In this document: in pieces, positions 1-64,000 of the stretch
Numbering within the stretch: position 1 is the first letter of the stretch
How the letters are laid out: every line of letters begins with the position of its first letter
Assembly: GCA_003243975.1 (NCBI GenBank)
Contig: QHBJ01000013.1
Location: 1 to 64,000, forward strand
DNA: 64,000 bases
Reading direction: 5' to 3'
Source: Candidatus Meridianibacter frigidus
Lineage (GTDB): Bacteria; Vulcanimicrobiota; Vulcanimicrobiia; Vulcanimicrobiales; Vulcanimicrobiaceae
Notes under the pieces: model-generated
Seen by the model: the letters and a program-made list of their open reading frames with translations, nothing else
What the model was told of the DNA's origin: nothing
Databases searched by the model: none
Made by a program: the position numbers and the translations under genes

Positions 1-128
1 CACCACGCCCGGGGACACGATCATATTTGCGTCGGCGGCTCTTATACCCGAGGGGCATTAACGCGGCGATAAACCATCAAACCCTCGGGCTCGAACCCTC
101 TGTGGCTCTTAACCGCCAGCCGGGGTAG

Positions 129-157
129 TTGTGGAAATATATCTAATTTGATATAAT
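129..157 (+). promoter_or_regulatory. hipBA promoter
   Basis: A perfect -10 hexamer TATAAT lies at 152-157. A -35-like TTGTGG lies at 129-134, leaving a 17-bp spacer. Transcription would start near 164 and give a leader of about 24 nt before the hipB ATG at 188. The -10 overlaps the first operator repeat, as expected for an autorepressed toxin-antitoxin promoter. Confidence 0.6.
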
Positions 158-185
158 GACAAAAAATATGTCTAACTAGGTATAA
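138..185 (+). promoter_or_regulatory. Tandem operator repeats of the hipBA module
   Basis: Two 19-bp direct repeats at 138-156 and 167-185 match at 15 of 19 positions, with starts 29 bp apart. The first contains a perfect inverted repeat, TATATC-n6-GATATA (138-143 and 150-155). The second is a degenerate copy (TATGTC-n6-GGTATA). E. coli HipB binds TATCC-n8-GGATA operators, so these are plausible binding sites for the HipB-like protein encoded immediately downstream. They cover the -10 box and the region just before the start codon. Confidence 0.6.
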
Positions 186-187
186 CT

Positions 188-475
188 ATGTATAAGATCC
201 GTACCCCGGGCCTGGCGCTGCGCGCTACTCGCCGAAAATCCCGAATCTCGCAAGCCGAACTGGCCAAAAAGGCTGGGACGAGCCAGTCGTACGTTGTCAA
301 AATCGAGCAGAACGCCGTGGATCCTCGCCTCTCAACTTTGAGCCGGCTCTTTGACATCCTGAACTACGAAATCGTTGCCATTCCGAAATCTCTAATGGAA
401 ACGGTCCAGGGCCTAATCGCGACGCCAGACGAACAGGGCTTCTTCCTTAACATTTTACCTGAAGAGCAGAAATGA
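188..475 (+). CDS. hipB: HipB-like XRE-family antitoxin
   Basis: This 95-residue protein carries a helix-turn-helix of the XRE/Cro type at about residues 13-60, with the typical SQAELAKKAGTSQSYVVKIE core. It ends in a short acidic tail. The ATG follows a weak AGG ribosome site, and its stop overlaps the start of the HipA-like kinase by 4 bp (ATGA), so the two are translationally coupled. By analogy with E. coli HipB it should bind and neutralise the kinase and repress the operon through the tandem repeats upstream. The family is clear from domain and context. The exact subtype is not. Confidence 0.85.
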   Translation: MYKIRTPGLALRATRRKSRISQAELAKKAGTSQSYVVKIEQNAVDPRLSTLSRLFDILNYEIVAIPKSLMETVQGLIATPDEQGFFLNILPEEQK

Positions 476-2004
476 GGTCGCTACGCGTCTACCTCAACGG
501 GCGTCCTACCGGCACCCTGCTAGAAACAGACGAGCGCAGAAATCTCTTCACTTTTGACCGAGAGTTTGTTGAGGCCCCAAACCCGCCGGTGCTTTCATCG
601 GCCCTCCTCAATACTGCAAAGCGGCCGGCTGCTCCGACATCGACCTCGACGCGGATTCTGCCGTTCTTCGCAAACGTACTCCCGGAGCCTAATAGCGATC
701 TACGTCGATATCTTGCTTCACAAGTAGGCATCGATCGCCGTGACGACATGGGACTGCTTCGCGCTCTGGGTCAGGATCTTCCGGGAGCCGCTACGGTGGC
801 GTACGAGGGCGGAAAATGGGATGTGCCAAGCGAGTTTGACACACACCAAGCCGCCTCAGAACGCCCACTGCGATTTTCCTTGGCCGGCGTCCAGATGAAA
901 TTTAGCGCAACTCGATCATCTGAAGGGACCTACCTTGTTCCGGAAACCGGCGCGGGCGGGACTCACATCATAAAACTGCCCGAGCCTGGAAAGCCTCTGC
1001 TTCCTGAAAATGAGTTCGCAATGATGCGATTCGCCGCGGCGGTTGGCATCGATGTCCCAGCGCTTGAGTTAGTAACCGCCCGGAATGTCAGTGGCTTACC
1101 TGAGCGATTCGCCGGTTTCGAAGGGCATGCTTATACCATTGAACGCTTTGATCGAGGAGAATCGCGAATACACATCGAGGATTTCGCGCAACTCCTCAAG
1201 GTATACCCGGAAGATAAGTATGAGCGTGTTAGCTTTGAACATCTGCTCAACTTGAGTTACAGACTTCTGGGCGAGGAAGGCCTTGCGGAATGCGTACGAC
1301 GCATAGTCTTTTCAATCGCAATTGCAAATGCGGATATGCATCTAAAGAACTGGTCCGTGCGGTATCCCGACGGCAGAACGCCCGAATTCGCGCCGGCGTA
1401 CGACTATGTCTGTACCGCCGCATTCCCACGCTACGACGACTTCTTAGCGCTGCCAATAGCTCGAACGCGCCACTGGAAGGCGATCTCGGAGGAAACAGTT
1501 CTCGCTGCAGCTCGAAGCGTTCGTGTACCGAGTCATGTTGTAAAAAAGGCGTGTCGTGAAATGATTTCCGCCGTACATACACAGCTACGGATCTTCTTGG
1601 AAACCAGTGATGTGCCGGATGATGTTGCTCGAGTCATCGATAGGCAGATGCACATCGTCCCATTATTTGCAACGTCGCAGATGTCCAAACGCATGGCGCT
1701 CTCGGATGCGGAATACAAGCGTCGGTTCTTCGCGGAACTAGAATCCATCTACGGCATTCCACGGTCCGGTATTACGGAGGGATGGTCGCATCACGGAGTT
1801 TCCGTGCTTCTGCGCCCTTCACACACTGGCGGTCTTACCGCCTTCTTGGGCCCGAAATCAGCGCCTGGGAATCAAACGACTGCCGAGTGCAGCGAGCTGG
1901 ATCTTCTTGGCGAGGATGAGGAACCAGAACGCGCGGCGTCCCGTCTCTCCGTTGGCGCTTTGCGGAAGTACTTCCCACAACCGCAAAAGCCAGGGTTCTA
2001 CTAA
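472..2004 (+). CDS. hipA: HipA-like serine/threonine kinase toxin
   Basis: A 510-residue HipA-family protein. The N-terminal HipA-N region (about 1-110) is followed by the kinase fold. Visible motifs are SLAGVQMKFS near residue 136 (position of the regulatory Ser/P-loop), the catalytic loop ADMHLKN with Asp288 and Asn293, and the metal-binding Asp311 in AYDY. E. coli HipA phosphorylates GltX to induce dormancy; the target here is unknown. The protein is about 70 residues longer than E. coli HipA (440), and the extra sequence is a polar C-terminal tail (about 430-510). All key kinase residues appear present, so it is probably active. It overlaps hipB by 4 bp. Confidence 0.87.
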   Translation: MRSLRVYLNGRPTGTLLETDERRNLFTFDREFVEAPNPPVLSSALLNTAKRPAAPTSTSTRILPFFANVLPEPNSDLRRYLASQVGIDRRDDMGLLRALGQDLPGAATVAYEGGKWDVPSEFDTHQAASERPLRFSLAGVQMKFSATRSSEGTYLVPETGAGGTHIIKLPEPGKPLLPENEFAMMRFAAAVGIDVPALELVTARNVSGLPERFAGFEGHAYTIERFDRGESRIHIEDFAQLLKVYPEDKYERVSFEHLLNLSYRLLGEEGLAECVRRIVFSIAIANADMHLKNWSVRYPDGRTPEFAPAYDYVCTAAFPRYDDFLALPIARTRHWKAISEETVLAAARSVRVPSHVVKKACREMISAVHTQLRIFLETSDVPDDVARVIDRQMHIVPLFATSQMSKRMALSDAEYKRRFFAELESIYGIPRSGITEGWSHHGVSVLLRPSHTGGLTAFLGPKSAPGNQTTAECSELDLLGEDEEPERAASRLSVGALRKYFPQPQKPGFY

Positions 2005-2042
2005 ACTACCGGCGTCGCAAGAAAATAATGAGCGGTCCGAGC

Positions 2043-2673
2043 TCATTGCTCGGCTAGCGGAACTCTGCGGCAAAGACTTTCAACGAGGTTCCGGATTGCA
2101 TCCCAGCCTGGCTCAAATGCCAGCGCGAAGTTCCGAACGGCGGCTGCGAAGTCCCGCGCCGACCGCGTCGGGGATCCCGATATTTTGACAACATCAAGAA
2201 TGCTCTGAAGCACAAATCCGACGAAATGGAGCATGCTCTCCTTATCATGATCACCGGCTGCCTTGGCTAAGAGCTGGATCTGAGAAATATTGGCTGCCCC
2301 CGTCGAGGCATCCTTGGCAATGCTGGTTGGTTCGCTCGTTCACGTCGACGACTTCGTTTACCGGTCCGCTATGGATGCCCATGCGCACAGCTAGGTCGGG
2401 ATAGGCCTTCAAACTCTTGCTCAATTCTTGAGCGCACCTGACCGGTTTTTCGGGATTATTGCGAAAAACCAAAGCCATTCCGTCGCCGGTTGGCAACCGG
2501 ATTAAAGTGCCTTCCGCGGCCCCGCTGCGGAATTGCTCGGTTTTGCGGACGATTTCGGTCAGCTTGCGAAGTAAGTCGCTCTGCTCGGTAATGAGCAGTT
2601 TCGAATAGCCGACGATATCCATGAACAGGACATGCCCGATTTCAAGCTTCAGATCAGCTGCTTCGCCGGACAT
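2043..2673 (-). pseudogene. Disrupted class III adenylate/guanylate cyclase gene
   Basis: The frame 2673-2251 starts as a normal class III cyclase domain: GHVLFMDIVGYSKL (metal-binding Asp), RLPTGDGMALVF, and MGIHSGPVNEVVDVNERTN. Immediately after NERTN, where family members continue into the second half of the domain, the frame runs into about 30 unrelated residues and stops at 2251. A different minus-strand frame is open from 2339 to 2043 (98 codons) directly after that junction, but it does not look like the missing cyclase half. I read this as a truncated or rearranged cyclase remnant. It sits between hipBA and rlmN, an accessory-looking spot. A sequencing error alone does not explain it. 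Confidence 0.6.
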
Positions 2674-2752
2674 CTGTTCTTGCTATCGTTTCGACGTCGT
2701 GCGGCCCTGCCGAAATAGACCGCGTTGCGGCACGTGTGCTAGGATGGGCTCT

Positions 2753-3838
2753 GTGAAACGGGATGCGCAAGCAATCTGGATTGATGAAAAGGCGCGCCGC
2801 GCGGGATTTGTCGATGGCGCGGGCCTTGCGCATGCTCTCGATCTCAAGCCGTACCGAATTGGCCAGCTTTATCGCGCAGCTGCCAAAGAACTGCTGGAGT
2901 CGCCCGCCGAGGTAACGGTTTTACCGAAAGCGTTACGTTCCGAATTGCAATTGCAAGGATTCGCTTTTCATTCGGTTATGCCGGTAGTCGTACAAAGATC
3001 CAGCGATAATCAGACGACCAAAAGTCTCTTCCGGTTAGCGGATGGAGCGGAGATTGAAGCGGTGTTGATGGAGCACTACGGCGGTCGCAACACGGTCTGC
3101 ATCTCCAGTCAAGCCGGGTGCGCTTTCGCGTGCGCGTTTTGCTCTACCGGACAAGCGGGCTTTACGCGCCAGTTGGAAGCGACCGAAATATTCGATCAAG
3201 CACGGTACTTTGCCCGCGAGCTTGCCGCGCGCGGCAAGCGCATCACCAACGTGGTATTCATGGGAATGGGCGAGCCCTTCCATAACTATGGGTCGGTAAT
3301 GGAAGCCGTTGCGCTCCTGAACGATCCGAACGGTTTCGGGCTGGGCCATCGCCATATCACCATCTCGACCGTGGGCATTGTCCCGGAGATCGACCGATTT
3401 GCGGACGAGCATATACAAGTGAATCTTGCAATTTCGCTCCACGCACCCAACGACGAGATCCGCTCCGGAATGATGCCAGTAAACCGGCGGTGGAAGCTCG
3501 GCGAATTGATGGCCGCTTGCGAGCGCTATGTGGCCAAGACCAACCGCAAGATCTTCTTTGAATACGTCATGCTGCGAGACGTCAACGATCGAGATGAACA
3601 TGCTCGTGAACTGGCACGCTTGATGGCCGGCCATCTGTACCATGTCAATCTCATTCCGTATAACGCGACACCGGACGGTCCGTTTGCCGGCGCGGCCGAC
3701 GATGAGATCTGGAGATTCGCCGGAATCGTGGAGGGGGCCGGCGTTCCAGTTACCGTGCGTCAAAACATGGGACGCGACATCGCCGCGGCCTGCGGTCAGC
3801 TACGGGTGGAAACGCAACCAAAGGTAAAAACGGCTTGA
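2753..3838 (+). CDS. rlmN: 23S rRNA (adenine2503-C2)-methyltransferase, radical SAM
   Basis: The dual-specificity RlmN enzyme methylates A2503 of 23S rRNA and A37 of some tRNAs. The radical-SAM cluster motif CX3CX2C is at Cys123, Cys127 and Cys130. The SAM-binding motif GMGEPFHNYG follows, and the C-terminal methyl-accepting cysteine is Cys347 in AACGQL. I chose GTG 2753 because AGGA at 2741-2744 is well spaced from it. An ATG at 2744 is the alternative. Length (361 aa) is normal. The first part of the gene runs opposite the cyclase remnant. An exported protein starts 10 bp after its stop. Confidence 0.95.
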   Translation: MKRDAQAIWIDEKARRAGFVDGAGLAHALDLKPYRIGQLYRAAAKELLESPAEVTVLPKALRSELQLQGFAFHSVMPVVVQRSSDNQTTKSLFRLADGAEIEAVLMEHYGGRNTVCISSQAGCAFACAFCSTGQAGFTRQLEATEIFDQARYFARELAARGKRITNVVFMGMGEPFHNYGSVMEAVALLNDPNGFGLGHRHITISTVGIVPEIDRFADEHIQVNLAISLHAPNDEIRSGMMPVNRRWKLGELMAACERYVAKTNRKIFFEYVMLRDVNDRDEHARELARLMAGHLYHVNLIPYNATPDGPFAGAADDEIWRFAGIVEGAGVPVTVRQNMGRDIAAACGQLRVETQPKVKTA

Positions 3839-3848
3839 AGACTGGGAA

Positions 3849-4451
3849 GTGATATCGCTGCTCGCACTGACATTTACTGCGTACGCCACAACACCGCAAC
3901 GCGCCGCTATTCAGGCCGTTGGCATCGGATTGAAACGGCCGCCCGTCGTACGCCGTGTTAATCTTAGAGGTTCCTATGCGGCCGTACTTACGAGTGGCGG
4001 GCAGATGGATGGCTCAGCCGTAGCCGAACCAATTCTCGTCCAGCACTTTTCGTTCGGCTGGCAGCCGCTGGACATCCTGAACTTCCGTTGCAGTCTGGAT
4101 TCGCATGCGTTGGGTGCGCACGCGAATGCAATCCTCATGCACGGCATGCCGGAACCAAAGGACGACCGGCCGTGCCGTGACCTGCAGGATACTGGCCCTC
4201 GCGTCCAGGTTCAAGCGATTCGTCGGCTGATGAGAGGGCCGCTCGTGCCGCACGTCGCCGGTTCCGGCCACTGGGCGATGGGGAGTTGGTATGGTGGCGG
4301 AGGAGGAGAGTCGCTTTTCCGGCGGAGGAACGGTCGTTGGCTACAGGTTGCGAGCGGCGGCGGCGCCATGGGCGCCGCGGGGATGCGCCTATACGGCGTA
4401 CCGCAATCTGTTTGGTGCAAATTTGGTATCTATGACGCGAAATGCCATTAG
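3849..4451 (+). CDS. Exported protein of unknown function
   Basis: A 200-residue protein starting at GTG 3849. A short hydrophobic N-terminus (MISLLALTFTAYA) looks like a signal peptide with cleavage near residue 13. The rest has no domain I recognise. It contains two cysteines (CSLDSHALG and PCRDLQD), a Gly-rich stretch WYGGGGGE and a basic, Gly/Ala-rich end. It starts 10 bp after rlmN and may be co-transcribed with it. Coding status is supported by the long open frame and signal-like start, but no homologue is recognised. Confidence 0.55.
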   Translation: MISLLALTFTAYATTPQRAAIQAVGIGLKRPPVVRRVNLRGSYAAVLTSGGQMDGSAVAEPILVQHFSFGWQPLDILNFRCSLDSHALGAHANAILMHGMPEPKDDRPCRDLQDTGPRVQVQAIRRLMRGPLVPHVAGSGHWAMGSWYGGGGGESLFRRRNGRWLQVASGGGAMGAAGMRLYGVPQSVWCKFGIYDAKCH

Positions 4452-4454
4452 CCA

Positions 4455-4682
4455 GTCGCAAAAAGAACGAGGCACCGCATGACTGCGGAGCCTCGTGCGC
4501 TTCAATGTGCTTTCATAGCGACGACGACTTCGTAACAACCAGCTTGCTGCGCGGCTGGAGCGCCCGGGCCGCCCGTTTTCAGCCTAACGACAAGCGCGTC
4601 ACTGATCCGGCGAGGCCAAGAGCCGCTAGAACTGGAGCGCTAGTTCAGGGTGGAAGCGAGGCCCGCAACGAATGGCGCTTCG
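4455..4682 (+). promoter_or_regulatory. Structured leader of glyS with T-box-like element
   Basis: The 230-bp region before glyS is rich in inverted repeats. GTCGC 4455-4459 pairs with GCGAC 4518-4522 and encloses a strong hairpin at 4468-4495 (CGAGGC/GCCTCG over CCGCA/TGCGG). A stem GAACT/AGTTC at 4629-4646 is followed at once by AGGGTGGAAGCG (4647-4658), which resembles the T-box consensus AGGGUGGNACCGCG. The bulge UGGA would pair with the UCCA end of tRNA-Gly. GAAGCG 4653-4658 pairs with CGCTTC 4676-4681, just before the ATG. I found no clear Stem I specifier and no U-run terminator, so this is tentative and would have to act on translation. Confidence 0.3.
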
Positions 4683-6023
4683 ATGGCCGAGACGACGGAT
4701 CAGCCGCGGGTCAGCATGGACGAAATCACGGCGCTTGCAAAGCGCCGCGGCTTTATTTTTCCGTCCAGCGACATCTACGGCGGGATCGGCGGATTCTACG
4801 ACTATGGTCCGCTGGGTGCGATGCTCAAGCGCAATGTGAAGGATGCCTGGTGGCGCGAAATGGTGGAGAAGCGCGACGATGTTGTGCCGTTCGATTCAAG
4901 CATCATCATGCACCCAAAAGTGTGGAAGGCATCCGGCCATATCGATGCCTTTCACGATCGAATGGTCGATTGCAAGGTGTGCAAGCATCGCTTTCGAGCC
5001 GACCATCTGAGGAATGCGGAACAGTGCCCGGATTGCGGAAGCAAGAATTCTTTTACCGACGCGCGCAATTTCAATTTGATGCTGCAAACCTTCGTCGGTC
5101 CGATGGAAGATTCGGCTGCAGTCGCCTACCTGCGCCCCGAAACCGCTCAGGGCATCTTCGTAAACTTCAAGAACATCTATCAAACCGCGCGTAAGCGCCC
5201 GCCCTTCGGCGTTGCGCAAATCGGTAAGGCATTTCGCAATGAGATAACACCCGGAAACTTCACCTTTCGGCTGCGCGAGTTCGAACAAGCGGAGCTTGAG
5301 TATTTCGTACCCGATGACGGCAACGATTTGGCAGCGTTCGATGGGTGGGTGAAAGCGCGCAGGCAATGGTACTCGGACTACGGCATAAAGACCGACCGTC
5401 TGCGTTTTTACGAATTGAAGGAAGATGAACGTCCCCACTATGCCAAAGCGGGCGTGGATGTCGAGTATCTTTTTCCGTGGGGATGGGGGGAACTGGAATC
5501 GATTGCGCACCGCGGCACGTACGACCTGGATGCGCACATGAAGTTATCGGGCAAAGATTTGCGCTACTTCGACGAATCGCAGAAGGCGCATTACACGCCG
5601 CTTCTCATCGAGAGTTCAGCCGGCATGGACCGCACGACGCTGGTGATGCTGGTGGACGCCTACGAACGGGAGCGCAGCACCGACCCCAACGGCAAGGAAA
5701 CCGAACGCATCGTGCTACGCTTCCATCCCAAGATCGCGCCGCTGCAGGCGGCGGTGTTTTCTCTCGCGCGCAACAAACCGGATCTGGTCGAACTCGCGCG
5801 GGGGATCGAGCGCGACTTGCGGGCTGTCTTCCGCACTCAATATGATGAAGGAAACATCGGACAGTTGTATCGCCGGCAGGATGAGATTGGAACGCCCTTC
5901 TGCATTACCGTGGACTACGATACCCTCGACGACCGCAGCGTGACCGTACGCCAGCGCGATTCCATGAAACAAGAACGCATTGCCATTGATGGCCTGCGAA
6001 ATTACTTGAATGATCGTCTCTAA
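4683..6023 (+). CDS. glyS: Glycyl-tRNA synthetase, single-chain class II type
   Basis: Charges tRNA-Gly with glycine. This is the dimeric single-polypeptide GlyRS rather than the bacterial alpha2beta2 form. Motif 2 (FRNEITPGNFTFRLREFEQAE region) and motif 3 (SSAGMDRTTL) of class II synthetases are clear. A zinc-ribbon CKVC...CPDC lies near residues 95-130, and the C-terminal anticodon-binding domain ends the protein. About 446 aa, normal for the family. ATG 4683 is preferred by family length; GTG 4650 and ATG 4716 are alternatives and no start has a good ribosome site. The last 14 bp overlap ppdK. Confidence 0.93.
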   Translation: MAETTDQPRVSMDEITALAKRRGFIFPSSDIYGGIGGFYDYGPLGAMLKRNVKDAWWREMVEKRDDVVPFDSSIIMHPKVWKASGHIDAFHDRMVDCKVCKHRFRADHLRNAEQCPDCGSKNSFTDARNFNLMLQTFVGPMEDSAAVAYLRPETAQGIFVNFKNIYQTARKRPPFGVAQIGKAFRNEITPGNFTFRLREFEQAELEYFVPDDGNDLAAFDGWVKARRQWYSDYGIKTDRLRFYELKEDERPHYAKAGVDVEYLFPWGWGELESIAHRGTYDLDAHMKLSGKDLRYFDESQKAHYTPLLIESSAGMDRTTLVMLVDAYERERSTDPNGKETERIVLRFHPKIAPLQAAVFSLARNKPDLVELARGIERDLRAVFRTQYDEGNIGQLYRRQDEIGTPFCITVDYDTLDDRSVTVRQRDSMKQERIAIDGLRNYLNDRL

Positions 6024-8679
6024 GGTATCGACACGCTTCGTCTACTTCTTCGACGAGGGCGACGCGTCGATGCGCGATTTGCTCGGTGGCAAGGGCGCCG
6101 GTTTGGCCGAGATGACGCGCGCGGGCTTTCCCGTGCCGCCCGGATTTACGATTACAACCGAGGCCTGCTTGTGTTTCTACGCCGGCGACTCAGTGTTTCC
6201 GCCGGGACTCCAAGAGGAAGTGGCGGCGGCTATGGACCGCCTGGAAGCAGAAACGGGAAAGACATTTGGGGCCAACTCGAATCCGCTGCTCGTTTCCGTG
6301 CGCAGCGGTGCGCGCGTCTCGATGCCGGGCATGATGGACACGATTCTCAACCTGGGTCTGAACGACGAAACCGTGAAAAGCTTGGCCGACCTGACCGGCA
6401 ACGAGCGTTTTGCCTGGGACGCCTACCGGCGCTTCATCATGATGTTTGCGCACGTCGTGCTTGGGGTTCCAAAGGAAAAATTCGAGGACCGCATCAAGGA
6501 TTGCAAGCGCCGCCTTGGGACCCAAAGCGACGCCCAGATCGATGCGGAATCTTGGAAAGAGTTAACCCGCGAATTTAAGGCAATCGCGCGGAATCACAGT
6601 GCGCGGGCGTTTCCGCAGGACGTGCGCGAGCAGCTGGATTTAGCCATCCGAGCGGTCTTCGATTCGTGGAATTCCAAGCGAGCCATCGACTACCGCCGGT
6701 TCAACAAGTTGCCCGACGATTGGGGCACCGCCGTCAGCATCGTTGAGATGGTGTTCGGAAATATGGGCGACGATTCGGGAACCGGAGTCGCCTTCACGCG
6801 CGATCCAAACACAGGCGAGCGCGCGCTCTTCGGTGAGTACCTGCGAAACGCGCAAGGCGAGGACGTGGTCGCCGGCATCCGCACCCCGGAAAAGATATCG
6901 GACCTTCAACAATCCCAGCCGCAGGTATACGCGCAGTTCGCCCAGATTGCATCCAAACTCGAACACCACTACCGCGACGTACAGGACTTGGAGTTTACGG
7001 TCGAACGCGGCAAGCTCTACATGTTGCAAACGCGCAGCGCAAAGCGCAGCGCCGAGGCCGCCGTGCGCATTGCCCTCGACTTGGTGACCGAAGGGATTAT
7101 CGACAAGAAAGAAGCGTTGGGACGGGTTTCGGCCGCTTCGCTCGACCAGCTCTTCCACGCGCGCATCAATCCTCGGGAGCAATTCGAGACGGCGTGCAAA
7201 GGGTTGAACGCCTCGCCGGGCGCCGCCAGCGGCCAGATCGTCTTCGATGCAGACGCTGCGGTCGAGTGGAAGGAACAAGGCAAACAAACCATACTTGTGC
7301 GAGTTGAAACCACGCCCGACGACGTACACGGAATGATTGCGGCGCGGGGCATTCTCACCGCGAAGGGCGGCGCCACATCGCACGCTGCGGTCGTGGCGCG
7401 CGGAATGGGCAAGCCGTGTGTTGCGGGCTGCGAAGCGTTGCAGATCGATCGCCGCGCGAAGACGCTGGGCATAGGCGATCGAACGCTGCATGAAGGCGAT
7501 TGGATTACGATCGACGGCGGCACGGGAAAGGTCATCGCGAAAAAGCTGCAGCTCATCGATCCACCATCGGAGCTTCCCTCGTGGCTTTCGAAATTTCTCG
7601 GTTGGGCGGACGAGGTGCGCTCGCTGGAAGTGTGGGCCAACGCCGATACCCCGCAAGACGCGCGCAAGGCGCGCGAGCTTGGTGCCGCCGGAATCGGCTT
7701 GTGCCGGACCGAGCACATGTTCATGCAGCGAGAACGGCTGCCAATCGTTCAGGAAATGATCCTTGCGGATACGCCGCGAGCGCGAGCCGACGCACTGGCC
7801 CAGCTCCTGCCGTTTCAGCGCGAGGACTTCCAAGGAATTCTAGAGGCGATGCAAGGGCTACCGGTAACGATTCGTCTGCTCGATCCACCCTTGCACGAAT
7901 TCCTACCGTCGTTGGAGACACTGCTGGTCGAAGTTACCGAACTGCGTCTACAGAAAGGCGTAGAATCGATTGCGTTCAAGGAAAGAAATGCCGTCCTGCG
8001 GCGCGTTCAGCAGCTGCACGAGCAGAATCCGATGCTGGGACTACGGGTCTGCCGCCTGGGTATCGTATATCCGGAGATCTACGCTATGCAGGTGCGCGGC
8101 ATTTTTGAAGCGGCGTGCAAATTGAAAGCGCAAGGTCTGGACGTTCGTCCGTTGGTGATGATTCCGGGTGTCGGCACCGAAGAAGAAATGCAACAAACGT
8201 TCGCTGCTGCTCGGGCCGTTGCGGACGAAGTCGTGACTGAATCGGGTTGCGCACTCGAATACGAAATCGGAACGATGATCGAGCTTCCCCGCGCCTGCTT
8301 GGTGGCCGGCCGAATTGCCGAGCACGCGCAGTTCTTCTCATTCGGCACCAACGATTTGACGCAGACGACGTACGGTTATAGCCGCGATGACGCGGAAGCT
8401 TCGTTTATCCCGCATTACTTGGAGAAGCGAATCCTCAAGGACGACCCGTTCCAGGTCTTGGACCGGGCCGGCGTTGGAGCGCTTATGAGAACCGCGGTGG
8501 ATTTGGGCCGAAGCGCGCACCCCGGTCTGAAGATCGGCATTTGCGGAGAGCATGGCGGCGAACCCTCGAGCGTTGCGTTCTGCCACGCGTTGGCGTTAAA
8601 CTACGTTTCGTGCTCGCCTTACCGCGTGCCGATCGCGCGTCTTGCAGCGGCTCAGGCCGCGCTCGGTTTGATTACCTAA
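6010..8679 (+). CDS. ppdK: Pyruvate, phosphate dikinase
   Basis: Interconverts pyruvate + ATP + Pi with PEP + AMP + PPi. The N-terminal ATP-grasp region begins with LLGGKGAGLAEM. The swivelling phospho-His domain has GGATSHAAVVARG with catalytic His458. The C-terminal PEP/pyruvate barrel has the Cys845 motif GICGEHGGEPSS. At 889 aa it is full length. The start ATG lies inside glyS (14-bp overlap), so translation is probably coupled. In the PEP-consuming direction the enzyme removes AMP and PPi, the by-products of aminoacylation, which gives the pairing with GlyRS some logic (inference). Confidence 0.97.
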   Translation: MIVSKVSTRFVYFFDEGDASMRDLLGGKGAGLAEMTRAGFPVPPGFTITTEACLCFYAGDSVFPPGLQEEVAAAMDRLEAETGKTFGANSNPLLVSVRSGARVSMPGMMDTILNLGLNDETVKSLADLTGNERFAWDAYRRFIMMFAHVVLGVPKEKFEDRIKDCKRRLGTQSDAQIDAESWKELTREFKAIARNHSARAFPQDVREQLDLAIRAVFDSWNSKRAIDYRRFNKLPDDWGTAVSIVEMVFGNMGDDSGTGVAFTRDPNTGERALFGEYLRNAQGEDVVAGIRTPEKISDLQQSQPQVYAQFAQIASKLEHHYRDVQDLEFTVERGKLYMLQTRSAKRSAEAAVRIALDLVTEGIIDKKEALGRVSAASLDQLFHARINPREQFETACKGLNASPGAASGQIVFDADAAVEWKEQGKQTILVRVETTPDDVHGMIAARGILTAKGGATSHAAVVARGMGKPCVAGCEALQIDRRAKTLGIGDRTLHEGDWITIDGGTGKVIAKKLQLIDPPSELPSWLSKFLGWADEVRSLEVWANADTPQDARKARELGAAGIGLCRTEHMFMQRERLPIVQEMILADTPRARADALAQLLPFQREDFQGILEAMQGLPVTIRLLDPPLHEFLPSLETLLVEVTELRLQKGVESIAFKERNAVLRRVQQLHEQNPMLGLRVCRLGIVYPEIYAMQVRGIFEAACKLKAQGLDVRPLVMIPGVGTEEEMQQTFAAARAVADEVVTESGCALEYEIGTMIELPRACLVAGRIAEHAQFFSFGTNDLTQTTYGYSRDDAEASFIPHYLEKRILKDDPFQVLDRAGVGALMRTAVDLGRSAHPGLKIGICGEHGGEPSSVAFCHALALNYVSCSPYRVPIARLAAAQAALGLIT

Positions 8680-8815
8680 TTCGCCAAAATTAAAATGCGC
8701 TGAGCGCGCGCTTAAGGCGACATTAGATTGGTGCGTTGGAGTCGAAATGGGGAACCGCGCGATTTTTCGGCGGCGTTGCCTTCAGTAGTAAATCGTTCAC
8801 ATGAAGGGAGCACTC

Positions 8816-9148
8816 ATGAACCTAAAGGCACTACTCGTCGCCGCAGCGCTAGGCACGACGGCCATCGCCGGAGTGGCCGGAGCGCAGACCGTTACCTTGC
8901 CGAACGGCACCACGGTCAATGCGCCCGTCGCTCAGACCGCAAATCCGAACTACCGTCTACGCGGCGAGCGCGGAAGCTCTCGAAACATCGCAGGGGTCCG
9001 TCACAGACTGGAGCGGCTAATCGATGAACTTCAGCGCGATCGCCGCGACTACGGCGGCCACCGCGAACAGGCGATCGACCTCATGGGGCAAGCGCGTAAC
9101 CAGCTCTTGCAGGCCGAAGAGTACGACCGCTCGCATCCCAATCAGTAA
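8816..9148 (+). CDS. Small exported protein with helical C-terminus
   Basis: A 110-residue protein starting at ATG 8816, preceded by GGAG at 8807-8810; an upstream in-frame ATG at 8801 lacks such a site. A clear signal peptide (MNLKALLVAAALGTTAIAGVAGA) is followed by a mature part with a charged, probably helical segment (HRLERLIDELQRDRRDYGGHREQA). No family recognised. It forms its own unit: preceded by 136 bp of non-coding DNA and followed by a strong intrinsic terminator at 9171-9205. Its stop overlaps the end of the convergent hydrolase gene by 7 bp. Confidence 0.75.
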   Translation: MNLKALLVAAALGTTAIAGVAGAQTVTLPNGTTVNAPVAQTANPNYRLRGERGSSRNIAGVRHRLERLIDELQRDRRDYGGHREQAIDLMGQARNQLLQAEEYDRSHPNQ

Positions 9149-10575
9149 GAACTCCTCGCTTCGTAAGGGGAAGAGAGCCGCGCTAAACCGTGGCTCTCTT
9201 TTTTTGCGAGATGCGTGACCTTCCAAATCCAGTCGATCTCGGCGGCAGGATAGCCCGAAGCCATATGCCACCAGAAGAATGGGTGTCCACTCATGGGAGC
9301 GATGTGCAATGTATGCGGGGCATGCGGTAGGATAATAGACCGCACGGCGGGCCCTCCGCCGCCTCGAACCAGAGCATCGATTGTGGCGATACTACCGCTT
9401 ATATCGCTGAGTTCGTCGTGCTGCCCGTAGACTAGCAACACCGGTACACGAATCGCTTTCCAATATACGCGCGAATCGTAGTTTGCGACCCGCGGATACC
9501 ACTTGTACAGCCATGAATTCATCGGTGGCACACCGATCCAGGCCGCCCACGGCTTATCTTTGTTGCGCTGTAAGTCTTGTTCGAGCTGGTCGTAGCCCTG
9601 GCCACCGGCACTAGCGACGTCCAGGAAGTGCATGTACAGTGCAAGCGCGTCGGTGCCTTCTTGAACGGTCCACCCGTTATCGCGAATCTCATTCGTAACC
9701 CGTAGCAGGTCTTGTTCTCGATTTGTACTCGCATTGCTGTCAGCCGCAACGATGAACGCGACGTGCCCGCTTCGTTTCGCAATGAGCGGGGCGATAAACC
9801 CGCCTTGGCTGTGTCCCCATAAGCCAATCTCGTTGGCGTCGATGCCGGTGCGTTTTGCGAGCACCGTCATGCCGGCAATCGCATCATCGGCCAGGGCCTC
9901 GTACCCAACGGTGCGCCAATTCCCGGTAGATGCTCCGCTACCGCGCTTATCATATATGAGCGCGGTAATTCTCCTGCGCGCAAGGCGGTCAGCGATGAAC
10001 CGATTTGTTCCCCATCGGCTTTCGGGACCAGAGCCATGCAACAGAACGACCGCTGGGTGACGACCTCGGCTGCTGGGAACGCACAGAGTCCCTTTCAACG
10101 TGGCGCCACCATTAGCGAAAGCTACGTCTTCTACGTTATACGGTAACGCCCGAACCGCGGTGGGGTGCAAGACGAAGCCGCCCTTTCCTTCGTCACCGTC
10201 GAAGGTTCCGGCAATCGTTCCATCCCGCACCTCTCCCGAAAAGCGAAGATCGCCGTCTCCAGCAACGAATGCGACGCGCCGCCCGGCGATCCTTACAGAG
10301 TCGAGAGGGTAATCCATTATGGCCTGGGCATCCGACCCGAAGGATCCGGTGTAGCGCCCCGACTGTTCGCGGCTGAACGCGATGCGAACGGAGAGCGCTT
10401 GACCCGATCTGATGAGCGTGCCCGCCCAGAGACCCGAGATATCAGTCGCGGGGGCCGCCGCGCCAATTGCTGCTACCCTTAGCAAACAAATAAGAAGCGT
10501 CGCGATTCCAAGGAACTTCGGGTTAATCTTCTTGCACCTCAATGCTGTGGCCGACAGAAGAACGGCTGACTTCAT
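9142..10575 (-). CDS. Exported alpha/beta hydrolase
   Basis: A 477-residue serine hydrolase. A basic N-terminus and hydrophobic segment (FLGIATLLICLLRVAAIGAAA) look like a signal peptide or anchor. The region at about 45-135 is a beta-rich N-terminal domain. The alpha/beta-hydrolase domain shows the oxyanion motif LLHGSGP, nucleophile elbow GHSQGG, acid GQHDELSD and base His in HAPHTL, so the triad is complete. It resembles exported acyl-peptidase/esterase-type hydrolases; the substrate cannot be predicted. The last residues are encoded across the opposite-strand terminator. Confidence 0.82.
   Translation of the reverse strand: MKSAVLLSATALRCKKINPKFLGIATLLICLLRVAAIGAAAPATDISGLWAGTLIRSGQALSVRIAFSREQSGRYTGSFGSDAQAIMDYPLDSVRIAGRRVAFVAGDGDLRFSGEVRDGTIAGTFDGDEGKGGFVLHPTAVRALPYNVEDVAFANGGATLKGTLCVPSSRGRHPAVVLLHGSGPESRWGTNRFIADRLARRRITALIYDKRGSGASTGNWRTVGYEALADDAIAGMTVLAKRTGIDANEIGLWGHSQGGFIAPLIAKRSGHVAFIVAADSNASTNREQDLLRVTNEIRDNGWTVQEGTDALALYMHFLDVASAGGQGYDQLEQDLQRNKDKPWAAWIGVPPMNSWLYKWYPRVANYDSRVYWKAIRVPVLLVYGQHDELSDISGSIATIDALVRGGGGPAVRSIILPHAPHTLHIAPMSGHPFFWWHMASGYPAAEIDWIWKVTHLAKKESHGLARLSSPYEARSSY
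9171..9205 (+). terminator. Intrinsic terminator after the small exported protein gene
   Basis: A perfect 9-bp stem, AAGAGAGCC (9171-9179) with GGCTCTCTT (9192-9200), has a 12-nt loop and is followed by a T run to 9205. It acts on plus-strand transcription. The DNA is at the same time coding sequence for the C-terminal residues (KKESHGLARLSSP) of the convergent hydrolase on the minus strand. Confidence 0.85.
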
Positions 10576-10592
10576 GAGCGCTTTATTTTGTG

Positions 10593-11804
10593 CTATCCGG
10601 CATGCTCCCGCATGATCGCGCGGCAGACGGCGCGCGCCTCTGCCACGTTGGTTTTCGCGCGTTCGACGAAGAGCTTGCGCCAGTAGGCCTTACCGGAAAT
10701 TTTCTTTATGAGGTCCGAAGCTTCGCGCGCTTCCATCAGGCCGCTGGAACTTCCGATGTACACGGTAGGCCGGTCGTCGCCGGCGCCCAGCGGCAGGCGG
10801 TGCATGAGCTGTTCCTGAGCATCCGCCCATACCGCGGCAGGCCAGCGGTCGCGCAGGGCCTTCTCGCACCGTTCGTACACCTGCAGGTCTTGCTCAGCGT
10901 TAAATTCAGCGGCGACTGCGAAGATGCGCAGGCGTTCACGCATCGCGCGCGCGGCGACGCTGGAGTATCCGCGCAGTTCGTTGATTACCCGGAAGTCGTC
11001 CCACCGCAAGAACTCTTCGACGTCATCCAATCTGTGCGGGTTGGGCCATAGTTCTCGGAGTGCATCTTGCAAGATTCGCTCGAACATCCGAGTCGTGTGG
11101 TGAAAGTATACGGTTGCAAACATCATGTATCGCGCGAGCACGAATGATTCCAACGCCACGACGCCGCGTCCGTCCACCCCCAAGACCCTGCCTTTCGGAC
11201 CGTCGTAGATGCGCAGCGACCCGATAAGCTGAGCGCTATCGTAACGACCGCTGGCTACCCCCGTGAAATAGGCGTCGCGCAAGAGGTAATCCATGCGATC
11301 GGCGTCAAGGTTCGGGCCGCTCACGATCTCAGCTAAGACGGGATAATCGGACTGCGCCTTGCCTAGGATAAGTGCGCTTACATCGTGGCTTTGCACGCCC
11401 ACGTCGTCGAAGAGCGCGCGCATTTCAGGAAGTGCGAGGATGGCGCGCGTTCTTTGCTCGTGCGCAACACCGAGCACGGCTTCGCATGCGTGGCTGAAGG
11501 GACCATGGCCAACATCGTGCAGTAGGAGCGCCGAGCGCACGAGTTTGCGTTGGTACTCCAAATCCTTCGGTTCGGAGAAGAATTGCCGGCAGTGCGCCAC
11601 GAGCGAATCGAACACGCGGGTTCCTGCGGCCAGTGCTCCTAACGCATGACTGAATCGTGAATGCTCGGCCGATGGATACGCGAAGTACGCTAAACCAAGC
11701 TGGCGCAGGCGACGCAAGCGCTGCATAGGCGTGGAATCGAGCAAGCGCGCTTCAGCGTCCGTAAGCTCGATAAAATCATGGATCGGATCGTAAATCCGTT
11801 TCAT
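10593..11804 (-). CDS. HD-domain phosphohydrolase (dGTPase/SAMHD1-like)
   Basis: A 403-residue metal-dependent phosphohydrolase. The HD signature is complete: SRFSHALG supplies the first His, LLLHDVGHGPFSH the HD pair, and LDADRMDYLLRDAY the last Asp. The N-terminus KRIYDPIHDFIEL and overall order match the YwfO/SAMHD1-like branch, which hydrolyses dNTPs or related nucleotides. The real substrate is not determined. It is divergent from dnaG, with 57 bp between the starts, so the two promoters must share a very short region. Confidence 0.88.
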   Translation of the reverse strand: MKRIYDPIHDFIELTDAEARLLDSTPMQRLRRLRQLGLAYFAYPSAEHSRFSHALGALAAGTRVFDSLVAHCRQFFSEPKDLEYQRKLVRSALLLHDVGHGPFSHACEAVLGVAHEQRTRAILALPEMRALFDDVGVQSHDVSALILGKAQSDYPVLAEIVSGPNLDADRMDYLLRDAYFTGVASGRYDSAQLIGSLRIYDGPKGRVLGVDGRGVVALESFVLARYMMFATVYFHHTTRMFERILQDALRELWPNPHRLDDVEEFLRWDDFRVINELRGYSSVAARAMRERLRIFAVAAEFNAEQDLQVYERCEKALRDRWPAAVWADAQEQLMHRLPLGAGDDRPTVYIGSSSGLMEAREASDLIKKISGKAYWRKLFVERAKTNVAEARAVCRAIMREHAG

Positions 11805-11861
11805 TCAGGCGCTCTTTCGACGGGTACGCCCCGCGGCCCGGCGAACTCTCGAAGCAAGCTC

Positions 11862-13694
11862 ATGCCGATCGATGAAGGCGTCAAACGCGAGATTCTAGCC
11901 CGCACCGATATCGCGATGCTGATCGGCGGGTACGTGCAACTAAAAAAACGCGGGCGCGATCTGGTGGGGCTCTGCCCGTTTCACAACGAGCGCACGCCGT
12001 CGTTTCACGTGCATCCGGAGGACGGTTACTTTAAATGCTTCGGATGTGGTGCTGCCGGCGATGCCATCGCATTTCTGCGCAAACTGGAAAATTTAGATTT
12101 CCTTGCCGCGCTTCGCACCCTGGGGGCGCGGGCCGGAGTTGCGCTTGAGGAAGAATCGCCTCAGAACGCGCGCCGGCGCAGCGAGCGAGAGACGATCTAT
12201 GAGGCCAATCGTCTGGCAGCGAGGTATTTCTCTCGCATGCTCGCCTCGCGCGAGGGCGCATATGCGCGCGCGTACTGCGAAGAGCGCGGCCTGAGCGCGG
12301 CGGTGATCGAGCGTTTCTCGCTCGGATACGCGCCCGACCGCTGGGAGGGGCTAACGGCCGAGCTGGCAGCCGCACAGATCGATCCGTCGGTTTCAGTCAA
12401 AGCTGGCCTTATCAAGCCCAGCCAGCGAGGGGGCCACTACGATTTCTACCGCGACCGCTTGATGATTCCGACGTACTCTACGACCGGGGAGATCATCGCA
12501 TTCGGCGGACGTGCCCTGGGCGATGCCGAGCCGAAATATCTCAACACCCAAACGACGCCGGTGTACACCAAAGGGCACCATGTGTACGCGCTCAACCTCG
12601 CGCGCCGCGCCGTCGGCTCCGATGGTGCGCTCATCGTCGTTGAAGGGTACTTGGATTGCATCGCCTTGCATCAAGCCGGCTTCGAGAACGCGGTGGCCGC
12701 GCTCGGCACTTCGTTCACCGAAGACCAGGCCCACGAACTGCGCAAGTATGCCGAGCATATTTTCTTGTGCTTCGACGCAGATATCGCGGGCGAGAATGCC
12801 GCCGATAAAGCGATCAATATTGCGATTCGAACGATGGAACACGCCGGGACGTCGATCCGTATCGTCGCGCTCCCCCCGGGAAGCGATCCGGACACCTTTG
12901 TGCGTGCGAACGGTGCGCCCGCTTTTCGCGAACTCTTGGAGTCCGCCAAGCCATCCATCGAGTTCAAGCTGGAGCGCGAGGTGGCACGGTTGCGCGACGG
13001 TTTCGAATCACCCGCCGTTCTGGCGCGCAAAGGTGAAGCCCTCATTCGAGAGATGACGCCGATGGCCGAATGGGACAAGTGGCGCGTCTTTGTCGCCCAG
13101 GGCCTACGCATCGATCCGCAGGATCTCCGAAACAGCCGCTTTCTTTCAAACGCCAACAACTTCGTGCCGCGCTACGCGACGACGGGCGCGCGCATGAGCC
13201 GCCACGCCCCTCTCGCCACGCACCCTTCCGCCTTCGAGCGCGAAGTGCTGGCGATCATGCTCGACGACCCGGCCTTGCTTGCAGAATACGCCCAGCTGAT
13301 TCCCGCTCACCGTTTCGAGCATGACTTATATCGCAGCGTGTACGAACGGATGCTGGCACACGCGGACCATCTGGGCACGCCGGCTGAGGTTTTTGCGCTT
13401 TTTGCCGATGACGATACCAGCGTGGACCTGCTCTCGTCCTTACGACATCGCGCCGACAAAGCCACGGTGAAGTACGCGGGCACGGAAGAGCGCCGCATGC
13501 ATTTGGACCGAATAGCCGCTCGTCTGCAACTCGAGGACGAAGAAAAGCGTTATCAAGAATTGTCCCAGCGTATCGATGAGTTAGCGGTTTCGGGCCAGGG
13601 CGTTTCGCCCGGCCTGCGCAACGAATTTGAAGTCCTGGCGTCGAAACTTAAGGGAGGAGGTGAGAGAAAGAAACATGGCGCGCAAAAAGCCTGA
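11862..13694 (+). CDS. dnaG: DNA primase
   Basis: Synthesises RNA primers at the replication fork. The N-terminal CHC2 zinc finger is intact ([15 protein letters not shown]...CFGCG). The TOPRIM core has [15 protein letters not shown] and [17 protein letters not shown]-terminal helicase-binding region follows residue 430. ATG 11862 gives the usual [12 protein letters not shown] start; the in-frame ATG at 11778 would add 28 uncharacteristic residues and overlap the divergent gene. About 610 aa. The 3' end overlaps rpoD by 20 bp, giving a dnaG-rpoD macromolecular-synthesis operon without rpsU. Confidence 0.96.
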
Positions 13695-14844
13695 GTCGAA
13701 TTCAAGCGCGACAGCTGTCGTGCTACCGCTCGAAGAGCAGATAAAAAAGCTGGTCGAGCGCGGAAAGAAACGTGGCTCGCTGACGTACGAAGAGATTAAC
13801 GCTGTATTCGACAGCGTGGATGAGGTCAATCCGGAGCGCATCGATGAACTCTTCGAAGAGTTGGCGGCTCTGAGCGTGGACGTTGTCGACGAGCAGAAAG
13901 ATGAGAAGTCGGATGCGGAGTCCGAGGAACCCGACGAAACTGCGGTTCCGCCCGGCTTGGCATTGGATGACCCGGTACGCATGTACCTCAAAGAGATCGG
14001 CCGCGTGCCGCTTCTCTCCATGCAAGACGAGAAAGATCTCGCCATGAAGATCGAGGCCGGGGAGGCCGAAGCCCTCAAGAACGGCTCCGCCAATTCGAGC
14101 ATTGTCGTGATGGGCGAGGAGGCCAAGCGCCAGCTCACGGAGGCCAACCTCCGGCTCGTCGTTTCGATCGCCAAGAAGTATGTCGGGCGCGGAATGCTGT
14201 TTCTCGATTTGATTCAAGAGGGCAATCTAGGTTTGATCCGGGCCGTCGAAAAGTTCGATTACCGAAAGGGATATAAGTTTTCCACATATGCGACGTGGTG
14301 GATTCGGCAAGCCATCACGCGTGCGCTGGCGGACCAGGCTCGGACCATTCGCATTCCCGTGCACATGGTAGAGACGATCAACCGCCTGATCAAAATATCG
14401 CGCCAGCTACTGCAAGAACTCGGCCGCGATCCCTCCGTTGAGGAGATCGCTTCCGAGATGGGCCTGACGCCTGAAAAAGTGCGGGAAGTCATTAAAATTT
14501 CGCAGGAACCCATCTCGCTGGAGACTCCGATCGGCGAAGAAGAGGATTCACACCTCGGCGACTTCATCGAGGACCAGGAAGCGGTCGCTCCGGCAGAAGC
14601 TGCGTCGGTCATGTTGCTGAAGGAGAAGATGGCGGACGTTCTTCAAAACCTGACCGACCGCGAGCGCAAGGTGCTGGTCTTGCGCTTCGGTTTGGAAGAC
14701 GGGCACCAGCGCACGTTAGAAGAAGTCGGCCAGGAATTCGGCGTTACCCGCGAGCGGATTCGCCAGATCGAAGCCAAAGCGTTACGTAAGTTGCGCCACC
14801 CCTCGCGCGGTAAAGCGCTCAAAGATTACTGGAGCAACGAGTGA
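13675..14844 (+). CDS. rpoD: Primary RNA polymerase sigma factor (sigma-70)
   Basis: Housekeeping sigma factor, 389 aa. Region 1.2 ([17 protein letters not shown]), regions 2.1-2.4 ([36 protein letters not shown]), region 3 and region 4.2 ([32 protein letters not shown] region) are all present. The acidic segment at about residues 60-95 is a reduced region 1.1, as in SigA/HrdB proteins of compact size. ATG 13675 follows the strong purine-rich site GGAGGAGGTGAG, located inside the dnaG 3' end. The first ATG in that frame (13627) is less likely. Confidence 0.97.
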
Positions 14845-14879
14845 GTCACGCCCCCGGCCGCTAGCGCGCTAGAAAGGCC

Positions 14880-15539
14880 GTGATCTCGCACGCTACCGCG
14901 TTCATTCTCGCTGCCGTCAGCGTTGCCGCTCCGTCGCCGGCGCCCACCGCTGCGCCGATTCTTAAGGAAATCGGCTCGGTTCATGTCAGCTCGTACTGCA
15001 CGGCATTCTACCGGAATTTCAATGCGGCGGTGCACCCCCTGTTGCAGAATGATGCCACGCTCGAACAGACTAGCGCTGCGCTCGATGGTGTCAACAACCT
15101 GTGGAGCGCGCTCAACTGGGATCAGAAGTTTATCGACGAGCGACTGCGCTTGGAGAAGTATGTCGGCTCGTTGCTCGTTTCCACCCACGATGTCCAGATG
15201 GAGGTGAACCAGTTGCGTCAAGGGGAGCGGGAAACGAACGACCCGCAGCGCGCGCAAGCGATGCACATGCTGGCTCAAGAACTGCAACGTGCGGTGGACA
15301 AGCAAGTCCAGATGACCACCGATTTACACTGGCTCGTCGTTGGAATGATGGATTTTGACATTGCTTCAACCGAACTCACGCATCCGCTAGGCGGAATCAC
15401 GCTTGCGGACATGCGCATTCCCGCGCAAGGCAAGGATATTAAAGCGTATCTCCGGTTCGATGGAATGCGCGACCGGCTGCGGGACGCTGAGACCAAGGCA
15501 GCCGGCTGGGCCGGATCGATCGTTCAGAACTACTGCTAG
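14880..15539 (+). CDS. Exported helical protein of unknown function
   Basis: A 219-residue protein starting at GTG 14880, 35 bp after rpoD. The N-terminus MISHATAFILAAVSVAAPSPAPTAA fits a signal peptide. The mature part is mostly predicted helix, with Cys at about residue 41 and a terminal Cys that could form a disulfide. No family is recognised. It may be read through from the dnaG-rpoD operon, since no terminator is seen between them. Confidence 0.65.
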   Translation: MISHATAFILAAVSVAAPSPAPTAAPILKEIGSVHVSSYCTAFYRNFNAAVHPLLQNDATLEQTSAALDGVNNLWSALNWDQKFIDERLRLEKYVGSLLVSTHDVQMEVNQLRQGERETNDPQRAQAMHMLAQELQRAVDKQVQMTTDLHWLVVGMMDFDIASTELTHPLGGITLADMRIPAQGKDIKAYLRFDGMRDRLRDAETKAAGWAGSIVQNYC

Positions 15540-15576
15540 CCAAGACTTTGCGTGTGGCCTTGCGAAGGCCGCGCAT

Positions 15577-16158
15577 ATGGTTGGGAAAGCTCGCTTTGAG
15601 GCTTTTAGCGATGGCGTCTTTGCAATCGCCATTACCCTGCTCATTCTAGAGATTCACTTGCCCTCGCTCCCGGCCGGTGCTGCAGATGTTCAGCAAATGT
15701 CGGCGCTCCTTTCGCTGTGGCCGCAATATCTCGTTTATGCAGCCAGCTTTGCCACCATCGGAATCATGTGGCTGAATCATCACGCCATGTTTATTGAGAT
15801 TCGACAGATATCGCACGGAACGGTCATAGCCAACCTCTTCTTGCTCGGGCTGATTTCGTTCTTGCCGTTTGCAACCGAGATAATCGCGCGCTACGGCATG
15901 TCGCCGGTAACTGTCGTTGCGTACGGAATCGTTCTGTCGCTGATTTCCGCCGCGTACTGGCTGCTGCAAGTCCAGGCGACACGAGCGGTCGGTAAACCGC
16001 ACCGACTCACATTATGGAACGTTGTCGGACTTGGGGTTTACCCGGTCGCGTCTGTGCTCGGTTACTTCGTACCTTTGGCGGGCATCGTCATCTTCGGGCT
16101 GCTGGCGATCTTCTACATGTTGCCGCAAAACGTGCGAGCCGCGACCGTGCGGCCGTGA
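15577..16158 (+). CDS. TMEM175/DUF1211-like membrane channel
   Basis: A 193-residue integral membrane protein with about six hydrophobic segments. The N-terminal RFEAFSDGVFAIAITLLILEI matches the first helix of bacterial TMEM175 potassium channels, including the hallmark FSD motif. Bacterial TMEM175 proteins are tetramers of single six-helix repeats; this length fits. ATG 15577 begins MVGKARFEAFSDG. Its stop codon abuts the stop of the convergent gene at 16159. Ion selectivity is inferred from family only. Confidence 0.85.
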   Translation: MVGKARFEAFSDGVFAIAITLLILEIHLPSLPAGAADVQQMSALLSLWPQYLVYAASFATIGIMWLNHHAMFIEIRQISHGTVIANLFLLGLISFLPFATEIIARYGMSPVTVVAYGIVLSLISAAYWLLQVQATRAVGKPHRLTLWNVVGLGVYPVASVLGYFVPLAGIVIFGLLAIFYMLPQNVRAATVRP

Positions 16159-16827
16159 CTACATGCTGCCCTTGCCGGCATCCTTTGAAGGCGTAACGTT
16201 CGGATTCTTCTCGGCAAAGGCGCCCAACGGATTGGGACGCACCCAAACTTGCAAGTCCCAGAGCGCGGGAAACTCGAAGACCGTTTGCACCGCGGAATCA
16301 TCTTTGACTGCGCCCATCTTAAGCAGCGTCGCGGCGTCGGGTTTGGTTACATCCCCACCGGCGGCAGCAAATTTCCCGCCCGAAACGGCGAGCCCGTATT
16401 TCAGCGTACCGTCGGGATTCTTCAAGATGTAGTGAACGTGCGGGCGACGGAACGGCAACCACCGCTTCGGATTGATTCCCCACAGGTGGGGCGGCGTTGG
16501 ACTGGTGCCTTTGAGAATTGAGAAATCCGCGCCCAGCAGTTTGCCGTGGACATCGTACCAAAGCTGGCTGGGGTGCCGCAGATCGGAGGCCCAGTGCCGG
16601 TTGGCATAGCTGATCGAACCGGTTTCGTCTTCGTCGGTGAATCGAAGGTAGCCGGCTCGCTGCGCATCGTCGGCCGTCGGAAAGCGGTGTATGAGGTCGG
16701 CTTGCACGCTCTGGATGAATTTGACTTCGCTCGGCGCCGGCTGTCCCGAGGGCGCCTCCGCGGCAGCTACGGGTGCAAAGGAAATAACGCTGCATGCGAG
16801 CGCTATAAGTGCGCGATAAACGATCAT
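16159..16827 (-). CDS. Exported protein of unknown function
   Basis: A 222-residue protein with a signal peptide (MIVYRALIALACSVISFAPVAAA). The mature part contains QSVQADLIHRFPTADDAQRAGY, LRFTDEDETGSISYAN and HWASDLRHPSQLWYDVHGKLLGAD, and a His-rich RPHVHYIL. I do not recognise the family. It is the last of three minus-strand genes (KGG protein, 265-aa protein, this one) and lies 45 bp after the second. Confidence 0.6.
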   Translation of the reverse strand: MIVYRALIALACSVISFAPVAAAEAPSGQPAPSEVKFIQSVQADLIHRFPTADDAQRAGYLRFTDEDETGSISYANRHWASDLRHPSQLWYDVHGKLLGADFSILKGTSPTPPHLWGINPKRWLPFRRPHVHYILKNPDGTLKYGLAVSGGKFAAAGGDVTKPDAATLLKMGAVKDDSAVQTVFEFPALWDLQVWVRPNPLGAFAEKNPNVTPSKDAGKGSM

Positions 16828-16872
16828 CGTGCCGTAGTTGGCGCCTGCGCTTCGTTGACCTGGTGGCCGAAT

Positions 16873-17670
16873 TTAGGTCGGCGTGGGCAGCGGTGTAGGC
16901 GTCGGCGTGGGCAGGGGCGTGGGGGTCGGCGCTCCGCGTTTCGGAGGCGCGGTTTCAAACGGCAGCGGCTTGTAATCGGCATGCGGTACGTCCGCGCCCA
17001 AGTTAAAGGGCGGAGGCGTAACGACGGCAATTGCGCCGGCCTTACTGGCATCGATAATGGCAGCGGTTCGGGCGCGAACGATTGCACCTGCAGCCAGCTC
17101 GACATTCGCGCCTTTTCGAAACAACCGGAAAATTTGGTGGCCCGGAATGAAGATATCTTTGAGGGTATCGGTGATTCCAGCGGTTGATGCTTCGCCAGCG
17201 CTCACATTGACGGTGAGATGATGGGTCGGCGTGCGCAGCGGAAGCGTTGCGCCACCCGCTAACGTCAGCGCGCCGAAGAAAATATCGACGCTTCCGTCGA
17301 TATCGCCCGCTTTAGCACCGTATACGTTCGAGATCTTGATGATGATCGGCGACCCCGCTGGGGCGACCACGCGGCCACCGACGATTAAGGCATCGCGCAG
17401 ATGTGCGCGCACTTGATCACCATCGCGCGCCATCTTCGAGCTAATGGGATCATCCAGAATGAAGAACAGACTGGAATCCAGCGGTAAGACCGCGCTGCCC
17501 GACGGTGGGCTGGTGGGCGCGGGCGTGTGCGCGGGACCGGCGGAAGGCGCAGGGGCAGTTGGTAACGCTGCGGAGGGCCCTGCATCGAGAAGCAGAGTGG
17601 CGGCAACGATTGCCCCCAGACTGCCTAAACCGAGTCGAAGGCGATTAGGACGCGCGCTTTTTCTGTTCAT
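16873..17670 (-). CDS. Exported proline-rich protein of unknown function
   Basis: A 265-residue protein. Start ATG 17670 (MNRKSARPNRLRLGLGSLG) gives a basic N-terminus followed by a hydrophobic signal segment. Pro/Thr/Ala-rich linkers lie on both sides: residues about 35-60, and a C-terminal PTPTPLPTPT repeat typical of cell-surface spacers. The central part (about 65-210) looks beta-rich and includes ALIVGGRVVAPAGSPIII, reminiscent of TrbI/VirB10-type or pilus-assembly beta domains, but I would not assign one. It overlaps the upstream KGG gene by 26 bp. Confidence 0.65.
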   Translation of the reverse strand: MNRKSARPNRLRLGLGSLGAIVAATLLLDAGPSAALPTAPAPSAGPAHTPAPTSPPSGSAVLPLDSSLFFILDDPISSKMARDGDQVRAHLRDALIVGGRVVAPAGSPIIIKISNVYGAKAGDIDGSVDIFFGALTLAGGATLPLRTPTHHLTVNVSAGEASTAGITDTLKDIFIPGHQIFRLFRKGANVELAAGAIVRARTAAIIDASKAGAIAVVTPPPFNLGADVPHADYKPLPFETAPPKRGAPTPTPLPTPTPTPLPTPT

Positions 17671-18004
17671 CGCTCTCGGTTTGACGTGCGGCCGCGGCTG
17701 CGCGCTTGCCTTCTTCGATGAGTTGTTTAACCTTTTGTCCACCTTTTTGTCCGATCTGTTCGTAGAAGTTCGGGCCGTAGCGATCGCGAGTTGCCTCGCC
17801 ACCTTTCTTCCCGCCCTTCTTACCGATTTGCTCGTAGAAGGCGTGACCGTGCGCTAGTTTGGTGGCTTGGCCGCCCTTGCGCCCGATGGTTTCGTAGAAG
17901 CCGGGGCCGTATTTTTTCTTGACCGTTTCGCCGCCTTTTTGGCCGGCTTCGCGCACGGTCATCCCGCCGCTCTTCTTAGGCTGGGAATTGGGGATGGTGG
18001 ACAT
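17645..18004 (-). CDS. KGG-repeat stress protein (GsiB/Em-like)
   Basis: A 119-residue hydrophilic protein with four KGG units. The first is REAGQKGGETVKKKYGPG; two further copies contain FYExIGxKGG with a YGP or HGH lead. This is the stress-induced KGG / LEA group 1 family (B. subtilis GsiB, plant Em), associated with desiccation and general stress. Such proteins are mostly disordered. ATG 18004 is chosen over 18064 because it gives the usual short N-terminus. It heads a three-gene minus-strand unit. Confidence 0.88.
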   Translation of the reverse strand: MSTIPNSQPKKSGGMTVREAGQKGGETVKKKYGPGFYETIGRKGGQATKLAHGHAFYEQIGKKGGKKGGEATRDRYGPNFYEQIGQKGGQKVKQLIEEGKRAAAAARQTESDEQKKRAS

Positions 18005-18019
18005 GGTGGGTGCAAACCT

Positions 18020-18046
18020 GTCTTTCTTGGGCCGTCCAAGAAGGAC
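18020..18046. repeat. 11-bp inverted repeat in divergent KGG/cyclophilin region
   Basis: GTCTTTCTTGG (18020-18030) pairs with CCAAGAAGGAC (18036-18046) across a 5-nt loop, with one G-T pair. It lies 16 bp upstream of the KGG start and within the 102 bp between two divergent genes. It could be a regulator site or a leader hairpin of the KGG mRNA. Confidence 0.5.
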
Positions 18047-18106
18047 GGCGTTTGGGTGCTTCATATACTAGAACGCACGGGTCGCACCGAAAGTTATGAG
18101 GACTTC

Positions 18107-19585
18107 TTGAAGCGCACTGCCGGGCTGCCAGCCGCTCTCATGCTCTGCCCGCTGCTCGTGGCGGCCAACCCCTCATCGCCCGATCCCTACCAACTCCTCG
18201 TCCGGCTGGAATCCACCAGGTCGCCTGGCGCGGGTCAGCTCGCGAGTGCGCTGGCTTCGGCCGATTCCGAACTGTCGGCACGCGCCGCGCTTGCCATCGG
18301 TAGAGCGAAGGACCCCGCGGGCGCGGCACTTCTGGCAGCCCATCTGCATGATGGTCGCGCCGCCGTGCGGGGGATGAGCGTGTACGGCCTCGGACTCATC
18401 GCAACCGGAACTGCGGTAGGGGCGATCGCCACTGCTCTTTCCTCCGACCGTTCCGGGGCGGTGCGCGTCGCGGCCGCGGACGCGCTGGCTCGAGATGAGG
18501 CGGCCAAAGCAGTGCACGGCGGGGCGGAGCCGCAGGCGGCCCTGGCGTTGGTCGGGGCGATGATAGCCGACCACGATCCCGTGGTTCGTGGCCGAGCCGC
18601 GGCCGCACTGGAAGCATTCCGCGCCAGTCCCATGGCCGACTTTGTTTCGCGCGCGCTGACCGGCGCATTCAAAGGCGAGCGAAACGACGAGGTCCGCTGG
18701 CACATCATGTGGACGATTTTCCGCGGCTACGCCATTCGCGTGCCACGCGCCATGCTTACCGTGGCACTGCGCGACCATAATGAACTGGTTCGCATTGAGG
18801 CAGTCCGCGCGTACGGGCGCCTGAAGAGCAAAGGTGCCGTGGGAGCCCTCGAGCCGCTCACCAAAGATTCGTCGTGGCGCGTGCAGTTGCAGGCGCTGGA
18901 ATCGCTCCGCGCCCTGCAGGGGTTGCCGCCCACCGAACATCTGAGCTCGATGCCGCCCGGCATTAATTCTCCGCCGGTTCGAGTGCAAAATTTTATGGAG
19001 ATCACGCCTCTGCCGCGTCCCCTAGTTACGGGGAAACCCGCCGCCCCTGACGCGGCGGACGCAATCTACCGCCCGCGCTTGAATCCAACGACCTCGGCGC
19101 TGATGGATGGACCAATGCCGGGCCCGCATCCGCGCGTTCGCATCGGAACCACCAAGGGCCCGGTCGTGGCAACTCTGTACCCGGAATGGGCGCCATTAAC
19201 GGTCGAAAACTTTTTGAATCTAGCCAACCGCGGATACTACGACAATCTGCCGTGGTATCGCGTCGTGCCTGACTTCGTTGCTCAAACCGGCGGCCACTAC
19301 AACGATAAAGGTGACGACACCATGCCGGTCGGTTACACGATTCCCGCCGAAGAAAACCCATTGGAGCAGCGCAGCTACGTGCTCTCCATGGGCATGGACT
19401 ACAAGGACAACGCTCCCATCCGGGATTCCGCCGGCGTGGAATTCTACATCACGCTCTCGCCGCAACTCCATCTGAATCGCGACTTTACGGTATTCGGCGA
19501 AGTCACTCAGGGCTTCGATGTATTCGGGCGCCTCGTCGAAACCGATAAGATCACACGCGTCGAACAAATCCCCGACTCACCGTAA
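18107..19585 (+). CDS. Exported HEAT-repeat protein with cyclophilin domain
   Basis: A 492-residue two-part protein. TTG 18107 is preceded by GAGG at a 5-nt distance and gives a signal peptide (MKRTAGLPAALMLCPLLVAA). Residues about 30-290 are HEAT/PBS-lyase-like repeats (for example LASADSELSARAALAIGRAKD). Residues about 345-485 form a cyclophilin-type peptidyl-prolyl isomerase: VENFLNLANRGYYDNLPWYRVVPDFVAQTGG and a late VFGEVTQGFDVFGRL. It probably assists folding of exported proteins, with the HEAT array binding partners. Some residues of the eukaryotic cyclophilin active site differ, so activity is not certain. Confidence 0.85.
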   Translation: MKRTAGLPAALMLCPLLVAANPSSPDPYQLLVRLESTRSPGAGQLASALASADSELSARAALAIGRAKDPAGAALLAAHLHDGRAAVRGMSVYGLGLIATGTAVGAIATALSSDRSGAVRVAAADALARDEAAKAVHGGAEPQAALALVGAMIADHDPVVRGRAAAALEAFRASPMADFVSRALTGAFKGERNDEVRWHIMWTIFRGYAIRVPRAMLTVALRDHNELVRIEAVRAYGRLKSKGAVGALEPLTKDSSWRVQLQALESLRALQGLPPTEHLSSMPPGINSPPVRVQNFMEITPLPRPLVTGKPAAPDAADAIYRPRLNPTTSALMDGPMPGPHPRVRIGTTKGPVVATLYPEWAPLTVENFLNLANRGYYDNLPWYRVVPDFVAQTGGHYNDKGDDTMPVGYTIPAEENPLEQRSYVLSMGMDYKDNAPIRDSAGVEFYITLSPQLHLNRDFTVFGEVTQGFDVFGRLVETDKITRVEQIPDSP

Positions 19586-19620
19586 GCACACATGCACGCG
19601 ATTAAGAGTTTCCGTTAAAC

Positions 19621-19790
19621 ATGGGAAATAAAGCCGTCCTCTTTGCCGTGCTTGCGCTCCTTTGGCGGTCTTGGCGTATGTGAACTTCGTAAAGAAGAAC
19701 GACGTGCCAACCGGCATCGTATGCTTGATCGGCGCCTTCAGCATGGCGAGTTGGGTTGCAATTGAAATTTGGAAACGTAGCGCGTTCTGA
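19621..19790 (+). pseudogene. Frameshifted small membrane protein gene
   Basis: ATG 19621 opens MGNKAVLFAVLALL, then reads WRSWRM and stops. Shifting frame by -1 at the CTCCTTTGG stretch near 19655 restores a coherent sequence, LAVLAYVNFVKKNDVPTGIV followed by a second hydrophobic helix (CLIGAFSMASWVAIEIW) and a stop at 19788-19790. The joined product would be about 56 aa with two membrane helices and a charged turn. The reading is either a disabled gene, a one-base assembly error, or recoding. No family recognised. Confidence 0.45.
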
Positions 19791-19797
19791 GGCGCTG

Positions 19798-20691
19798 TTA
19801 CTTCGTGAACATCGAGGAGAGTGCGAAGACCGCGTTCTCGCGGCGCTCGAGGATACGCCGGTAGAAATATCCCGCCCAATGCGTTCCGAACGGAATGTAG
19901 ATCCGAACGCGATATCCTTGTTCGACCAGATCGTGCTGAACTTGCGGACGCACGCCGTACAGCATTTGAAATTCAAAGCGGTCCGCTGGCACGCCGTATT
20001 GCGCTGAGAAGCGCTTGATACTTTCGATCAAGCGCACATCGTGCGTCGCAATGCCCGGGTAGTTGCCGGTCAGGAGCAGGCGTTCGGCCGATTTTAGATA
20101 CTCGCGGCGGATCGTGGGCATCTCCTGAAATGCGATGGCAGGTGGTTCGCGGTAGGCGCCTTTGCACAAGCGCACGCGCGCCTTTATTGCGGTCATCCTT
20201 TCGACATCGGCGGGCGTGCGGCGCAGGTACGCCTGCAAGACCGGCCCGACGTTCTGATGGGTGGCGTAAGCTCGCTCGAAAACCCGCAAGGTCTTATCGG
20301 TGACGGCGGACCCCTCCATGTCGATGCGCACGAACGGGTCGGCGTTTGATTGTGCGCGCTCCAAAATCGTCAGCAGGTTTTGAAGGGCGAGCTGCTCGTC
20401 GATGAGCATGCCCAAGGCCGTCAACTTCACCGACACATTGGTGTTCAAGCGGCGCGTGCTTATGGCGTCGAGCATCTGGACGTAGACTTCGCGCGTGTGC
20501 GCCGCCGCCTCGGGTTCGAGGATGTCTTCGCCCAAGAAGTCCAGCGTGGCGCTCATGCCCGCCGCGTTCAATTCGGAAACAACATCCAAGGCGGAATCGA
20601 TGGTTTCGCCCGGTACGAAGCGTCTTGCCAAAAAGAAGAATCGCTTCTGAAAGCTGGAGTCAGGTGAAAGCAGACGGTCGATGACGCTCAT
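19798..20691 (-). CDS. Proline dehydrogenase
   Basis: FAD-dependent oxidation of proline to pyrroline-5-carboxylate, passing electrons to quinone. The 297-aa monofunctional form is typical. Family signatures are NVSVKLTALG, VRIDMEGS, RVRLCKGAYRE and the C-terminal GYRVRIYIPFGTHWAGYFYRR with its Arg pair for substrate carboxylate binding. No P5C dehydrogenase is adjacent, so the second step must be encoded elsewhere. An ABC permease gene lies 9 bp upstream on the same strand. Confidence 0.94.
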   Translation of the reverse strand: MSVIDRLLSPDSSFQKRFFFLARRFVPGETIDSALDVVSELNAAGMSATLDFLGEDILEPEAAAHTREVYVQMLDAISTRRLNTNVSVKLTALGMLIDEQLALQNLLTILERAQSNADPFVRIDMEGSAVTDKTLRVFERAYATHQNVGPVLQAYLRRTPADVERMTAIKARVRLCKGAYREPPAIAFQEMPTIRREYLKSAERLLLTGNYPGIATHDVRLIESIKRFSAQYGVPADRFEFQMLYGVRPQVQHDLVEQGYRVRIYIPFGTHWAGYFYRRILERRENAVFALSSMFTK

Positions 20692-20700
20692 CCGTTGGGG

Positions 20701-21474
20701 CTATACGACGTGGCGCCGAACCGCCCATTGCAATGCGACCACCAGTGCCGCAAGCACAGCGAAGCCGTAGCTTAATGCCAGCGCCGCGGATACGCCCGAA
20801 CCGGACAGCGAAACGTAGAGCGCCACCGGCAACGATGTCGGATGATAGGCGACGATGGAGGTTGCGCCATATTCGCCGATCGCTCGCAGCCATGCAAGCA
20901 AGACGCCGGCCAGCACGTTGGGGGCCGCGAGCGGCAGAGCGATGCGCCGGAACCGCTGCCACGGGCTTGCGCCGAGCGAAGCGGCGGATTCCTCATAGGC
21001 CGGATCCAGATTCTTAAATGCGGCGCACGCTGTTATAACGACCAGCGAACCCGCGACGAAGAACTCTGCCAGGACGACGCCCGCAAACGTATCCACCATT
21101 GCAATCCCGTAGCGGCTCAACCATGCCCCAAGCGGGGAGGCGGCGCCCACAATGTTGAGCAGCACGATGCCGCTGGCGACAGGAGGAAACGCAAGCGGAA
21201 GCGCCAGCATGAATAGAATCAGCGCGCGAAAGTGTGGCGGGCGATGCGCTAGTTCGTATCCGGCGGGAATTCCGAGTACACTTGCAATTCCCACGGCGCA
21301 CAAAGAGGCCAGAAATGATGTTCGCAGGGCGTTCTGCGCGGGCGCCGCGGAGAATGCTTCGAGCACGCCCGCGGGAGGCATGCTCAACAGCATCGCCGCA
21401 ACCGGCCCCACCATTGCGAGCATCAGAATGCCGAGTGCGAAAACAAAAATGGCGCCGCTGCTGCTGCGGTTCAT
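20701..21474 (-). CDS. ABC transporter permease, ModB/CysT-like
   Basis: A 257-residue permease with about six membrane helices. The EAA loop is clear: EESAASLGASPWQRFRRIALP. Helix and loop order (LPLAFPPVASGIVLLN, AWLRAIGEYGATSIVAY) resemble molybdate/tungstate/sulfate importers (ModB, WtpB, CysT). No binding protein or ATPase is next to it: proline dehydrogenase is 9 bp downstream and the divergent mntP is upstream. Substrate is therefore uncertain. Confidence 0.82.
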   Translation of the reverse strand: MNRSSSGAIFVFALGILMLAMVGPVAAMLLSMPPAGVLEAFSAAPAQNALRTSFLASLCAVGIASVLGIPAGYELAHRPPHFRALILFMLALPLAFPPVASGIVLLNIVGAASPLGAWLSRYGIAMVDTFAGVVLAEFFVAGSLVVITACAAFKNLDPAYEESAASLGASPWQRFRRIALPLAAPNVLAGVLLAWLRAIGEYGATSIVAYHPTSLPVALYVSLSGSGVSAALALSYGFAVLAALVVALQWAVRRHVV

Positions 21475-21494
21475 TGTGAAAACCGTTATTTTGC

Positions 21495-21549
21495 AGGGCT
21501 TTCTTTAGCCCTAGTGGGGCGAAAAGGGTCTTTGCCTTTCGCGGCACTA
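21495..21549 (+). promoter_or_regulatory. Structured leader upstream of mntP
   Basis: Two adjacent hairpins fill the leader. AGGGCT (21495-21500) pairs with AGCCCT (21507-21512). TAGTG (21512-21516) pairs with CACTA (21545-21549), enclosing GCGAAAAGG/CCTTTCGC (21519-21527 and 21535-21542, one bulged A). The second ends 10 bp before the mntP ATG, so it could hide the ribosome site. mntP genes are often controlled by the yybP-ykoY Mn riboswitch. The hallmark GGGGAGUA loop is not seen here, so a different device is more likely. Confidence 0.4.
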
Positions 21550-21559
21550 CCAAAGCCGG

Positions 21560-22120
21560 ATGGCCTGGATCAAGATTCTCATCGTTGCGGTCTCCCTAGC
21601 CCTCGATGTCTTTGCCGTGAGCGTGGGCGTGGGCATGCGCGGCGTCCCGACCAAAGTCAAGATGCGCATCGGCATCGCATTTGCCACTGCAGAGATTGTA
21701 ATGAACCTAATCGGCGCTGCAGTCGGCGCCGCCGCAGGCCACTGGCTCGGCAGCGTCGCGGGATATTTGGGCTTCATCGCGCTCCTGGGTTTGGGAATCT
21801 ATATGATCTGGGAGAGCCGGCGCGAAGCTGGGATGAAAACAGGGCTTGACATGACCGCGGGCTGGGGACTTTTCATCGCTGCCCTTTCGATAAGTTTAGA
21901 TTCGCTCGGCATCGGGTTCTCAATTCTCTTTATCGGCGTGCCACTGTACGCGGCGCTTACCGTAATTGGCATTGCCTCGGTGCTCTCGACTTTCTTAGGC
22001 ATAACACTGGGGCGCGTGCTTGGGCGTCGCGCTGAAGAGCACGCCGAGTTGTGGGCCGGCATCGTGCTCGCCGCAACCGGCGCGTTCTTCATCGCGCAAC
22101 GGCTGTTTGGATGGGGATAA
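21560..22120 (+). CDS. mntP: Manganese efflux pump MntP
   Basis: A 186-residue inner-membrane exporter with six hydrophobic segments arranged as two related halves. The repeated motif with a conserved Asp is visible in both: SLALDVFAVSVGVG and ALSISLDSLGIGFS. Length and motifs match MntP (YebN), which lowers cytosolic Mn(II). The leader is highly structured. The stop overlaps the start of the next gene (kamB-like) by about 10 bp, though the functions are unrelated. Confidence 0.93.
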   Translation: MAWIKILIVAVSLALDVFAVSVGVGMRGVPTKVKMRIGIAFATAEIVMNLIGAAVGAAAGHWLGSVAGYLGFIALLGLGIYMIWESRREAGMKTGLDMTAGWGLFIAALSISLDSLGIGFSILFIGVPLYAALTVIGIASVLSTFLGITLGRVLGRRAEEHAELWAGIVLAATGAFFIAQRLFGWG

Positions 22121-23019
22121 GCGTGCGCGTCGGCGCGGAGTTGTTACGCTTGGCCGACCGCACGGGCGCGCCCTCGATTGTGGTCGTGGGCACAGGAAAG
22201 AATGTCGGGAAAACGGTCGTCGTGCGCGCGCTATGTGAAGAACTGACGAAAGCGGGATGTTCTTTTGGGCTCGCATCGATCGGTCGCGATGGTGAAGCAT
22301 TCGATGTCGCGGGCGCCCAGCCGAAGCCGCGTCTTTTTCTGCGCCCCGGCACGATTATTGCGACGGCGCGAACGCTCTTGCCGGCGGCTCCCGCGGTCGA
22401 AGTCGTAGCTTCGTCGCTACTGCAGAGCGCGGCAGGCCCGATCGTTTTTGCCCGAATCCGGACTCCCGGATTCTTCGAGATAGCCGGGCCGCCGTCGGCG
22501 GCCGCAATGCGCTCGTGCATTGCGGAACTCTTCGCGCTCGGTGCGCAGCGCGTCGTCATCGACGGGGCTGTGGACCGCATCGCTATGCTGGCCGGTGGGG
22601 GGGACGCGGTCATTGTGGCTACGGGCGCGGCAAACGCGGCCGGCATCGAGGAAGCGGTGGATGAAGTGCGCTCTCTCGTACGCGTGCTGCAGATTCCCAA
22701 AGCCGACCCGCAGCGCGAAAGCGTGTTCGTTCCCGGCGCGTTGACGGCCACTGCCGCGAACCACTTCGTCTCCGCGCGCGAATCGCGACAAATCGTGGTG
22801 CGCGATCCCACCCAGATCGCCTTGCGTGCGAATACGCTCGCATGTGCGATCGAGCATCTGGATTTGCGGTGCGAGCGTCCGCTGAACGTTGTTGCGGTGA
22901 CCGTTGCTTCGATCGGCGGTCAGAGATATTTCGAGCCGCAGCAATTTGCTCGGAAAGTGGCGGGCGCCGTGCGACTCCCGGTCTTCGATGCATATGCCGC
23001 TTCGATGACGGCGGCATGA
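22111..23019 (+). CDS. kamB: Aminomutase reactivase subunit, KamB-like P-loop protein
   Basis: About 302 aa. The P-loop VVGTGKNVGKTVVVRAL lies near residues 25-40. The motif RVVIDGAVDRIAMLAGG matches the nucleotide-binding subunit that accompanies lysine 5,6-aminomutase and ornithine 4,5-aminomutase. With the MutS-like KamC it is thought to release inactive cobalamin and reactivate the mutase. ATG 22111 overlaps mntP; GTG 22123 is an alternative. Its stop overlaps kamC (ATGA). Identification rests on motif plus the kamC-kce neighbourhood. No aminomutase gene is in the window. Confidence 0.75.
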   Translation: MGISVRVGAELLRLADRTGAPSIVVVGTGKNVGKTVVVRALCEELTKAGCSFGLASIGRDGEAFDVAGAQPKPRLFLRPGTIIATARTLLPAAPAVEVVASSLLQSAAGPIVFARIRTPGFFEIAGPPSAAAMRSCIAELFALGAQRVVIDGAVDRIAMLAGGGDAVIVATGAANAAGIEEAVDEVRSLVRVLQIPKADPQRESVFVPGALTATAANHFVSARESRQIVVRDPTQIALRANTLACAIEHLDLRCERPLNVVAVTVASIGGQRYFEPQQFARKVAGAVRLPVFDAYAASMTAA

Positions 23020-24638
23020 GAGTGCGCGAGGTGGCGGATGCAGGCACGGCGCGTCAATTGCGCTGGGAGTGGCTACTGGCTGAAATCGAGCCTGTAAGCG
23101 ATTACGGCAGGCAGTATCTTACCGCTCGCAAGCCGTTTGCTCCCGGCCAGGGAGAGGCGGCGCATAAGAGCGCCCGGCGGTTCTGCAAGGTTGCGAGCCT
23201 ACTCGGCGAAGAGCGCATCGACGCGATGCGCGCAATGCTGCGCAATCTTCCGGATGTGACCCCCGTCCTGGCACGTGCGGCTATGCGTGACGGGCTCTCC
23301 GACTTGCAGCTCTTCGAACTGCTGCGTTTCTGCGATGCGGTATTGGATTTGGCAAAGTCAAGCGACTCTGCGTTCCAGATTCCGACGGAGGCCGCGGGCT
23401 GCATTGCCGAGCTTCTGCGGTCCGGTCACACTGAAAAGCATTCGTTCTTCCTCGATGACGCATTTTCGGACCGGCTTGTGCACGCGCGAGCCGAACTTCG
23501 CGCTGCTCAAGAGACCTTCGATGTAGCGCATGGGCGGCTCGCCGGTCGACTTGCGCAAGCGCTGGGGCGCGCGGAAATCACCGGACCGGAATTCATCGTG
23601 ATGCGCACCGAAGTGAGCGGTGCACTGCCGCCCGGCTTGCGAGCCGTGCGCGAGGCGCCAACTTACTTTCTATGCGAACTGGAGCTGGACGAGCCGGCGC
23701 TGCGCGCGCTCGCGCGGCGCGACGAAGCTTTTGCAGCCCTCGCGCAAGCCGAGCATGAAGTGCGCGCTTCCCTGTCGAGCCGCATCGCGGAGTACGTCGC
23801 GAAACTGGAGCACTCGATACAACTCGTTGGCGAGATCGACGGGACCCTGGCGGTGGCGCGTTTTACGCTGCGGCACGAATGCGTCGTGCCGGAGTATGTG
23901 AGTGGCGCAGAGCTTGCCGCAACAGGTGCCCGTTTTGTGCCGCTACAGGTCGAACTGCAACAACATAACCGGACGTATACAGCCATCGATTTCCAACTCT
24001 CCGGTACCACGGTGATCACGGGGCCGAATATGGGTGGCAAGAGCGCGGCCTTACAAACCGCCGGCTTCATCGCACTCTGTGCGGCGATGGGCATCCCGGT
24101 TCCCGCGACCTCGGCCCGTGTCTGCCTGTTCACGCAAATCGTTTGGCTCGGCAGCGGCGCGCCCGACGATTCCGGCGGCCTGCTTTCATCGTATGCGAGC
24201 GAGGTCGTGCGGCTGCAGCAGTCGCTGGGCGAACTTGCATTGCCGGCGCTGTTCTTGATCGACGAGCCGGCACGCACCACTACTCCGATTGAGGGAAGTG
24301 CGTTACTTGTCGCTCTCATCGACCATCTCAATGCGCGCGGAGTATGTGCGTTTGTTGCAACGCATCTCTCCGGCGTGACTCAAAAAGTTCTCGCCAAACA
24401 TTATGCCGTGCGTGGATTGCGCCGCCACGCGCAGGTTAGCGCCGCGAGCGATTTGGAGGCCGCGCTGAGGGCTGTGGGTGACGCGATGGATTACACGATC
24501 GAAGAAGTTGGCACGGACGCTCCGCCGCGCTCCGATGCGCTCTATCTGGCGCAAGCCCTGGGGCTCGAAAGCACCTTGATCGAGCGCGCTCGGTCGATTC
24601 TTGGCGGCGAGGTCGCTCCGCATGCAAAGCGAAGTTGA
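23016..24638 (+). CDS. kamC: Aminomutase reactivase ATPase, KamC-like (MutS family)
   Basis: A 540-aa MutS-type ATPase without the DNA-mismatch-binding domain. The core/lever region covers about residues 60-310. The ATPase has Walker A GPNMGGKSAALQTAGF (about 336-350) and a Walker B region LFLIDEPARTTTPIEGSALL in place of the DEIGRGT of real MutS. This pattern fits the KamC/OraE-associated reactivases of lysine and ornithine fermentation rather than DNA repair. Start ATG 23016 overlaps the kamB stop. The end overlaps kce by 17 bp, so the three are one operon. Confidence 0.8.
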   Translation: MRVREVADAGTARQLRWEWLLAEIEPVSDYGRQYLTARKPFAPGQGEAAHKSARRFCKVASLLGEERIDAMRAMLRNLPDVTPVLARAAMRDGLSDLQLFELLRFCDAVLDLAKSSDSAFQIPTEAAGCIAELLRSGHTEKHSFFLDDAFSDRLVHARAELRAAQETFDVAHGRLAGRLAQALGRAEITGPEFIVMRTEVSGALPPGLRAVREAPTYFLCELELDEPALRALARRDEAFAALAQAEHEVRASLSSRIAEYVAKLEHSIQLVGEIDGTLAVARFTLRHECVVPEYVSGAELAATGARFVPLQVELQQHNRTYTAIDFQLSGTTVITGPNMGGKSAALQTAGFIALCAAMGIPVPATSARVCLFTQIVWLGSGAPDDSGGLLSSYASEVVRLQQSLGELALPALFLIDEPARTTTPIEGSALLVALIDHLNARGVCAFVATHLSGVTQKVLAKHYAVRGLRRHAQVSAASDLEAALRAVGDAMDYTIEEVGTDAPPRSDALYLAQALGLESTLIERARSILGGEVAPHAKRS

Positions 24639-25485
24639 AACACAGATGGATCCGCTCATCATCACCGTCGCGCCGGTCGGCGCCGAGCTTACGCCGGAAC
24701 AGACGCCGCACTTGGCGGTGACGCCCGCGCAGCTGGGCGAGGTGGCCCGCAAGGTGCGGGATGCGGGGGCCAGCATCGTTCACGTGCACTGCCGAAACGA
24801 CGACGGCAGCAATACGCACGACGTGCAACGTTTTGCCCAGGCTCAAGAGCAAATTCGCGCGAGCACGGATCTTATCGTTCAGTTTTCAACCGGCGGCGCC
24901 ATCGGCATGACGCCAGAAGAGCGCGCAGCGCCGCTGGCGCTGCGTCCCGAAATGGCGACGCTGACGTGTGGCAGCGTAAACTTTGGCGACGACATTTTTG
25001 AGAACAGTTTCCCGGTCATGCGTGGTATTTTAGCCGCGATTACCAAGTACGGTGTAACACCGGAGCTGGAGATTTTCGACAAGGGGCATCTTGCCAACGC
25101 CCGCCGCTTGGAGCGCGAAGGATTGCTCCATTTTCCCCAACACGTCGACTTTGTGCTGGGTGTGCCGGGCGGCTTGGATGCAACCGTCGCCAACCTCTGT
25201 GATCTGGTAGCCGGGCTTCCAGCGAAGTGCACGTGGTCGGTCGCCGGGATCGGACGTGCGCAACTGCCGTTGGCGATGGCCGCGATCGCCATGGGTGGTC
25301 ACGTACGCGTAGGCTTGGAAGATAATATCTACTATAGTAAGGGACGGCTCGCGACCAACGAGGAGCTGGTGGCGCGCGTCGTGCGTATCGCCGGTGAGGC
25401 AGGGAGACCTGTCGCTTCGGCCGAGCAGGCCCGGGAGATTTTGCATATTGCGCCGGCGCGGCGTGCCCCGGCCGCAGTAGGATAA
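24622..25485 (+). CDS. kce: 3-keto-5-aminohexanoate cleavage enzyme (BKACE family)
   Basis: A beta-keto acid cleavage enzyme (DUF849), 287 aa. Kce converts 3-keto-5-aminohexanoate plus acetyl-CoA into acetoacetate and 3-aminobutyryl-CoA in lysine fermentation. The Zn ligands HxH are in IVHVHCR (His54, His56) and the catalytic/metal Glu233 in VGLEDNIYY. BKACE enzymes have varied substrates, so the assignment to Kce leans on the overlap with kamC. Start ATG 24622 overlaps kamC; ATG 24646 is possible. kdd, kal and kamDE are not seen. Confidence 0.82.
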   Translation: MQSEVETQMDPLIITVAPVGAELTPEQTPHLAVTPAQLGEVARKVRDAGASIVHVHCRNDDGSNTHDVQRFAQAQEQIRASTDLIVQFSTGGAIGMTPEERAAPLALRPEMATLTCGSVNFGDDIFENSFPVMRGILAAITKYGVTPELEIFDKGHLANARRLEREGLLHFPQHVDFVLGVPGGLDATVANLCDLVAGLPAKCTWSVAGIGRAQLPLAMAAIAMGGHVRVGLEDNIYYSKGRLATNEELVARVVRIAGEAGRPVASAEQAREILHIAPARRAPAAVG

Positions 25486-25536
25486 GGGCGAGTGCGACCG
25501 TAACTAGCGCGTCTTCTCGGTAGGAGGGCTTAAAGA

Positions 25537-26508
25537 CTGTTCACCTACGTGATGCGGCGAACGTTACAGGCGATTCCGCTGCTCATCTTGATCTCGATGA
25601 TTCTCTTCATCATCTTGAACAATGCCCCGGGTGGACCGCTGGCGCCGTACCTTTCGAATCCCCACATCACGCCGGCCGATATCGAGCGCCTCAAGCATAA
25701 CTTTGGGTTGGATAAGCCCATTTACTACCGGTACTTCATTTGGCTCGGCCAAGTAGTTCGCGGCGATTTCGGTTACTCGACTTCAAACTCGGAATCGGTC
25801 ATGGACGCAATTCTCGGACGTTTGCCGGCGACGCTTGAGTTGCAAATCTCCGCGTTCTTGCTGGCGCTGATCTTAGGGCTCTCGGCGGGAATCTTTGCGG
25901 CGGTTCGTCCGTATTCGGTGGCCGATTATACGATTACCACCTTTGCTTTCTTTGGGCAATCCATGCCGGTGTTCTGGTTTGCGCTGATGATGCAACTGGC
26001 GTTTGCAGTCAATGGGATTCACGGATTCGGGTACGAGATTCGGCTGCCGTCGGCCGGCATTGCGACCTTGGACACTTTTGATTTGGGCGATCGATTGCAG
26101 CATTTGATTCTGCCCACTATCGTGCTGGCGCTGCTGCAGCTGGCCCTCTACAGCCGTTTCATGCGCAGTTCCATGTTGGAAGTAATACGAACCGACTACA
26201 TGCGCACCGCATCGGCCAAGGGTCTGGACGGGCGGACCGTGCTCTTTAAGCACGGTTTGAAGAACGCGCTCATCCCGATCGTTACTGTTACCGCGCTAGC
26301 GTTGCCGGGGTTGCTGGGCGGAGCGGTTGTTACCGAAACCATCTTTGCGTGGCCGGGCGCGGGACGTATGTTCATCAATGCGCTCGGGCAAGAAGACATC
26401 GCATTGCTGATGGGCTACCTCTGCATTCTGGCGGTGGCCGTCGTCTTTTCAAACCTTTTGGCGGACGTCGTGTACGCATGGTTGGACCCGCGCGTGAAGT
26501 ACGATTAG
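25537..26508 (+). CDS. oppB: Peptide/nickel ABC permease, OppB/DppB type
   Basis: An inner-membrane permease with about six helices. The EAA-loop region (DYMRTASAKGLDGRTVLFKHGLKNALIPI) and the end WLDPRVKYD are diagnostic for the OppB/DppB family. An excellent ribosome site, AGGAGGG at 25522-25528, lies 8 nt before CTG 25537, which would give the usual MFTYVMRRTLQ start. The first conventional start (GTG 25549) would be 20 nt away and lose that N-terminus. I therefore prefer CTG. No binding protein or ATPase gene is adjacent. Confidence 0.88.
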   Translation: MFTYVMRRTLQAIPLLILISMILFIILNNAPGGPLAPYLSNPHITPADIERLKHNFGLDKPIYYRYFIWLGQVVRGDFGYSTSNSESVMDAILGRLPATLELQISAFLLALILGLSAGIFAAVRPYSVADYTITTFAFFGQSMPVFWFALMMQLAFAVNGIHGFGYEIRLPSAGIATLDTFDLGDRLQHLILPTIVLALLQLALYSRFMRSSMLEVIRTDYMRTASAKGLDGRTVLFKHGLKNALIPIVTVTALALPGLLGGAVVTETIFAWPGAGRMFINALGQEDIALLMGYLCILAVAVVFSNLLADVVYAWLDPRVKYD

Positions 26509-26520
26509 GAAGTAAGGATT

Positions 26521-27459
26521 ATGGCAGCCAGCGTTCCCATCAATCAGCCGCTCGTGGTGGACGAAGAGCGTTTCGAAGTCAGCAAGAACACCGTCTGGCG
26601 GCGTTTTCGCAAGCACAAGCTGGCGCTGTTGGGCATCTTCGTGCTGGGCTTTATGATTTTGGTGTCCATCTTTGCCAAACAGCTTGCCCCGTACGACCCC
26701 AACTGGATCGACAAAGCGTGGCAGGGAAGCCCGCTGCCTCCCACCTTCGTAAACGCGCATCTGTCGGCACATCACGCCTTGGGAACCGATGAGATCGGCC
26801 GCGACCTGCTCTCGCGCCTAATCTTCGGCGCGCGCATATCGCTAACCGTGGGCGTTGCTGCAACGCTGATGGAAGTGTTGATCGGGACATTCCTGGGCGC
26901 GATCTCCGGCTACTACGGCGGCTGGATCGACTACATCATCATGCGCGTTACCGATGTATTCTTGTCGATCCCAATTTTACCGCTGCTGCTCGTGCTGACG
27001 GCCATCGTCGCGGCCAAGTCTAGCAGGGCATCGTTGAGTTTCGGAATCATCGTCATTATTATCGGGGGTTTGGCATGGCCGCCGGTGGCACGCCTCGTGC
27101 GCGCGACGTTCCTCTCGCTGCGCGAACGCGAATATACCGAAGCAGCGCGTGCAGTAGGCAACAACGACATGCGCATTATCTTCCGGCATCTCTTGCCCAA
27201 CTCGATGGCGCCCATCATCGTGCAAGCGACGTTGGACGTGGCGGGTGTGATCATCTTGGAATCGACGCTCTCATTCTTGGGCTTCGGTATTCAACCGCCG
27301 ACGGCGTCGTGGGGCAACATGCTCTCCAATGCGATCTCCACGCTGCAAACCGCGTGGTGGGCCGCCGTCTTCCCCGGCTTATGCATTTTGGTCACCGTGC
27401 TGGCCATCAATTACATGGGCGATGGCTTGCGCGACGCGCTCGACCCAAATACCCGTTAG
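26521..27459 (+). CDS. oppC: Peptide/nickel ABC permease, OppC/DppC type
   Basis: A 312-aa partner permease. The N-terminal cytoplasmic tail leads into the first helix (LALLGIFVLGFMILVSIFA). HHALGTDEIGRDLLSRLIFGARISL is the OppC signature, and YTEAARAVGNNDMRIIFRHLLPNSMAPI is the EAA loop that contacts the ATPase. It starts 12 bp after oppB, with AGGAAGTAAGG just before the ATG. Together they form the transmembrane part of an oligopeptide-type importer whose other subunits are outside the window. Confidence 0.92.
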   Translation: MAASVPINQPLVVDEERFEVSKNTVWRRFRKHKLALLGIFVLGFMILVSIFAKQLAPYDPNWIDKAWQGSPLPPTFVNAHLSAHHALGTDEIGRDLLSRLIFGARISLTVGVAATLMEVLIGTFLGAISGYYGGWIDYIIMRVTDVFLSIPILPLLLVLTAIVAAKSSRASLSFGIIVIIIGGLAWPPVARLVRATFLSLREREYTEAARAVGNNDMRIIFRHLLPNSMAPIIVQATLDVAGVIILESTLSFLGFGIQPPTASWGNMLSNAISTLQTAWWAAVFPGLCILVTVLAINYMGDGLRDALDPNTR

Positions 27460-27585
27460 CTAAGGGCAGTTAGCCCGGGGTCCGACGCATCTCGTTTCCT
27501 ATCCGTCGTTGGGAAAAGTGCGAAGTCGTACCACCCTGCGGGAATGCCTCAGCCGCCCCCAGGGCAAATACGGAAGTCCCCTTGT

Positions 27586-27672
27586 GCGCGAGTGGCGGAA
27601 TTGGTAGACGCACTAGCTTGAGGGGCTAGCGTCCGCAAGGACGTGCTGGTTCAAGTCCAGTCTCGCGCACCA
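27586..27672 (+). tRNA. tRNA-Leu (anticodon GAG)
   Basis: An 87-nt class II tRNA. The 7-bp acceptor stem is GCGCGAG (27586-27592) with CTCGCGC, discriminator A and an encoded CCA (27670-27672). The D-arm has the usual GGTAG. The anticodon stem CTAGC/GCTAG encloses loop TTGAGGG, with GAG at 27620-27622. A long variable arm GCGTCCGCAAGGACGT and T-arm GCTGGTTCAAGTCCAGT follow. The variable arm and discriminator A support leucine. Confidence 0.97.
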
Positions 27673-27697
27673 AACTTTGGCCTGCGAATGGCGTTTT

Positions 27698-27715
27698 TGT
27701 AGCTCTTGTGCTACA
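27698..27715 (+). promoter_or_regulatory. Palindromic operator before the vapBC-type module
   Basis: A perfect inverted repeat, TGTAGC (27698-27703) and GCTACA (27710-27715) with a 6-nt spacer, ends 8 bp before the antitoxin ATG at 27724. Antitoxins of this type usually repress their own operon, so this is the likely binding site. Confidence 0.55.
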
Positions 27716-27723
27716 GTAAGTTT

Positions 27724-27978
27724 ATGGAACGCACGATCACGCAACGCGAACTCCGCAACGATAATGCGAAGATCATCCGGGCCCTTGAGGGCGGCGCATC
27801 ATTTATCGTGACTCGCAACGGGGTGCCGGTGGGTCGCCTGACCCCGGTTGCGCGACGTACTTTCGTGCCCGCGACTGAATTGATGGCATCCGCAGCCCAC
27901 CTGCCGGCTCTGAACTTCAACAAGTTCCGGATTGACATCGACGCACATTTCGATCAAGATCCGGCGCCTCGTGTCTAA
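27724..27978 (+). CDS. Phd/YefM- or VapB-like antitoxin
   Basis: An 84-aa antitoxin. The N-terminus MERTITQRELRNDNAKIIRALEGGASFIVTRNGVPVGRL (in part) has the Phd/YefM DNA-binding pattern: a Q/RELR helix followed by a beta hairpin with TRNGxPVG. The C-terminal half (MASAAHLPALNFNKFRIDID) should wrap the toxin. ATG 27724 follows a perfect palindrome. The stop overlaps the PIN toxin start by 8 bp. It lies 51 bp from tRNA-Leu, a common landing site for such modules. Confidence 0.85.
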   Translation: MERTITQRELRNDNAKIIRALEGGASFIVTRNGVPVGRLTPVARRTFVPATELMASAAHLPALNFNKFRIDIDAHFDQDPAPRV

Positions 27979-28375
27979 ACATGAGCGAGGGGTGCTCGAC
28001 ACGTCCCTCATCATCGGGATAACGTCGGTTAAGGCGACGCAGTTGCCGACCCAAACGTCCATTGCAACAATTACTCTAGCCGAGTTAGCCGCAGGCACTT
28101 TAGCTGCCAGCGATCCAAAGGCGCGAGGTGAACGTTTGGAGCGGTTGCAATGGGCGCAAGCCACCTTTGAGGCTATTCCATTTGATACCGCTGCGGCACA
28201 CGCATATGCTCGCATCTATTCGGCTGCCATTACTTCCGGACGAAAACCGCGGGGTGGACGGGCGCTCGACCTATTGATCGCAGCGACCGCCATTTCTCGT
28301 AGCTTGCCGCTGTACACGCTGAATCCGGTTGATTTCAAGGGTGTCGCAAAGCTTATGGAGATCGTTGCGTTATAG
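27971..28375 (+). CDS. vapC: PIN-domain ribonuclease toxin (VapC-like)
   Basis: A 134-aa PIN-domain protein. The acidic active site is complete: Asp in GVLDTSLII, Glu in TLAELAAG, Asp in RALDLLIAATA and Asp in LNPVDFKGV. VapC toxins cut tRNA or rRNA; the target here is unknown. GTG 27971 overlaps the antitoxin stop, and a further GTG lies at 27992 after GAGCGAGG. Paired with the antitoxin upstream it forms a standard type II module. Confidence 0.87.
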   Translation: MSKHERGVLDTSLIIGITSVKATQLPTQTSIATITLAELAAGTLAASDPKARGERLERLQWAQATFEAIPFDTAAAHAYARIYSAAITSGRKPRGGRALDLLIAATAISRSLPLYTLNPVDFKGVAKLMEIVAL

Positions 28376-28842
28376 GGGATCCATCGGCTCGTCGTTGCAG
28401 GGATCACCCTTGGCTTAAAGGCGAGTCTTGATGGATGCAAACATGCATCCTTAGGTTTCCGTAGCGCAGCTATCGTATGAACCGGCGTACGTCGGAGGAA
28501 AGTTCATTTTTGAGGATGTCATGCTTGGGCGCTACAAACTTCAGCGTACAGGTCTAACCGGCAGACAGAAACGGCGATCTGCGTCTGCAAAGACGACTCG
28601 CTTGCGATCGAGAGTCCCCGAAGCGTCGGCCCTATCGCGACCGAGCGGCAAAGCCGACGCGGGCGGGATGCTGATTAGGCTGTCCCGGAAGGCGCGGCTT
28701 GCTCTCAGCGAAGTTCAAGCGCCCGGAAAGGGCTGAAATTCATGGGAAATTGATGGCGGCGCGCCGGGGCTTCCCGTAGAATGAAACTTGGCGGCCGGTC
28801 GCGGCGTAAGACCGCTAAGAGAACCCCAGGGAGTTTGTTATT
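28376..28842. other. Gene-free structured region between vapC and the RND gene
   Basis: I see no convincing gene in these 467 bp. Several strong hairpins occur: GGATGCA/TGCATCC (28433-28450, loop AACA), CGTCT-GCAA-AGACG with a GNRA-type loop (28582-28595), and the 8-bp pair GCGTCGGC/GCCGACGC (28623-28630 and 28653-28660). A 71-codon open frame at 28521-28736 is Arg/Ser-rich and has no ribosome site. The region could hold a non-coding RNA or a long leader. I found no copy of the tRNA 3' end that would mark an attachment site. Confidence 0.4.
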
Positions 28843-31800
28843 GTGTGGCTGACCCGATTTGCACTAACCCGGCCGGTGATTACCGTCATGGTATTCGCGG
28901 CGCTGGCCATTTTCGGCTTGATCGCTTACACCCAGATCGGGCGGGCCCAGAATCCCCCGGGAACCGAGTTTCCGCTGGTCTTCATCTCGGCCGACTATCC
29001 CGGTGCCTCTCCCCAAGAGATGGAGAAACTGATCGTCAAGCCGCTGGAAGATCAGCTCAATGACCTTCAGAACGTAGAGCAGGTAACGGCCACCGCCCAA
29101 GAGGGCTCAGCCCAGGTCAACGTCGAGTTCAAGATTGATACCAACATCGATCTCGCAGCCATCGACGTGCAGCGCCGCGTCGATACTGCGCGCATCTTTA
29201 TGCCCAGCGACCTCGATCCGCCGTTCGTGGGCAAGGCGGGCTCATCTGAGCCGCTGATGACGCTGGCCGTCTCTTCCAATTCGCTCTCGCCGCCGGCGCT
29301 CGCCGATGTCGTCAACAACCGGCTCTCCCCACTCCTGAAACAGATTCCGAATATTCAAACCGTCACCGTGCGCGGCGTGCAGACGCGCGAGTTCCACGTC
29401 GAGCCCGATCCCGGAAAGCTGCTCGGAACCAACGCGACGCTCAACGACATTTTCTCGGCCGTTCAGGTAAATAATGCCAATGTTCCGGGCGGCCGCATCG
29501 ACTCGCCGACCAAGGAAACGACCGTTTCGATTCACGCCGACGTGAACAACGCCGGTGATTTGGCGGCGCTCCCGTTGACCATCCCGGGCGGCAGCACGAG
29601 GTTGCTGCGTGTGGGCGACGTCGCTAACGCCAGCGACAGCTACGCCGACCAGCGCTACATCTCCCGATACAATGGGCAGACGCGCGTGCGCATTCAGCTG
29701 GATAAAGTTTTGGGCGTGGACGAAGTCAGCGAAACCAAAGTTGTGCGCGACCAACTGAAAGGAATCGAAGCGCAGTTTCCGCAGCTGACGTTCCACGAGA
29801 TAAGCGCGCCGGCCGACTACACCAGAAAAGAATTAAACGGCGTGTGGCAATCGCTCTTAGAAGGCATCGTACTCACCGCCATTGTGATGATGCTGTTCTT
29901 GCACGCTTGGCGCAATGCCGCCGTGGTTATGATAGCAATTCCGACGTCGATTCTCTCCACCTTCGTCGTGATGAAGTGGATGGGTTTCACGTTCGACTTC
30001 ATGTCGCTCATGGGCTTGTCACTCATCATCGGAATCTTGGTGGACGATTCCATTGTCGTCTTGGAAAACATCACGCGCCATCGAGATTTGGGTGAGGAAC
30101 CGATGAATGCCGCCATTAACGGCCGCACCGAAATTGGCTCGGCAGCGGTGGCCATCACGTTGGTTGACGTGATCGTCTTCTCGCCGATTGCGTTCTTGCC
30201 CGGGATCGTGGGCAAGTATCTCAAAGAGTTTGGTTTGGTCGTCGTGGTCGCGACGCTCTTCTCGCTGCTGGTTTCATTCACGCTTACACCGCTCTTGGCG
30301 GGCCGCTGGAGCGTGAAGAAGCGTTCGCAAGCGCGACCGAAGTGGCTCGAGTGGCTGAAGAAACCGCTCGTCAGTATCGTGGTGGCTGCCGTAGCGATCG
30401 CGCTGTACCTTATCCCGATGCCGGTGGATTATGGCCGCGTGGCCGGCGTCGTTTTCCTGGCGCTCGTTGTCCTCAACCTCTTCGTTCAGCACTACGATAC
30501 GGTGCTAAACTGGTACCGAACCCGCGTTTTGAATTTTTCCCTTTCGCATGGCTACTTTGTTATCTTCCTGTGCGCAATGCTGCTGCTTAATGCGCTCATG
30601 CTGATGGCTGGGGGAATCGTGGCGGCGATGTTCGACCTGATTGTAGCCGTAGTTTTGGCAGTCGGATTGCTGGTCGGTTTTGTCTATCGCTCTTCGTATG
30701 CGTCGCAGAAGCTCGAACCGCTGAACTACACGGAAGCGGGCCAGGGCATTATGCGCACGCTCCTCCGCCATGCAATCGCGGCATTCTGGATTCGGATCGA
30801 CGGCCAAGCTCGCTTTGCCGCGATTCGCAACGGTTACCGGTTCTTGGTCCGCAGCGCCGCCGGCATGACCGCCAAGCGAGGCATCACGCTCGCCACTTTC
30901 GGCGTGCCATTGGTGCTGGCGTCGTTCATGTGGCTCTTCCCGGCGATTTCGACTGACTTCGTCCCGAACGGGCAAACCGGCACGATCCTCATGTCGCTGA
31001 CCTATCCCGTGGGCACGCCGATTGCGGTAACTTCCGGAGGGGTCGACGCGATCTCCAAAGCGATCTTGAAGATCGATGGTATCGACACGGTCAGCTCCAC
31101 GGTCGGAGCCAAACAGACGGGCTTTGGTTCGACTAGCGGTGGAAACTACGCCACGATCAATGCCGAGACCAAGAAAGACCGCCGCAAAGAGACCAATGCG
31201 GTCATGCTCAAGATTCGTAAACTGTCGTACCTGGTTCCCGGCGGCGATTTCCAAGTTGCTGGCGAGAGCGGCGGCGGATCGGGCGCATCCATTTTCTACG
31301 CGCTCACCGGACCGGATGCGGTTCTCGATCAAGCCGCGAAGAAGGTCGTAACATACCTGCGCAACACGCCGGGCTCGGTCAACGTGCAATCTGGCGCCGA
31401 GGGCGGCGCACCGCGGCTGAACGTGCAGATTAATGCAAATCAAGCGGCGGTTCTGGGCCTTTCGCCCGGCGCCGCGGCGAATGCCGCACGTCTTGCGATT
31501 GCCGGCGGAGTTGCAACCAAAGTCCGCACCGCCGACGGCTTGGTGGACGTCCGCGTGCAATTTCCCGTCGCGCGGCGCAACGACATAACCAATCTGCAGA
31601 ACGTGCGGGTGCGCGCGGCCGACGGAACTTTGGTTGCGCTGGGAAGCATCGCCACGTTCACCATGACCAACGCGCCGACGAAGATCGATCGGCTCGACCG
31701 CGCGCGTGTTATCAACGTTACCGGCGGCGCCTTGCCAGGCTACTCGCTTGGCTCCATTACCGGGCCGCTTGAGAAGAAGCTGCGCGAGCCGGGATTCCTA

Positions 31801-32445
31801 CCGGCGGGTGTTCATCTGAAGCCGCAGGGCGATACGCAGCTCATGGTCGAGACATTCACCAATATGGGCATTGCGTTGCTGACTTCCTTCATGCTGGTTT
31901 ACATGCTGATGGTGATTCTCTACGGTTCGTTTTTGGAGCCGCTCATCGTGATGTTCTCGGTGCCGATGGCCATCGTCGGGGCGCTGATGGGACTCTCGAT
32001 CATGCACTTTTTCGACAGAGAGGGAACGCAGTCGCTTAATATCATCTCGATGATCGGCGTCATCATGCTCTTTGGATTGGTTGCCAAGAACGGCATCTTG
32101 CTGGTCGATTACTCCAACACGCTGCACAACAAGCGCGGTCTGCGCGTGCGCGATGCCGTGCAGCAAGCATCCGGCACGCGTTTTCGCCCGATTTTGATGA
32201 CGACGTTCGCGATGGTCTTCGGCATGCTGCCGCTAGCGCTGGGCTTTGCCGAAGGCTCGGAATGGCGCCAGGCCATCGGTACGGTGATTATCGGCGGCCT
32301 GCTCAGTTCGCTGATTTTGACGCTATTCTTAGTACCGATGATCTACAACACGTGGATGGGATACTTCGAGCGCGTGGCCGACGCTCGCGCGGTCCAAAGC
32401 GAGTTAGCGCCGGTACAAACCGGTGAACCGGTGCTCGTCACCTAG
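28843..32445 (+). CDS. RND-family efflux transporter with extra membrane insert
   Basis: A 1200-aa HAE1/AcrB-type pump starting at GTG 28843 after CAGGGAG. TM1 (RPVITVMVFAALAIFGLIAY), porter domains, and the proton-relay residues Asp-Asp in GILVDDSIVVLEN and Lys in GLVAKNGILLVDY are present, so it should be energised by protons. AcrB relatives are about 1050 aa. The extra length is an insert at about residues 500-625, between TM6 and TM7, with about four added hydrophobic segments. No adaptor (HlyD/AcrA type), outer-membrane factor or regulator gene is adjacent. Tandem terminators follow. Confidence 0.93.
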   Translation: MWLTRFALTRPVITVMVFAALAIFGLIAYTQIGRAQNPPGTEFPLVFISADYPGASPQEMEKLIVKPLEDQLNDLQNVEQVTATAQEGSAQVNVEFKIDTNIDLAAIDVQRRVDTARIFMPSDLDPPFVGKAGSSEPLMTLAVSSNSLSPPALADVVNNRLSPLLKQIPNIQTVTVRGVQTREFHVEPDPGKLLGTNATLNDIFSAVQVNNANVPGGRIDSPTKETTVSIHADVNNAGDLAALPLTIPGGSTRLLRVGDVANASDSYADQRYISRYNGQTRVRIQLDKVLGVDEVSETKVVRDQLKGIEAQFPQLTFHEISAPADYTRKELNGVWQSLLEGIVLTAIVMMLFLHAWRNAAVVMIAIPTSILSTFVVMKWMGFTFDFMSLMGLSLIIGILVDDSIVVLENITRHRDLGEEPMNAAINGRTEIGSAAVAITLVDVIVFSPIAFLPGIVGKYLKEFGLVVVVATLFSLLVSFTLTPLLAGRWSVKKRSQARPKWLEWLKKPLVSIVVAAVAIALYLIPMPVDYGRVAGVVFLALVVLNLFVQHYDTVLNWYRTRVLNFSLSHGYFVIFLCAMLLLNALMLMAGGIVAAMFDLIVAVVLAVGLLVGFVYRSSYASQKLEPLNYTEAGQGIMRTLLRHAIAAFWIRIDGQARFAAIRNGYRFLVRSAAGMTAKRGITLATFGVPLVLASFMWLFPAISTDFVPNGQTGTILMSLTYPVGTPIAVTSGGVDAISKAILKIDGIDTVSSTVGAKQTGFGSTSGGNYATINAETKKDRRKETNAVMLKIRKLSYLVPGGDFQVAGESGGGSGASIFYALTGPDAVLDQAAKKVVTYLRNTPGSVNVQSGAEGGAPRLNVQINANQAAVLGLSPGAAANAARLAIAGGVATKVRTADGLVDVRVQFPVARRNDITNLQNVRVRAADGTLVALGSIATFTMTNAPTKIDRLDRARVINVTGGALPGYSLGSITGPLEKKLREPGFLPAGVHLKPQGDTQLMVETFTNMGIALLTSFMLVYMLMVILYGSFLEPLIVMFSVPMAIVGALMGLSIMHFFDREGTQSLNIISMIGVIMLFGLVAKNGILLVDYSNTLHNKRGLRVRDAVQQASGTRFRPILMTTFAMVFGMLPLALGFAEGSEWRQAIGTVIIGGLLSSLILTLFLVPMIYNTWMGYFERVADARAVQSELAPVQTGEPVLVT

Positions 32446-32470
32446 CTTAGGGGAAAAAGCAGGCAAGCGG

Positions 32471-32506
32471 ATGGCCGCATCTAAGAGTGGTGCGGTCATT
32501 TCTTTT
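32471..32506 (+). terminator. Intrinsic terminator after the RND gene
   Basis: ATGGCCGCA (32471-32479) pairs with TGCGGTCAT (32491-32499): nine base pairs including one G-T. The hairpin is followed by TTCTTTT to 32506. It begins 25 bp after the RND stop. Confidence 0.75.
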
Positions 32507-32512
32507 GTGGGT

Positions 32513-32533
32513 AAGGAACCTGTTGGTTCTTTT
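32513..32533 (+). terminator. Second tandem terminator-like hairpin
   Basis: AAGGAACC and GGTTCTTT pair over a TGTT loop (32513-32532) with one G-T pair, and T residues follow. It comes 7 bp after the first terminator and 27 bp before the next gene, so it may be a back-up terminator. Confidence 0.5.
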
Positions 32534-32559
32534 ACTCTGCACGGAGGTCAACGAAACTC

Positions 32560-33327
32560 ATGCTATTATTCAGAAAACTCACCTACGCGCTGCTCGCGGT
32601 CGTGGTGACGGGGGCGTGCGCCTTGCCGAAGTTCGCGGACGCGGCTGCCGTAACCATTGTCGTAAATGGACAGACGGTGAACTTCGATCAGCCGCCGGAA
32701 GAGCGAGCGGGGCGCGTATTCGTCCCCTTGCGCGGAGTCTTCGAGCGATTGGGCGCCAGTGTCGTCTACGCGAACGGTCAAATCAACGCGACCGGAAGCG
32801 GACATTCGGTTTCGCTTCACATCGGATCCACCGCGGCAACCGTAAATGGCCAGCCGGTGACCGTGGATGTCGCTCCCTTCTTGGTGGGTGCGCGCACGCT
32901 GGTTCCTTTGAGGTTCGTTGCTCAGGCGCTGGGGGCGACGGTGAATTACAACGACAGCACGCGCACGGTGGCAATTAACGGCGGCAGCGCGCCGGTTACG
33001 GTGACACCGATGCCCGCGCCCGGCAATAACTTCATCCAGGTTACTGCGCCGCGACCGGGGGTAAGAGTCGGTTCCAGCTTTCTGCTAACTGGCAGAACGC
33101 GCGCCAACTCTTCGGTAACGGTCGCCGCAACGGGGCAGGCCTTGATCGGCGGGGTGCTTCCAATTAGCGGCGGAACGTACCAAAACTCAACCACGGCCGA
33201 CAATACCGGCTACTTCTCGCTAACGATCAGCATCCGTCCAATCCCGGGCGGAAGCGCTCACGTTACGATTCGTTCCGTCGCGCCCGGCGGCGCCACGGCG
33301 ACGCGGACGTTTATCTTCCCTAGCTAA
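32560..33327 (+). CDS. Exported copper-amine-oxidase-N (stalk) domain protein, short form
   Basis: A 255-aa secreted protein. The ATG follows GGAGG. The signal peptide ends near ADAA. Residues about 30-135 are a copper amine oxidase N-terminal (stalk) domain: VNGQTVNFDQPPEERAGRVF, VPLRGVFERLGASV and VPLRFVAQALGATVNY. Despite its name this domain is a common extracellular module in Gram-positive and related bacteria and is not catalytic. The C-terminal part (about 155-255) is Ig-like (FIQVTAPRPGVRVGSSFLL). The next gene is a longer paralogue. Confidence 0.87.
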   Translation: MLLFRKLTYALLAVVVTGACALPKFADAAAVTIVVNGQTVNFDQPPEERAGRVFVPLRGVFERLGASVVYANGQINATGSGHSVSLHIGSTAATVNGQPVTVDVAPFLVGARTLVPLRFVAQALGATVNYNDSTRTVAINGGSAPVTVTPMPAPGNNFIQVTAPRPGVRVGSSFLLTGRTRANSSVTVAATGQALIGGVLPISGGTYQNSTTADNTGYFSLTISIRPIPGGSAHVTIRSVAPGGATATRTFIFPS

Positions 33328-33358
33328 CCTATCGCTCATAGTCTGGAGACTGTTGCAC

Positions 33359-34456
33359 ATGAACGCTATTATGAAGAAGGCCTTGCCTGGTGTAACCGCG
33401 GCGCTGCTCGTGATGATCGGGCTTCCGGTGGCGGCGCTCGCAGCGCCCGTTACCATTCAAGTCAACGGCAGTACCGTTTCATTTGATCAACCGCCGATCG
33501 AACGGGGCGGGCGGGTCTACGTTCCCCTGCGTGGAGTATTCGAGCGTCTCGGCGCCAGTGTTGTGTACGCGAATCGCGCTATCAACGCCACCGGAAACGG
33601 CCATAACATCAATCTGACGATTGGATCCTCAACGGCGACGGTTGACGGTAGCAGCGTCGGCCTGGATTCGCCACCCTTCCTTGTGGGCTCGCGCACGCTC
33701 GTGCCGCTGCGATTTGTCGCGCAAGCGCTGGGTGCGACCGTGAACTACAATTCCAGCAATCGGGTGGTGGCAATCAACTCCGGTGGTGGCGGTGCTAATA
33801 CGGGTGGCGGCAATACGGGCAGTAATCCCCCGCCGGCATCTGTTACACTGTTAAGTCTAAATCCGCCAAACGGGGGTGTCGTTTCCGCAAGCAGCCCGAC
33901 GCTCACGGGTACGTTCAGCGCTCCGGTTGATCCCAACAGCGTGCACGTTTCGCTCGATGGACGCGACATCACGACCTTCGGGACATATGTCAATGCAAAT
34001 CAATTCCAAATCACCACCCCCAATCTTCCGGCCTCGGCGCACACCGTAACCATCACGGGCAATGCGGCCGCGGGAGGCGCATTCTCGCAATCGTTTTCGT
34101 TCACTTCGGGTGCAGATACGCGTAGGCCGTTTGTGGCAAACGTTCGGGTAAACGGCATCGCCATCGTCAACGGCATGCAGGTTCCGAATGCGCCCTATGC
34201 GATCACGGGAAGCACGACGCCGGGCGCGACCGTCCAAATTATCACATCGTACCAAACCTCGATCTTCAACGGGCTAATTCCGCTGGGAGGAAACACGAAC
34301 TCGCAGACCGTGCAAGCCGATAGTGCCGGACGATTTGCCGCCACGATCGACCCATCGATCATCGGTAGCCCGGCACAGTACGTCATCGGTATTCGCTCCA
34401 TTAACCGGGTAACACAGGCCACGAGCACGCCCGTACAATACACGGTGCACACCTAA
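33359..34456 (+). CDS. Exported copper-amine-oxidase-N (stalk) domain protein, long form
   Basis: A 365-aa paralogue of the preceding protein. After the signal peptide (ending ALAAP), the stalk domain repeats the same landmarks: VNGSTVSFDQPPIERGGRVY, VPLRGVFERLGASVVYAN and VPLRFVAQALGATVNYN. A Gly/Asn-rich linker (GGGGANTGGGNTGSNPP) leads into two Ig-like domains, the first with SLNPPNGGVVSASSPTLTG. ATG 33359 follows GGAG at 33345-33348. The tandem pair probably arose by duplication and ends at a strong terminator. Confidence 0.87.
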   Translation: MNAIMKKALPGVTAALLVMIGLPVAALAAPVTIQVNGSTVSFDQPPIERGGRVYVPLRGVFERLGASVVYANRAINATGNGHNINLTIGSSTATVDGSSVGLDSPPFLVGSRTLVPLRFVAQALGATVNYNSSNRVVAINSGGGGANTGGGNTGSNPPPASVTLLSLNPPNGGVVSASSPTLTGTFSAPVDPNSVHVSLDGRDITTFGTYVNANQFQITTPNLPASAHTVTITGNAAAGGAFSQSFSFTSGADTRRPFVANVRVNGIAIVNGMQVPNAPYAITGSTTPGATVQIITSYQTSIFNGLIPLGGNTNSQTVQADSAGRFAATIDPSIIGSPAQYVIGIRSINRVTQATSTPVQYTVHT

Positions 34457-34474
34457 TTACGAGAACGGAAAGCC

Positions 34475-34506
34475 AGAAGGCGGCGCTCGAAGCGCCGCCT
34501 TCTTTA
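34475..34506 (+). terminator. Strong intrinsic terminator after the stalk gene pair
   Basis: A perfect 13-bp stem, AGAAGGCGGCGCT (34475-34487) and AGCGCCGCCTTCT (34491-34503), has a CGA loop and is followed by TTAT. It closes the stalk-protein unit and separates it from the long downstream run. Confidence 0.85.
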
Positions 34507-34524
34507 TCGCCCAGGCGCACGGCC

Positions 34525-35262
34525 TTGATTACCGGGGCATCGTCGGGCTTGTGCAGTGGAGTTGCACTTGCGCTTGCGCGCTTCGGTTACGACTTGGTTC
34601 TCACTTTCCGTGCTACCGACCCGCAACCGGTAGTGCAAAGGGCGCGAGAAGCCGGCGCGACCGTACACACCGTGCGCATCGACTTTGACGATTCTCCCGA
34701 AATCATCGCGCGAAGTTTGGCCGCGCTAGTCGCAGAGTACAGCATCGACGTTTTGGTGCATGGTGTGGGCCCGATGACGACCAAACGCTTTTCGCGCTCA
34801 GCCTTCGCCGATTATGAAGCCATGCTCAACGGGAACCTGCGCAGCGCCGTCCTGTGCGCCCAGGCGCTTCTTCCCGGGATGCGCGAGCGAAAATATGGGC
34901 GCTTGATCTTTTTTGCCATGAACCATTCCGATGTGACCCAGCCGGTGCGCGGCTTGAGTCTGCATGCGGCCGCCAAATCAGGACTCGTCGCATTCGCAAA
35001 GACACTCGCGCTTGAAGAAGGCGCGAATGGAATCACCGTCAACGTCGTGGCACCGGGCGACATACGCGACAAGCAGGCCATGCGTGCGCAGGCACGTCTG
35101 CGAAAGGCCCAAAATCCGGTAGGACGGCCCGGCTCGTGGGAAGACGTTGCAGATGCGGTCCGTTTCTTGATTGCAGCGGACGCCGATTTTTTCAACGGCG
35201 TCGTTCTGCACGTTAACGGGGGGTTGGCCGAGCCCTACGAGCGAAACGCGGAGCGCCCATGA
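34525..35262 (+). CDS. Short-chain dehydrogenase/reductase-like protein with altered catalytic Tyr
   Basis: A 245-aa SDR fold. The cofactor motif TGASSGLCSG replaces the usual TGxxxGIG. The core is FabG/FabL-like, with the Asp-containing RIDFDDSPE and NVVAPGDI. At the active site, where YxxxK is expected, the sequence is LHAAAKSG: His147 replaces the proton-donating Tyr while Lys151 is kept. The Ser is in NHSD. Only TTG 34525 is available as a start and it leaves a very short N-terminus (MITGASSG); the frame is open further upstream (TAL before ITG), so the start is uncertain. It overlaps the next gene (ATGA). Confidence 0.78.
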   Translation: MITGASSGLCSGVALALARFGYDLVLTFRATDPQPVVQRAREAGATVHTVRIDFDDSPEIIARSLAALVAEYSIDVLVHGVGPMTTKRFSRSAFADYEAMLNGNLRSAVLCAQALLPGMRERKYGRLIFFAMNHSDVTQPVRGLSLHAAAKSGLVAFAKTLALEEGANGITVNVVAPGDIRDKQAMRAQARLRKAQNPVGRPGSWEDVADAVRFLIAADADFFNGVVLHVNGGLAEPYERNAERP

Positions 35263-37814
35263 GTTTTCGCGATGAAAAACCCAAACACCGGCGTTTTGAT
35301 CTACCGGGTGCCTTCCCGCGGTACGGCCCCGACAAACTTGTTGACGTGGTGCACATCGATCTGTACCTGGAACCGGACTTGCCGGCCCGTACGCTTTCGG
35401 GAATATGCACGACTACGGTCCGCGGATTGGACGAACCGGTTTCGCGCCTGGAACTCGATGCCGTAGACCTGGAAGTTTCCTCGGTTGCGCGTCAGAGTGC
35501 GGCGCTGCCCTTCGAGTGTCATGACCAGAAGTTGGGGATTACGTTCGACCCGCCCATCGCTGCGGGCGAAACGGTGGACTTCGCGATTACGTATCGTGCC
35601 GTTAATCCGCGCCACGGATTGTTTTTCGTCGCGCCAAGCCCGGAGTACCCAAATCTTGTCCCGCACGTCTGGACGCAGAGTCAGGACGAGAACGCCCGCT
35701 ACTGGTTTCCATGCTTTGACTATCCGCACGAAAAGCAAACCACCTCGGCTACGATCGTCGTACCTCAGGGCATGTTCGCTTTGTCGAACGGAGCACTAAC
35801 GGCGCGTGACGACCGCGACGGCAAGACGGTCTTTCGTTACGAGCAAAACGTTCCACACTCGACCTATCTGGTGAGCATGGTGGCGGGACCCTTCGTCGAA
35901 ACGCAGCAACGCAGCGGCCCGTGCCCAGTCTTCTACTACGTCCTCCCTGGCCGCCAAGCCGACGGCGAGCGATCCTTCGGTAAAACGCCGCAGATGATCG
36001 ATGTATTTGAAGAGAAAATCGCGACCAAATATCCGTACGCGCGCTACAGCCAGATTGCGGTGAGCGACTTCATCTTCGGTGGAATGGAGAATACGGCTGC
36101 GACAACGCAGACCGATCGTACTCTGCACGACGAGCGAGCCCACGCGGACTTTTCCAGCGACCCGTTGGTGGCCCACGAGCTGGCGCACCAGTGGTTTGGG
36201 GACCTGCTTACGTGCCGCGATTGGGCGCACGCTTGGCTCAACGAAGGGTTCGCGACGTTTTTCGAGGCGATTTTTCGCGAAGCCAATCTGGGATACGACG
36301 AGTATCTTTTTGATGTGTTTGAATTCATGGCGCGCTACGTAGATGAGGACCAATCCCGGTACCGCCGCCCCATCGTCTACAACACCTTTCGCGACCCGAT
36401 CGAACTCTTCGACCGGCATCTCTACGAAAAGGGCGGCGCGGTTTTGCATATGCTGCGTGGCGAACTGGGAGAGCAACGCTTTTGGCGGTCGATCGTGCAC
36501 TATGTGAAGCAGAATGCGGGTCGGAGCGTCGAGACCATCGACTTCATTCGTGCCATCGAAGAGTCAACCGGCCGAAATATGCGCGAGTTCTTCGACCAGT
36601 GGGTGTTTCGCGGCGGCCATCCGCAGATCGAAGTGAGCGCGCGCTACGACAAGAAACGCGGAGCGCTCACGGTCACAATCGAGCAGAAGCAGCATATCGA
36701 CGAGGAGAATCCGCCACACCGGTTCGATGTCGAACTGGGTTTATGCGAGCAGGCCGAAGACGGTGCGCGCCAGGATTTCGGCTCCGGTGCACTGCCGGAC
36801 GAGCAGCGCATCCGCATTAGCATCCAACGCGCGCGAGAGATCGTCTACGTTCCGCTGGACGCGGAGCCGAAGCTTGTGCGCTTCGACCCGGGAGCGTTCT
36901 TGCTCGCCGATATCACGTATAAACTCGGGGACACTCTCGCGCGTGCCGCGTTAGCTGCCGACCCATCGCCAGTCGCCCGCATCCGGGCAGCGCGGGAGTT
37001 GGCGGGTGAAGGCGGCAGGGCGGCGCGTGAGGCGTTGGCGCAGTGCTTCGAGCGCGAGGCGTTCTGGGGAGTCCTTGCAAAGGCGGCCGAAGCCCTCGGG
37101 CACACCCGAGCTCCATGGGCGCGCGAAATGTTGAGCGCGCATGCGGGGCACAAACATCCCAAAGTGCGGCGCGCGATTGCGGCGGCGCTCGGCAATTTTC
37201 AATCGGAAGAAGCTGCAGCGGTGCTCATTCCGCTTGCGCGCGAGGATCACTCATACTTTGTGCAGGCGAGCGCCTTGCACGCATTAGGAAAGACGCGCGA
37301 TCCGCGTGCAATCGACGTATTGAGTCAGGCCATCGAGACGCACAGTTGGAACGGCATCATCGAGTCGGGCGCTGCGCGCGGGTTCGGAGAGCTGGGGGAT
37401 CCACGCGCGCTGCAGACGCTGCTGCGAGCGTCCGAAACCGGAAAAGAAGAAGGGCTCCGGCGCGCCGCGCTGGATGCCATGGCGCGCATGGGCGAATTGG
37501 TGGACGAACGGCGAACCGCCGCGGTTGAGGCCATCATGCGAACCCTTGAGGACCGCATGTTGCTGGTGCAACTGGCGGCCTTGGCGGCTGCGGAGCACTT
37601 GTCCGATGCGCGCTTCCTCCCCACGTTGGACCGCCTGTCGCACAGTGCGTTCGATGGGCGCGTGCGCCGCGACGCGACCGAAGCGGCCATCCGGATTCGC
37701 GAAAGCCAGCATGTACCCGCACAAGTGGCCGGTCTGCGCAGTGACGTGGACACGCTGCGTGAAGAGTATCGTAAACTTCAAGCCAAACTCGATGAGCTCA
37801 CGCCGCACACTTAA
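35259..37814 (+). CDS. M1-family aminopeptidase with HEAT-repeat tail
   Basis: An 851-aa zinc aminopeptidase. The substrate-anchoring motif is FGGMENTAATTQTD (GAMEN-like). The zinc site HELAHQWFG starts at about residue 306, with the third ligand in NEGFATFFE. About residues 560-820 form an array of HEAT-like repeats (RAAREALAQCFEREAFWGVL and others). A short coiled coil ends the protein. Most M1 enzymes have an ERAP1-C helical domain; here the repeats take its place. No signal peptide is seen, so it is likely cytoplasmic. It overlaps its neighbours on both sides. Confidence 0.93.
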   Translation: MSFRDEKPKHRRFDLPGAFPRYGPDKLVDVVHIDLYLEPDLPARTLSGICTTTVRGLDEPVSRLELDAVDLEVSSVARQSAALPFECHDQKLGITFDPPIAAGETVDFAITYRAVNPRHGLFFVAPSPEYPNLVPHVWTQSQDENARYWFPCFDYPHEKQTTSATIVVPQGMFALSNGALTARDDRDGKTVFRYEQNVPHSTYLVSMVAGPFVETQQRSGPCPVFYYVLPGRQADGERSFGKTPQMIDVFEEKIATKYPYARYSQIAVSDFIFGGMENTAATTQTDRTLHDERAHADFSSDPLVAHELAHQWFGDLLTCRDWAHAWLNEGFATFFEAIFREANLGYDEYLFDVFEFMARYVDEDQSRYRRPIVYNTFRDPIELFDRHLYEKGGAVLHMLRGELGEQRFWRSIVHYVKQNAGRSVETIDFIRAIEESTGRNMREFFDQWVFRGGHPQIEVSARYDKKRGALTVTIEQKQHIDEENPPHRFDVELGLCEQAEDGARQDFGSGALPDEQRIRISIQRAREIVYVPLDAEPKLVRFDPGAFLLADITYKLGDTLARAALAADPSPVARIRAARELAGEGGRAAREALAQCFEREAFWGVLAKAAEALGHTRAPWAREMLSAHAGHKHPKVRRAIAAALGNFQSEEAAAVLIPLAREDHSYFVQASALHALGKTRDPRAIDVLSQAIETHSWNGIIESGAARGFGELGDPRALQTLLRASETGKEEGLRRAALDAMARMGELVDERRTAAVEAIMRTLEDRMLLVQLAALAAAEHLSDARFLPTLDRLSHSAFDGRVRRDATEAAIRIRESQHVPAQVAGLRSDVDTLREEYRKLQAKLDELTPHT

Positions 37815-39273
37815 ACTTCCGGCGGCGGCAGCGGGGCTTCTTCTATTTACCACCGGGTGCGTTTCGCATGGGCCGCCCTCCCGCTCTATGGCGCCGCCGC
37901 CGACGCCGCAACTGGCGCGCACAACCGCGGCCCCCGCAATGCAACCAGCCCAGACCGCGAGAATGCGCGGGGAGCTAGATGCCGTCTTCGCGCCGTATTT
38001 TAGCGAGGGCGCAAGCTTTTGTGTGCTGGATGCGACCGGCCGTTTGGCATACGACCGCAGCTGCCACCGCAGCGTAACGCCGGCGTCCACGCAGAAAATT
38101 ATCGTCGCGGCAACCGCCTTTGCAGTGCTTGGAGGCGGGTTCCGTTATCACACGATATTGGCGTCGAGCGGGCCGATAAGAAATGGCCTGCTCGACGCCC
38201 TCTGGCTGATCGGTTCCGGCGACCCAATTCTGATCTCGAACGACCTGCGGGGCGGCGCGAAGGTTGTTGCGGCGCAGGGTTTGAGCTCAGTCGCGGGGGG
38301 CGTCGTCGTTGACGGCGGCGCGATTGCCGGGCCCGAGCGCAATCCAGCGTGGGACCCAACGGATGCTACCTACGGGTATGCCTCGGCTACCAGCGGGATA
38401 TCGTTGGACCAGGATACCATCGAGTTTCACACTCGTCCGACCGCAGCCGGTGCGCCGGCGCGCGTATTCTTGGAGCCCCCAAGTAAGGTCGTCGCCTACC
38501 ATTCGGACGTGATCACCGTCCCCGCATTTGAAGCCAGCATTATCGCAGTCGATCCGATTGCAACGAATACGTTCTTTGTTCACGGCCGCATCGCGGCCGG
38601 GCACCGTGAAGTGGTTTCTTACCTGCCGGTTTCCGGTATTGCGAACTATGCCGGCGATGTTATGGACGGTTTCTTACAAGCGCGCGGGATTCGAACGCAC
38701 CGAGCGCCGCGAGCAGGGACAGCGCCCGTCGGCGTCACGAACCTATGGAATCATCCCTCGCCGCCCTTGCGCTTCATCATCGCAAAGATGCTCCATGAAT
38801 CGAACAATCACATTGCCGAGCAACTCTTGCGTTCCCTCGGCCGGCTCTCGGGCACGACCGACGATGCGCACGGCATTCGAACCGAAGAGCGATTCTTGGA
38901 TTCGCATCAAATCGAAACCGCCGGGCTGCGTCTTATTGATGGAAGTGGTTTGGCGGGCGCTAACAAGGTGAGCGGCGCCACACTAGCAGCGACTCTGGCT
39001 AGCTGCGAGATGATGCCCGCGTGCCACGAGCTGTACTATGCGCTGCCGCGCGGCGGCATGGACGGAACGCTGCGCGATTACCAGTTTGGCTCGGCTTTGG
39101 GGCGCGTTCGCGCAAAGAGCGGGCATCTAAGCGGGGCCGAATCGATGGTCGGATACGTAACCACTCGCCGGCATGGACGGTTGATCTTTGCATTTCTGAT
39201 CAATTCGGCTGCTCCCGCCTCAGCGGTCGACAATGCGATTGCACGGGGCGTGGATGTGCTGGCGGGTTTTTGA
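37792..39273 (+). CDS. dacB: D-alanyl-D-alanine carboxypeptidase/endopeptidase, PBP4 (S13) type
   Basis: A 493-aa penicillin-binding protein that trims or opens peptidoglycan cross-links. A basic N-terminus, hydrophobic segment and FTTGC suggest a lipoprotein signal. Catalytic motifs are STQK (SxxK) near residue 101, SNN (SxN) in HESNNHIAEQLLR, and KSG (KTG equivalent) in VRAKSGHLSGAESMVGYV. Domains II/III typical of class C PBPs lie between SxxK and SxN. ATG 37792 overlaps the aminopeptidase gene by 23 bp. Confidence 0.92.
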   Translation: MSSRRTLKLPAAAAGLLLFTTGCVSHGPPSRSMAPPPTPQLARTTAAPAMQPAQTARMRGELDAVFAPYFSEGASFCVLDATGRLAYDRSCHRSVTPASTQKIIVAATAFAVLGGGFRYHTILASSGPIRNGLLDALWLIGSGDPILISNDLRGGAKVVAAQGLSSVAGGVVVDGGAIAGPERNPAWDPTDATYGYASATSGISLDQDTIEFHTRPTAAGAPARVFLEPPSKVVAYHSDVITVPAFEASIIAVDPIATNTFFVHGRIAAGHREVVSYLPVSGIANYAGDVMDGFLQARGIRTHRAPRAGTAPVGVTNLWNHPSPPLRFIIAKMLHESNNHIAEQLLRSLGRLSGTTDDAHGIRTEERFLDSHQIETAGLRLIDGSGLAGANKVSGATLAATLASCEMMPACHELYYALPRGGMDGTLRDYQFGSALGRVRAKSGHLSGAESMVGYVTTRRHGRLIFAFLINSAAPASAVDNAIARGVDVLAGF

Positions 39274-39299
39274 TTTCCGGGTTCGAAAGCGCGAATGGA

Positions 39300-40694
39300 A
39301 TGCTGGACTCCCGACTCTTCGACCGGCTGCTGGGTCTCGCGCTGGCGCGCGGCGGCGACTATGCGGATATTTTTTGCGAACGCCGGCACTCCAGTTCGTT
39401 CCGCCTCCAGGACGGTCGAATTCACGAAGGCGGCGTAACACTGACGCGCGGCGTCGGAATCCGCGTGCTGGTGGGCGAGTCGGCGGGCTATGCGTACTCG
39501 GACGACCTGTCTGAGACGGCACTCGCCCATGCTGCCGAAACCGCCTCATTGATAGCGCATGAGGTCAATAGCGGCATCCGTTCCGTGCGCGTTTCCAATC
39601 GTAGCGTTTCGCCGCTCTACGATCAAAGCCGCGCCGAGCACGCGCCGGCATCCGCCTATGTTGATTTGCTTTCGCGAGCCGATATTGCCGCGCGCCGGTT
39701 CGATCCGCGCATCGTAGCGGTGAATGCCTCTATCACCGACGATCTGCAAGACGTTTGGATTGCAGGCAGCGATGGCCGCCTCGTGCAGGACCACCGACCG
39801 CTGATCACCCTGGGTGTACAGGCAATTTCCAAGGACGGCAACGAGCGCGGTTCCGGCTACGTTGGCGATGGCGGCCGCTCCTCAATTGACTTCTTCCAAA
39901 CGCGGACTCCCGAATCGATCGCAGTGGAAGCGGCGCGCATTTCGGTCGTGAATGCGGAGGCCATTCCAGCGCCGGCGGGCGAGATGGAGATGATTGTGGG
40001 GTGTGGCGGCGGTGGCGTGCTTCTGCATGAAGCGGTGGGACATGGGCTGGAAAGCGATTTCAACCGCCAAGGCGTTTCGCTCTACAGTGGACGCATCGGC
40101 GAACGCGTGGCCAGCGAATTGGTCACCATCTACGATGATGGGAACTTGCCGGACGAGCGCGGTAGTCTGAGTGTGGATGATGAAGGAACCGCCGGTCAGC
40201 ATAACATTTTGGTCGAGAACGGAATTCTGCGCGGCTACATGCAGGATCGTCTCAACGCTTCTCTGATGGGCGTTTCTTCCACGGGGAGCGGGCGACGGCA
40301 ATCATTCCGCGTCTTGCCTCAGCCGCGCATGTCGAACACCTACATGCCGAGCGGTCAAAGCAGTCACGATGAAATCATCGCCGGCACCAAGCGCGGGCTC
40401 TACGCGAAGTCTTTTGCCGGCGGACAGGTCGAAATCAGCAAAGGCGATTTTGTCTTTATGGTCGCCGAGGGCTACTTGGTTGAAGACGGCAAAATTACGG
40501 CGCCGCTCAAGAATGCAACGATAGTCGGCAACGGACCACACGTGATGACCCAGGTGACGGCGGTGGCGGGCGATGGCCGCCTCGCCAACCGCCATTACAC
40601 CTGCGGCAAGGGCGGACAGTACGTTCCCGTGGGCGTTGGTATGCCGACGGTAAAAATTGCCTCTATCACGGTGGGCGGATCAAATGTTGGATGA
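39300..40694 (+). CDS. tldD: Metalloprotease TldD
   Basis: A 464-aa subunit of the TldD/TldE heterodimer. This half carries the active zinc site HEAVGH (His243, Glu244, His248), and the zinc-binding Cys435 lies in YTCGKGGQ. The pair degrades unfolded or natural small peptides, and it removes the leader of microcin B17 in E. coli. ATG 39300 (MLDSRLFDRLLGLAL) was chosen; the frame is open upstream but the extra sequence is not family-like. The end overlaps tldE by 11 bp. Confidence 0.93.
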   Translation: MLDSRLFDRLLGLALARGGDYADIFCERRHSSSFRLQDGRIHEGGVTLTRGVGIRVLVGESAGYAYSDDLSETALAHAAETASLIAHEVNSGIRSVRVSNRSVSPLYDQSRAEHAPASAYVDLLSRADIAARRFDPRIVAVNASITDDLQDVWIAGSDGRLVQDHRPLITLGVQAISKDGNERGSGYVGDGGRSSIDFFQTRTPESIAVEAARISVVNAEAIPAPAGEMEMIVGCGGGGVLLHEAVGHGLESDFNRQGVSLYSGRIGERVASELVTIYDDGNLPDERGSLSVDDEGTAGQHNILVENGILRGYMQDRLNASLMGVSSTGSGRRQSFRVLPQPRMSNTYMPSGQSSHDEIIAGTKRGLYAKSFAGGQVEISKGDFVFMVAEGYLVEDGKITAPLKNATIVGNGPHVMTQVTAVAGDGRLANRHYTCGKGGQYVPVGVGMPTVKIASITVGGSNVG

Positions 40695-42024
40695 ATCCGC
40701 TGCCCTCGAGTTCGCAAACAGCAGCGTGAAAAGCGCGTTGCGCAGTGGTGCGACGCAGTGCGAAGTCGGCATCTCGATAAGCAAGCGCTTCGCGTGCGAA
40801 GCGCGAGCCGCCACGGTCACCAAGCTCGAACAGTCAACCGGCGAGTCGCTGCATGCGCGCGTGTTCGTCGATGGGCGCAAGGCGACGCTGAGCACAACGG
40901 ACTTGCGCAAAAGTTCGGTGGATGCGCTGCTCAAAGGATTGGTAGAAGCGGCGCAATTCGTCGCGCGGGATCAATTTGCAGGCCTACCCGAAGCGCACGA
41001 TGGTTTGCGTGACGGAGTGCCCTTGAACTTGTTCTCGGACGAATTGGCCGCGCGCAAAGCCGAGCCTAAACTGGAAGAAGCACTCGAGCTGGAAAGGCGG
41101 GTCCGCAGTGCGGACGCGCGCATCCACAACTCGAACGGTTCCCATTTTTCCGACGCGTCCACAATCACGGTGCTGGCGAACTCCAATGATTTTGCCGGCG
41201 CATATCGCAGCACGCGAGCCGCGCGCAGTTGCAGCCCAGTTGCCGACGACGGATCGACAAAACGCACTGGATCATATGGCACGGCCGGCCGCCATTTATC
41301 GAGTTTGGAGCCGGTTGCCGATGTGGCGAAGAAGGCAGTCCAACGCACGGTGGAACTCTTCGGAGCCAAGAAGCCGCACACCATGCGCGTTCCAGTGATC
41401 TTCGAGCGTGACGTAGCTTCGGGCGTATTGGCAGACATCTTTACCGCGCTTAGCGGATCGAACATTTCAAACGGGAATTCGTGGGCGGTGGACCGCATCG
41501 GCGAGCGGATCGGGAGCAGTGTGGCAAATATGTGCGATGACGGGCGGCTTGATGGCGCCTTGGGATCCTCGCCGTTCGACGGCGAAGGCGTTCCGACCGG
41601 CCGGACGGTCGTCTTCGAAAACGGCGTGCTGCGCTCGTATCTGTTGGATACGTACTACGCCCGCAAACTGTCCATGAAGACGACCGGGAACTCAACCGGC
41701 GGCGGGATCGCTCCAAACACGTTTTATTTGGCGCCGGGGGCGTGTTCGCTCGAGGAACTCATCGCTTCCACTCCGCGGGGCGTTCTTGTCACCGACACCA
41801 TTGGATTTGCTACCGAGTACGCAACGGGAACGTACAGCCGTGGAGCGCACGGATTCTATATTGAAGGGGGCGAGCGCGCTTATCCCATCGATGAGTTTAC
41901 GATCGCCTCAACATTTGCGGAGATGCTCGCGTCCATCGACGCCGTCGCGAGTGATCTGGTCTTCGATTCTTCTATCGCTTCGCCCTCATTTCGAGTGGCG
42001 GAGATGACTGTAAGCGGGAATTAA
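40684..42024 (+). CDS. tldE: TldE/PmbA, non-catalytic partner of TldD
   Basis: A 446-aa TldE/PmbA protein. It shares the TldD fold, including the C-terminal TGGGIAPNTFYLAPG and the late GFYIEGGERAYPIDEFTIA, but lacks the HExxxH site, as expected. The partner shapes the substrate tunnel. ATG 40684 overlaps the tldD stop, which favours equal production of the two subunits. A malic enzyme gene begins 5 bp after its stop. Confidence 0.92.
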   Translation: MLDESAALEFANSSVKSALRSGATQCEVGISISKRFACEARAATVTKLEQSTGESLHARVFVDGRKATLSTTDLRKSSVDALLKGLVEAAQFVARDQFAGLPEAHDGLRDGVPLNLFSDELAARKAEPKLEEALELERRVRSADARIHNSNGSHFSDASTITVLANSNDFAGAYRSTRAARSCSPVADDGSTKRTGSYGTAGRHLSSLEPVADVAKKAVQRTVELFGAKKPHTMRVPVIFERDVASGVLADIFTALSGSNISNGNSWAVDRIGERIGSSVANMCDDGRLDGALGSSPFDGEGVPTGRTVVFENGVLRSYLLDTYYARKLSMKTTGNSTGGGIAPNTFYLAPGACSLEELIASTPRGVLVTDTIGFATEYATGTYSRGAHGFYIEGGERAYPIDEFTIASTFAEMLASIDAVASDLVFDSSIASPSFRVAEMTVSGN

Positions 42025-42029
42025 ACGGC

Positions 42030-43478
42030 ATGCCGGCAGTACCGATCGGATTCACACTCATTATGCGGCTGGAGACGCCCAACGAAGCGGGTATTTTCAG
42101 TAAACTCGCCGCCGCTATCGGCGATGCCGGCGGCGTCATTGGCGCAGTGGACATGCGTTCGGTCGCGCGAACTTTCGTGGTTCGCGACGTGACGGTGACG
42201 GTTTCTTCCGATGTCATCGCCGATGCTGTTCGGCGCGCGGTCGAACAGCTGGAAGGCGTAAAGATCGTCAGCGTGTCGGACTCGACGTTTCTGGCGCACC
42301 TGGGCGGAAAGATTCAAATCGAGCCCAAGATTCCGGTGAAGACGCGCCAGGATCTTTCAATCGTCTATACGCCCGGCGTGGCGCGGGTGTCGATGGCAAT
42401 CGCCGCCGATCCAAGCAAGGCATTTCAGCTCTCAATCAAGCGCAACTCGGTGGCCGTCGTCACCGATGGAACCGCCGTGCTAGGGCTGGGCGACATCGGG
42501 CCGCTGGGAGCGCTGCCCGTGATGGAAGGCAAGGCAATGCTTTTCAAGCAGTTTGCCGGGATCGACGCCTTTCCCATCTGTCTGGACACCAAAGATGTCG
42601 ATGAAATTGTGGAAACGGTGGTGCGGATTGCCCCGGTCTTTGGTGGGATCAATTTGGAAGACATCGCGGCGCCGCGGTGCTTCGAAGTCGAGCGCCGTTT
42701 AATCGACGCGCTCGACATTCCGGTTATGCACGACGACCAGCACGGCACGGCCGTGGTCATTCTTGCCGCGCTCATCAATGCGGCCAAAGTGGTTGGCAAA
42801 AGGATGGAGGATCTCACCATCGTCGTCGCTGGCAGCGGCGCGGCCGGTACCGCAACGATCAAAATGCTGCTGGAGTCCGGCGTGCGTGACGTCATTCCGG
42901 TGGACCGCGCGGGCGCGATCAACCGCGACGATCGTTATGAAAATTCGCACTGGCGCTGGTTGGCGGAACATACCAATCGCGAGAACCGCCGCGGATCATT
43001 GGGTGACGTTCTGCGGGGCGCCGACGTCTTTATCGGCGTCTCCGCGCCGGGCGTGCTGTCGCCCGAAGCAATCGCCGGTATGAGCAGTGATCCAATCGTG
43101 CTTGCCATGGCGAATCCGACGCCGGAAATCATGCCGGACATTGCCGCGCCCCACGTCGCCGTTATGGCAACAGGGCGATCCGATTTTCCCAATCAAGTTA
43201 ACAATCTCTTGGCCTTCCCGGGCATCTTCCGGGGCGCACTCGATTGCCGGGCTCGCAGAATTAGCGAGAAGATGAAGATGGCGGCCGCGCGGGCAATCGC
43301 ATCCATCGTTGCGGATGACGAGCGCAGCGCCGAGTACATCATTCCGAGCGTTTTTGATACGCGGGTTGTGGACGTGGTTGCCAAGGCCGTCGTGCAAGCG
43401 GCGGTTGAAGAGGGCGTCGCGCGGCGTGCCTTGATGATGGGTGAAGGCGAGGATGTCGCGCGGGCAGGGCCTGCTTAA
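42030..43478 (+). CDS. Malic enzyme with N-terminal ACT domain
   Basis: A 482-aa NAD(P)-dependent oxidative decarboxylase that turns malate into pyruvate and CO2. Residues 1-85 are an ACT-like domain (LIMRLETPNEAGIFSKLAAAI), which probably binds an amino-acid or other effector. The catalytic part has SIVYTPGVARVS, VTDGTAVLGLGDIGPLGALPVMEGK, NLEDIAAPRCFEVE, MHDDQHGTAVV and the NAD-binding GSGAAGTATIKMLL. ACT fusions are known in malic enzymes of several phyla. Confidence 0.93.
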   Translation: MPAVPIGFTLIMRLETPNEAGIFSKLAAAIGDAGGVIGAVDMRSVARTFVVRDVTVTVSSDVIADAVRRAVEQLEGVKIVSVSDSTFLAHLGGKIQIEPKIPVKTRQDLSIVYTPGVARVSMAIAADPSKAFQLSIKRNSVAVVTDGTAVLGLGDIGPLGALPVMEGKAMLFKQFAGIDAFPICLDTKDVDEIVETVVRIAPVFGGINLEDIAAPRCFEVERRLIDALDIPVMHDDQHGTAVVILAALINAAKVVGKRMEDLTIVVAGSGAAGTATIKMLLESGVRDVIPVDRAGAINRDDRYENSHWRWLAEHTNRENRRGSLGDVLRGADVFIGVSAPGVLSPEAIAGMSSDPIVLAMANPTPEIMPDIAAPHVAVMATGRSDFPNQVNNLLAFPGIFRGALDCRARRISEKMKMAAARAIASIVADDERSAEYIIPSVFDTRVVDVVAKAVVQAAVEEGVARRALMMGEGEDVARAGPA

Positions 43479-43481
43479 AGA

Positions 43482-46238
43482 GTGTCTTTCGTGTTAGTTG
43501 CCTTGCTCGGCGCGGCGCCCGCGGTGTTCGGTGCGCCCGCCGGAATCCGGCCGGCCGGCCCTTCTGCGAGCACGCCATACGGAGGAATACTGCCATCCGG
43601 CCGGATTCTCTCGCCGGCCGGCACGAGCGTCGTGACCGGGATGAATACGCTCGGCGTGACGCTCTCTCCAGATGGCCGGTATGCGATCACGACCAACGAC
43701 GACGAGCGCGAAGCGACCGCGCAGAGTGCGATCGACGGCCGTATCCGGGGTGGCTTCTCGATCACGGTGGTCGATACCGTAAGCATGCGCGTGAGCGATT
43801 TCTATCCAGCACAGTCCGGCGAGGGTTTCTTTCTTGGAATCGCCGCGCTTCGAGATCCGAGGAATCCGGCCGCGACTATCGTGCTCGCCTCCGATGGGCC
43901 GGCCAACGTCGTCCGGGTGTTCGATCTCAGCCCGTCGGGAAAACTCTCGCCCGAGCCGGTTAAGATTTCGCTGCCGTTGGCCACCGATCAGCGCTTCGCA
44001 AATCGCGGCCACGCCTTCCCGGGCTCGCTTGCGATTTCAGCGGATGGCCGCGTCGCCTACGTTGTCAATAACTTGGCTAATACCGTTTCGGCTTTGAACT
44101 TGGTAAGCCGGCAGCCGATGGAAACCGCGCACGTCGGCTTCTTTCCGTATGGAGTTGCCATTTCCGGCGGCCGAGTTCTCGTGACCAATGAGGGACTAAT
44201 GAACTACGGCGTATTGCCTGCGCCGGTTGCTGCGCCGAATTTCGCCAACGCGGTCACCAGCAACAATGCCTCGTCTCTATCCATTGTCCCGACCAGTGCC
44301 AACGGCGACCTGATCGCGGAGCTAAGCGCCGTAGGGCTACCGATGGATACCGCCGTCGATGCCGACCAGGTGGGTGGGGCTCATCCTACCGCCATTCTCG
44401 CGACCAAAAACGGACGCTACGCTTATGTCACGATGACGAACGTCGACCGCATTGCCACGGTCGCTTTGGACGGAACGCCGCGCGTACTGGGGGGTCTGCA
44501 ACTGCGGCTGTTCGATCGCGCGCCGTATGGGACGCAGCCCGATGCGATGGTCTTGAGCAAGAGCGGAAAGCTGCTGTACGTCGCGCTGGCGGGTATCAAT
44601 GCGGTCGCAGTCTTGGATGCACGCGATCCCGTGCATCTCCATCGCGCCGGATTAATTCCGACGGGCTGGTATCCGACGGCGCTCGCGCTTTCGGCTGACG
44701 GGCGATATCTTTTCGTCGCAAATGCGAAAGGATACGGTCAGGACCGGGGCTTCGAAGGTGCGCAACCCTTTGCGACCGGGGCGAACGGGCGAATTGAAGG
44801 CGTCTCGCTGGATAGCAACGACATCTGGGCAACCCTGGAGCGTATCGATCTGCAGCACCTTCGGCTGGCTTCCACGACCGCTGGTGCTCTGCGGTATTTG
44901 CGCTCCCCGCAGCCGGCGGTCGCAAATTCGCTCGTCCCGCCGCTTCGTACGCTGACTCCAAGCGCTGCAATTAAACACGTCGTTTTTATTTTGGAAGAGA
45001 ACAAGACGTACGACTCGATGCTGGGTGATCTGACCGATGCCGGCGGGGCGCCCTATGGCGCCGGCGACCCGTCCCTGGTCTCCTTTGGCGCGAGCGTGAC
45101 GCCGAATCTGCACGCGCTGGCGCGCGAATTTGGCTTGGCTGTGAACGAATATGCCGATGCGGATGAATCCGACGCGGGACACCAAATCGCGGCCGGCGGC
45201 ATTGCCTCGGCGTACTCGGAGAAAACGTTGCTGGTCAAGAACGGCCGCCGCCCGCTGGTCAACAAGAACGAAGATCCCGAGGACTACCCGCGCGCCGGAT
45301 ACATTTTCAACTCGCTTTTTCGCGGAGGCCTTACCTACCATGACTATGGCGATCTCGTTCGGCTTTCCGGGTACGACGAAGGAGCCGCCGAGAACGCGAA
45401 AGCAGACGACCCCGCCTTCGTAAATGCCGCCGACACAGCTGCGCCAACTCAAGGATTGGGTGGATTATACGCACTGGACGTGCCCGCGCCGCTAGCGCTG
45501 CGCGATCGGGTCGACCTCAACTATCCGGGCTGGAATCTGCGCATTCGCGACGTGCGGCGCGCGCAAGAGTTCATCCGCGATTACGGCGCCTACGTTAAGG
45601 CCGACACCATTCCGCAATACACCTACGTTTGGCTGCCGGCTGATCACGGCGGTGCCGGTCGGAACATTCCCGCTCTGCCGGAGGAAGTGGCCGACGGGGA
45701 CCGGGCGCTGGGAATGATCGTCGACTATCTCACCCATTTACCGAGCTGGTCGTCGACGGCAATTTTTATCACGCCCGATGACGCGCAGTCAACCCGCGAT
45801 CACATCAACGAACATCGGTCCTATGCGATCGCCGTGTCGCCATTTGCCAAACGGCACTATCTCGGAAAGCAGCATCTTTCAACGATCAGCATTCTGAAAA
45901 CCGAGGAGGAACTGCTCGGGCTTCCACCGCTTTCGCTGGGAGATCTGCTGGCTACCGACATGGCAGATTTCTTTACGGCTAATGCCGACGCTCGCCCATT
46001 CCAGAAGATCGAGGTGCCCACGCAGACGGCCAGCCCGCAGGGCCAGCGGATCGCGGATTTACTCCAGCGCACGGACCAGAGCGGACCCGATGCCGATGTG
46101 CGCCGGAGCGCCCGCATTATCGAACTCTCGCGCGCAGCGGATAGGCTCGCCGCCCGCCGGAATGCGTATACGCCCGCCGCCTACCAAAGCGCGGAGCGTG
46201 CGCTCGACGCGGCGGCGCTGCATGTGGTCGGAGAGTAA
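43482..46238 (+). CDS. Exported beta-propeller/phosphoesterase fusion
   Basis: A 918-aa protein starting at GTG 43482 with a hydrophobic signal (FVLVALLGAAPAVFG). The first half (about 45-480) is a seven-bladed-type propeller with YVTN-like repeats (LGVTLSPDGRYAITTND, GWYPTALALSADGRYLFVAN). The second half is a phosphoesterase/phospholipase C-acid phosphatase-like domain: HVVFILEENKTYDSMLGDL, then TAIFITPDDAQSTRDHINEHRSYAIAVSPF with metal-ligand residues. The substrate is unknown; the family includes phosphodiesterases and AcpA-type phosphatases. Confidence 0.85.
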   Translation: MSFVLVALLGAAPAVFGAPAGIRPAGPSASTPYGGILPSGRILSPAGTSVVTGMNTLGVTLSPDGRYAITTNDDEREATAQSAIDGRIRGGFSITVVDTVSMRVSDFYPAQSGEGFFLGIAALRDPRNPAATIVLASDGPANVVRVFDLSPSGKLSPEPVKISLPLATDQRFANRGHAFPGSLAISADGRVAYVVNNLANTVSALNLVSRQPMETAHVGFFPYGVAISGGRVLVTNEGLMNYGVLPAPVAAPNFANAVTSNNASSLSIVPTSANGDLIAELSAVGLPMDTAVDADQVGGAHPTAILATKNGRYAYVTMTNVDRIATVALDGTPRVLGGLQLRLFDRAPYGTQPDAMVLSKSGKLLYVALAGINAVAVLDARDPVHLHRAGLIPTGWYPTALALSADGRYLFVANAKGYGQDRGFEGAQPFATGANGRIEGVSLDSNDIWATLERIDLQHLRLASTTAGALRYLRSPQPAVANSLVPPLRTLTPSAAIKHVVFILEENKTYDSMLGDLTDAGGAPYGAGDPSLVSFGASVTPNLHALAREFGLAVNEYADADESDAGHQIAAGGIASAYSEKTLLVKNGRRPLVNKNEDPEDYPRAGYIFNSLFRGGLTYHDYGDLVRLSGYDEGAAENAKADDPAFVNAADTAAPTQGLGGLYALDVPAPLALRDRVDLNYPGWNLRIRDVRRAQEFIRDYGAYVKADTIPQYTYVWLPADHGGAGRNIPALPEEVADGDRALGMIVDYLTHLPSWSSTAIFITPDDAQSTRDHINEHRSYAIAVSPFAKRHYLGKQHLSTISILKTEEELLGLPPLSLGDLLATDMADFFTANADARPFQKIEVPTQTASPQGQRIADLLQRTDQSGPDADVRRSARIIELSRAADRLAARRNAYTPAAYQSAERALDAAALHVVGE

Positions 46239-46239
46239 C

Positions 46240-47070
46240 GTGGCGCAACAGGTCCGATATGGCCCCCGTTTAATCGCTCATCCCACCGACCGTTTACGGT
46301 CTGCGCTTTTGATTGCGCCAAACGCTGCAATGGAGCGAGTTGCTCCTCTGCAGAGCGAGCCGTCCGCAATCTTTTCGCGCGCCGCCGAACAGCATGCGAC
46401 GCTCGTAAAGACTCTGCAGTATTTTGGCGTGGAAACGCGGGTCGTCGACGCCCACGACCGTGCGGCTTTCGCGGCCTGCGCAAACGACCTGGCCGTCGTA
46501 TTTGAAAACGGGGCGGTGATCATGCGCCCACATGATTTGGACCGGCGCGCAGAGACCGATCTCGTACGCGCCCAGTTCGATGAGATCGATATCCCCACGT
46601 CTGGCGAGATCGCCGTTCCCGGCCTGCTGGATGGATCGGATGTGCTCTTGGCCGGAAACACCGCATTCATTGGAGTTTCAAAACGTTCGAATGCCATCGG
46701 ACGTGCAGGTCTTGCGCAGATTGCCGCCGCGAACGGTTACCGGGCGGTGGACGTCAAACTGACTGCCGATGCGCCATGCTTGCGCAGCGTTGCAAACACG
46801 GTTGCGCCGGGCACCGTAGTGATTGCCCCGGACAAGGTGGACGGGGCCGCATTCGAAGGATTCGATTTGATCGAATTGGAGCGAGGAGAAGATTTGGGGG
46901 CCGGGTTCCTTACAATCGGCCAGAATCATATTCTCTGCGACGTGCGCTACAGTTTCGCGCACGCTCAGTTGCGCAAGACCGGCATTGCCGTTGAGGCCAT
47001 CGATCTCTACGAATTCGGCAAACTGGGCATCACGCCGACGCAACTCGTTCTGCCGTTGCGGCGCCGCTAA
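46240..47070 (+). CDS. DDAH/amidinotransferase-like protein lacking catalytic residues
   Basis: A 276-aa protein with the pentein fold. Family landmarks are FENGAVIMRPHDLDRRAETD, GLLDGSDVLLAGNTAFIGVSKRSNAIG and a final beta-propeller blade. In dimethylarginine dimethylaminohydrolase the catalytic His sits in a LHLKS-like motif; here the equivalent reads PCLRS (Cys180). The catalytic Cys near the C-terminus is absent, and the end reads GITPTQLVLPLRRR. It may be a pseudoenzyme or use other chemistry. GTG 46240 follows GGAGAG at 46230-46235; ATG 46222 is an alternative. Confidence 0.8.
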   Translation: MAQQVRYGPRLIAHPTDRLRSALLIAPNAAMERVAPLQSEPSAIFSRAAEQHATLVKTLQYFGVETRVVDAHDRAAFAACANDLAVVFENGAVIMRPHDLDRRAETDLVRAQFDEIDIPTSGEIAVPGLLDGSDVLLAGNTAFIGVSKRSNAIGRAGLAQIAAANGYRAVDVKLTADAPCLRSVANTVAPGTVVIAPDKVDGAAFEGFDLIELERGEDLGAGFLTIGQNHILCDVRYSFAHAQLRKTGIAVEAIDLYEFGKLGITPTQLVLPLRRR

Positions 47071-47082
47071 CACCACATTCTT

Positions 47083-47811
47083 ATGCGTATAGCAATCGTC
47101 TCCGACATTCACGGAAACCTGGCGGGCCTGGACGCATGTTTGGCGGATCTTCAGAGTCAGGGTGGCGCTGACGTGATCGTGGGCGCCGGCGATTTTTGCA
47201 TGGACGGCCCAAAGCCCAAACGCGTGGTGCAACGCCTTGCCGAGATCGGCGCGCACTGCTTGCGGGGGAATACCGACCGCTTCATCGCCGATCCGGAGCA
47301 TTCTGGCTTGCAGGGTTCGGAGCTGGCGCAGGTTTCTTGGCAACGCAAGGAGCTCGGCGAAAAGTGGGTCGCATGGCTGAGCGAGCTCCCGTTCAGCTTG
47401 CGCTTTGGCGAGCCCGGCAATCAGTTGCTGGTCGTGCATGCGAATCCCACGACCGACGACGAGCACCTCTGGCCGGATGCGGAAGACGAAGTGCTGGAAC
47501 GCTTGATCGGCAATGAAGCCGCGCAAACCATCGCCTTCGGCCACTTGCATTTGCCATACGTGCGGACGTGGCGCGGAAAGCTCTTGGTGAATGTTGCGTC
47601 GGCCGGACTACCCAAAGACGGCGACCCCCGCGCGGGCTATGCGACGCTCACGCAGCGCAGCGGCGGATGGGAAGTCAAGCACCGCCGGGTCGGGTTCGAT
47701 GTAAAGAAAGTTGCAACGCAACTGCGCGACTGCGGCATTCCCGATGCGGCGGAGTGCATCAACACCCTGCGCCGCCATCGGTACAAACGATTAAAGAACA
47801 TCATCCCATAG
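47083..47811 (+). CDS. Metallophosphoesterase (YfcE/MJ0936-like)
   Basis: A 242-aa calcineurin-like phosphoesterase. Dinuclear metal motifs in order: SDIHGN (residues 7-12), GAGD, GNTD, HANP and GHLH. The order and size match the YfcE/MJ0936 branch, which hydrolyses phosphodiesters or nucleotides; the substrate is unknown. It starts 12 bp after the DDAH-like gene. The C-terminal coding end lies inside the probable start region of the ABC ATPase. Confidence 0.9.
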   Translation: MRIAIVSDIHGNLAGLDACLADLQSQGGADVIVGAGDFCMDGPKPKRVVQRLAEIGAHCLRGNTDRFIADPEHSGLQGSELAQVSWQRKELGEKWVAWLSELPFSLRFGEPGNQLLVVHANPTTDDEHLWPDAEDEVLERLIGNEAAQTIAFGHLHLPYVRTWRGKLLVNVASAGLPKDGDPRAGYATLTQRSGGWEVKHRRVGFDVKKVATQLRDCGIPDAAECINTLRRHRYKRLKNIIP

Positions 47812-48728
47812 CAGGCGCCCCCGCGCTTGAGATCTCGAACATCGTCAAGCGCTACGGCGACTTTACGGCGGTCGACGACATCTCTTTGCGGGTTGAGGCC
47901 GGCGACTTCTTCGGGTTTTTGGGACCGAATGGAGCCGGCAAGACCACTACCATCAACGCTATTGTCGGACTCGCACGCCTGAATGCCGGCTCGATCAAAA
48001 TATTCGGATACGACAACACGAGCGAGTGGCGGGCAGCTCGTGCGCAGATCGGGTTGGCACCGCAAGAATACAACTTCGACCGCTACTTGAGTATTCGCGA
48101 CGTGCTCATCTTTCAGGCGGGCTACTTTGGCTTGCGCCCAAGAGAGATTGCCGCGCGTGCGGACGCTCTGTTGGAGCAATTCGGGCTATCCTCGAAAGCC
48201 AAGGTCGAGTATACGCGGATCTCCGGCGGCATGAAGCGCCGCTTGACGCTCGCGCGAGCGCTCATCAACAACCCGCGCATGCTGATCTTGGACGAGCCAA
48301 CTGCTGGCGTAGACGTCGAACTGCGCCTGGAACTCTGGGATTTGCTTCGCGAGCTCAACCGTCAAGGCATTACGATCTTCTTGACGACGCACTACTTGGA
48401 AGAGGCCGAAGCGCTCTGCCGGAATATCGGAATTATCGAAGGCGGGAAGTTGGCTGCGCTGGAGTCAACGCAATCGCTGCTGGCGCGACGCCAAGAAACG
48501 CTACTCACCATACGCGTCGACCGGCCCGTCCGCGCACTTCCGGGCGGCCTCGTCGCGCGCGGTGCGCGTTTCGATCCGGGCGGCACGCGCATCTCGATCG
48601 AAGGCGTAACGGCGAATCAATTGGCAACCGCCCTTACGGAACTGGAAGCGGCTGGCTTTGGCATCGAAGAGGTAGATTTCAAGCGCTCGACGCTGCAGGA
48701 TGTTTTCTTGGAGCTGACGCGCCGATGA
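47754..48728 (+). CDS. ABC-2 transporter ATP-binding protein
   Basis: An ATPase of the drug/polysaccharide exporter type. Core: Walker A GPNGAGKTTTINAIVGL, Q-loop LAPQEYNF, signature ISGGMKRRLTLARAL, Walker B MLILDEPTAGVD, H-loop TTHYLEEAE. The C-terminal extension (about 240-324) is typical of CcmA/DrrA-like exporters. The start is unclear: the family core begins near 47815, and the nearest conventional start is GTG 47754, 58 bp inside the previous gene. ATT 47790 is another option. It ends with ATGA at the permease start. Confidence 0.9.
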   Translation: MHQHPAPPSVQTIKEHHPIAGAPALEISNIVKRYGDFTAVDDISLRVEAGDFFGFLGPNGAGKTTTINAIVGLARLNAGSIKIFGYDNTSEWRAARAQIGLAPQEYNFDRYLSIRDVLIFQAGYFGLRPREIAARADALLEQFGLSSKAKVEYTRISGGMKRRLTLARALINNPRMLILDEPTAGVDVELRLELWDLLRELNRQGITIFLTTHYLEEAEALCRNIGIIEGGKLAALESTQSLLARRQETLLTIRVDRPVRALPGGLVARGARFDPGGTRISIEGVTANQLATALTELEAAGFGIEEVDFKRSTLQDVFLELTRR

Positions 48729-49486
48729 ATGCCATCGGGATGTGGACGCTGATCAAGCGCGAGATGATCCGCTCGTTCAAGATCATCAATCAGGTTATCT
48801 GGCCGCCGGTTATAACCACTCTGCTGTACGTGTTCGTCTTTGGTCTGGCCTTGGGCAGCCGCATCCAGCACGTGCAAGGCGTCACGTACGCTGCCTTTCT
48901 TATCCCCGGCCTCATTATGCTCCAGGTCATTGACTCGTCGTACGGTGAGTGCAGCAGTTCGGTCTTTCAGGGGCGTTTCATGAACTCCGTTCAGGAGATG
49001 CTGGTCGCGCCGATGTCCGCCCTGGAGATGGTTGCAGGGTACATTCTCGGAAGCGTTGCCCGCGCGGTTCTGATCGCGAATATCATCATGGTTCTGGGTC
49101 TGATCTTCGTGCACGCTTGGCCGCAGAACTGGCTGTTGTACTTCTTCGTAATGACTCTGGTGGCGGTGCTCTTTTCTGCGCTTGGCATAATCTTTGGCTT
49201 GATGGCCGAAAAATTTGATCACTTAGCCGTGCTAACCACCTTTGCCATCACGCCGCTGGTTTTCGTGGGCGGCGTTTTTACCGCTCAGCAGTTCCTGCCG
49301 CCGGTGGTCCGTAATCTCTCGCTGTTCAACCCAATGTTTTACACCATCGACGCATTCCGCTACAGCTATACGGGGCAGAGCTACCTGAGCTTGGGGTTCT
49401 CTTTGGGAGTTATCGGCGCCCTGACGGTGGTTGCTCTAGCAATCGCGATGCGGATGATGGCTGCGGGGTACAAGCTGCGGACCTAA
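48725..49486 (+). CDS. ABC-2 transporter permease (YadH-like)
   Basis: A 253-aa exporter permease with about six membrane helices. The first is entered from a basic N-terminal helix (GMWTLIKREMIRSFKIINQVIW). The ABC2 signature region is QEMLVAPMSALEMVAGYILGS. Later helices include LALVG-like TPLVFVGGVFTAQQFLP. Together with the ATPase it forms an exporter of the YadGH/DrrAB type. The substrate is not predictable. Start overlaps the ATPase stop. Confidence 0.9.
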   Translation: MNAIGMWTLIKREMIRSFKIINQVIWPPVITTLLYVFVFGLALGSRIQHVQGVTYAAFLIPGLIMLQVIDSSYGECSSSVFQGRFMNSVQEMLVAPMSALEMVAGYILGSVARAVLIANIIMVLGLIFVHAWPQNWLLYFFVMTLVAVLFSALGIIFGLMAEKFDHLAVLTTFAITPLVFVGGVFTAQQFLPPVVRNLSLFNPMFYTIDAFRYSYTGQSYLSLGFSLGVIGALTVVALAIAMRMMAAGYKLRT

Positions 49487-49523
49487 AAGATGAAAGACGC
49501 GGTGCTTTTTCGAAGCGGAAGAG

Positions 49524-51158
49524 ATGAAGATGCTCAAAGAACTCTGCACGGCCGCCTTGCTCGGAGGGTTGATGCTCCCGGCCGTAGCGCGCGCCGAAGC
49601 GATCCCGGGTCCCGCAGTCGGCCAGCCCGCCCCCGATTTTACGGCGACGACGCTGAGCGGAAAGAGCGTGCGCCTGGCTGATTTCCGCGGCAAGACACTG
49701 GTCCTCAACTTTTGGGCGACGTGGTGTCCGCCGTGTCGCGCGGAGACCCCCGACATGATCGCTTCGTACCGCACGCTGCGTTCATCGTCGGTTGCATTTT
49801 TGGGCCTCGACTCGACCGAGCAGGCGCCGATCATTCGCGCATTTGTAGCCGCTAAAGGATTGCCGTACCCAGTCGCTATCGACACGGAGAAGAAAGCCGT
49901 GAACGCCTATGACGTGCGCGGGATTCCGACGACGTTTGTCATCGATGCCAACGGCATCGTCCGCGCAAGATTCGTCGATGTTATCTCACGGCCGGCATTG
50001 GCGCAATTTGTCTCGGATGCAAAGGCGGGCCGCAACGGCGTCATCGCCAGCGCCGTGCAACGCAAAATCGATGCTGCTTTGGATTCGGCGGCGCTGAACT
50101 TTACCGGCGAACACGACGCAGTATTTGCTCAGGCAAAAGCCGCACTTGATGCGGTCAACAACGCCGACAAACTGATGGGCACAGCGGACTCGGACAAAGG
50201 CGAATTGGTTGACTACCTAAGAGTGCGCGCCGAGGAAGCCGCCGTGCTCGACCGGGCCGCCACGGCCGTGGGGCCCGTAGCGCGCTCCGATGACGATCGC
50301 AAGCTGCTGTACCGCATGCAAGGCGATTTGGCAACGGACCGCGAGCAGTGGCCGCAGGCCGCGAGCGCCTATTCTCAGTCACTTGCGCTCGATCCCAAAG
50401 ATAGTGACTCCCTCAACGGTTTGGCCTTTGCGTACTACGAGCAGAAAGACTGGGCGAACGAAATCGCCGCATACCAACGGCTCGTTGCCCTCTCACCTGA
50501 CTTCGACACCTATGTCTCGATTGCCAAGGCGTACGCGCAACTCAAAGATTACCCAAATGCTATCGCGGCCAATAAGATGGCGGTGAGTTTGGCCGAGAAG
50601 AGTTTCAATCCCACCAAGAATGATTCGATTGTCGGGGCTGCCTACACGTGGCTCTACTTGGGCCGCACCTATGCCGCTACGGGCGATCGTGCCAACGCGC
50701 GCGATGCTTTTGCCAACACGCTTAAGTACGGACAGATGTTCAAGCCCGGTTCGGTCGATTACGCGAAGTACACCGAAGAAGCGCAAGAAGCGGAGATAGC
50801 CCTCAACTTAGACCAATCGGGTAAGACGGCCGTCTCGCTTGCACCCTGGACCGGTCCCGATTTACCGGGCAGCGTAGCCAGCACGATCAAGTACCGGCTG
50901 GTGGTTGCTTCAAAGCCCGGCGCGGCCTTGAAGCTGCGCGCCGCGGGGCTATCGAAAGGCTGGATCGCCTCGTTCTGTTCGGACAAAGTATGCTCGCCGA
51001 TGAAGTACAGCGTGGTCATACCCTCCACTGGCGTAAAAATCATCGAGTTTCAGCTAATTCGCAATGAGAACACGGCGCCCGCGCGCACCAGTGCACAGGT
51101 CGTGGTTACCGACGGCGGAGGACAAGCGACCAGCAGCGCGGTCGTCGCTTCGCGGTAG
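49524..51158 (+). CDS. Exported TlpA-type thiol oxidoreductase with TPR domain
   Basis: A 544-aa multi-domain protein. Signal peptide: LKELCTAALLGGLMLPAVARA. Residues about 30-170 are a TlpA/ResA thioredoxin-like domain with active site WCPPC (Cys68, Cys71) and cis-Pro loop GIPTTFVID. About 255-430 are TPR repeats (AASAYSQSLALDPKDSDSLNG). About 430-544 form a beta-rich end with two further cysteines (ASFCSDKVCSP). It should act on disulfides outside the cytoplasm. The fusion of redoxin, TPR and this C-terminal domain is unusual. Confidence 0.88.
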   Translation: MKMLKELCTAALLGGLMLPAVARAEAIPGPAVGQPAPDFTATTLSGKSVRLADFRGKTLVLNFWATWCPPCRAETPDMIASYRTLRSSSVAFLGLDSTEQAPIIRAFVAAKGLPYPVAIDTEKKAVNAYDVRGIPTTFVIDANGIVRARFVDVISRPALAQFVSDAKAGRNGVIASAVQRKIDAALDSAALNFTGEHDAVFAQAKAALDAVNNADKLMGTADSDKGELVDYLRVRAEEAAVLDRAATAVGPVARSDDDRKLLYRMQGDLATDREQWPQAASAYSQSLALDPKDSDSLNGLAFAYYEQKDWANEIAAYQRLVALSPDFDTYVSIAKAYAQLKDYPNAIAANKMAVSLAEKSFNPTKNDSIVGAAYTWLYLGRTYAATGDRANARDAFANTLKYGQMFKPGSVDYAKYTEEAQEAEIALNLDQSGKTAVSLAPWTGPDLPGSVASTIKYRLVVASKPGAALKLRAAGLSKGWIASFCSDKVCSPMKYSVVIPSTGVKIIEFQLIRNENTAPARTSAQVVVTDGGGQATSSAVVASR

Positions 51159-51163
51159 TCCGG

Positions 51164-51991
51164 CTACGGGCTTGGGAAGAACGGGTTGTGCGCCTTCTCC
51201 CAGCCCACTTTCGTTGGCGGCCCGTGCCCCGGCATAACGACGGTATCGTCAGGTAGCACGAACAGGCGTGAGCGCACGCTGTTGAGGATGTCTTCGTAGG
51301 TTGCGTCGTCGCCGTAGGCGCCGCCCACACTGCCTGCAAAGAGTGTGTCGCCGGTGAACACGGTGGAGCGAAACAGATACGAGGAAGAGCCATCCGTGTG
51401 GCCTGGCGTGTGAAGCATTCGAACGCGGGCACCTTCGCCAAATGGAAGCTCCTCGCCGTCACGCACGCGCAGCGCTTTGGCTTGGAGGTCGCCGATGGCA
51501 TGAACGTCGGCGGCATGCATCACGATTTGTGCTTTCGGAAATGCGGCGGCCACATCGGCGGTTGCGTCGCAATGATCGGCATGTTTGTGGGTGATCAAAA
51601 TGTACTGCAGTTGATATGCTCCGTCGCGCAGTATCCGTAGAAGATTTCCGGGAATGCCGGCTGGGTCGACGAGTGCGGCCCGCTTATCGCCCTTTAAGAA
51701 GAAGACATATCCGTTGCTGGGATGCGGCGCTTGGGGATGATGGCGCACGTCGGGCAGCTCGATCGGACAAGGGTGCCATTCGACTGCGGCGGTATCGGCA
51801 AACTTAGCCGGATCTAAGCGCAGCACGCGTGCCAGTTCGCGCGCTTGATTGTCACTCGGCGCGCTCGCGCCTTTGGTCCATGCCTCGATGCTTTTCACAT
51901 CGATTCCCGTGCCATGCGCAAGCGCCGCGGCACGCACGCCGTTGCCACGCATGGCCTTGTTCAGGACGTCGCTACATTCGTCTTCAAGCAT
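51164..51991 (-). CDS. HTH domain fused to metallo-beta-lactamase-fold hydrolase
   Basis: A 275-aa fusion. Residues 1-62 are an XRE-like helix-turn-helix (VRAAALAHGTGIDVKSIEAW, then ARELARVLRLDP). Residues about 75-275 are an MBL-fold hydrolase close to glyoxalase II/persulfide dioxygenase-like enzymes: THKHADHCD (His135, His137, Asp139, His140), HTPGHTDGSSSYLF, GDTLFAGS and MPGHGPPT. The metal site is complete. It is divergent from trxB; a palindrome GGTCCGGACC (52048-52057) lies between them and could be its binding site. Confidence 0.9.
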   Translation of the reverse strand: MLEDECSDVLNKAMRGNGVRAAALAHGTGIDVKSIEAWTKGASAPSDNQARELARVLRLDPAKFADTAAVEWHPCPIELPDVRHHPQAPHPSNGYVFFLKGDKRAALVDPAGIPGNLLRILRDGAYQLQYILITHKHADHCDATADVAAAFPKAQIVMHAADVHAIGDLQAKALRVRDGEELPFGEGARVRMLHTPGHTDGSSSYLFRSTVFTGDTLFAGSVGGAYGDDATYEDILNSVRSRLFVLPDDTVVMPGHGPPTKVGWEKAHNPFFPSP

Positions 51992-52074
51992 TCTGCTATT
52001 CTATGTCAGGCGCGGCCGTAACTCAACAATAGCCGCAACCGGAGGCGGGTCCGGACCGGTCGAAGAGCCGCACC

Positions 52075-53016
52075 ATGGAAAAAGTGATCGTCATCGGATC
52101 GGGGCCGGCCGGCCTCACGGCCGCCGTCTATGCGGCGCGAGCGAACCTAAAGCCGTTGGTCTTAGCGGGCGGCATGTACGGCGGCCAGCTCATGCTCACG
52201 ACCGAGGTGGAGAACTATCCGGGATTTCCGACGGGAATCATGGGCCCCGACCTTATGATCGCGTTTCGCGGACAGGCCGAACGCTTCGGCGCACGCATTG
52301 AGAATGTGGACGCGACGCAGGTAGATTTCTCGAAATCGCCGCTCATCGTGCGCACGGTCGAGGAAGAGTACGATGCGAAGACGGTGATAGTGGCGACCGG
52401 CGCGAGTGCGCGCTGGCTTGGCGTGCCAGGCGAAGAGCAGTTGCGCGGCCGAGGGGTTTCAACGTGCGCGACGTGCGACGGCGCATTCTTCAAAGACAAA
52501 CACATCGTGGTGATCGGCGGTGGCGACTCGGCGATGGAGGAGGCGCTCTTTCTTACGCGCTTTGGACGAAAGGTTACGGTCATTCACCGGCGCGATACGT
52601 TACGGGCGAGCAAGATCATGGCGGATCGCGCGCAAGCCCATGAAAAGATCGAGTTTCTTTGGAATACGGTCGTGGAAGAGGTTCTTGGCAGTGGCCACGT
52701 CAGCGGGTTGAAGCTCCACAACGTTGTTGACGGCAGCCGATACACGTTCGACGCCGATGCAATGTTCATCGCGATTGGCCACGATCCGAATACGGAGATC
52801 TTTCGCGGGCAACTGGACTTGGATCAAGCGGGCTACATCATCTCACCGGACGGCACAGCAACGAACGTCGATGGCGTTTTCGTGGCTGGCGACGTTTACG
52901 ATATTCGCTATAAACAAGCCGTTACGGCAGCCGGGCTGGGCTGCCGGGCGGCCATGGACGCGGAACGCTACTTGGAGGCGGTCGAATTCCCGGTGACGGC
53001 AGCAGCAGCGTCGTAA
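52075..53016 (+). CDS. trxB: Thioredoxin reductase
   Basis: NADPH-dependent flavoprotein that reduces thioredoxin, 313 aa. FAD-binding GSGPAGLTAAVYAARANLKPLV, the redox pair CATC (Cys131, Cys134) followed by DGAFFKDK, the NADPH site GGGDSAMEEALFLTRFG, and a C-terminal GDVYDIRYKQAVTAAGLGC are all in place. Standard length. Its start is divergent from the HTH-MBL gene. It ends convergent to the epimerase-like gene. Confidence 0.97.
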   Translation: MEKVIVIGSGPAGLTAAVYAARANLKPLVLAGGMYGGQLMLTTEVENYPGFPTGIMGPDLMIAFRGQAERFGARIENVDATQVDFSKSPLIVRTVEEEYDAKTVIVATGASARWLGVPGEEQLRGRGVSTCATCDGAFFKDKHIVVIGGGDSAMEEALFLTRFGRKVTVIHRRDTLRASKIMADRAQAHEKIEFLWNTVVEEVLGSGHVSGLKLHNVVDGSRYTFDADAMFIAIGHDPNTEIFRGQLDLDQAGYIISPDGTATNVDGVFVAGDVYDIRYKQAVTAAGLGCRAAMDAERYLEAVEFPVTAAAAS

Positions 53017-53048
53017 GCGCAGCTAAGGTAAAATTGTTTGGTGTAGCG

Positions 53049-53900
53049 TCATTTTCGGGACGAGAGCAGGTCTCGTAATGCCTCGTGGATTGATGAGAAC
53101 CTGAACGCGTATCCCGTCGATACCGTGCGCTGCGGCAAGACGTATTGCCCTTCCGTAACGACGTAAGCTCCCTCGCCCAGGACAGCAGCGATGGCCGCGG
53201 AGGGAACCTTAAAAAACGTTGGCCGGTGTAATAGCGTGCCCAGCTCCTTTGTGAAGAGCTTATTTCTCACGGGATTCGGCGCGGTGGCATTCAGAACGCC
53301 CGTGGCTCCGTCGAGCGCGTGGACGTAGATGCCGACTACATCGTCGATGTGGATCCATGAGTGCCACTGCTGTCCGGATGCCAGCGGTCCCCCTGCGCCT
53401 AGCTTAAACGGTGGCAAGATCTTCGCCATTGCTCCGCCATCACTTCCCAGCGCAAATCCGGTTCGCACGCAGCTCACGCGCATTCCGAGTTCTGCCGCAC
53501 GTTGTGCTTCGCGCTCCCATGCGACGCAGAGTTGCGCCAGAAAATCCGTTCCCGGCGGGCTCTGCTCCGTGAAGTGCGCGCTTTCGCTCGTGCCATAGTA
53601 GCCGACCGCAGAGGCAGAGACGTACGCCAGCGGACGGGCGTCGAATTCGCTCAGCGCATCCAGGAAAGCCCGCGGAACCGAGGTGCGGCTCGCTTCCATT
53701 CGTTCCTTAGAACTTTTCGTCCAGCGCTGCGCGACGGGTTCGCCTGCGAGATTAACCACCGCGTCGCACGTCGCCATTTGATGGGCTGCTGCTGCGGGTT
53801 CGCGCAGAGAGCCCGAAACCACATCGTCACCGCGCGCTCGCAACGCCGCACTCAGATGGCGGCCGATAAAGCCGCTTGCACCGAGGATGCCGACTTTCAC
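53049..53900 (-). CDS. TIGR01777-family NAD-dependent epimerase/dehydratase-like protein
   Basis: A 283-aa extended SDR. The N-terminus KVGILGASGFIGRHLSAAL binds the nucleotide. Family marks are VNLAGEPVAQRWTKSSKERM, SASAVGYYG and WHSWIHIDDVVGIYVHAL. These match the TIGR01777/YfcH group, of unproven function. It is the last gene of the long minus-strand run and lies 4 bp from pepP. Confidence 0.9.
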   Translation of the reverse strand: MKVGILGASGFIGRHLSAALRARGDDVVSGSLREPAAAAHQMATCDAVVNLAGEPVAQRWTKSSKERMEASRTSVPRAFLDALSEFDARPLAYVSASAVGYYGTSESAHFTEQSPPGTDFLAQLCVAWEREAQRAAELGMRVSCVRTGFALGSDGGAMAKILPPFKLGAGGPLASGQQWHSWIHIDDVVGIYVHALDGATGVLNATAPNPVRNKLFTKELGTLLHRPTFFKVPSAAIAAVLGEGAYVVTEGQYVLPQRTVSTGYAFRFSSIHEALRDLLSSRK

Positions 53901-53904
53901 GAAC

Positions 53905-55224
53905 TTACCCGGCGGCGGCTAGGGCATCCGCTCCGACGACCGACTCCAGCTCCTCCACTTCTTTAGGAATGTTCGCGCTTAAGTTGTCGGGCTCCGCAGG
54001 CGTGCACAGAATGTCGTCTTCGATCCGAACCCCGATCCCTTTGAAGCGCTCGTCGCAATCCAGGTCGCGATGAACGTAGATGCCGGGTTCGACAGTCATG
54101 ACCATGCCGGGCGACAGCGTGCGATACGTTGTACCATCCTCCTGGCGGTAGCGGCCGACATCGTGCACGTCGAGCCCAATCCAGTGACCGGTATTGTGCA
54201 TGTAGTAGTCGCGATATTTTTGCGTTTCGATATTTTCGTCCCGCGAACCGTGCAGGAGGCGCAGTTCGATGAGCCCTTCCACGATGCGCGCCACCGCTGC
54301 TTCGTGATAGGCCCAGTATGAATTGCCGGCCCGCACTTGATCGATGCCAGCTTTCTGCGCATCCAGGACGATATCGTAAATCGCACGTTGCTCCGGAGAG
54401 AAGCGGCCGCTGGCGGGCCACGTACGCGTGACGTCGCTCGCATAGTTGTTGTACTCGCAACCGCTGTCTACAAGCACCAGATCGCCGTCGCGCAACTCTT
54501 CGCGGTTTGTATTGTAATGCAAAATCGTTGCGTTGTCGCCGCTGGCGACGATGGAAGGATACGCGGTGTCCTGGGCACCGTTCATGCGGTATGTGTGCTC
54601 GATGATCGCTTCGAGTTGATACTCGGTAACGCCGGGCCGCGTCGCGCGCATGGCCGCCACGTGCCCCAGGCGCGTTATCTCGCCGGCCTTGCGCATCAGT
54701 TCGATTTCGGCCGGCGTCTTAAAAAGACGCTGCTCGTGCAGAAATTTTCCGGGTTCCTCGATCGTACGAGGAGCATTGCCGCCACGCCGCACGCGCTGCC
54801 GCGCGGCGTTCAATGCAGCCATCACTCTTCGATCGAGGACGTCTTCTTGTCCGAGCGCATAGTAAAGCGTGTCGGCACCCACCAGGTAATCGGGAAGCCG
54901 GCTATCGAGCTCGCCGATCTCGTAGGCCGCGTCCACGCCGAAGTGGGCGAGCGCGCCCTCAATACCGTGTCGCTTGCCGGTCCAAATCTCTTGCGCGCGA
55001 TCTCTCGGCTGCACGAAGAGAATGGACCGTTCGTCGTGATGGGAAGCCAGCACGAGCACCGCGTCGGGTTCGCTAAAGCCGGTCAAATAATAGAAATCCG
55101 AATCTTGGCGGAATTCGTACTCGGTATCATTGTTGCGTAGGCGCGTGCGCGCAGCGGGGATCACGGCTGCGCCGCGTCCGAGGTTCTTGACAAAGTCGGC
55201 TCGCCGGGCGGCGTGGGGTTGCAT
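53905..55224 (-). CDS. pepP: Xaa-Pro aminopeptidase
   Basis: A 439-aa M24B aminopeptidase that cleaves X-Pro bonds at the N-terminus of peptides. The AMP_N domain occupies about residues 1-150. The dinuclear metal site is complete: two Asp in VLVDSGCEYNNYASDVTRTW, His in HNTGHWIGLDVHD, and Glu in VEPGIYVHRD and GVRIEDD. Length and order match PepP. It lies between glcE and the TIGR01777 gene on the same strand. Confidence 0.95.
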   Translation of the reverse strand: MQPHAARRADFVKNLGRGAAVIPAARTRLRNNDTEYEFRQDSDFYYLTGFSEPDAVLVLASHHDERSILFVQPRDRAQEIWTGKRHGIEGALAHFGVDAAYEIGELDSRLPDYLVGADTLYYALGQEDVLDRRVMAALNAARQRVRRGGNAPRTIEEPGKFLHEQRLFKTPAEIELMRKAGEITRLGHVAAMRATRPGVTEYQLEAIIEHTYRMNGAQDTAYPSIVASGDNATILHYNTNREELRDGDLVLVDSGCEYNNYASDVTRTWPASGRFSPEQRAIYDIVLDAQKAGIDQVRAGNSYWAYHEAAVARIVEGLIELRLLHGSRDENIETQKYRDYYMHNTGHWIGLDVHDVGRYRQEDGTTYRTLSPGMVMTVEPGIYVHRDLDCDERFKGIGVRIEDDILCTPAEPDNLSANIPKEVEELESVVGADALAAAG

Positions 55225-55262
55225 AAACGTCTGGATTCCGCACCCTCCGGTGCGGCGCCTCG

Positions 55263-56492
55263 TCAGATGCCGCCGATGAAGCGGCCCGGATTCAGAATCC
55301 GGGCAGGGTCGAACAGGACTTTGAGCGCGCGCATTTTTTCGATTGCGGGCGGCAGCTCGCCCCAGAGATTCAGCGACGGACGAACGGGGCTTTGCCCGGC
55401 AATGATCTGCGCGCGCGCATAGCTTGCGTGCAGCGCATCGTCGAACGCCTCGATGCGCTCGGCAAACGCGCGCGCGTCCTTCGCGCTAAGTCGAAACGCA
55501 ATGTCGCCGTTGAGGATGTCGGCAATGGCCTCAGGTGCAAGCGCATGTTCGCGTGCAAGACCGTATACCTCGCGCACCATGGATTCGATGTTATCGGGCG
55601 TGCCGAAGATGCGGTAGGTGATGGAACGCTGTCCGGTTGGCGCCACATATCCATCGAGTGCCCGCTCGAAAAGATCGCGCGCGCCTTCGTTGTGGATGGC
55701 TGTTTCGGGAACGCCGCCGCGGCCGAGTGCAGCGCGCAACTCGCGCGTCCCGCGTTCGATAAGCGCGGCAGATCCTTCCAGCAAGATCATGACGCGACCA
55801 TCGGTACCGTCATCGCCGGCGATAGATTTGGAGAAGCCGTGAACCCAGAGTGCTGCGGTGGGAGGCACTTCCAGCTCACCGACGTGCGTAAGTGTCCGAA
55901 GCCAGCTGTGCTCGGGAAGACGCGCGGTGAACAAGCGGGCCTGTGCCGGCAGCGGAAGCGTCTTGAAGTTGGCGCTCACCAGAACACCAAGCGTCCCGAA
56001 GGAGCCGATATAGAGTTTGCTCATGTCATATCCGGTAACGTTTTTGACAACCATTCCGCCGGCGGCCACGAGCGTTCCGTCCGCCAGTGCTACGCGTGAT
56101 CCGATGACGTAGTCGCGCGAACGGCCAAGGAGATGGCGGCGCGGGCCGAGCCATCCGGCGGCCAATGTCCCGCCAACCGTGGCGTGCTGTGCGCGCGGCG
56201 CGTCCAGCGGAACAAATTGGTTGCGTTCGGCCAGCAACGCCCGCAGCGCTCGCAACGTCAATCCGGCCTCGACGCTTACGGTGAGATTTTCAAACTCATA
56301 CGCAAGCACGCGGCGCAGCTTCTGCGTCGACAGGACGGTGTGGGCCGCTTGAACCGGCTGGCCCATGCTGGCGAGCGTGTTCCCGCCCTGGATCTCCAGC
56401 ACGTCGCCCCGCTCCGAAGCATCTTTAAGAAAGGCTCCAAGCTCTGCCGCGCCGGCCGGTCCGACCTTCGCCGGTCGCTGTTCGATCATCAT
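55263..56492 (-). CDS. glcE: Glycolate oxidase FAD-binding subunit GlcE
   Basis: A 409-aa FAD-linked oxidase subunit of the GlcE type. The PCMH-type FAD site is seen in VLEIQGGNTLASMGQPV, ATVGGTLAAGWLGPRR and GGMVVKNVTGYDMSKLYIGSFGTLGVL. The C-terminal half is shorter than in GlcD. Its start overlaps glcD (ATGA at 56489-56492). glcF, the iron-sulfur subunit, would be expected next, but pepP follows instead. Confidence 0.9.
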   Translation of the reverse strand: MMIEQRPAKVGPAGAAELGAFLKDASERGDVLEIQGGNTLASMGQPVQAAHTVLSTQKLRRVLAYEFENLTVSVEAGLTLRALRALLAERNQFVPLDAPRAQHATVGGTLAAGWLGPRRHLLGRSRDYVIGSRVALADGTLVAAGGMVVKNVTGYDMSKLYIGSFGTLGVLVSANFKTLPLPAQARLFTARLPEHSWLRTLTHVGELEVPPTAALWVHGFSKSIAGDDGTDGRVMILLEGSAALIERGTRELRAALGRGGVPETAIHNEGARDLFERALDGYVAPTGQRSITYRIFGTPDNIESMVREVYGLAREHALAPEAIADILNGDIAFRLSAKDARAFAERIEAFDDALHASYARAQIIAGQSPVRPSLNLWGELPPAIEKMRALKVLFDPARILNPGRFIGGI

Positions 56493-57868
56493 CGTACTTC
56501 GCCGCAGCTCACTCCTGCGGGGAAGATCTTCTCCGGATTCAGCACGCGCTTCGGATCAAAGACCTCACGCACGCGCGCCATGGCCGCCAGATCTTCGGTC
56601 GAAAACACCAGCGAAAGCGTGTCGCGCTTTTCATAACCGATTCCATGCTCGCCGCTGATCGTTCCGCCCAAATCAACGCAGGCTTGCAGAATTTCGTTGC
56701 CCGCGTCGATGACGGCGCCTACTTGTTTACAATCGCGTTTGTCATACATCAGCAGCGGATGCAAGTTGCCGTCACCGGCATGGAAAACATTTCCGACCGT
56801 GAGCTCGTGCGCGCGAGCCGAGGCGCCCACCGCAGCTAGTGCGGCGGGCAATTTGGAACGGGGCACGCAGACATCTTGAATGTAGTAGTTTGGCGCGAGC
56901 CGCCCGGTGGCGCCGGCCGCGCCCTTGCGCCCGGCCCACAGCGCATCCCGTTCGGCCTGCGAGCGCGCCGCCCGCCAAGAGATGGCCCCGTTTTCGCTTG
57001 CAATTTTCTCGATTGCCGCTTCGTACTCGTTCATGTCGTTGGCAAAGCCCGCATATTCGACCAGCAAGACGGCGCCGGCGTCGAGCGGATAGCCCGCTTG
57101 GTACGATGCTTCGACCACCTTCACGATGATTTCGTCCATGATTTCGAGCGCGGTAGGGACGACGCCGGCCGCAATGATGGCGGAAACGGTTTGCGATGCG
57201 CATTCAACGTCTCGAAAAGCAGCGACCCAAACCCGTACTTCTTCGGGCAGCTTCATCAAGCGAACGTCCGCTGCGCAGATAATGGCCAAGGTGCCTTCGC
57301 TGCCCACCAGCGCGCCGGTCAGATCGTAGCCCGCATCGTCAATCGACGTGTGAAAAACTTCGCCCGCGTCGTCCACCAGCTCCAAGCCCAATACATGGTT
57401 GACGGTGGTGCCGTACGAAAGGCAGTGCGGGCCGCCGGCATTGGTTGCGCAATTGCCGCCAATGGTGCACACTTTTTGCGATGAGGGATCGGGCGCATAA
57501 AACAAGCCGCTAGGCTGACTGGCGCGCGAGAGATCGAGGTTTACCAAGCCGGGCTGCACGCGCGCGCGGCGATTGCGCGTGTCCAGTTCCAGAATGCGGT
57601 TCATGCGCGCGAACGACAGCACCATGCCGCCTTTGGCCGGAACCGCGCCGCCGCATAAACCGGTCCCCGCGCCGCGCGCAACGATTGGCTCGCCGCAATC
57701 GTTCGCGATCTTAACGGCGGCGGCCACATCCCGTGTAGAGGACGGCAATACCACGACAGATGGAAGCAGCGCTTGCGAGTACGCATCGAAGGCGTACACG
57801 GCCAAGTCTTCCGGCGCGGTCTTTACCGCATCGGCGCCGAGCGCTTCAATTAGCCGGGCCGCAAACAC
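56489..57868 (-). CDS. glcD: Glycolate oxidase subunit GlcD (FAD-linked)
   Basis: A 459-aa catalytic FAD subunit. FAD-binding motifs are PIVARGAGTGLCGGAVPAKGG (part), TIGGNCATNAGGPHCLSYGTT and LVGSEGTLAIICAADVRLM. The C-terminal metal/substrate region has NVFHAGDGNLHPLLMYD and SGEHGIGYEKRD. It belongs to the GlcD/D-lactate dehydrogenase group. Starts at GTG 57868. The 56-bp gap to namZ contains a GC-rich hairpin (57890-57926) without a T run. Confidence 0.93.
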   Translation of the reverse strand: MFAARLIEALGADAVKTAPEDLAVYAFDAYSQALLPSVVVLPSSTRDVAAAVKIANDCGEPIVARGAGTGLCGGAVPAKGGMVLSFARMNRILELDTRNRRARVQPGLVNLDLSRASQPSGLFYAPDPSSQKVCTIGGNCATNAGGPHCLSYGTTVNHVLGLELVDDAGEVFHTSIDDAGYDLTGALVGSEGTLAIICAADVRLMKLPEEVRVWVAAFRDVECASQTVSAIIAAGVVPTALEIMDEIIVKVVEASYQAGYPLDAGAVLLVEYAGFANDMNEYEAAIEKIASENGAISWRAARSQAERDALWAGRKGAAGATGRLAPNYYIQDVCVPRSKLPAALAAVGASARAHELTVGNVFHAGDGNLHPLLMYDKRDCKQVGAVIDAGNEILQACVDLGGTISGEHGIGYEKRDTLSLVFSTEDLAAMARVREVFDPKRVLNPEKIFPAGVSCGEVR

Positions 57869-57924
57869 CTTAGGTGCTTAGTTGCCATGAAGGGAGGGCC
57901 CTGGTCGCGTAGCGGCGCGCTCCC

Positions 57925-59142
57925 TTAGGGATACAACAGGTAGCGCTGCCGTAGCGCCAGGAATGCCTGCAGATTCCCGTTCCACCGCGCGATGATCGTC
58001 GAGGCCGAAGCGCCCGTCTGCAAACCAAGCCGCAAGCTATCCGTTCCCCAGTCGTTGTCCAGAGCTTTATCGTTTAAACGCAACGTTCGTGGGGCGATGT
58101 CGCGTACCGCAGTAAGGATTTCGACCGCCGCTCGTACGGCGCCAAAATTACGCGGGTTAAACACGACCAATTCGACGCCCGAAAGCTGTTTGTCTTTCCA
58201 AAACCCTGAAGACGGCGTCCAGTACGCGCTGCGAAAATATACACCCGGGATGTTGCGCGTATTCAGCGTGTCGGCCAAGCGTTGCGCGTCCAGGCCAAGG
58301 GCGCCTGCATACTTGAACGGCTTGGTGTAGCCGGTACCATTGTTCACGCCCGCGTTGTCGATCAAGCCCGTCGCCGGATAGACGACCGTCGTGCCCCATT
58401 CCGGAATATTCGGCGAGGACTGCACCCACTGCAAGCCCGTATCCGGCCACATCATCGCGTGCCGGTAGCCGCGCATCGGAATGACGCGCAACTGCGCGCC
58501 GATACCGAAATGGCCGTTGAACAGCTGCGCAAGTTCGCCCACGGTCATGCCGTGCCGCATGGCAATCGGATACAAGCCGATGAACGATTTGAATTCGGGA
58601 TCAAGCACCGGGCCTTCGACCATCGGTCCAATAGGATTGGGCCGGTCCAGAATCCAGATCTCTTTGTGAAATTCTTTGGCGTCCTGCATCGCGTAGGCCA
58701 TCGTGGAGATGTACGTGTACGCCCGGTCGCCGACATCTTGAATATCGAAAAGCAGCACGTCGACGCCGGCGATCATCTGCGCCGTCGGATGACGCGTTGC
58801 GCCGTACAGACTGTATACGGGCAGACCGGTGCGCTCGTCCGTATAGGACGCGACGTAGGAACCTGCCGGCCGATCGCCTCGCAACCCATGTTCGGGCGAG
58901 TAGATGGCGCGCAGGCAAATCGCTTTATTGCGCTTTATGGCATCGACGATTGGTTCGAGGCGCGCGGTAACCCCGGTCTGATTGGTAATGATTCCAACGC
59001 ACCGCCCGTGCAAGTCGCGCCACGCACTCTGAAGAAAGACTTCGTCGCCGAGCGTAATCTTGGGGGCCGGCAGTGGAGCCGCCGCCGCATGGGCGGCCGA
59101 CAGCGCGAACGCCATCCCTAAAAGTAGCGCGGATCTAAACAA
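57925..59142 (-). CDS. namZ: Exo-beta-N-acetylmuramidase NamZ-like (DUF1343)
   Basis: A 405-aa exported protein. TTG 59142 yields a good signal peptide (MFRSALLLGMAFALSAAHAAA); ATG 59115 would lose its basic residue. The DUF1343 body begins CVGIITNQTGVT and includes AIYSPEHGLRGD, LFDIQDVGDRAYTYISTM and LDRPNPIGP. NamZ of B. subtilis releases N-acetylmuramic acid from peptidoglycan chain ends. Motif agreement is good. It overlaps mqnD by 8 bp. Confidence 0.9.
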   Translation of the reverse strand: MFRSALLLGMAFALSAAHAAAAPLPAPKITLGDEVFLQSAWRDLHGRCVGIITNQTGVTARLEPIVDAIKRNKAICLRAIYSPEHGLRGDRPAGSYVASYTDERTGLPVYSLYGATRHPTAQMIAGVDVLLFDIQDVGDRAYTYISTMAYAMQDAKEFHKEIWILDRPNPIGPMVEGPVLDPEFKSFIGLYPIAMRHGMTVGELAQLFNGHFGIGAQLRVIPMRGYRHAMMWPDTGLQWVQSSPNIPEWGTTVVYPATGLIDNAGVNNGTGYTKPFKYAGALGLDAQRLADTLNTRNIPGVYFRSAYWTPSSGFWKDKQLSGVELVVFNPRNFGAVRAAVEILTAVRDIAPRTLRLNDKALDNDWGTDSLRLGLQTGASASTIIARWNGNLQAFLALRQRYLLYP

Positions 59143-59983
59143 ATTGTGGTTCGGCAGCGCCGGCGGGCAAGAAACCACGCTCTTTTGCGCGCGCGACCAA
59201 CTCGTGCACGGCACGCATGCCGTCCACGCCGAGGTCTTCGCTGTATTCATTGACGTAGAGCGCAATGTGCTTGCGAACGATCTCGTCGGAATTCTCCGCG
59301 GAATGCTGGCGCACATACGGGCCGATATCATCTTCGTGTTCGCGGGCAAACTGCAAGCTGCGCCCGATCAAGCCGTTTAGTTTCTCCGGATTCTGCACGT
59401 CGTCGCGCACGAGAATCCCTCCCAGCGGAATAGGAAGTCCTGTTTGTCCTTCCCACCATTCGCCTAGGTCCAGGACCTTTTCGAGCCCCGCCGCCTCGTA
59501 CGTAAAGCGCGATTCGTGTATGATCAATCCGGCGTCGACGGTTCCGCGCAGTACCGCGTCGATGATTTGGTCGAATCGCAACACCAGTGTATGGGGACGC
59601 GCTTGCAGCGCCAGTTTCAGCAGTAAGGTCGCCGTTGTGCGCTCACCCGGGATCGCGATAAGTTTGTCGGTATAATCCTGGAGATTCTTTGAATGTCCCG
59701 GTCTGGTTATCACCAAGGGTCCGCAACCGCGACCAAGAGCGCCGCCCGCACGAAGGATGCGATATCGTCCCATGAGATCGGGAACGGCACCGTAGCTCAC
59801 CTTCGTCAGTTCGTAATCGGCTTTAAGCGCTGCAATGTTGAGCGACTCCACATCCTCCAGCGCAACGCGTATCTCGGGAACGTCGTCGAGCAGGTTGTTG
59901 GCTAGGGCGGCAAAGATGTATGTATCGTTCGGACAAGGGGAGTACGCTAGAGTAAGCGGGCGCGCCGCGACGTTATTCGGCAT
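59135..59983 (-). CDS. mqnD: 1,4-dihydroxy-6-naphthoate synthase MqnD
   Basis: A 282-aa enzyme of the futalosine route to menaquinone. It acts on cyclic dehypoxanthinyl futalosine to yield the naphthoate product. Periplasmic-binding-protein-like fold with signatures LAYSPCPNDTYIFAALANN, TKVSYGAVPDLM and IPGERTTATLLLKLA. It overlaps mqnB by 11 bp. The preceding futalosine steps (MqnA, MqnC) are not seen in this window. Confidence 0.94.
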   Translation of the reverse strand: MPNNVAARPLTLAYSPCPNDTYIFAALANNLLDDVPEIRVALEDVESLNIAALKADYELTKVSYGAVPDLMGRYRILRAGGALGRGCGPLVITRPGHSKNLQDYTDKLIAIPGERTTATLLLKLALQARPHTLVLRFDQIIDAVLRGTVDAGLIIHESRFTYEAAGLEKVLDLGEWWEGQTGLPIPLGGILVRDDVQNPEKLNGLIGRSLQFAREHEDDIGPYVRQHSAENSDEIVRKHIALYVNEYSEDLGVDGMRAVHELVARAKERGFLPAGAAEPQFV

Positions 59984-60575
59984 GCGCGACCAGGGAAAGC
60001 AGTGAAATAAGCACGCCCTCTAAACCTCGCGCGCCTTCGTCAAAGTTCCATTTGCTCTCCGCCCGATCGGTGACAAAGTTCGAGATTCCGCGCACTTCGA
60101 TGGCGGCAACACCTGCCATTTCGGCGGCGCGCAGAACGGCAAACCCCTCCATGCTCTCGATGTCGCCGTAAGCTGCCAAGCCTTCCGCGCTCTGCTGCGT
60201 GGCCGTTACGGCGCACACCGTAAGGCCTCTCTTAGCGGCAAAACCCTGTTCCAGCATGCGGTCCACGAGTGCCAAGTCCGAGCTGACACGGTCCACGACC
60301 CGTGCACCGCCCGGCAACGCAAGCGGTTCCCCGTTTTCCAGGCCCAAGAACATAAACTCTTCTGAGACGACGACTCCCTGTCCAATGTCGGCAGCGCCGG
60401 GAAATGCGCCCGCAATCCCCGCGTTGATCACCAGCTCGTAGCTGCTTTGCGCAAGTGCGCGCGCAACCGAAACACCCGATTCCACCGGTCCGACTCCGGT
60501 GACCAGCATTTCGACGTGCGGCATTGAAGTGAAGAATGCGAGCTCTTTCCCCACCGCGCACGTGAGGAGGATCAC
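59973..60575 (-). CDS. mqnB: Futalosine hydrolase MqnB
   Basis: A 200-aa nucleoside phosphorylase-fold hydrolase that removes hypoxanthine from futalosine. GTG 60575 (MILLTCAVGKELAFF) was chosen; upstream sequence in that frame is the antisense of queE. Family marks are VINAGIAGAFPGAADIGQGVVVSE, DIESMEGFAVLRAAEMAGV and VEVRGISNFVTDR-like EVRGISNFVTDRAE. It overlaps queE by 4 bp and mqnD by 11 bp. Close to mqnD, so the pathway assignment is firm. Confidence 0.92.
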   Translation of the reverse strand: MILLTCAVGKELAFFTSMPHVEMLVTGVGPVESGVSVARALAQSSYELVINAGIAGAFPGAADIGQGVVVSEEFMFLGLENGEPLALPGGARVVDRVSSDLALVDRMLEQGFAAKRGLTVCAVTATQQSAEGLAAYGDIESMEGFAVLRAAEMAGVAAIEVRGISNFVTDRAESKWNFDEGARGLEGVLISLLSLVAHAE

Positions 60576-61147
60576 CGCGCGCCGACGAGCTTGTGGGTTT
60601 GAACGGAGAGGCGCAGCCGTTTGGGATTGGCGGCAATGGCGGCCATAGCCAAGGCGACGTTTTTCGGCTTGTTGTTCTCGGGTTGCAGAAAAGCGGGCGT
60701 AGCGAGAGGGAACTGGTCTAACCACTCCAGCGGCACGCGCTCGTCCACGATAAGTTTGATTTCGTTGGCGCGCGCGGCCATGGATGAGTGCAGACGCTCT
60801 TTCGGCGAGACCGTCAACCAGACGTCTTCGGAAAGGGGTACTGGAACCGTGCCATTGGATTCGATGTGAACGCGCCGGCCATTTCGCGCCAAGGCGTCGA
60901 TTAGGTCCGGGGTTTGAGTTTGGGCCAACGGTTCGCCGCCGGTGAGAATCACCGTAGGGCACTCGGGGCTCAATGTTTGGACTTGCGCGAGAACGTCATC
61001 CACGCCGAGGAGTGCTTTAAGCGAATAATCGGTGTCGCAAAAGCGGCAGGAGAGATTGCATCCCGCCAGCCGCACGAAAACCGCCGGGATCCCGGTGTGG
61101 GTTCCCTCGCCTTGAAAGCTGTAGAAGATCTCGTTAACCTGCAGCAT
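60572..61147 (-). CDS. queE: 7-carboxy-7-deazaguanine synthase QueE
   Basis: A 191-aa radical SAM enzyme of queuosine precursor synthesis; it converts carboxytetrahydropterin to 7-carboxy-7-deazaguanine. CX3CX2C is at Cys30, Cys34 and Cys37 (CNLSCRFC). The N-terminus EIFYSFQGEGTHTGIPAVFVR binds substrate, and TGGEPL binds SAM. A compact family member. It overlaps queD by 14 bp. Confidence 0.95.
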   Translation of the reverse strand: MLQVNEIFYSFQGEGTHTGIPAVFVRLAGCNLSCRFCDTDYSLKALLGVDDVLAQVQTLSPECPTVILTGGEPLAQTQTPDLIDALARNGRRVHIESNGTVPVPLSEDVWLTVSPKERLHSSMAARANEIKLIVDERVPLEWLDQFPLATPAFLQPENNKPKNVALAMAAIAANPKRLRLSVQTHKLVGAR

Positions 61148-61502
61148 CGCTCGCGCGAAGAACGGCGCACGACGTCGGCGTCTCCCACAAAACGAGTTCG
61201 TCTAGGGCGCCCAACCTAGAGCGCAGACGTTGCCAAATCCACGTAACGATGGCTTCGCACGTGGGGTTCTCCATGAGGTCGTTGAGCGACCGGTGATCCA
61301 GCGCGTCGATGACCTCGGTTTTCACGATGGACTTCAGCTCGTCAAAATCCAGAATCATTCCGCAAGCTGGACCGGCGGTCTGAAGAGGACCGCGCACGGC
61401 GACCTCAAGGCGGTACGAGTGCCCGTGTAGCTGCGCGCACTTGCCCGGATGGTGCGGAAGCACATGCGCGGCCTCAAAATGGAACTGCTTGCGGATTTGC
61501 AC
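61134..61502 (-). CDS. queD: 6-carboxytetrahydropterin synthase QueD
   Basis: A 122-aa T-fold enzyme that makes 6-carboxy-5,6,7,8-tetrahydropterin for queuosine. Zinc ligands are His13, His26 and His28 (FEAAHVLP, QLHGHSY) and the catalytic Cys22 is in GKCAQ. DFDELKSIV and the late DALDHRSLND complete the family pattern. It starts with GTG 61502. queC and queF are not seen in the window. Confidence 0.95.
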   Translation of the reverse strand: MQIRKQFHFEAAHVLPHHPGKCAQLHGHSYRLEVAVRGPLQTAGPACGMILDFDELKSIVKTEVIDALDHRSLNDLMENPTCEAIVTWIWQRLRSRLGALDELVLWETPTSCAVLRASDAAG

Positions 61503-61515
61503 TCCGGCGACGGAA

Positions 61516-62673
61516 TTATCTTTGCGAGGGCTGAAGAGTGATGGACATCCGCGAGAAGTCGTACGTTACTGCGTAGTGCTTGAGAAATTCGTGCGAGACT
61601 ACGCCGGCTGCGTGAAATGGGAACGTCGTCAGCGGCGAGCCCGCAGGCGTAAAGACTCCGGGAACGTTTTTTTGGCAGGCGGTGGACAGGCACACCCGGC
61701 CGGCGCGCACGGGGAAGAACCGCACCATGCCCCCGCCGCCGAGGCCCTCCGACGAGTGGGTTCGATCAACGGTAATGCCAGCGGCCGAGAGGATATTTGC
61801 CTCGGGCGAGAAGCCCACGCCGGCTCCGCCTGAATCCACCAAGAACAATTGATCGCTCAGCGAGTTCACGCTGCCGCGTGTGAAGATAAAGTGATCGCCC
61901 ACTAACCAGAATGGCATCCGCACCGCCCCTGCATCGACCGGCGGCTCACTGCCCTGTTGGCGCAGAATGAGTTGCTTACCGGGGTAATCCACGGTCGCCA
62001 GAAAGCGCGAAAGAAAAACGGTTCCCACGATGGCATCAGGATGGCGCGATCCGAAAAAAGGAACGCCTCGCGTTGGCAGGACCGCGGCGGAAACCGGTCC
62101 TACGTGTGCTCCGCCGAGATCGGCAGACTGGAACTCGGCGAGTCGTATCGCGGCCTTTTGGCCGCCCGCGAAGGTTCCCGTGCCACCTTCACGAGTTTGC
62201 ACGCCCAATTCTTGCGCTAGCCCCGGATCGATGACGATATCCGGTGCGCCCGTGTCCAGGAAGGCCAAGACGTCGCGCCCGTTGAGCTTCATCGCAAACA
62301 AGGGAAGCGGATCGACCGCCAAGAGCGGAACGCGCGTCTCTCCACCCACGAAGCTTACCGCGCGTGCGCTCTCTGCGATCTTGCGCCGCTGGTCGATCGC
62401 ATGCAATAGGTTCGCGGCCAGCTGATTTGTGTTGTCGGCCATCACGGCGAGAAGCGCCCGCCGGCGCGCTTCATCAAGCCGGTTTTCATAAAACAGCACG
62501 CGCGCGAGCGCAGCATTCACGCGGGGATCGTTTGAATTCTCCATGGCAAGCTCGGTGTAAGCCGTCTTGGCGGCTGTAAAGTCGCCGGCTGCAAAGAGCG
62601 CATCCGCGTTCGGCGCCCCCAGGGCCGCGCCGAATCCGAGCGCGAAGGCCAGCAGTGCCGCTACAATGCGCAC
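61516..62673 (-). CDS. Exported TPR/two-motif aspartic protease-like protein
   Basis: A 385-aa protein with a signal peptide (MRIVAALLAFALGFGAALGA). Residues about 24-100 are TPR-like helices. Two retropepsin-like motifs follow: FLDTGAPDIVID (Asp140) and FLVDSGGAGVGF (Asp280). In viral retropepsins two identical chains each supply one Asp; here one chain has both, in a pepsin-like layout. GTG 62673 directly follows the stop of the E2 gene. The function is likely periplasmic proteolysis, but activity is inferred only from the motifs. Confidence 0.85.
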   Translation of the reverse strand: MRIVAALLAFALGFGAALGAPNADALFAAGDFTAAKTAYTELAMENSNDPRVNAALARVLFYENRLDEARRRALLAVMADNTNQLAANLLHAIDQRRKIAESARAVSFVGGETRVPLLAVDPLPLFAMKLNGRDVLAFLDTGAPDIVIDPGLAQELGVQTREGGTGTFAGGQKAAIRLAEFQSADLGGAHVGPVSAAVLPTRGVPFFGSRHPDAIVGTVFLSRFLATVDYPGKQLILRQQGSEPPVDAGAVRMPFWLVGDHFIFTRGSVNSLSDQLFLVDSGGAGVGFSPEANILSAAGITVDRTHSSEGLGGGGMVRFFPVRAGRVCLSTACQKNVPGVFTPAGSPLTTFPFHAAGVVSHEFLKHYAVTYDFSRMSITLQPSQR

Positions 62674-63990
62674 CTAGAGTGCTCCATCCGGACCCATTGC
62701 CTCCAAACGTTTCTTGAGATCAGCCAAGAACCCGCTGGCCACGTATCCGTCAACCACGCGGTGATCGAGCGAGAGGCAGACGTTCATCATGCTGCGGATC
62801 GCAATGGCGTCGTCCTTCGTTACGACCGGTTTCTTCACCACGGCTTCCATCGTTACGATCCCGGCTTGGCCGCCATTGATGATCGGCGCGGATGCGTACG
62901 ATCCGTTGGCACCATTATTATTGACCGTAAATGTCCCGCCTGCCAGCTCGTCGACGCCCAATTTGCCGCGCCGTGCTTTGTCGATCAACTCCCCGGCCGC
63001 CAAAGCCAAGCCCTTTATTGAAAGTTTGTCGGCATTCTTGATGACCGGTACCACCAAGTTGGTCGCGAGCCCGATCGCGATGCCGATATTCACTTCTTTG
63101 TTGACGTAAATTCCCTCATCGGTGAATTTAGCATTCATCAGCGGGAATGCTCCGATGGCTTCGATCACCGCTCGGATGAAGAAGGGAAGAAGCGTAAGCG
63201 AGTGTCCGTGATCGCGCACGAAACGGTCCTTTTCACGCGTGCGCCACTTCCAGAGATCGGTGACGTCCACTTCGACCATGGACCACGCGTGTGGCGCCGT
63301 GCGCTTGCTCTCCACCATGCGCTGTGCGATAATTTTGCGCGCTTGATTGAGCGGGATGGTGGTTCCCGGGATTGGATCGCCGTAGCTGCTCTTTCCATCG
63401 GCTGGAATCGGTTTAGCGCTGATGGCCTGGCCAACTGCGGCCGCTGGCCCCATGCGGGCGGCCGCCAGGACGTCGTCCGCGGTGACGCGTCCATTCTGCC
63501 CGCTGCCCTTGAGCTGTGCGATGTCGATATGATGCTCGCGCGCTAGCCGGCGAACCGCGGGAGACGCGCCGCGAAGCGATGCTTCACTGCTTACCGCCTG
63601 TCCGGCGTGGGAGCCGTTGGAGGGAGCTGTGGCCGCAGGCGCAGGTGCGACCGGTGCATCGCTTTTGCCGGGAACCGGTTCTTGGGAAGCTTGTTTGTTG
63701 GCTTCAGCTTTTTCAGCCGCCGGCGTGGAACGCGCCGAACTTGCGGCAGCGCCCACCTCCTCTATGACGGCAATCGGCGTGCCGGTGGCGACGGTCTCGC
63801 CTTCCTTTACCAGGAGTTCCTTGATGGTGCCGGTGACCGGCGCGGGAACTTCAGCGTTGACCTTGTCGGTGGATACTTCAACGAACGCTTCGTACTTCTC
63901 AACCGATTCGCCGGGTTTCTTGAGCCACTGCGCGACGGTTCCCTCGGTCACCGTTTCGCCCAGTTGCGGCATCGTTATAGTGGTGGGCAT
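62674..63990 (-). CDS. Dihydrolipoamide acyltransferase (E2) of a 2-oxo acid dehydrogenase complex
   Basis: A 438-aa E2 component. The N-terminal lipoyl domain has the lipoylated Lys43 in EVSTDKVNAEVPAP. An Ala/Pro-rich linker (about 85-135) leads to the E3-binding domain (SPAVRRLAREHHIDIAQLKGSGQNGRV, in part). The catalytic domain ends with SLDHRVVDGYVASGFL, where His and Asp form the active site. The single lipoyl domain and motif fit BkdB/SucB-like E2s; the exact 2-oxo acid is not clear. The ATG lies 10 bp from the window edge, so E1/E3 genes may be just beyond it. Confidence 0.93.
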   Translation of the reverse strand: MPTTITMPQLGETVTEGTVAQWLKKPGESVEKYEAFVEVSTDKVNAEVPAPVTGTIKELLVKEGETVATGTPIAVIEEVGAAASSARSTPAAEKAEANKQASQEPVPGKSDAPVAPAPAATAPSNGSHAGQAVSSEASLRGASPAVRRLAREHHIDIAQLKGSGQNGRVTADDVLAAARMGPAAAVGQAISAKPIPADGKSSYGDPIPGTTIPLNQARKIIAQRMVESKRTAPHAWSMVEVDVTDLWKWRTREKDRFVRDHGHSLTLLPFFIRAVIEAIGAFPLMNAKFTDEGIYVNKEVNIGIAIGLATNLVVPVIKNADKLSIKGLALAAGELIDKARRGKLGVDELAGGTFTVNNNGANGSYASAPIINGGQAGIVTMEAVVKKPVVTKDDAIAIRSMMNVCLSLDHRVVDGYVASGFLADLKKRLEAMGPDGAL

Positions 63991-64000
63991 TATTTAATCC

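Follow-up and report, generated by a model that had tools for sequence, protein, structure and literature searches.

An AcrB-type RND permease of Candidatus Meridianibacter frigidus with a predicted sixteen-helix membrane domain and two additions flanking its Ialpha helix

The stretch of DNA analysed here, hereafter the window, comprises positions 1 to 64,000 (64,000 nucleotides) of contig QHBJ01000013.1 of Candidatus Meridianibacter frigidus, and on its forward strand, at 28843-32445, lies a gene for an RND permease that starts with GTG and whose frame runs uninterrupted over 1200 amino acids. The product matches the AcrB-type profile PF00873 at 704.6 bits, over the curated cut-off of 28, and does so across both halves of the pump, in two stretches that adjoin in the profile (505/507) but lie 150 residues apart in the protein (30358-30807). 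NCBIfam NF033617 (RND_permease_2) is the top-scoring model of its library for this protein, though at 658.8 bits it falls under its own curated cut-off of 1250. An AlphaFold2 model of the protein matches solved RND pumps over its whole length, with AcrD as the best row (Z 45.2, rmsd 3.8, 971 residues; ties exist); the best 60 of 83 solved relatives are 1031-1069 residues long. The model displays the two six-helix repeats that define the superfamily, in which TM1 and TM7 are each followed by a large periplasmic loop, and appears to add four helices to the usual twelve, for a predicted total of 16.

The proton relay consists of an aspartate pair in TM4 (D401-D402, 30043-30048), a lysine in TM10 (K1082, 32086-32088), and an arginine and a threonine in TM11 (R1113 and T1120, 32179-32202), all on the forward strand. 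The relay residues were assigned to their AcrB counterparts (D407/D408 for the aspartates) by motif. Across 45 rows these positions are nearly invariant: D401, D402 and K1082 are kept in 45 of 45, R1113 in 44 of 45, and T1120 in 44 of 44 with one gap. The preliminary description of this DNA had named the gene an RND pump with the standard relay residues intact, and both points are borne out; judged from its sequence, the protein is an AcrB-type RND permease with core and relay preserved.

The pump sits in a forward-strand neighbourhood whose members, identified by profile matches, recur in the loci of relatives: OppB/OppC-type ABC permeases upstream (25549-27459) and, downstream, two proteins with a copper-amine-oxidase N-terminal-like domain (32560-34456) followed by an SDR dehydrogenase and an M1 peptidase with HEAT repeats (34525-37814), the last of these being a fusion of the two domains in one protein (35259-37814). 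Adjoining OppB/OppC, a KamC-like reactivase and a 3-keto-5-aminohexanoate cleavage-like enzyme (22842-27459 with the permeases) are conserved in that upstream position in several relatives. A PIN/VapC-like gene (27932-28375) lies between OppC and the RND gene and has no counterpart in 26 relative loci, some of which end short of the place. Near the far end of the window, at 61516-62673, there is a predicted protein combining TPR repeats with a retropepsin-like aspartyl protease domain.

Genes for the periplasmic adaptor and the outer-membrane channel, which a tripartite HAE1 system encodes with its pump, were sought widely. A genome-wide search for the channel gave no match on the pump's contig, and the sole adaptor match there (63682-63858) is an E2 lipoyl domain from a 2-oxoacid dehydrogenase. 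When the four adaptors and four channels of the genome served as tblastn queries at E <= 1e-4, nothing was found in the window, in 26 named loci of relatives or in 20 further stretches; all four control loci were recovered, and very distant adaptors could escape such a search. No adaptor or channel appeared either when 20 selected proteins, most of them neighbours, were searched for domains. The earlier observation that no such gene stands beside the pump is thus upheld, and four loci elsewhere in the genome do hold adaptor-channel pairs: C9, C10 (with MacB-type permeases), C1 and C19 (with an RND pump).

The C9 locus (L150:3772-9944) carries adaptor and channel genes and then two OppA-type genes, with no RND pump. 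Because OppBC adjoins our pump and C9 has OppA-type genes, the C9 pair was considered as the missing partner. All of 41 genomes contain a match to its adaptor at E <= 1e-30. Of 16 sampled relatives, 13 combine an adaptor and a channel with OppA-type genes and show no RND pump in the fetched stretch, L180 has adaptor and channel only, and the other two (same order) place the adaptor beside an ortholog of the RND_C34 pump. Going by these two relatives, RND_C34 suits the C9 pair no less well than our pump does, and the pair is a candidate partner at most. Loss of partner genes together with the gain of helices was considered and rejected, the surroundings of insertless orthologs being free of adaptor or channel matches too (20 of 20 stretches).

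The unusual part of the protein lies between TM6 and the second porter domain. In this region (residues 487-700) there are 214 residues where insertless orthologs have 63, or about 150 extra. Proceeding from TM6, the first addition, which we call A, is a membrane hairpin of H1 (508-526) and H2 (529-549) at 30352-30489, recognised from hydropathy and the AlphaFold2 model. It is followed by a helix at residues 551-568 (30493-30546) homologous to Ialpha, the ordinary TM6-TM7 connecting helix, where a profile of Ialpha from insertless orthologs finds its best match in the protein (z 7.0). H3 (570-590, 30550-30612), with the conserved residues C577 and N583, then occupies the place of the ordinary TM7 according to profiles and conservation. 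The second addition, B (30613-30942), consists of H4 (592-617), a variable cytoplasmic loop (618-678) and TM7' (679-699), a second TM7-like helix that the porter domain directly follows; it was delimited from the AlphaFold2 model, profiles and loop charges. The extra residues, read in this way, are two additions flanking Ialpha and a TM7-like helix and not one block, and the new helices would be H1, H2, H4 and one of H3 and TM7'.

Several observations bear on whether these segments are membrane helices. The best 19-residue Kyte-Doolittle windows in the insert begin at 510, 530, 572 and 592, and a fifth hydrophobic stretch lies just ahead of the porter domain. AlphaFold2 places helices at 508-523, 529-549, 551-568, 570-587, 591-620 and 679-697; confidence is moderate both for the full protein modelled with 22 relatives (mean pLDDT 69.7, pTM 0.57) and for the segment modelled alone with 16 relatives (77.5 and 0.59), where helices also appear. 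Across 45 rows, lysine and arginine amount to 20.0, 15.1 and 21.6 per 100 residues in the three loops assigned to the cytoplasm and to 3.4 and 3.1 in the two assigned to the periplasm. Loop charges and the model therefore agree with what is probably a set of 16 membrane helices. The preliminary description had proposed about 125 extra residues at roughly 500-625 with four hydrophobic stretches near 30340-30718, all of them membrane segments added between TM6 and TM7 in an even number that keeps the topology. The stretches are where it put them, the structure model and charge bias favour membrane helices at 500-625, and the reasoning about even numbers is right; the insert is indeed long and adds helices, but it measures about 150 residues, and by homology the third of the four stretches takes the place of TM7, which would mean that not all four are new and that not all lie between TM6 and TM7.

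How widely is this arrangement distributed? Of 149 genomes searched in the phylum (Candidatus Eremiobacterota, for which the NCBI name is Vulcanimicrobiota), 59 match an alignment of the insert over its whole length, all of them in the window's own family, while shorter matches among the 149 genomes correspond to the Ialpha-TM7 part of other pumps or to Ialpha-TM7-H4. In the contigs of named genomes a scan gave 27 loci, 26 of them close relatives in bins labelled Candidatus Eremiobacterota or bacterial (some cut by contig ends) and one, L063, a distant Pseudomonadota pump that lacks the insert. The insert is absent from the three other PF00873 proteins of the same genome, all of which have ordinary linkers of 54-68 residues (54 and 60 in the two that passed the linker filter used below; the third, on C20, fell outside that filter), and from the PF00873 Pfam profile. 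It is likewise absent from 21 plasmid RND genes with both halves, drawn from 25 rows spread down the ranking of a plasmid search that extended to 5000 records, which at 2.9-3.1 kb are too short to hold it; the insert alone gave no match to plasmids at E <= 1, and its alignment none to viral contigs. In the genome's other pumps, the plasmid rows, the solved structures listed and the Pfam profile, then, the insert is missing; had it been common to all RND pumps, that would have told against the preliminary description.

Among relatives, 126 rows passed the linker filter, and dropping identical linkers left 90 distinct ones, which run from 54 to 240 residues and in 84 of 90 cases contain 1, 3 or 5 helices, TM7 included; the even counts of the remaining 6 at the threshold used are probably threshold misses. 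Seven insertless rows of the family have linkers of exactly 63 residues. The gene neighbourhood was compared over 20 stretches, and OppB, OppC, pump, copper-amine-oxidase-like protein, SDR dehydrogenase, M1 peptidase and an S13 peptidase-like ORF are common to insertless (L080-L083), B-only (L084, L085, L087) and A+B forms, not every gene being found in each stretch and L081 and L082 having no OppBC within reach. Pumps sharing this neighbourhood are taken as orthologs, which by their sequences would differ in having no added helices, two (B only) or four.

Profiles offer a view of where the helices came from. Set against insertless orthologs, H3 and the stretch ahead of it already resemble the ordinary TM7 and Ialpha, a likeness that the profiles put to the test. 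Position-specific profiles of Ialpha and TM7 were built from the 7 insertless rows and scored against shuffled columns, a null that controls composition, though not every helix-like pattern. In 44 of 45 A+B rows the Ialpha profile matches best directly before H3, at linker position 60-69 (mean z over all 45, 7.9); in all 15 B rows its best match keeps the ordinary place, position 20. For the first half of TM7 the best place is the H3 region in 38 of the 45 A+B rows, where z is low (mean 1.45), and in 13 of the 15 B rows. In the window protein this half-profile instead picks H4, at z 0.0. The second half gives no clear placement (mean z 0.84), and a profile of the stretch after TM7 matches after TM7' in 45 of 45. 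In the reverse direction, profiles of H3 and TM7' made from A+B rows both locate the ordinary TM7, each in one register, in every one of the 7 insertless family rows (z 2.2-6.4 and 2.8-5.8), the bit scores being negative in 4 of the 7 for H3 and 2 of the 7 for TM7' notwithstanding these z values; the other 13 insertless rows reach z >= 2 in only 3 cases (H3) and 1 (TM7'). A profile of H4 scores z >= 2 in 11 of 15 B rows but in not one of 20 insertless rows. No counterpart of H1 or H2 was found among 39 rows scanned, H1 staying at z <= 1.9 and H2 exceeding 2 in three rows (best 3.5).

That H3 and TM7' both resemble the ordinary TM7, weakly to moderately, suggests a duplication of TM7. The simplest reading this suggests is that TM7 was duplicated with a new H4 between the copies, giving B, and that a separate hairpin, A, was placed before Ialpha. 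A fuller version, in which the pump keeps the old TM7 after Ialpha and carries its porter domain on the copy while insertless, two-helix and four-helix orthologs record the steps, is a tentative one that we regard as somewhat less than an even bet, its chances being lowered by the negative bit scores and by the failure of the half-helix profile in the window protein. A different origin, the fusion of one foreign four-helix membrane domain between TM6 and TM7, is what four contiguous hydrophobic stretches might bring to mind, but residues 551-568 match the ordinary Ialpha and the next helix takes the place of TM7, forms with B alone exist, only RND-type Pfam families matched the protein, and the model of the insert by itself has no significant Foldseek match (best E 1.2), so we consider such a fusion very unlikely. 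VIA-align of the insert model gave a best Z of 5.4 (rmsd 10.5, 119 residues).

The added region is also under selection. From 20 disjoint pairs, in which high-dS pairs are unreliable, dN/dS is 0.02-0.62 for residues 504-620, 0.009-0.27 for the core membrane helices and 0.03-0.40 for the periplasmic part, and in the 9 of 20 pairs with periplasmic values under 0.12 the insert has 0.02-0.19. Of the 20 pairs, 18 have a higher value in the insert than in the core membrane helices, and 17 a higher one than in the periplasmic part. The insert is, on these sequence comparisons, under purifying selection that is less strict than in the core membrane helices. Mean pairwise identity over 31 rows is 0.30 for H1, 0.51 for H2, 0.51 for Ialpha, 0.58 for H3, 0.30 for H4 and 0.42 for TM7', against 0.60 for TM1 and 0.73-0.92 for the other core helices. 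In the same rows A540, N545, Y558, L563, L567, C577, L580 and N583 are kept in 94-100%, while H1, H4 and the 618-678 loop vary freely. An artefact of assembly, frameshift or gene calling that joined two genes, for which we found no support, is at odds with the unbroken frame, the recurrence of the insert in 59 of 149 genomes and the selection acting on it, and its probability is negligible.

A core tree was computed by a quick method from the 84 rows that were long enough, the window protein included and the linker excluded. Their states are A+B in 45, insertless in 20, B with two helices in 10, B with four in 5, A in 3 and insertless-long in 1. All 45 A+B rows group together with one B row (L130) at support 100, with B-only and insertless rows around them; an AU test did not reject the A+B rows as one clade without L130 (p 0.068). 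After four long-branched rows were removed, the 80-row tree requires at least 4 changes in the presence of B and 3 in that of A. H4 can be recognised across groups, which makes an early single gain of B followed by several losses plausible, though B may also have been gained separately. Since the tree permits losses, the helices would be dispensable in at least some forms of the pump. In another family, three rows that form one group with support 100 have a hairpin where A would be; the H1/H2 profiles miss this hairpin, and so an independent gain is probable.

Two further arrangements were seen among the relatives. L084, L136, L137, L138 and L139 lack a hairpin before Ialpha; their linkers are longer, with further hydrophobic stretches after the TM7 position, which amounts to another way of arriving at four extra helices. 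In a sister family, L086, L096 and L144 have tandem RND gene pairs with a hairpin before Ialpha in the second copy only.

The repeated changes on the tree invite the idea that the additions are a neutral accretion, the connection between the halves tolerating extra hairpins that come and go without changing pumping. Besides the counts of changes for B and A, the seven insertless rows with identically long linkers, the free variation of H1, H4 and the loop, and an insert dN/dS above that of the core in most pairs would all fit such tolerance, but dN/dS of the insert is low in close pairs, eight of its residues are nearly invariant over 31 rows, and A is kept in 45 of 46 rows of its clade; we judge neutral accretion unlikely, at perhaps one chance in a few.

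Comparison with known systems helps to place the pump. HAE1-type RND permeases (AcrB, AcrD, AdeB, MdtB; PF00873) share its core fold, its proton relay and both periplasmic loops, whereas this pump has by prediction about 16 helices instead of 12, a hairpin before Ialpha, two more helices separating the TM7-like H3 from the porter domain, and no partner genes alongside. AcrZ is a separate one-helix protein that sits on the AcrB membrane domain and alters substrate range; the likeness to it is in the idea of an extra membrane helix, and here the helices belong to the pump itself. The RND members with 13 or 14 helices are mainly eukaryotic sterol-sensing proteins with their additions elsewhere. 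RND pumps usually have 12 helices and members with 13 or 14 exist in the superfamily, as stated in PMC8277102, and they share with this pump the presence of extra helices on a 12-helix core. The literature search, covering its sources in part, found no published description of an RND form with these additions. In AcrB, according to PMC8277102, Ialpha joins the two halves, TM1 and TM7 are peripheral, TM7 is part of the second rigid body, and a substrate channel begins at the TM7/8 groove.

We favour, with moderate confidence, an HAE1-like RND exporter with a membrane domain built up in steps and an accessory module of added helices at its rim. Such a pump would work by the usual proton-coupled cycle. 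Its TM7 would be duplicated, with the porter domain hanging on the second, TM7-like helix, and the added helices would stand at the rim of the membrane domain beside TM7, at the place where, in AcrB, lipophilic substrates gain access to the TM7/8 groove. Acting as an accessory module within the pump itself, they would shape access of substrate or lipid, or the rocking of the two six-helix halves; that a peripheral module beside TM7 tunes entry or the coupling of the halves is our best guess, drawn entirely from its position. The adaptor and outer-membrane channel, if used, would come from genes elsewhere in the genome.

What the pump exports may also be considered from its surroundings. A pump serving the peptide and amino-acid neighbourhood (OppBC, peptidases and lysine-fermentation-like enzymes), and exporting for example peptides or lipid-like products in place of drugs, would agree with the conservation of that neighbourhood in A+B, B and insertless forms and with the adjacency of an adaptor-channel pair lacking an RND pump to OppA-type genes in 13 of 16 sampled relatives; a conserved neighbourhood is no proof of function, however, and in 2 of the 16 the C9-type adaptor accompanies the RND_C34 ortholog, so that we hold this to be a rather improbable reading.

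Returning to the accessory module, orthologs with 12, 14 and 16 predicted helices indicate that the single covalent bridge between the halves of an RND pump can be rebuilt, and the rebuilding perhaps extends even to the helix that carries the second porter domain. If the duplication is true, the covalent link between membrane half and porter would have been re-routed. These natural variants would make the requirements for Ialpha and TM7 in coupling and substrate entry testable. Overall, the pump family would record the growth of a membrane domain from 12 to probably 16 helices in even steps, perhaps partly by the copying of one helix, in a group of poorly known environmental bacteria.
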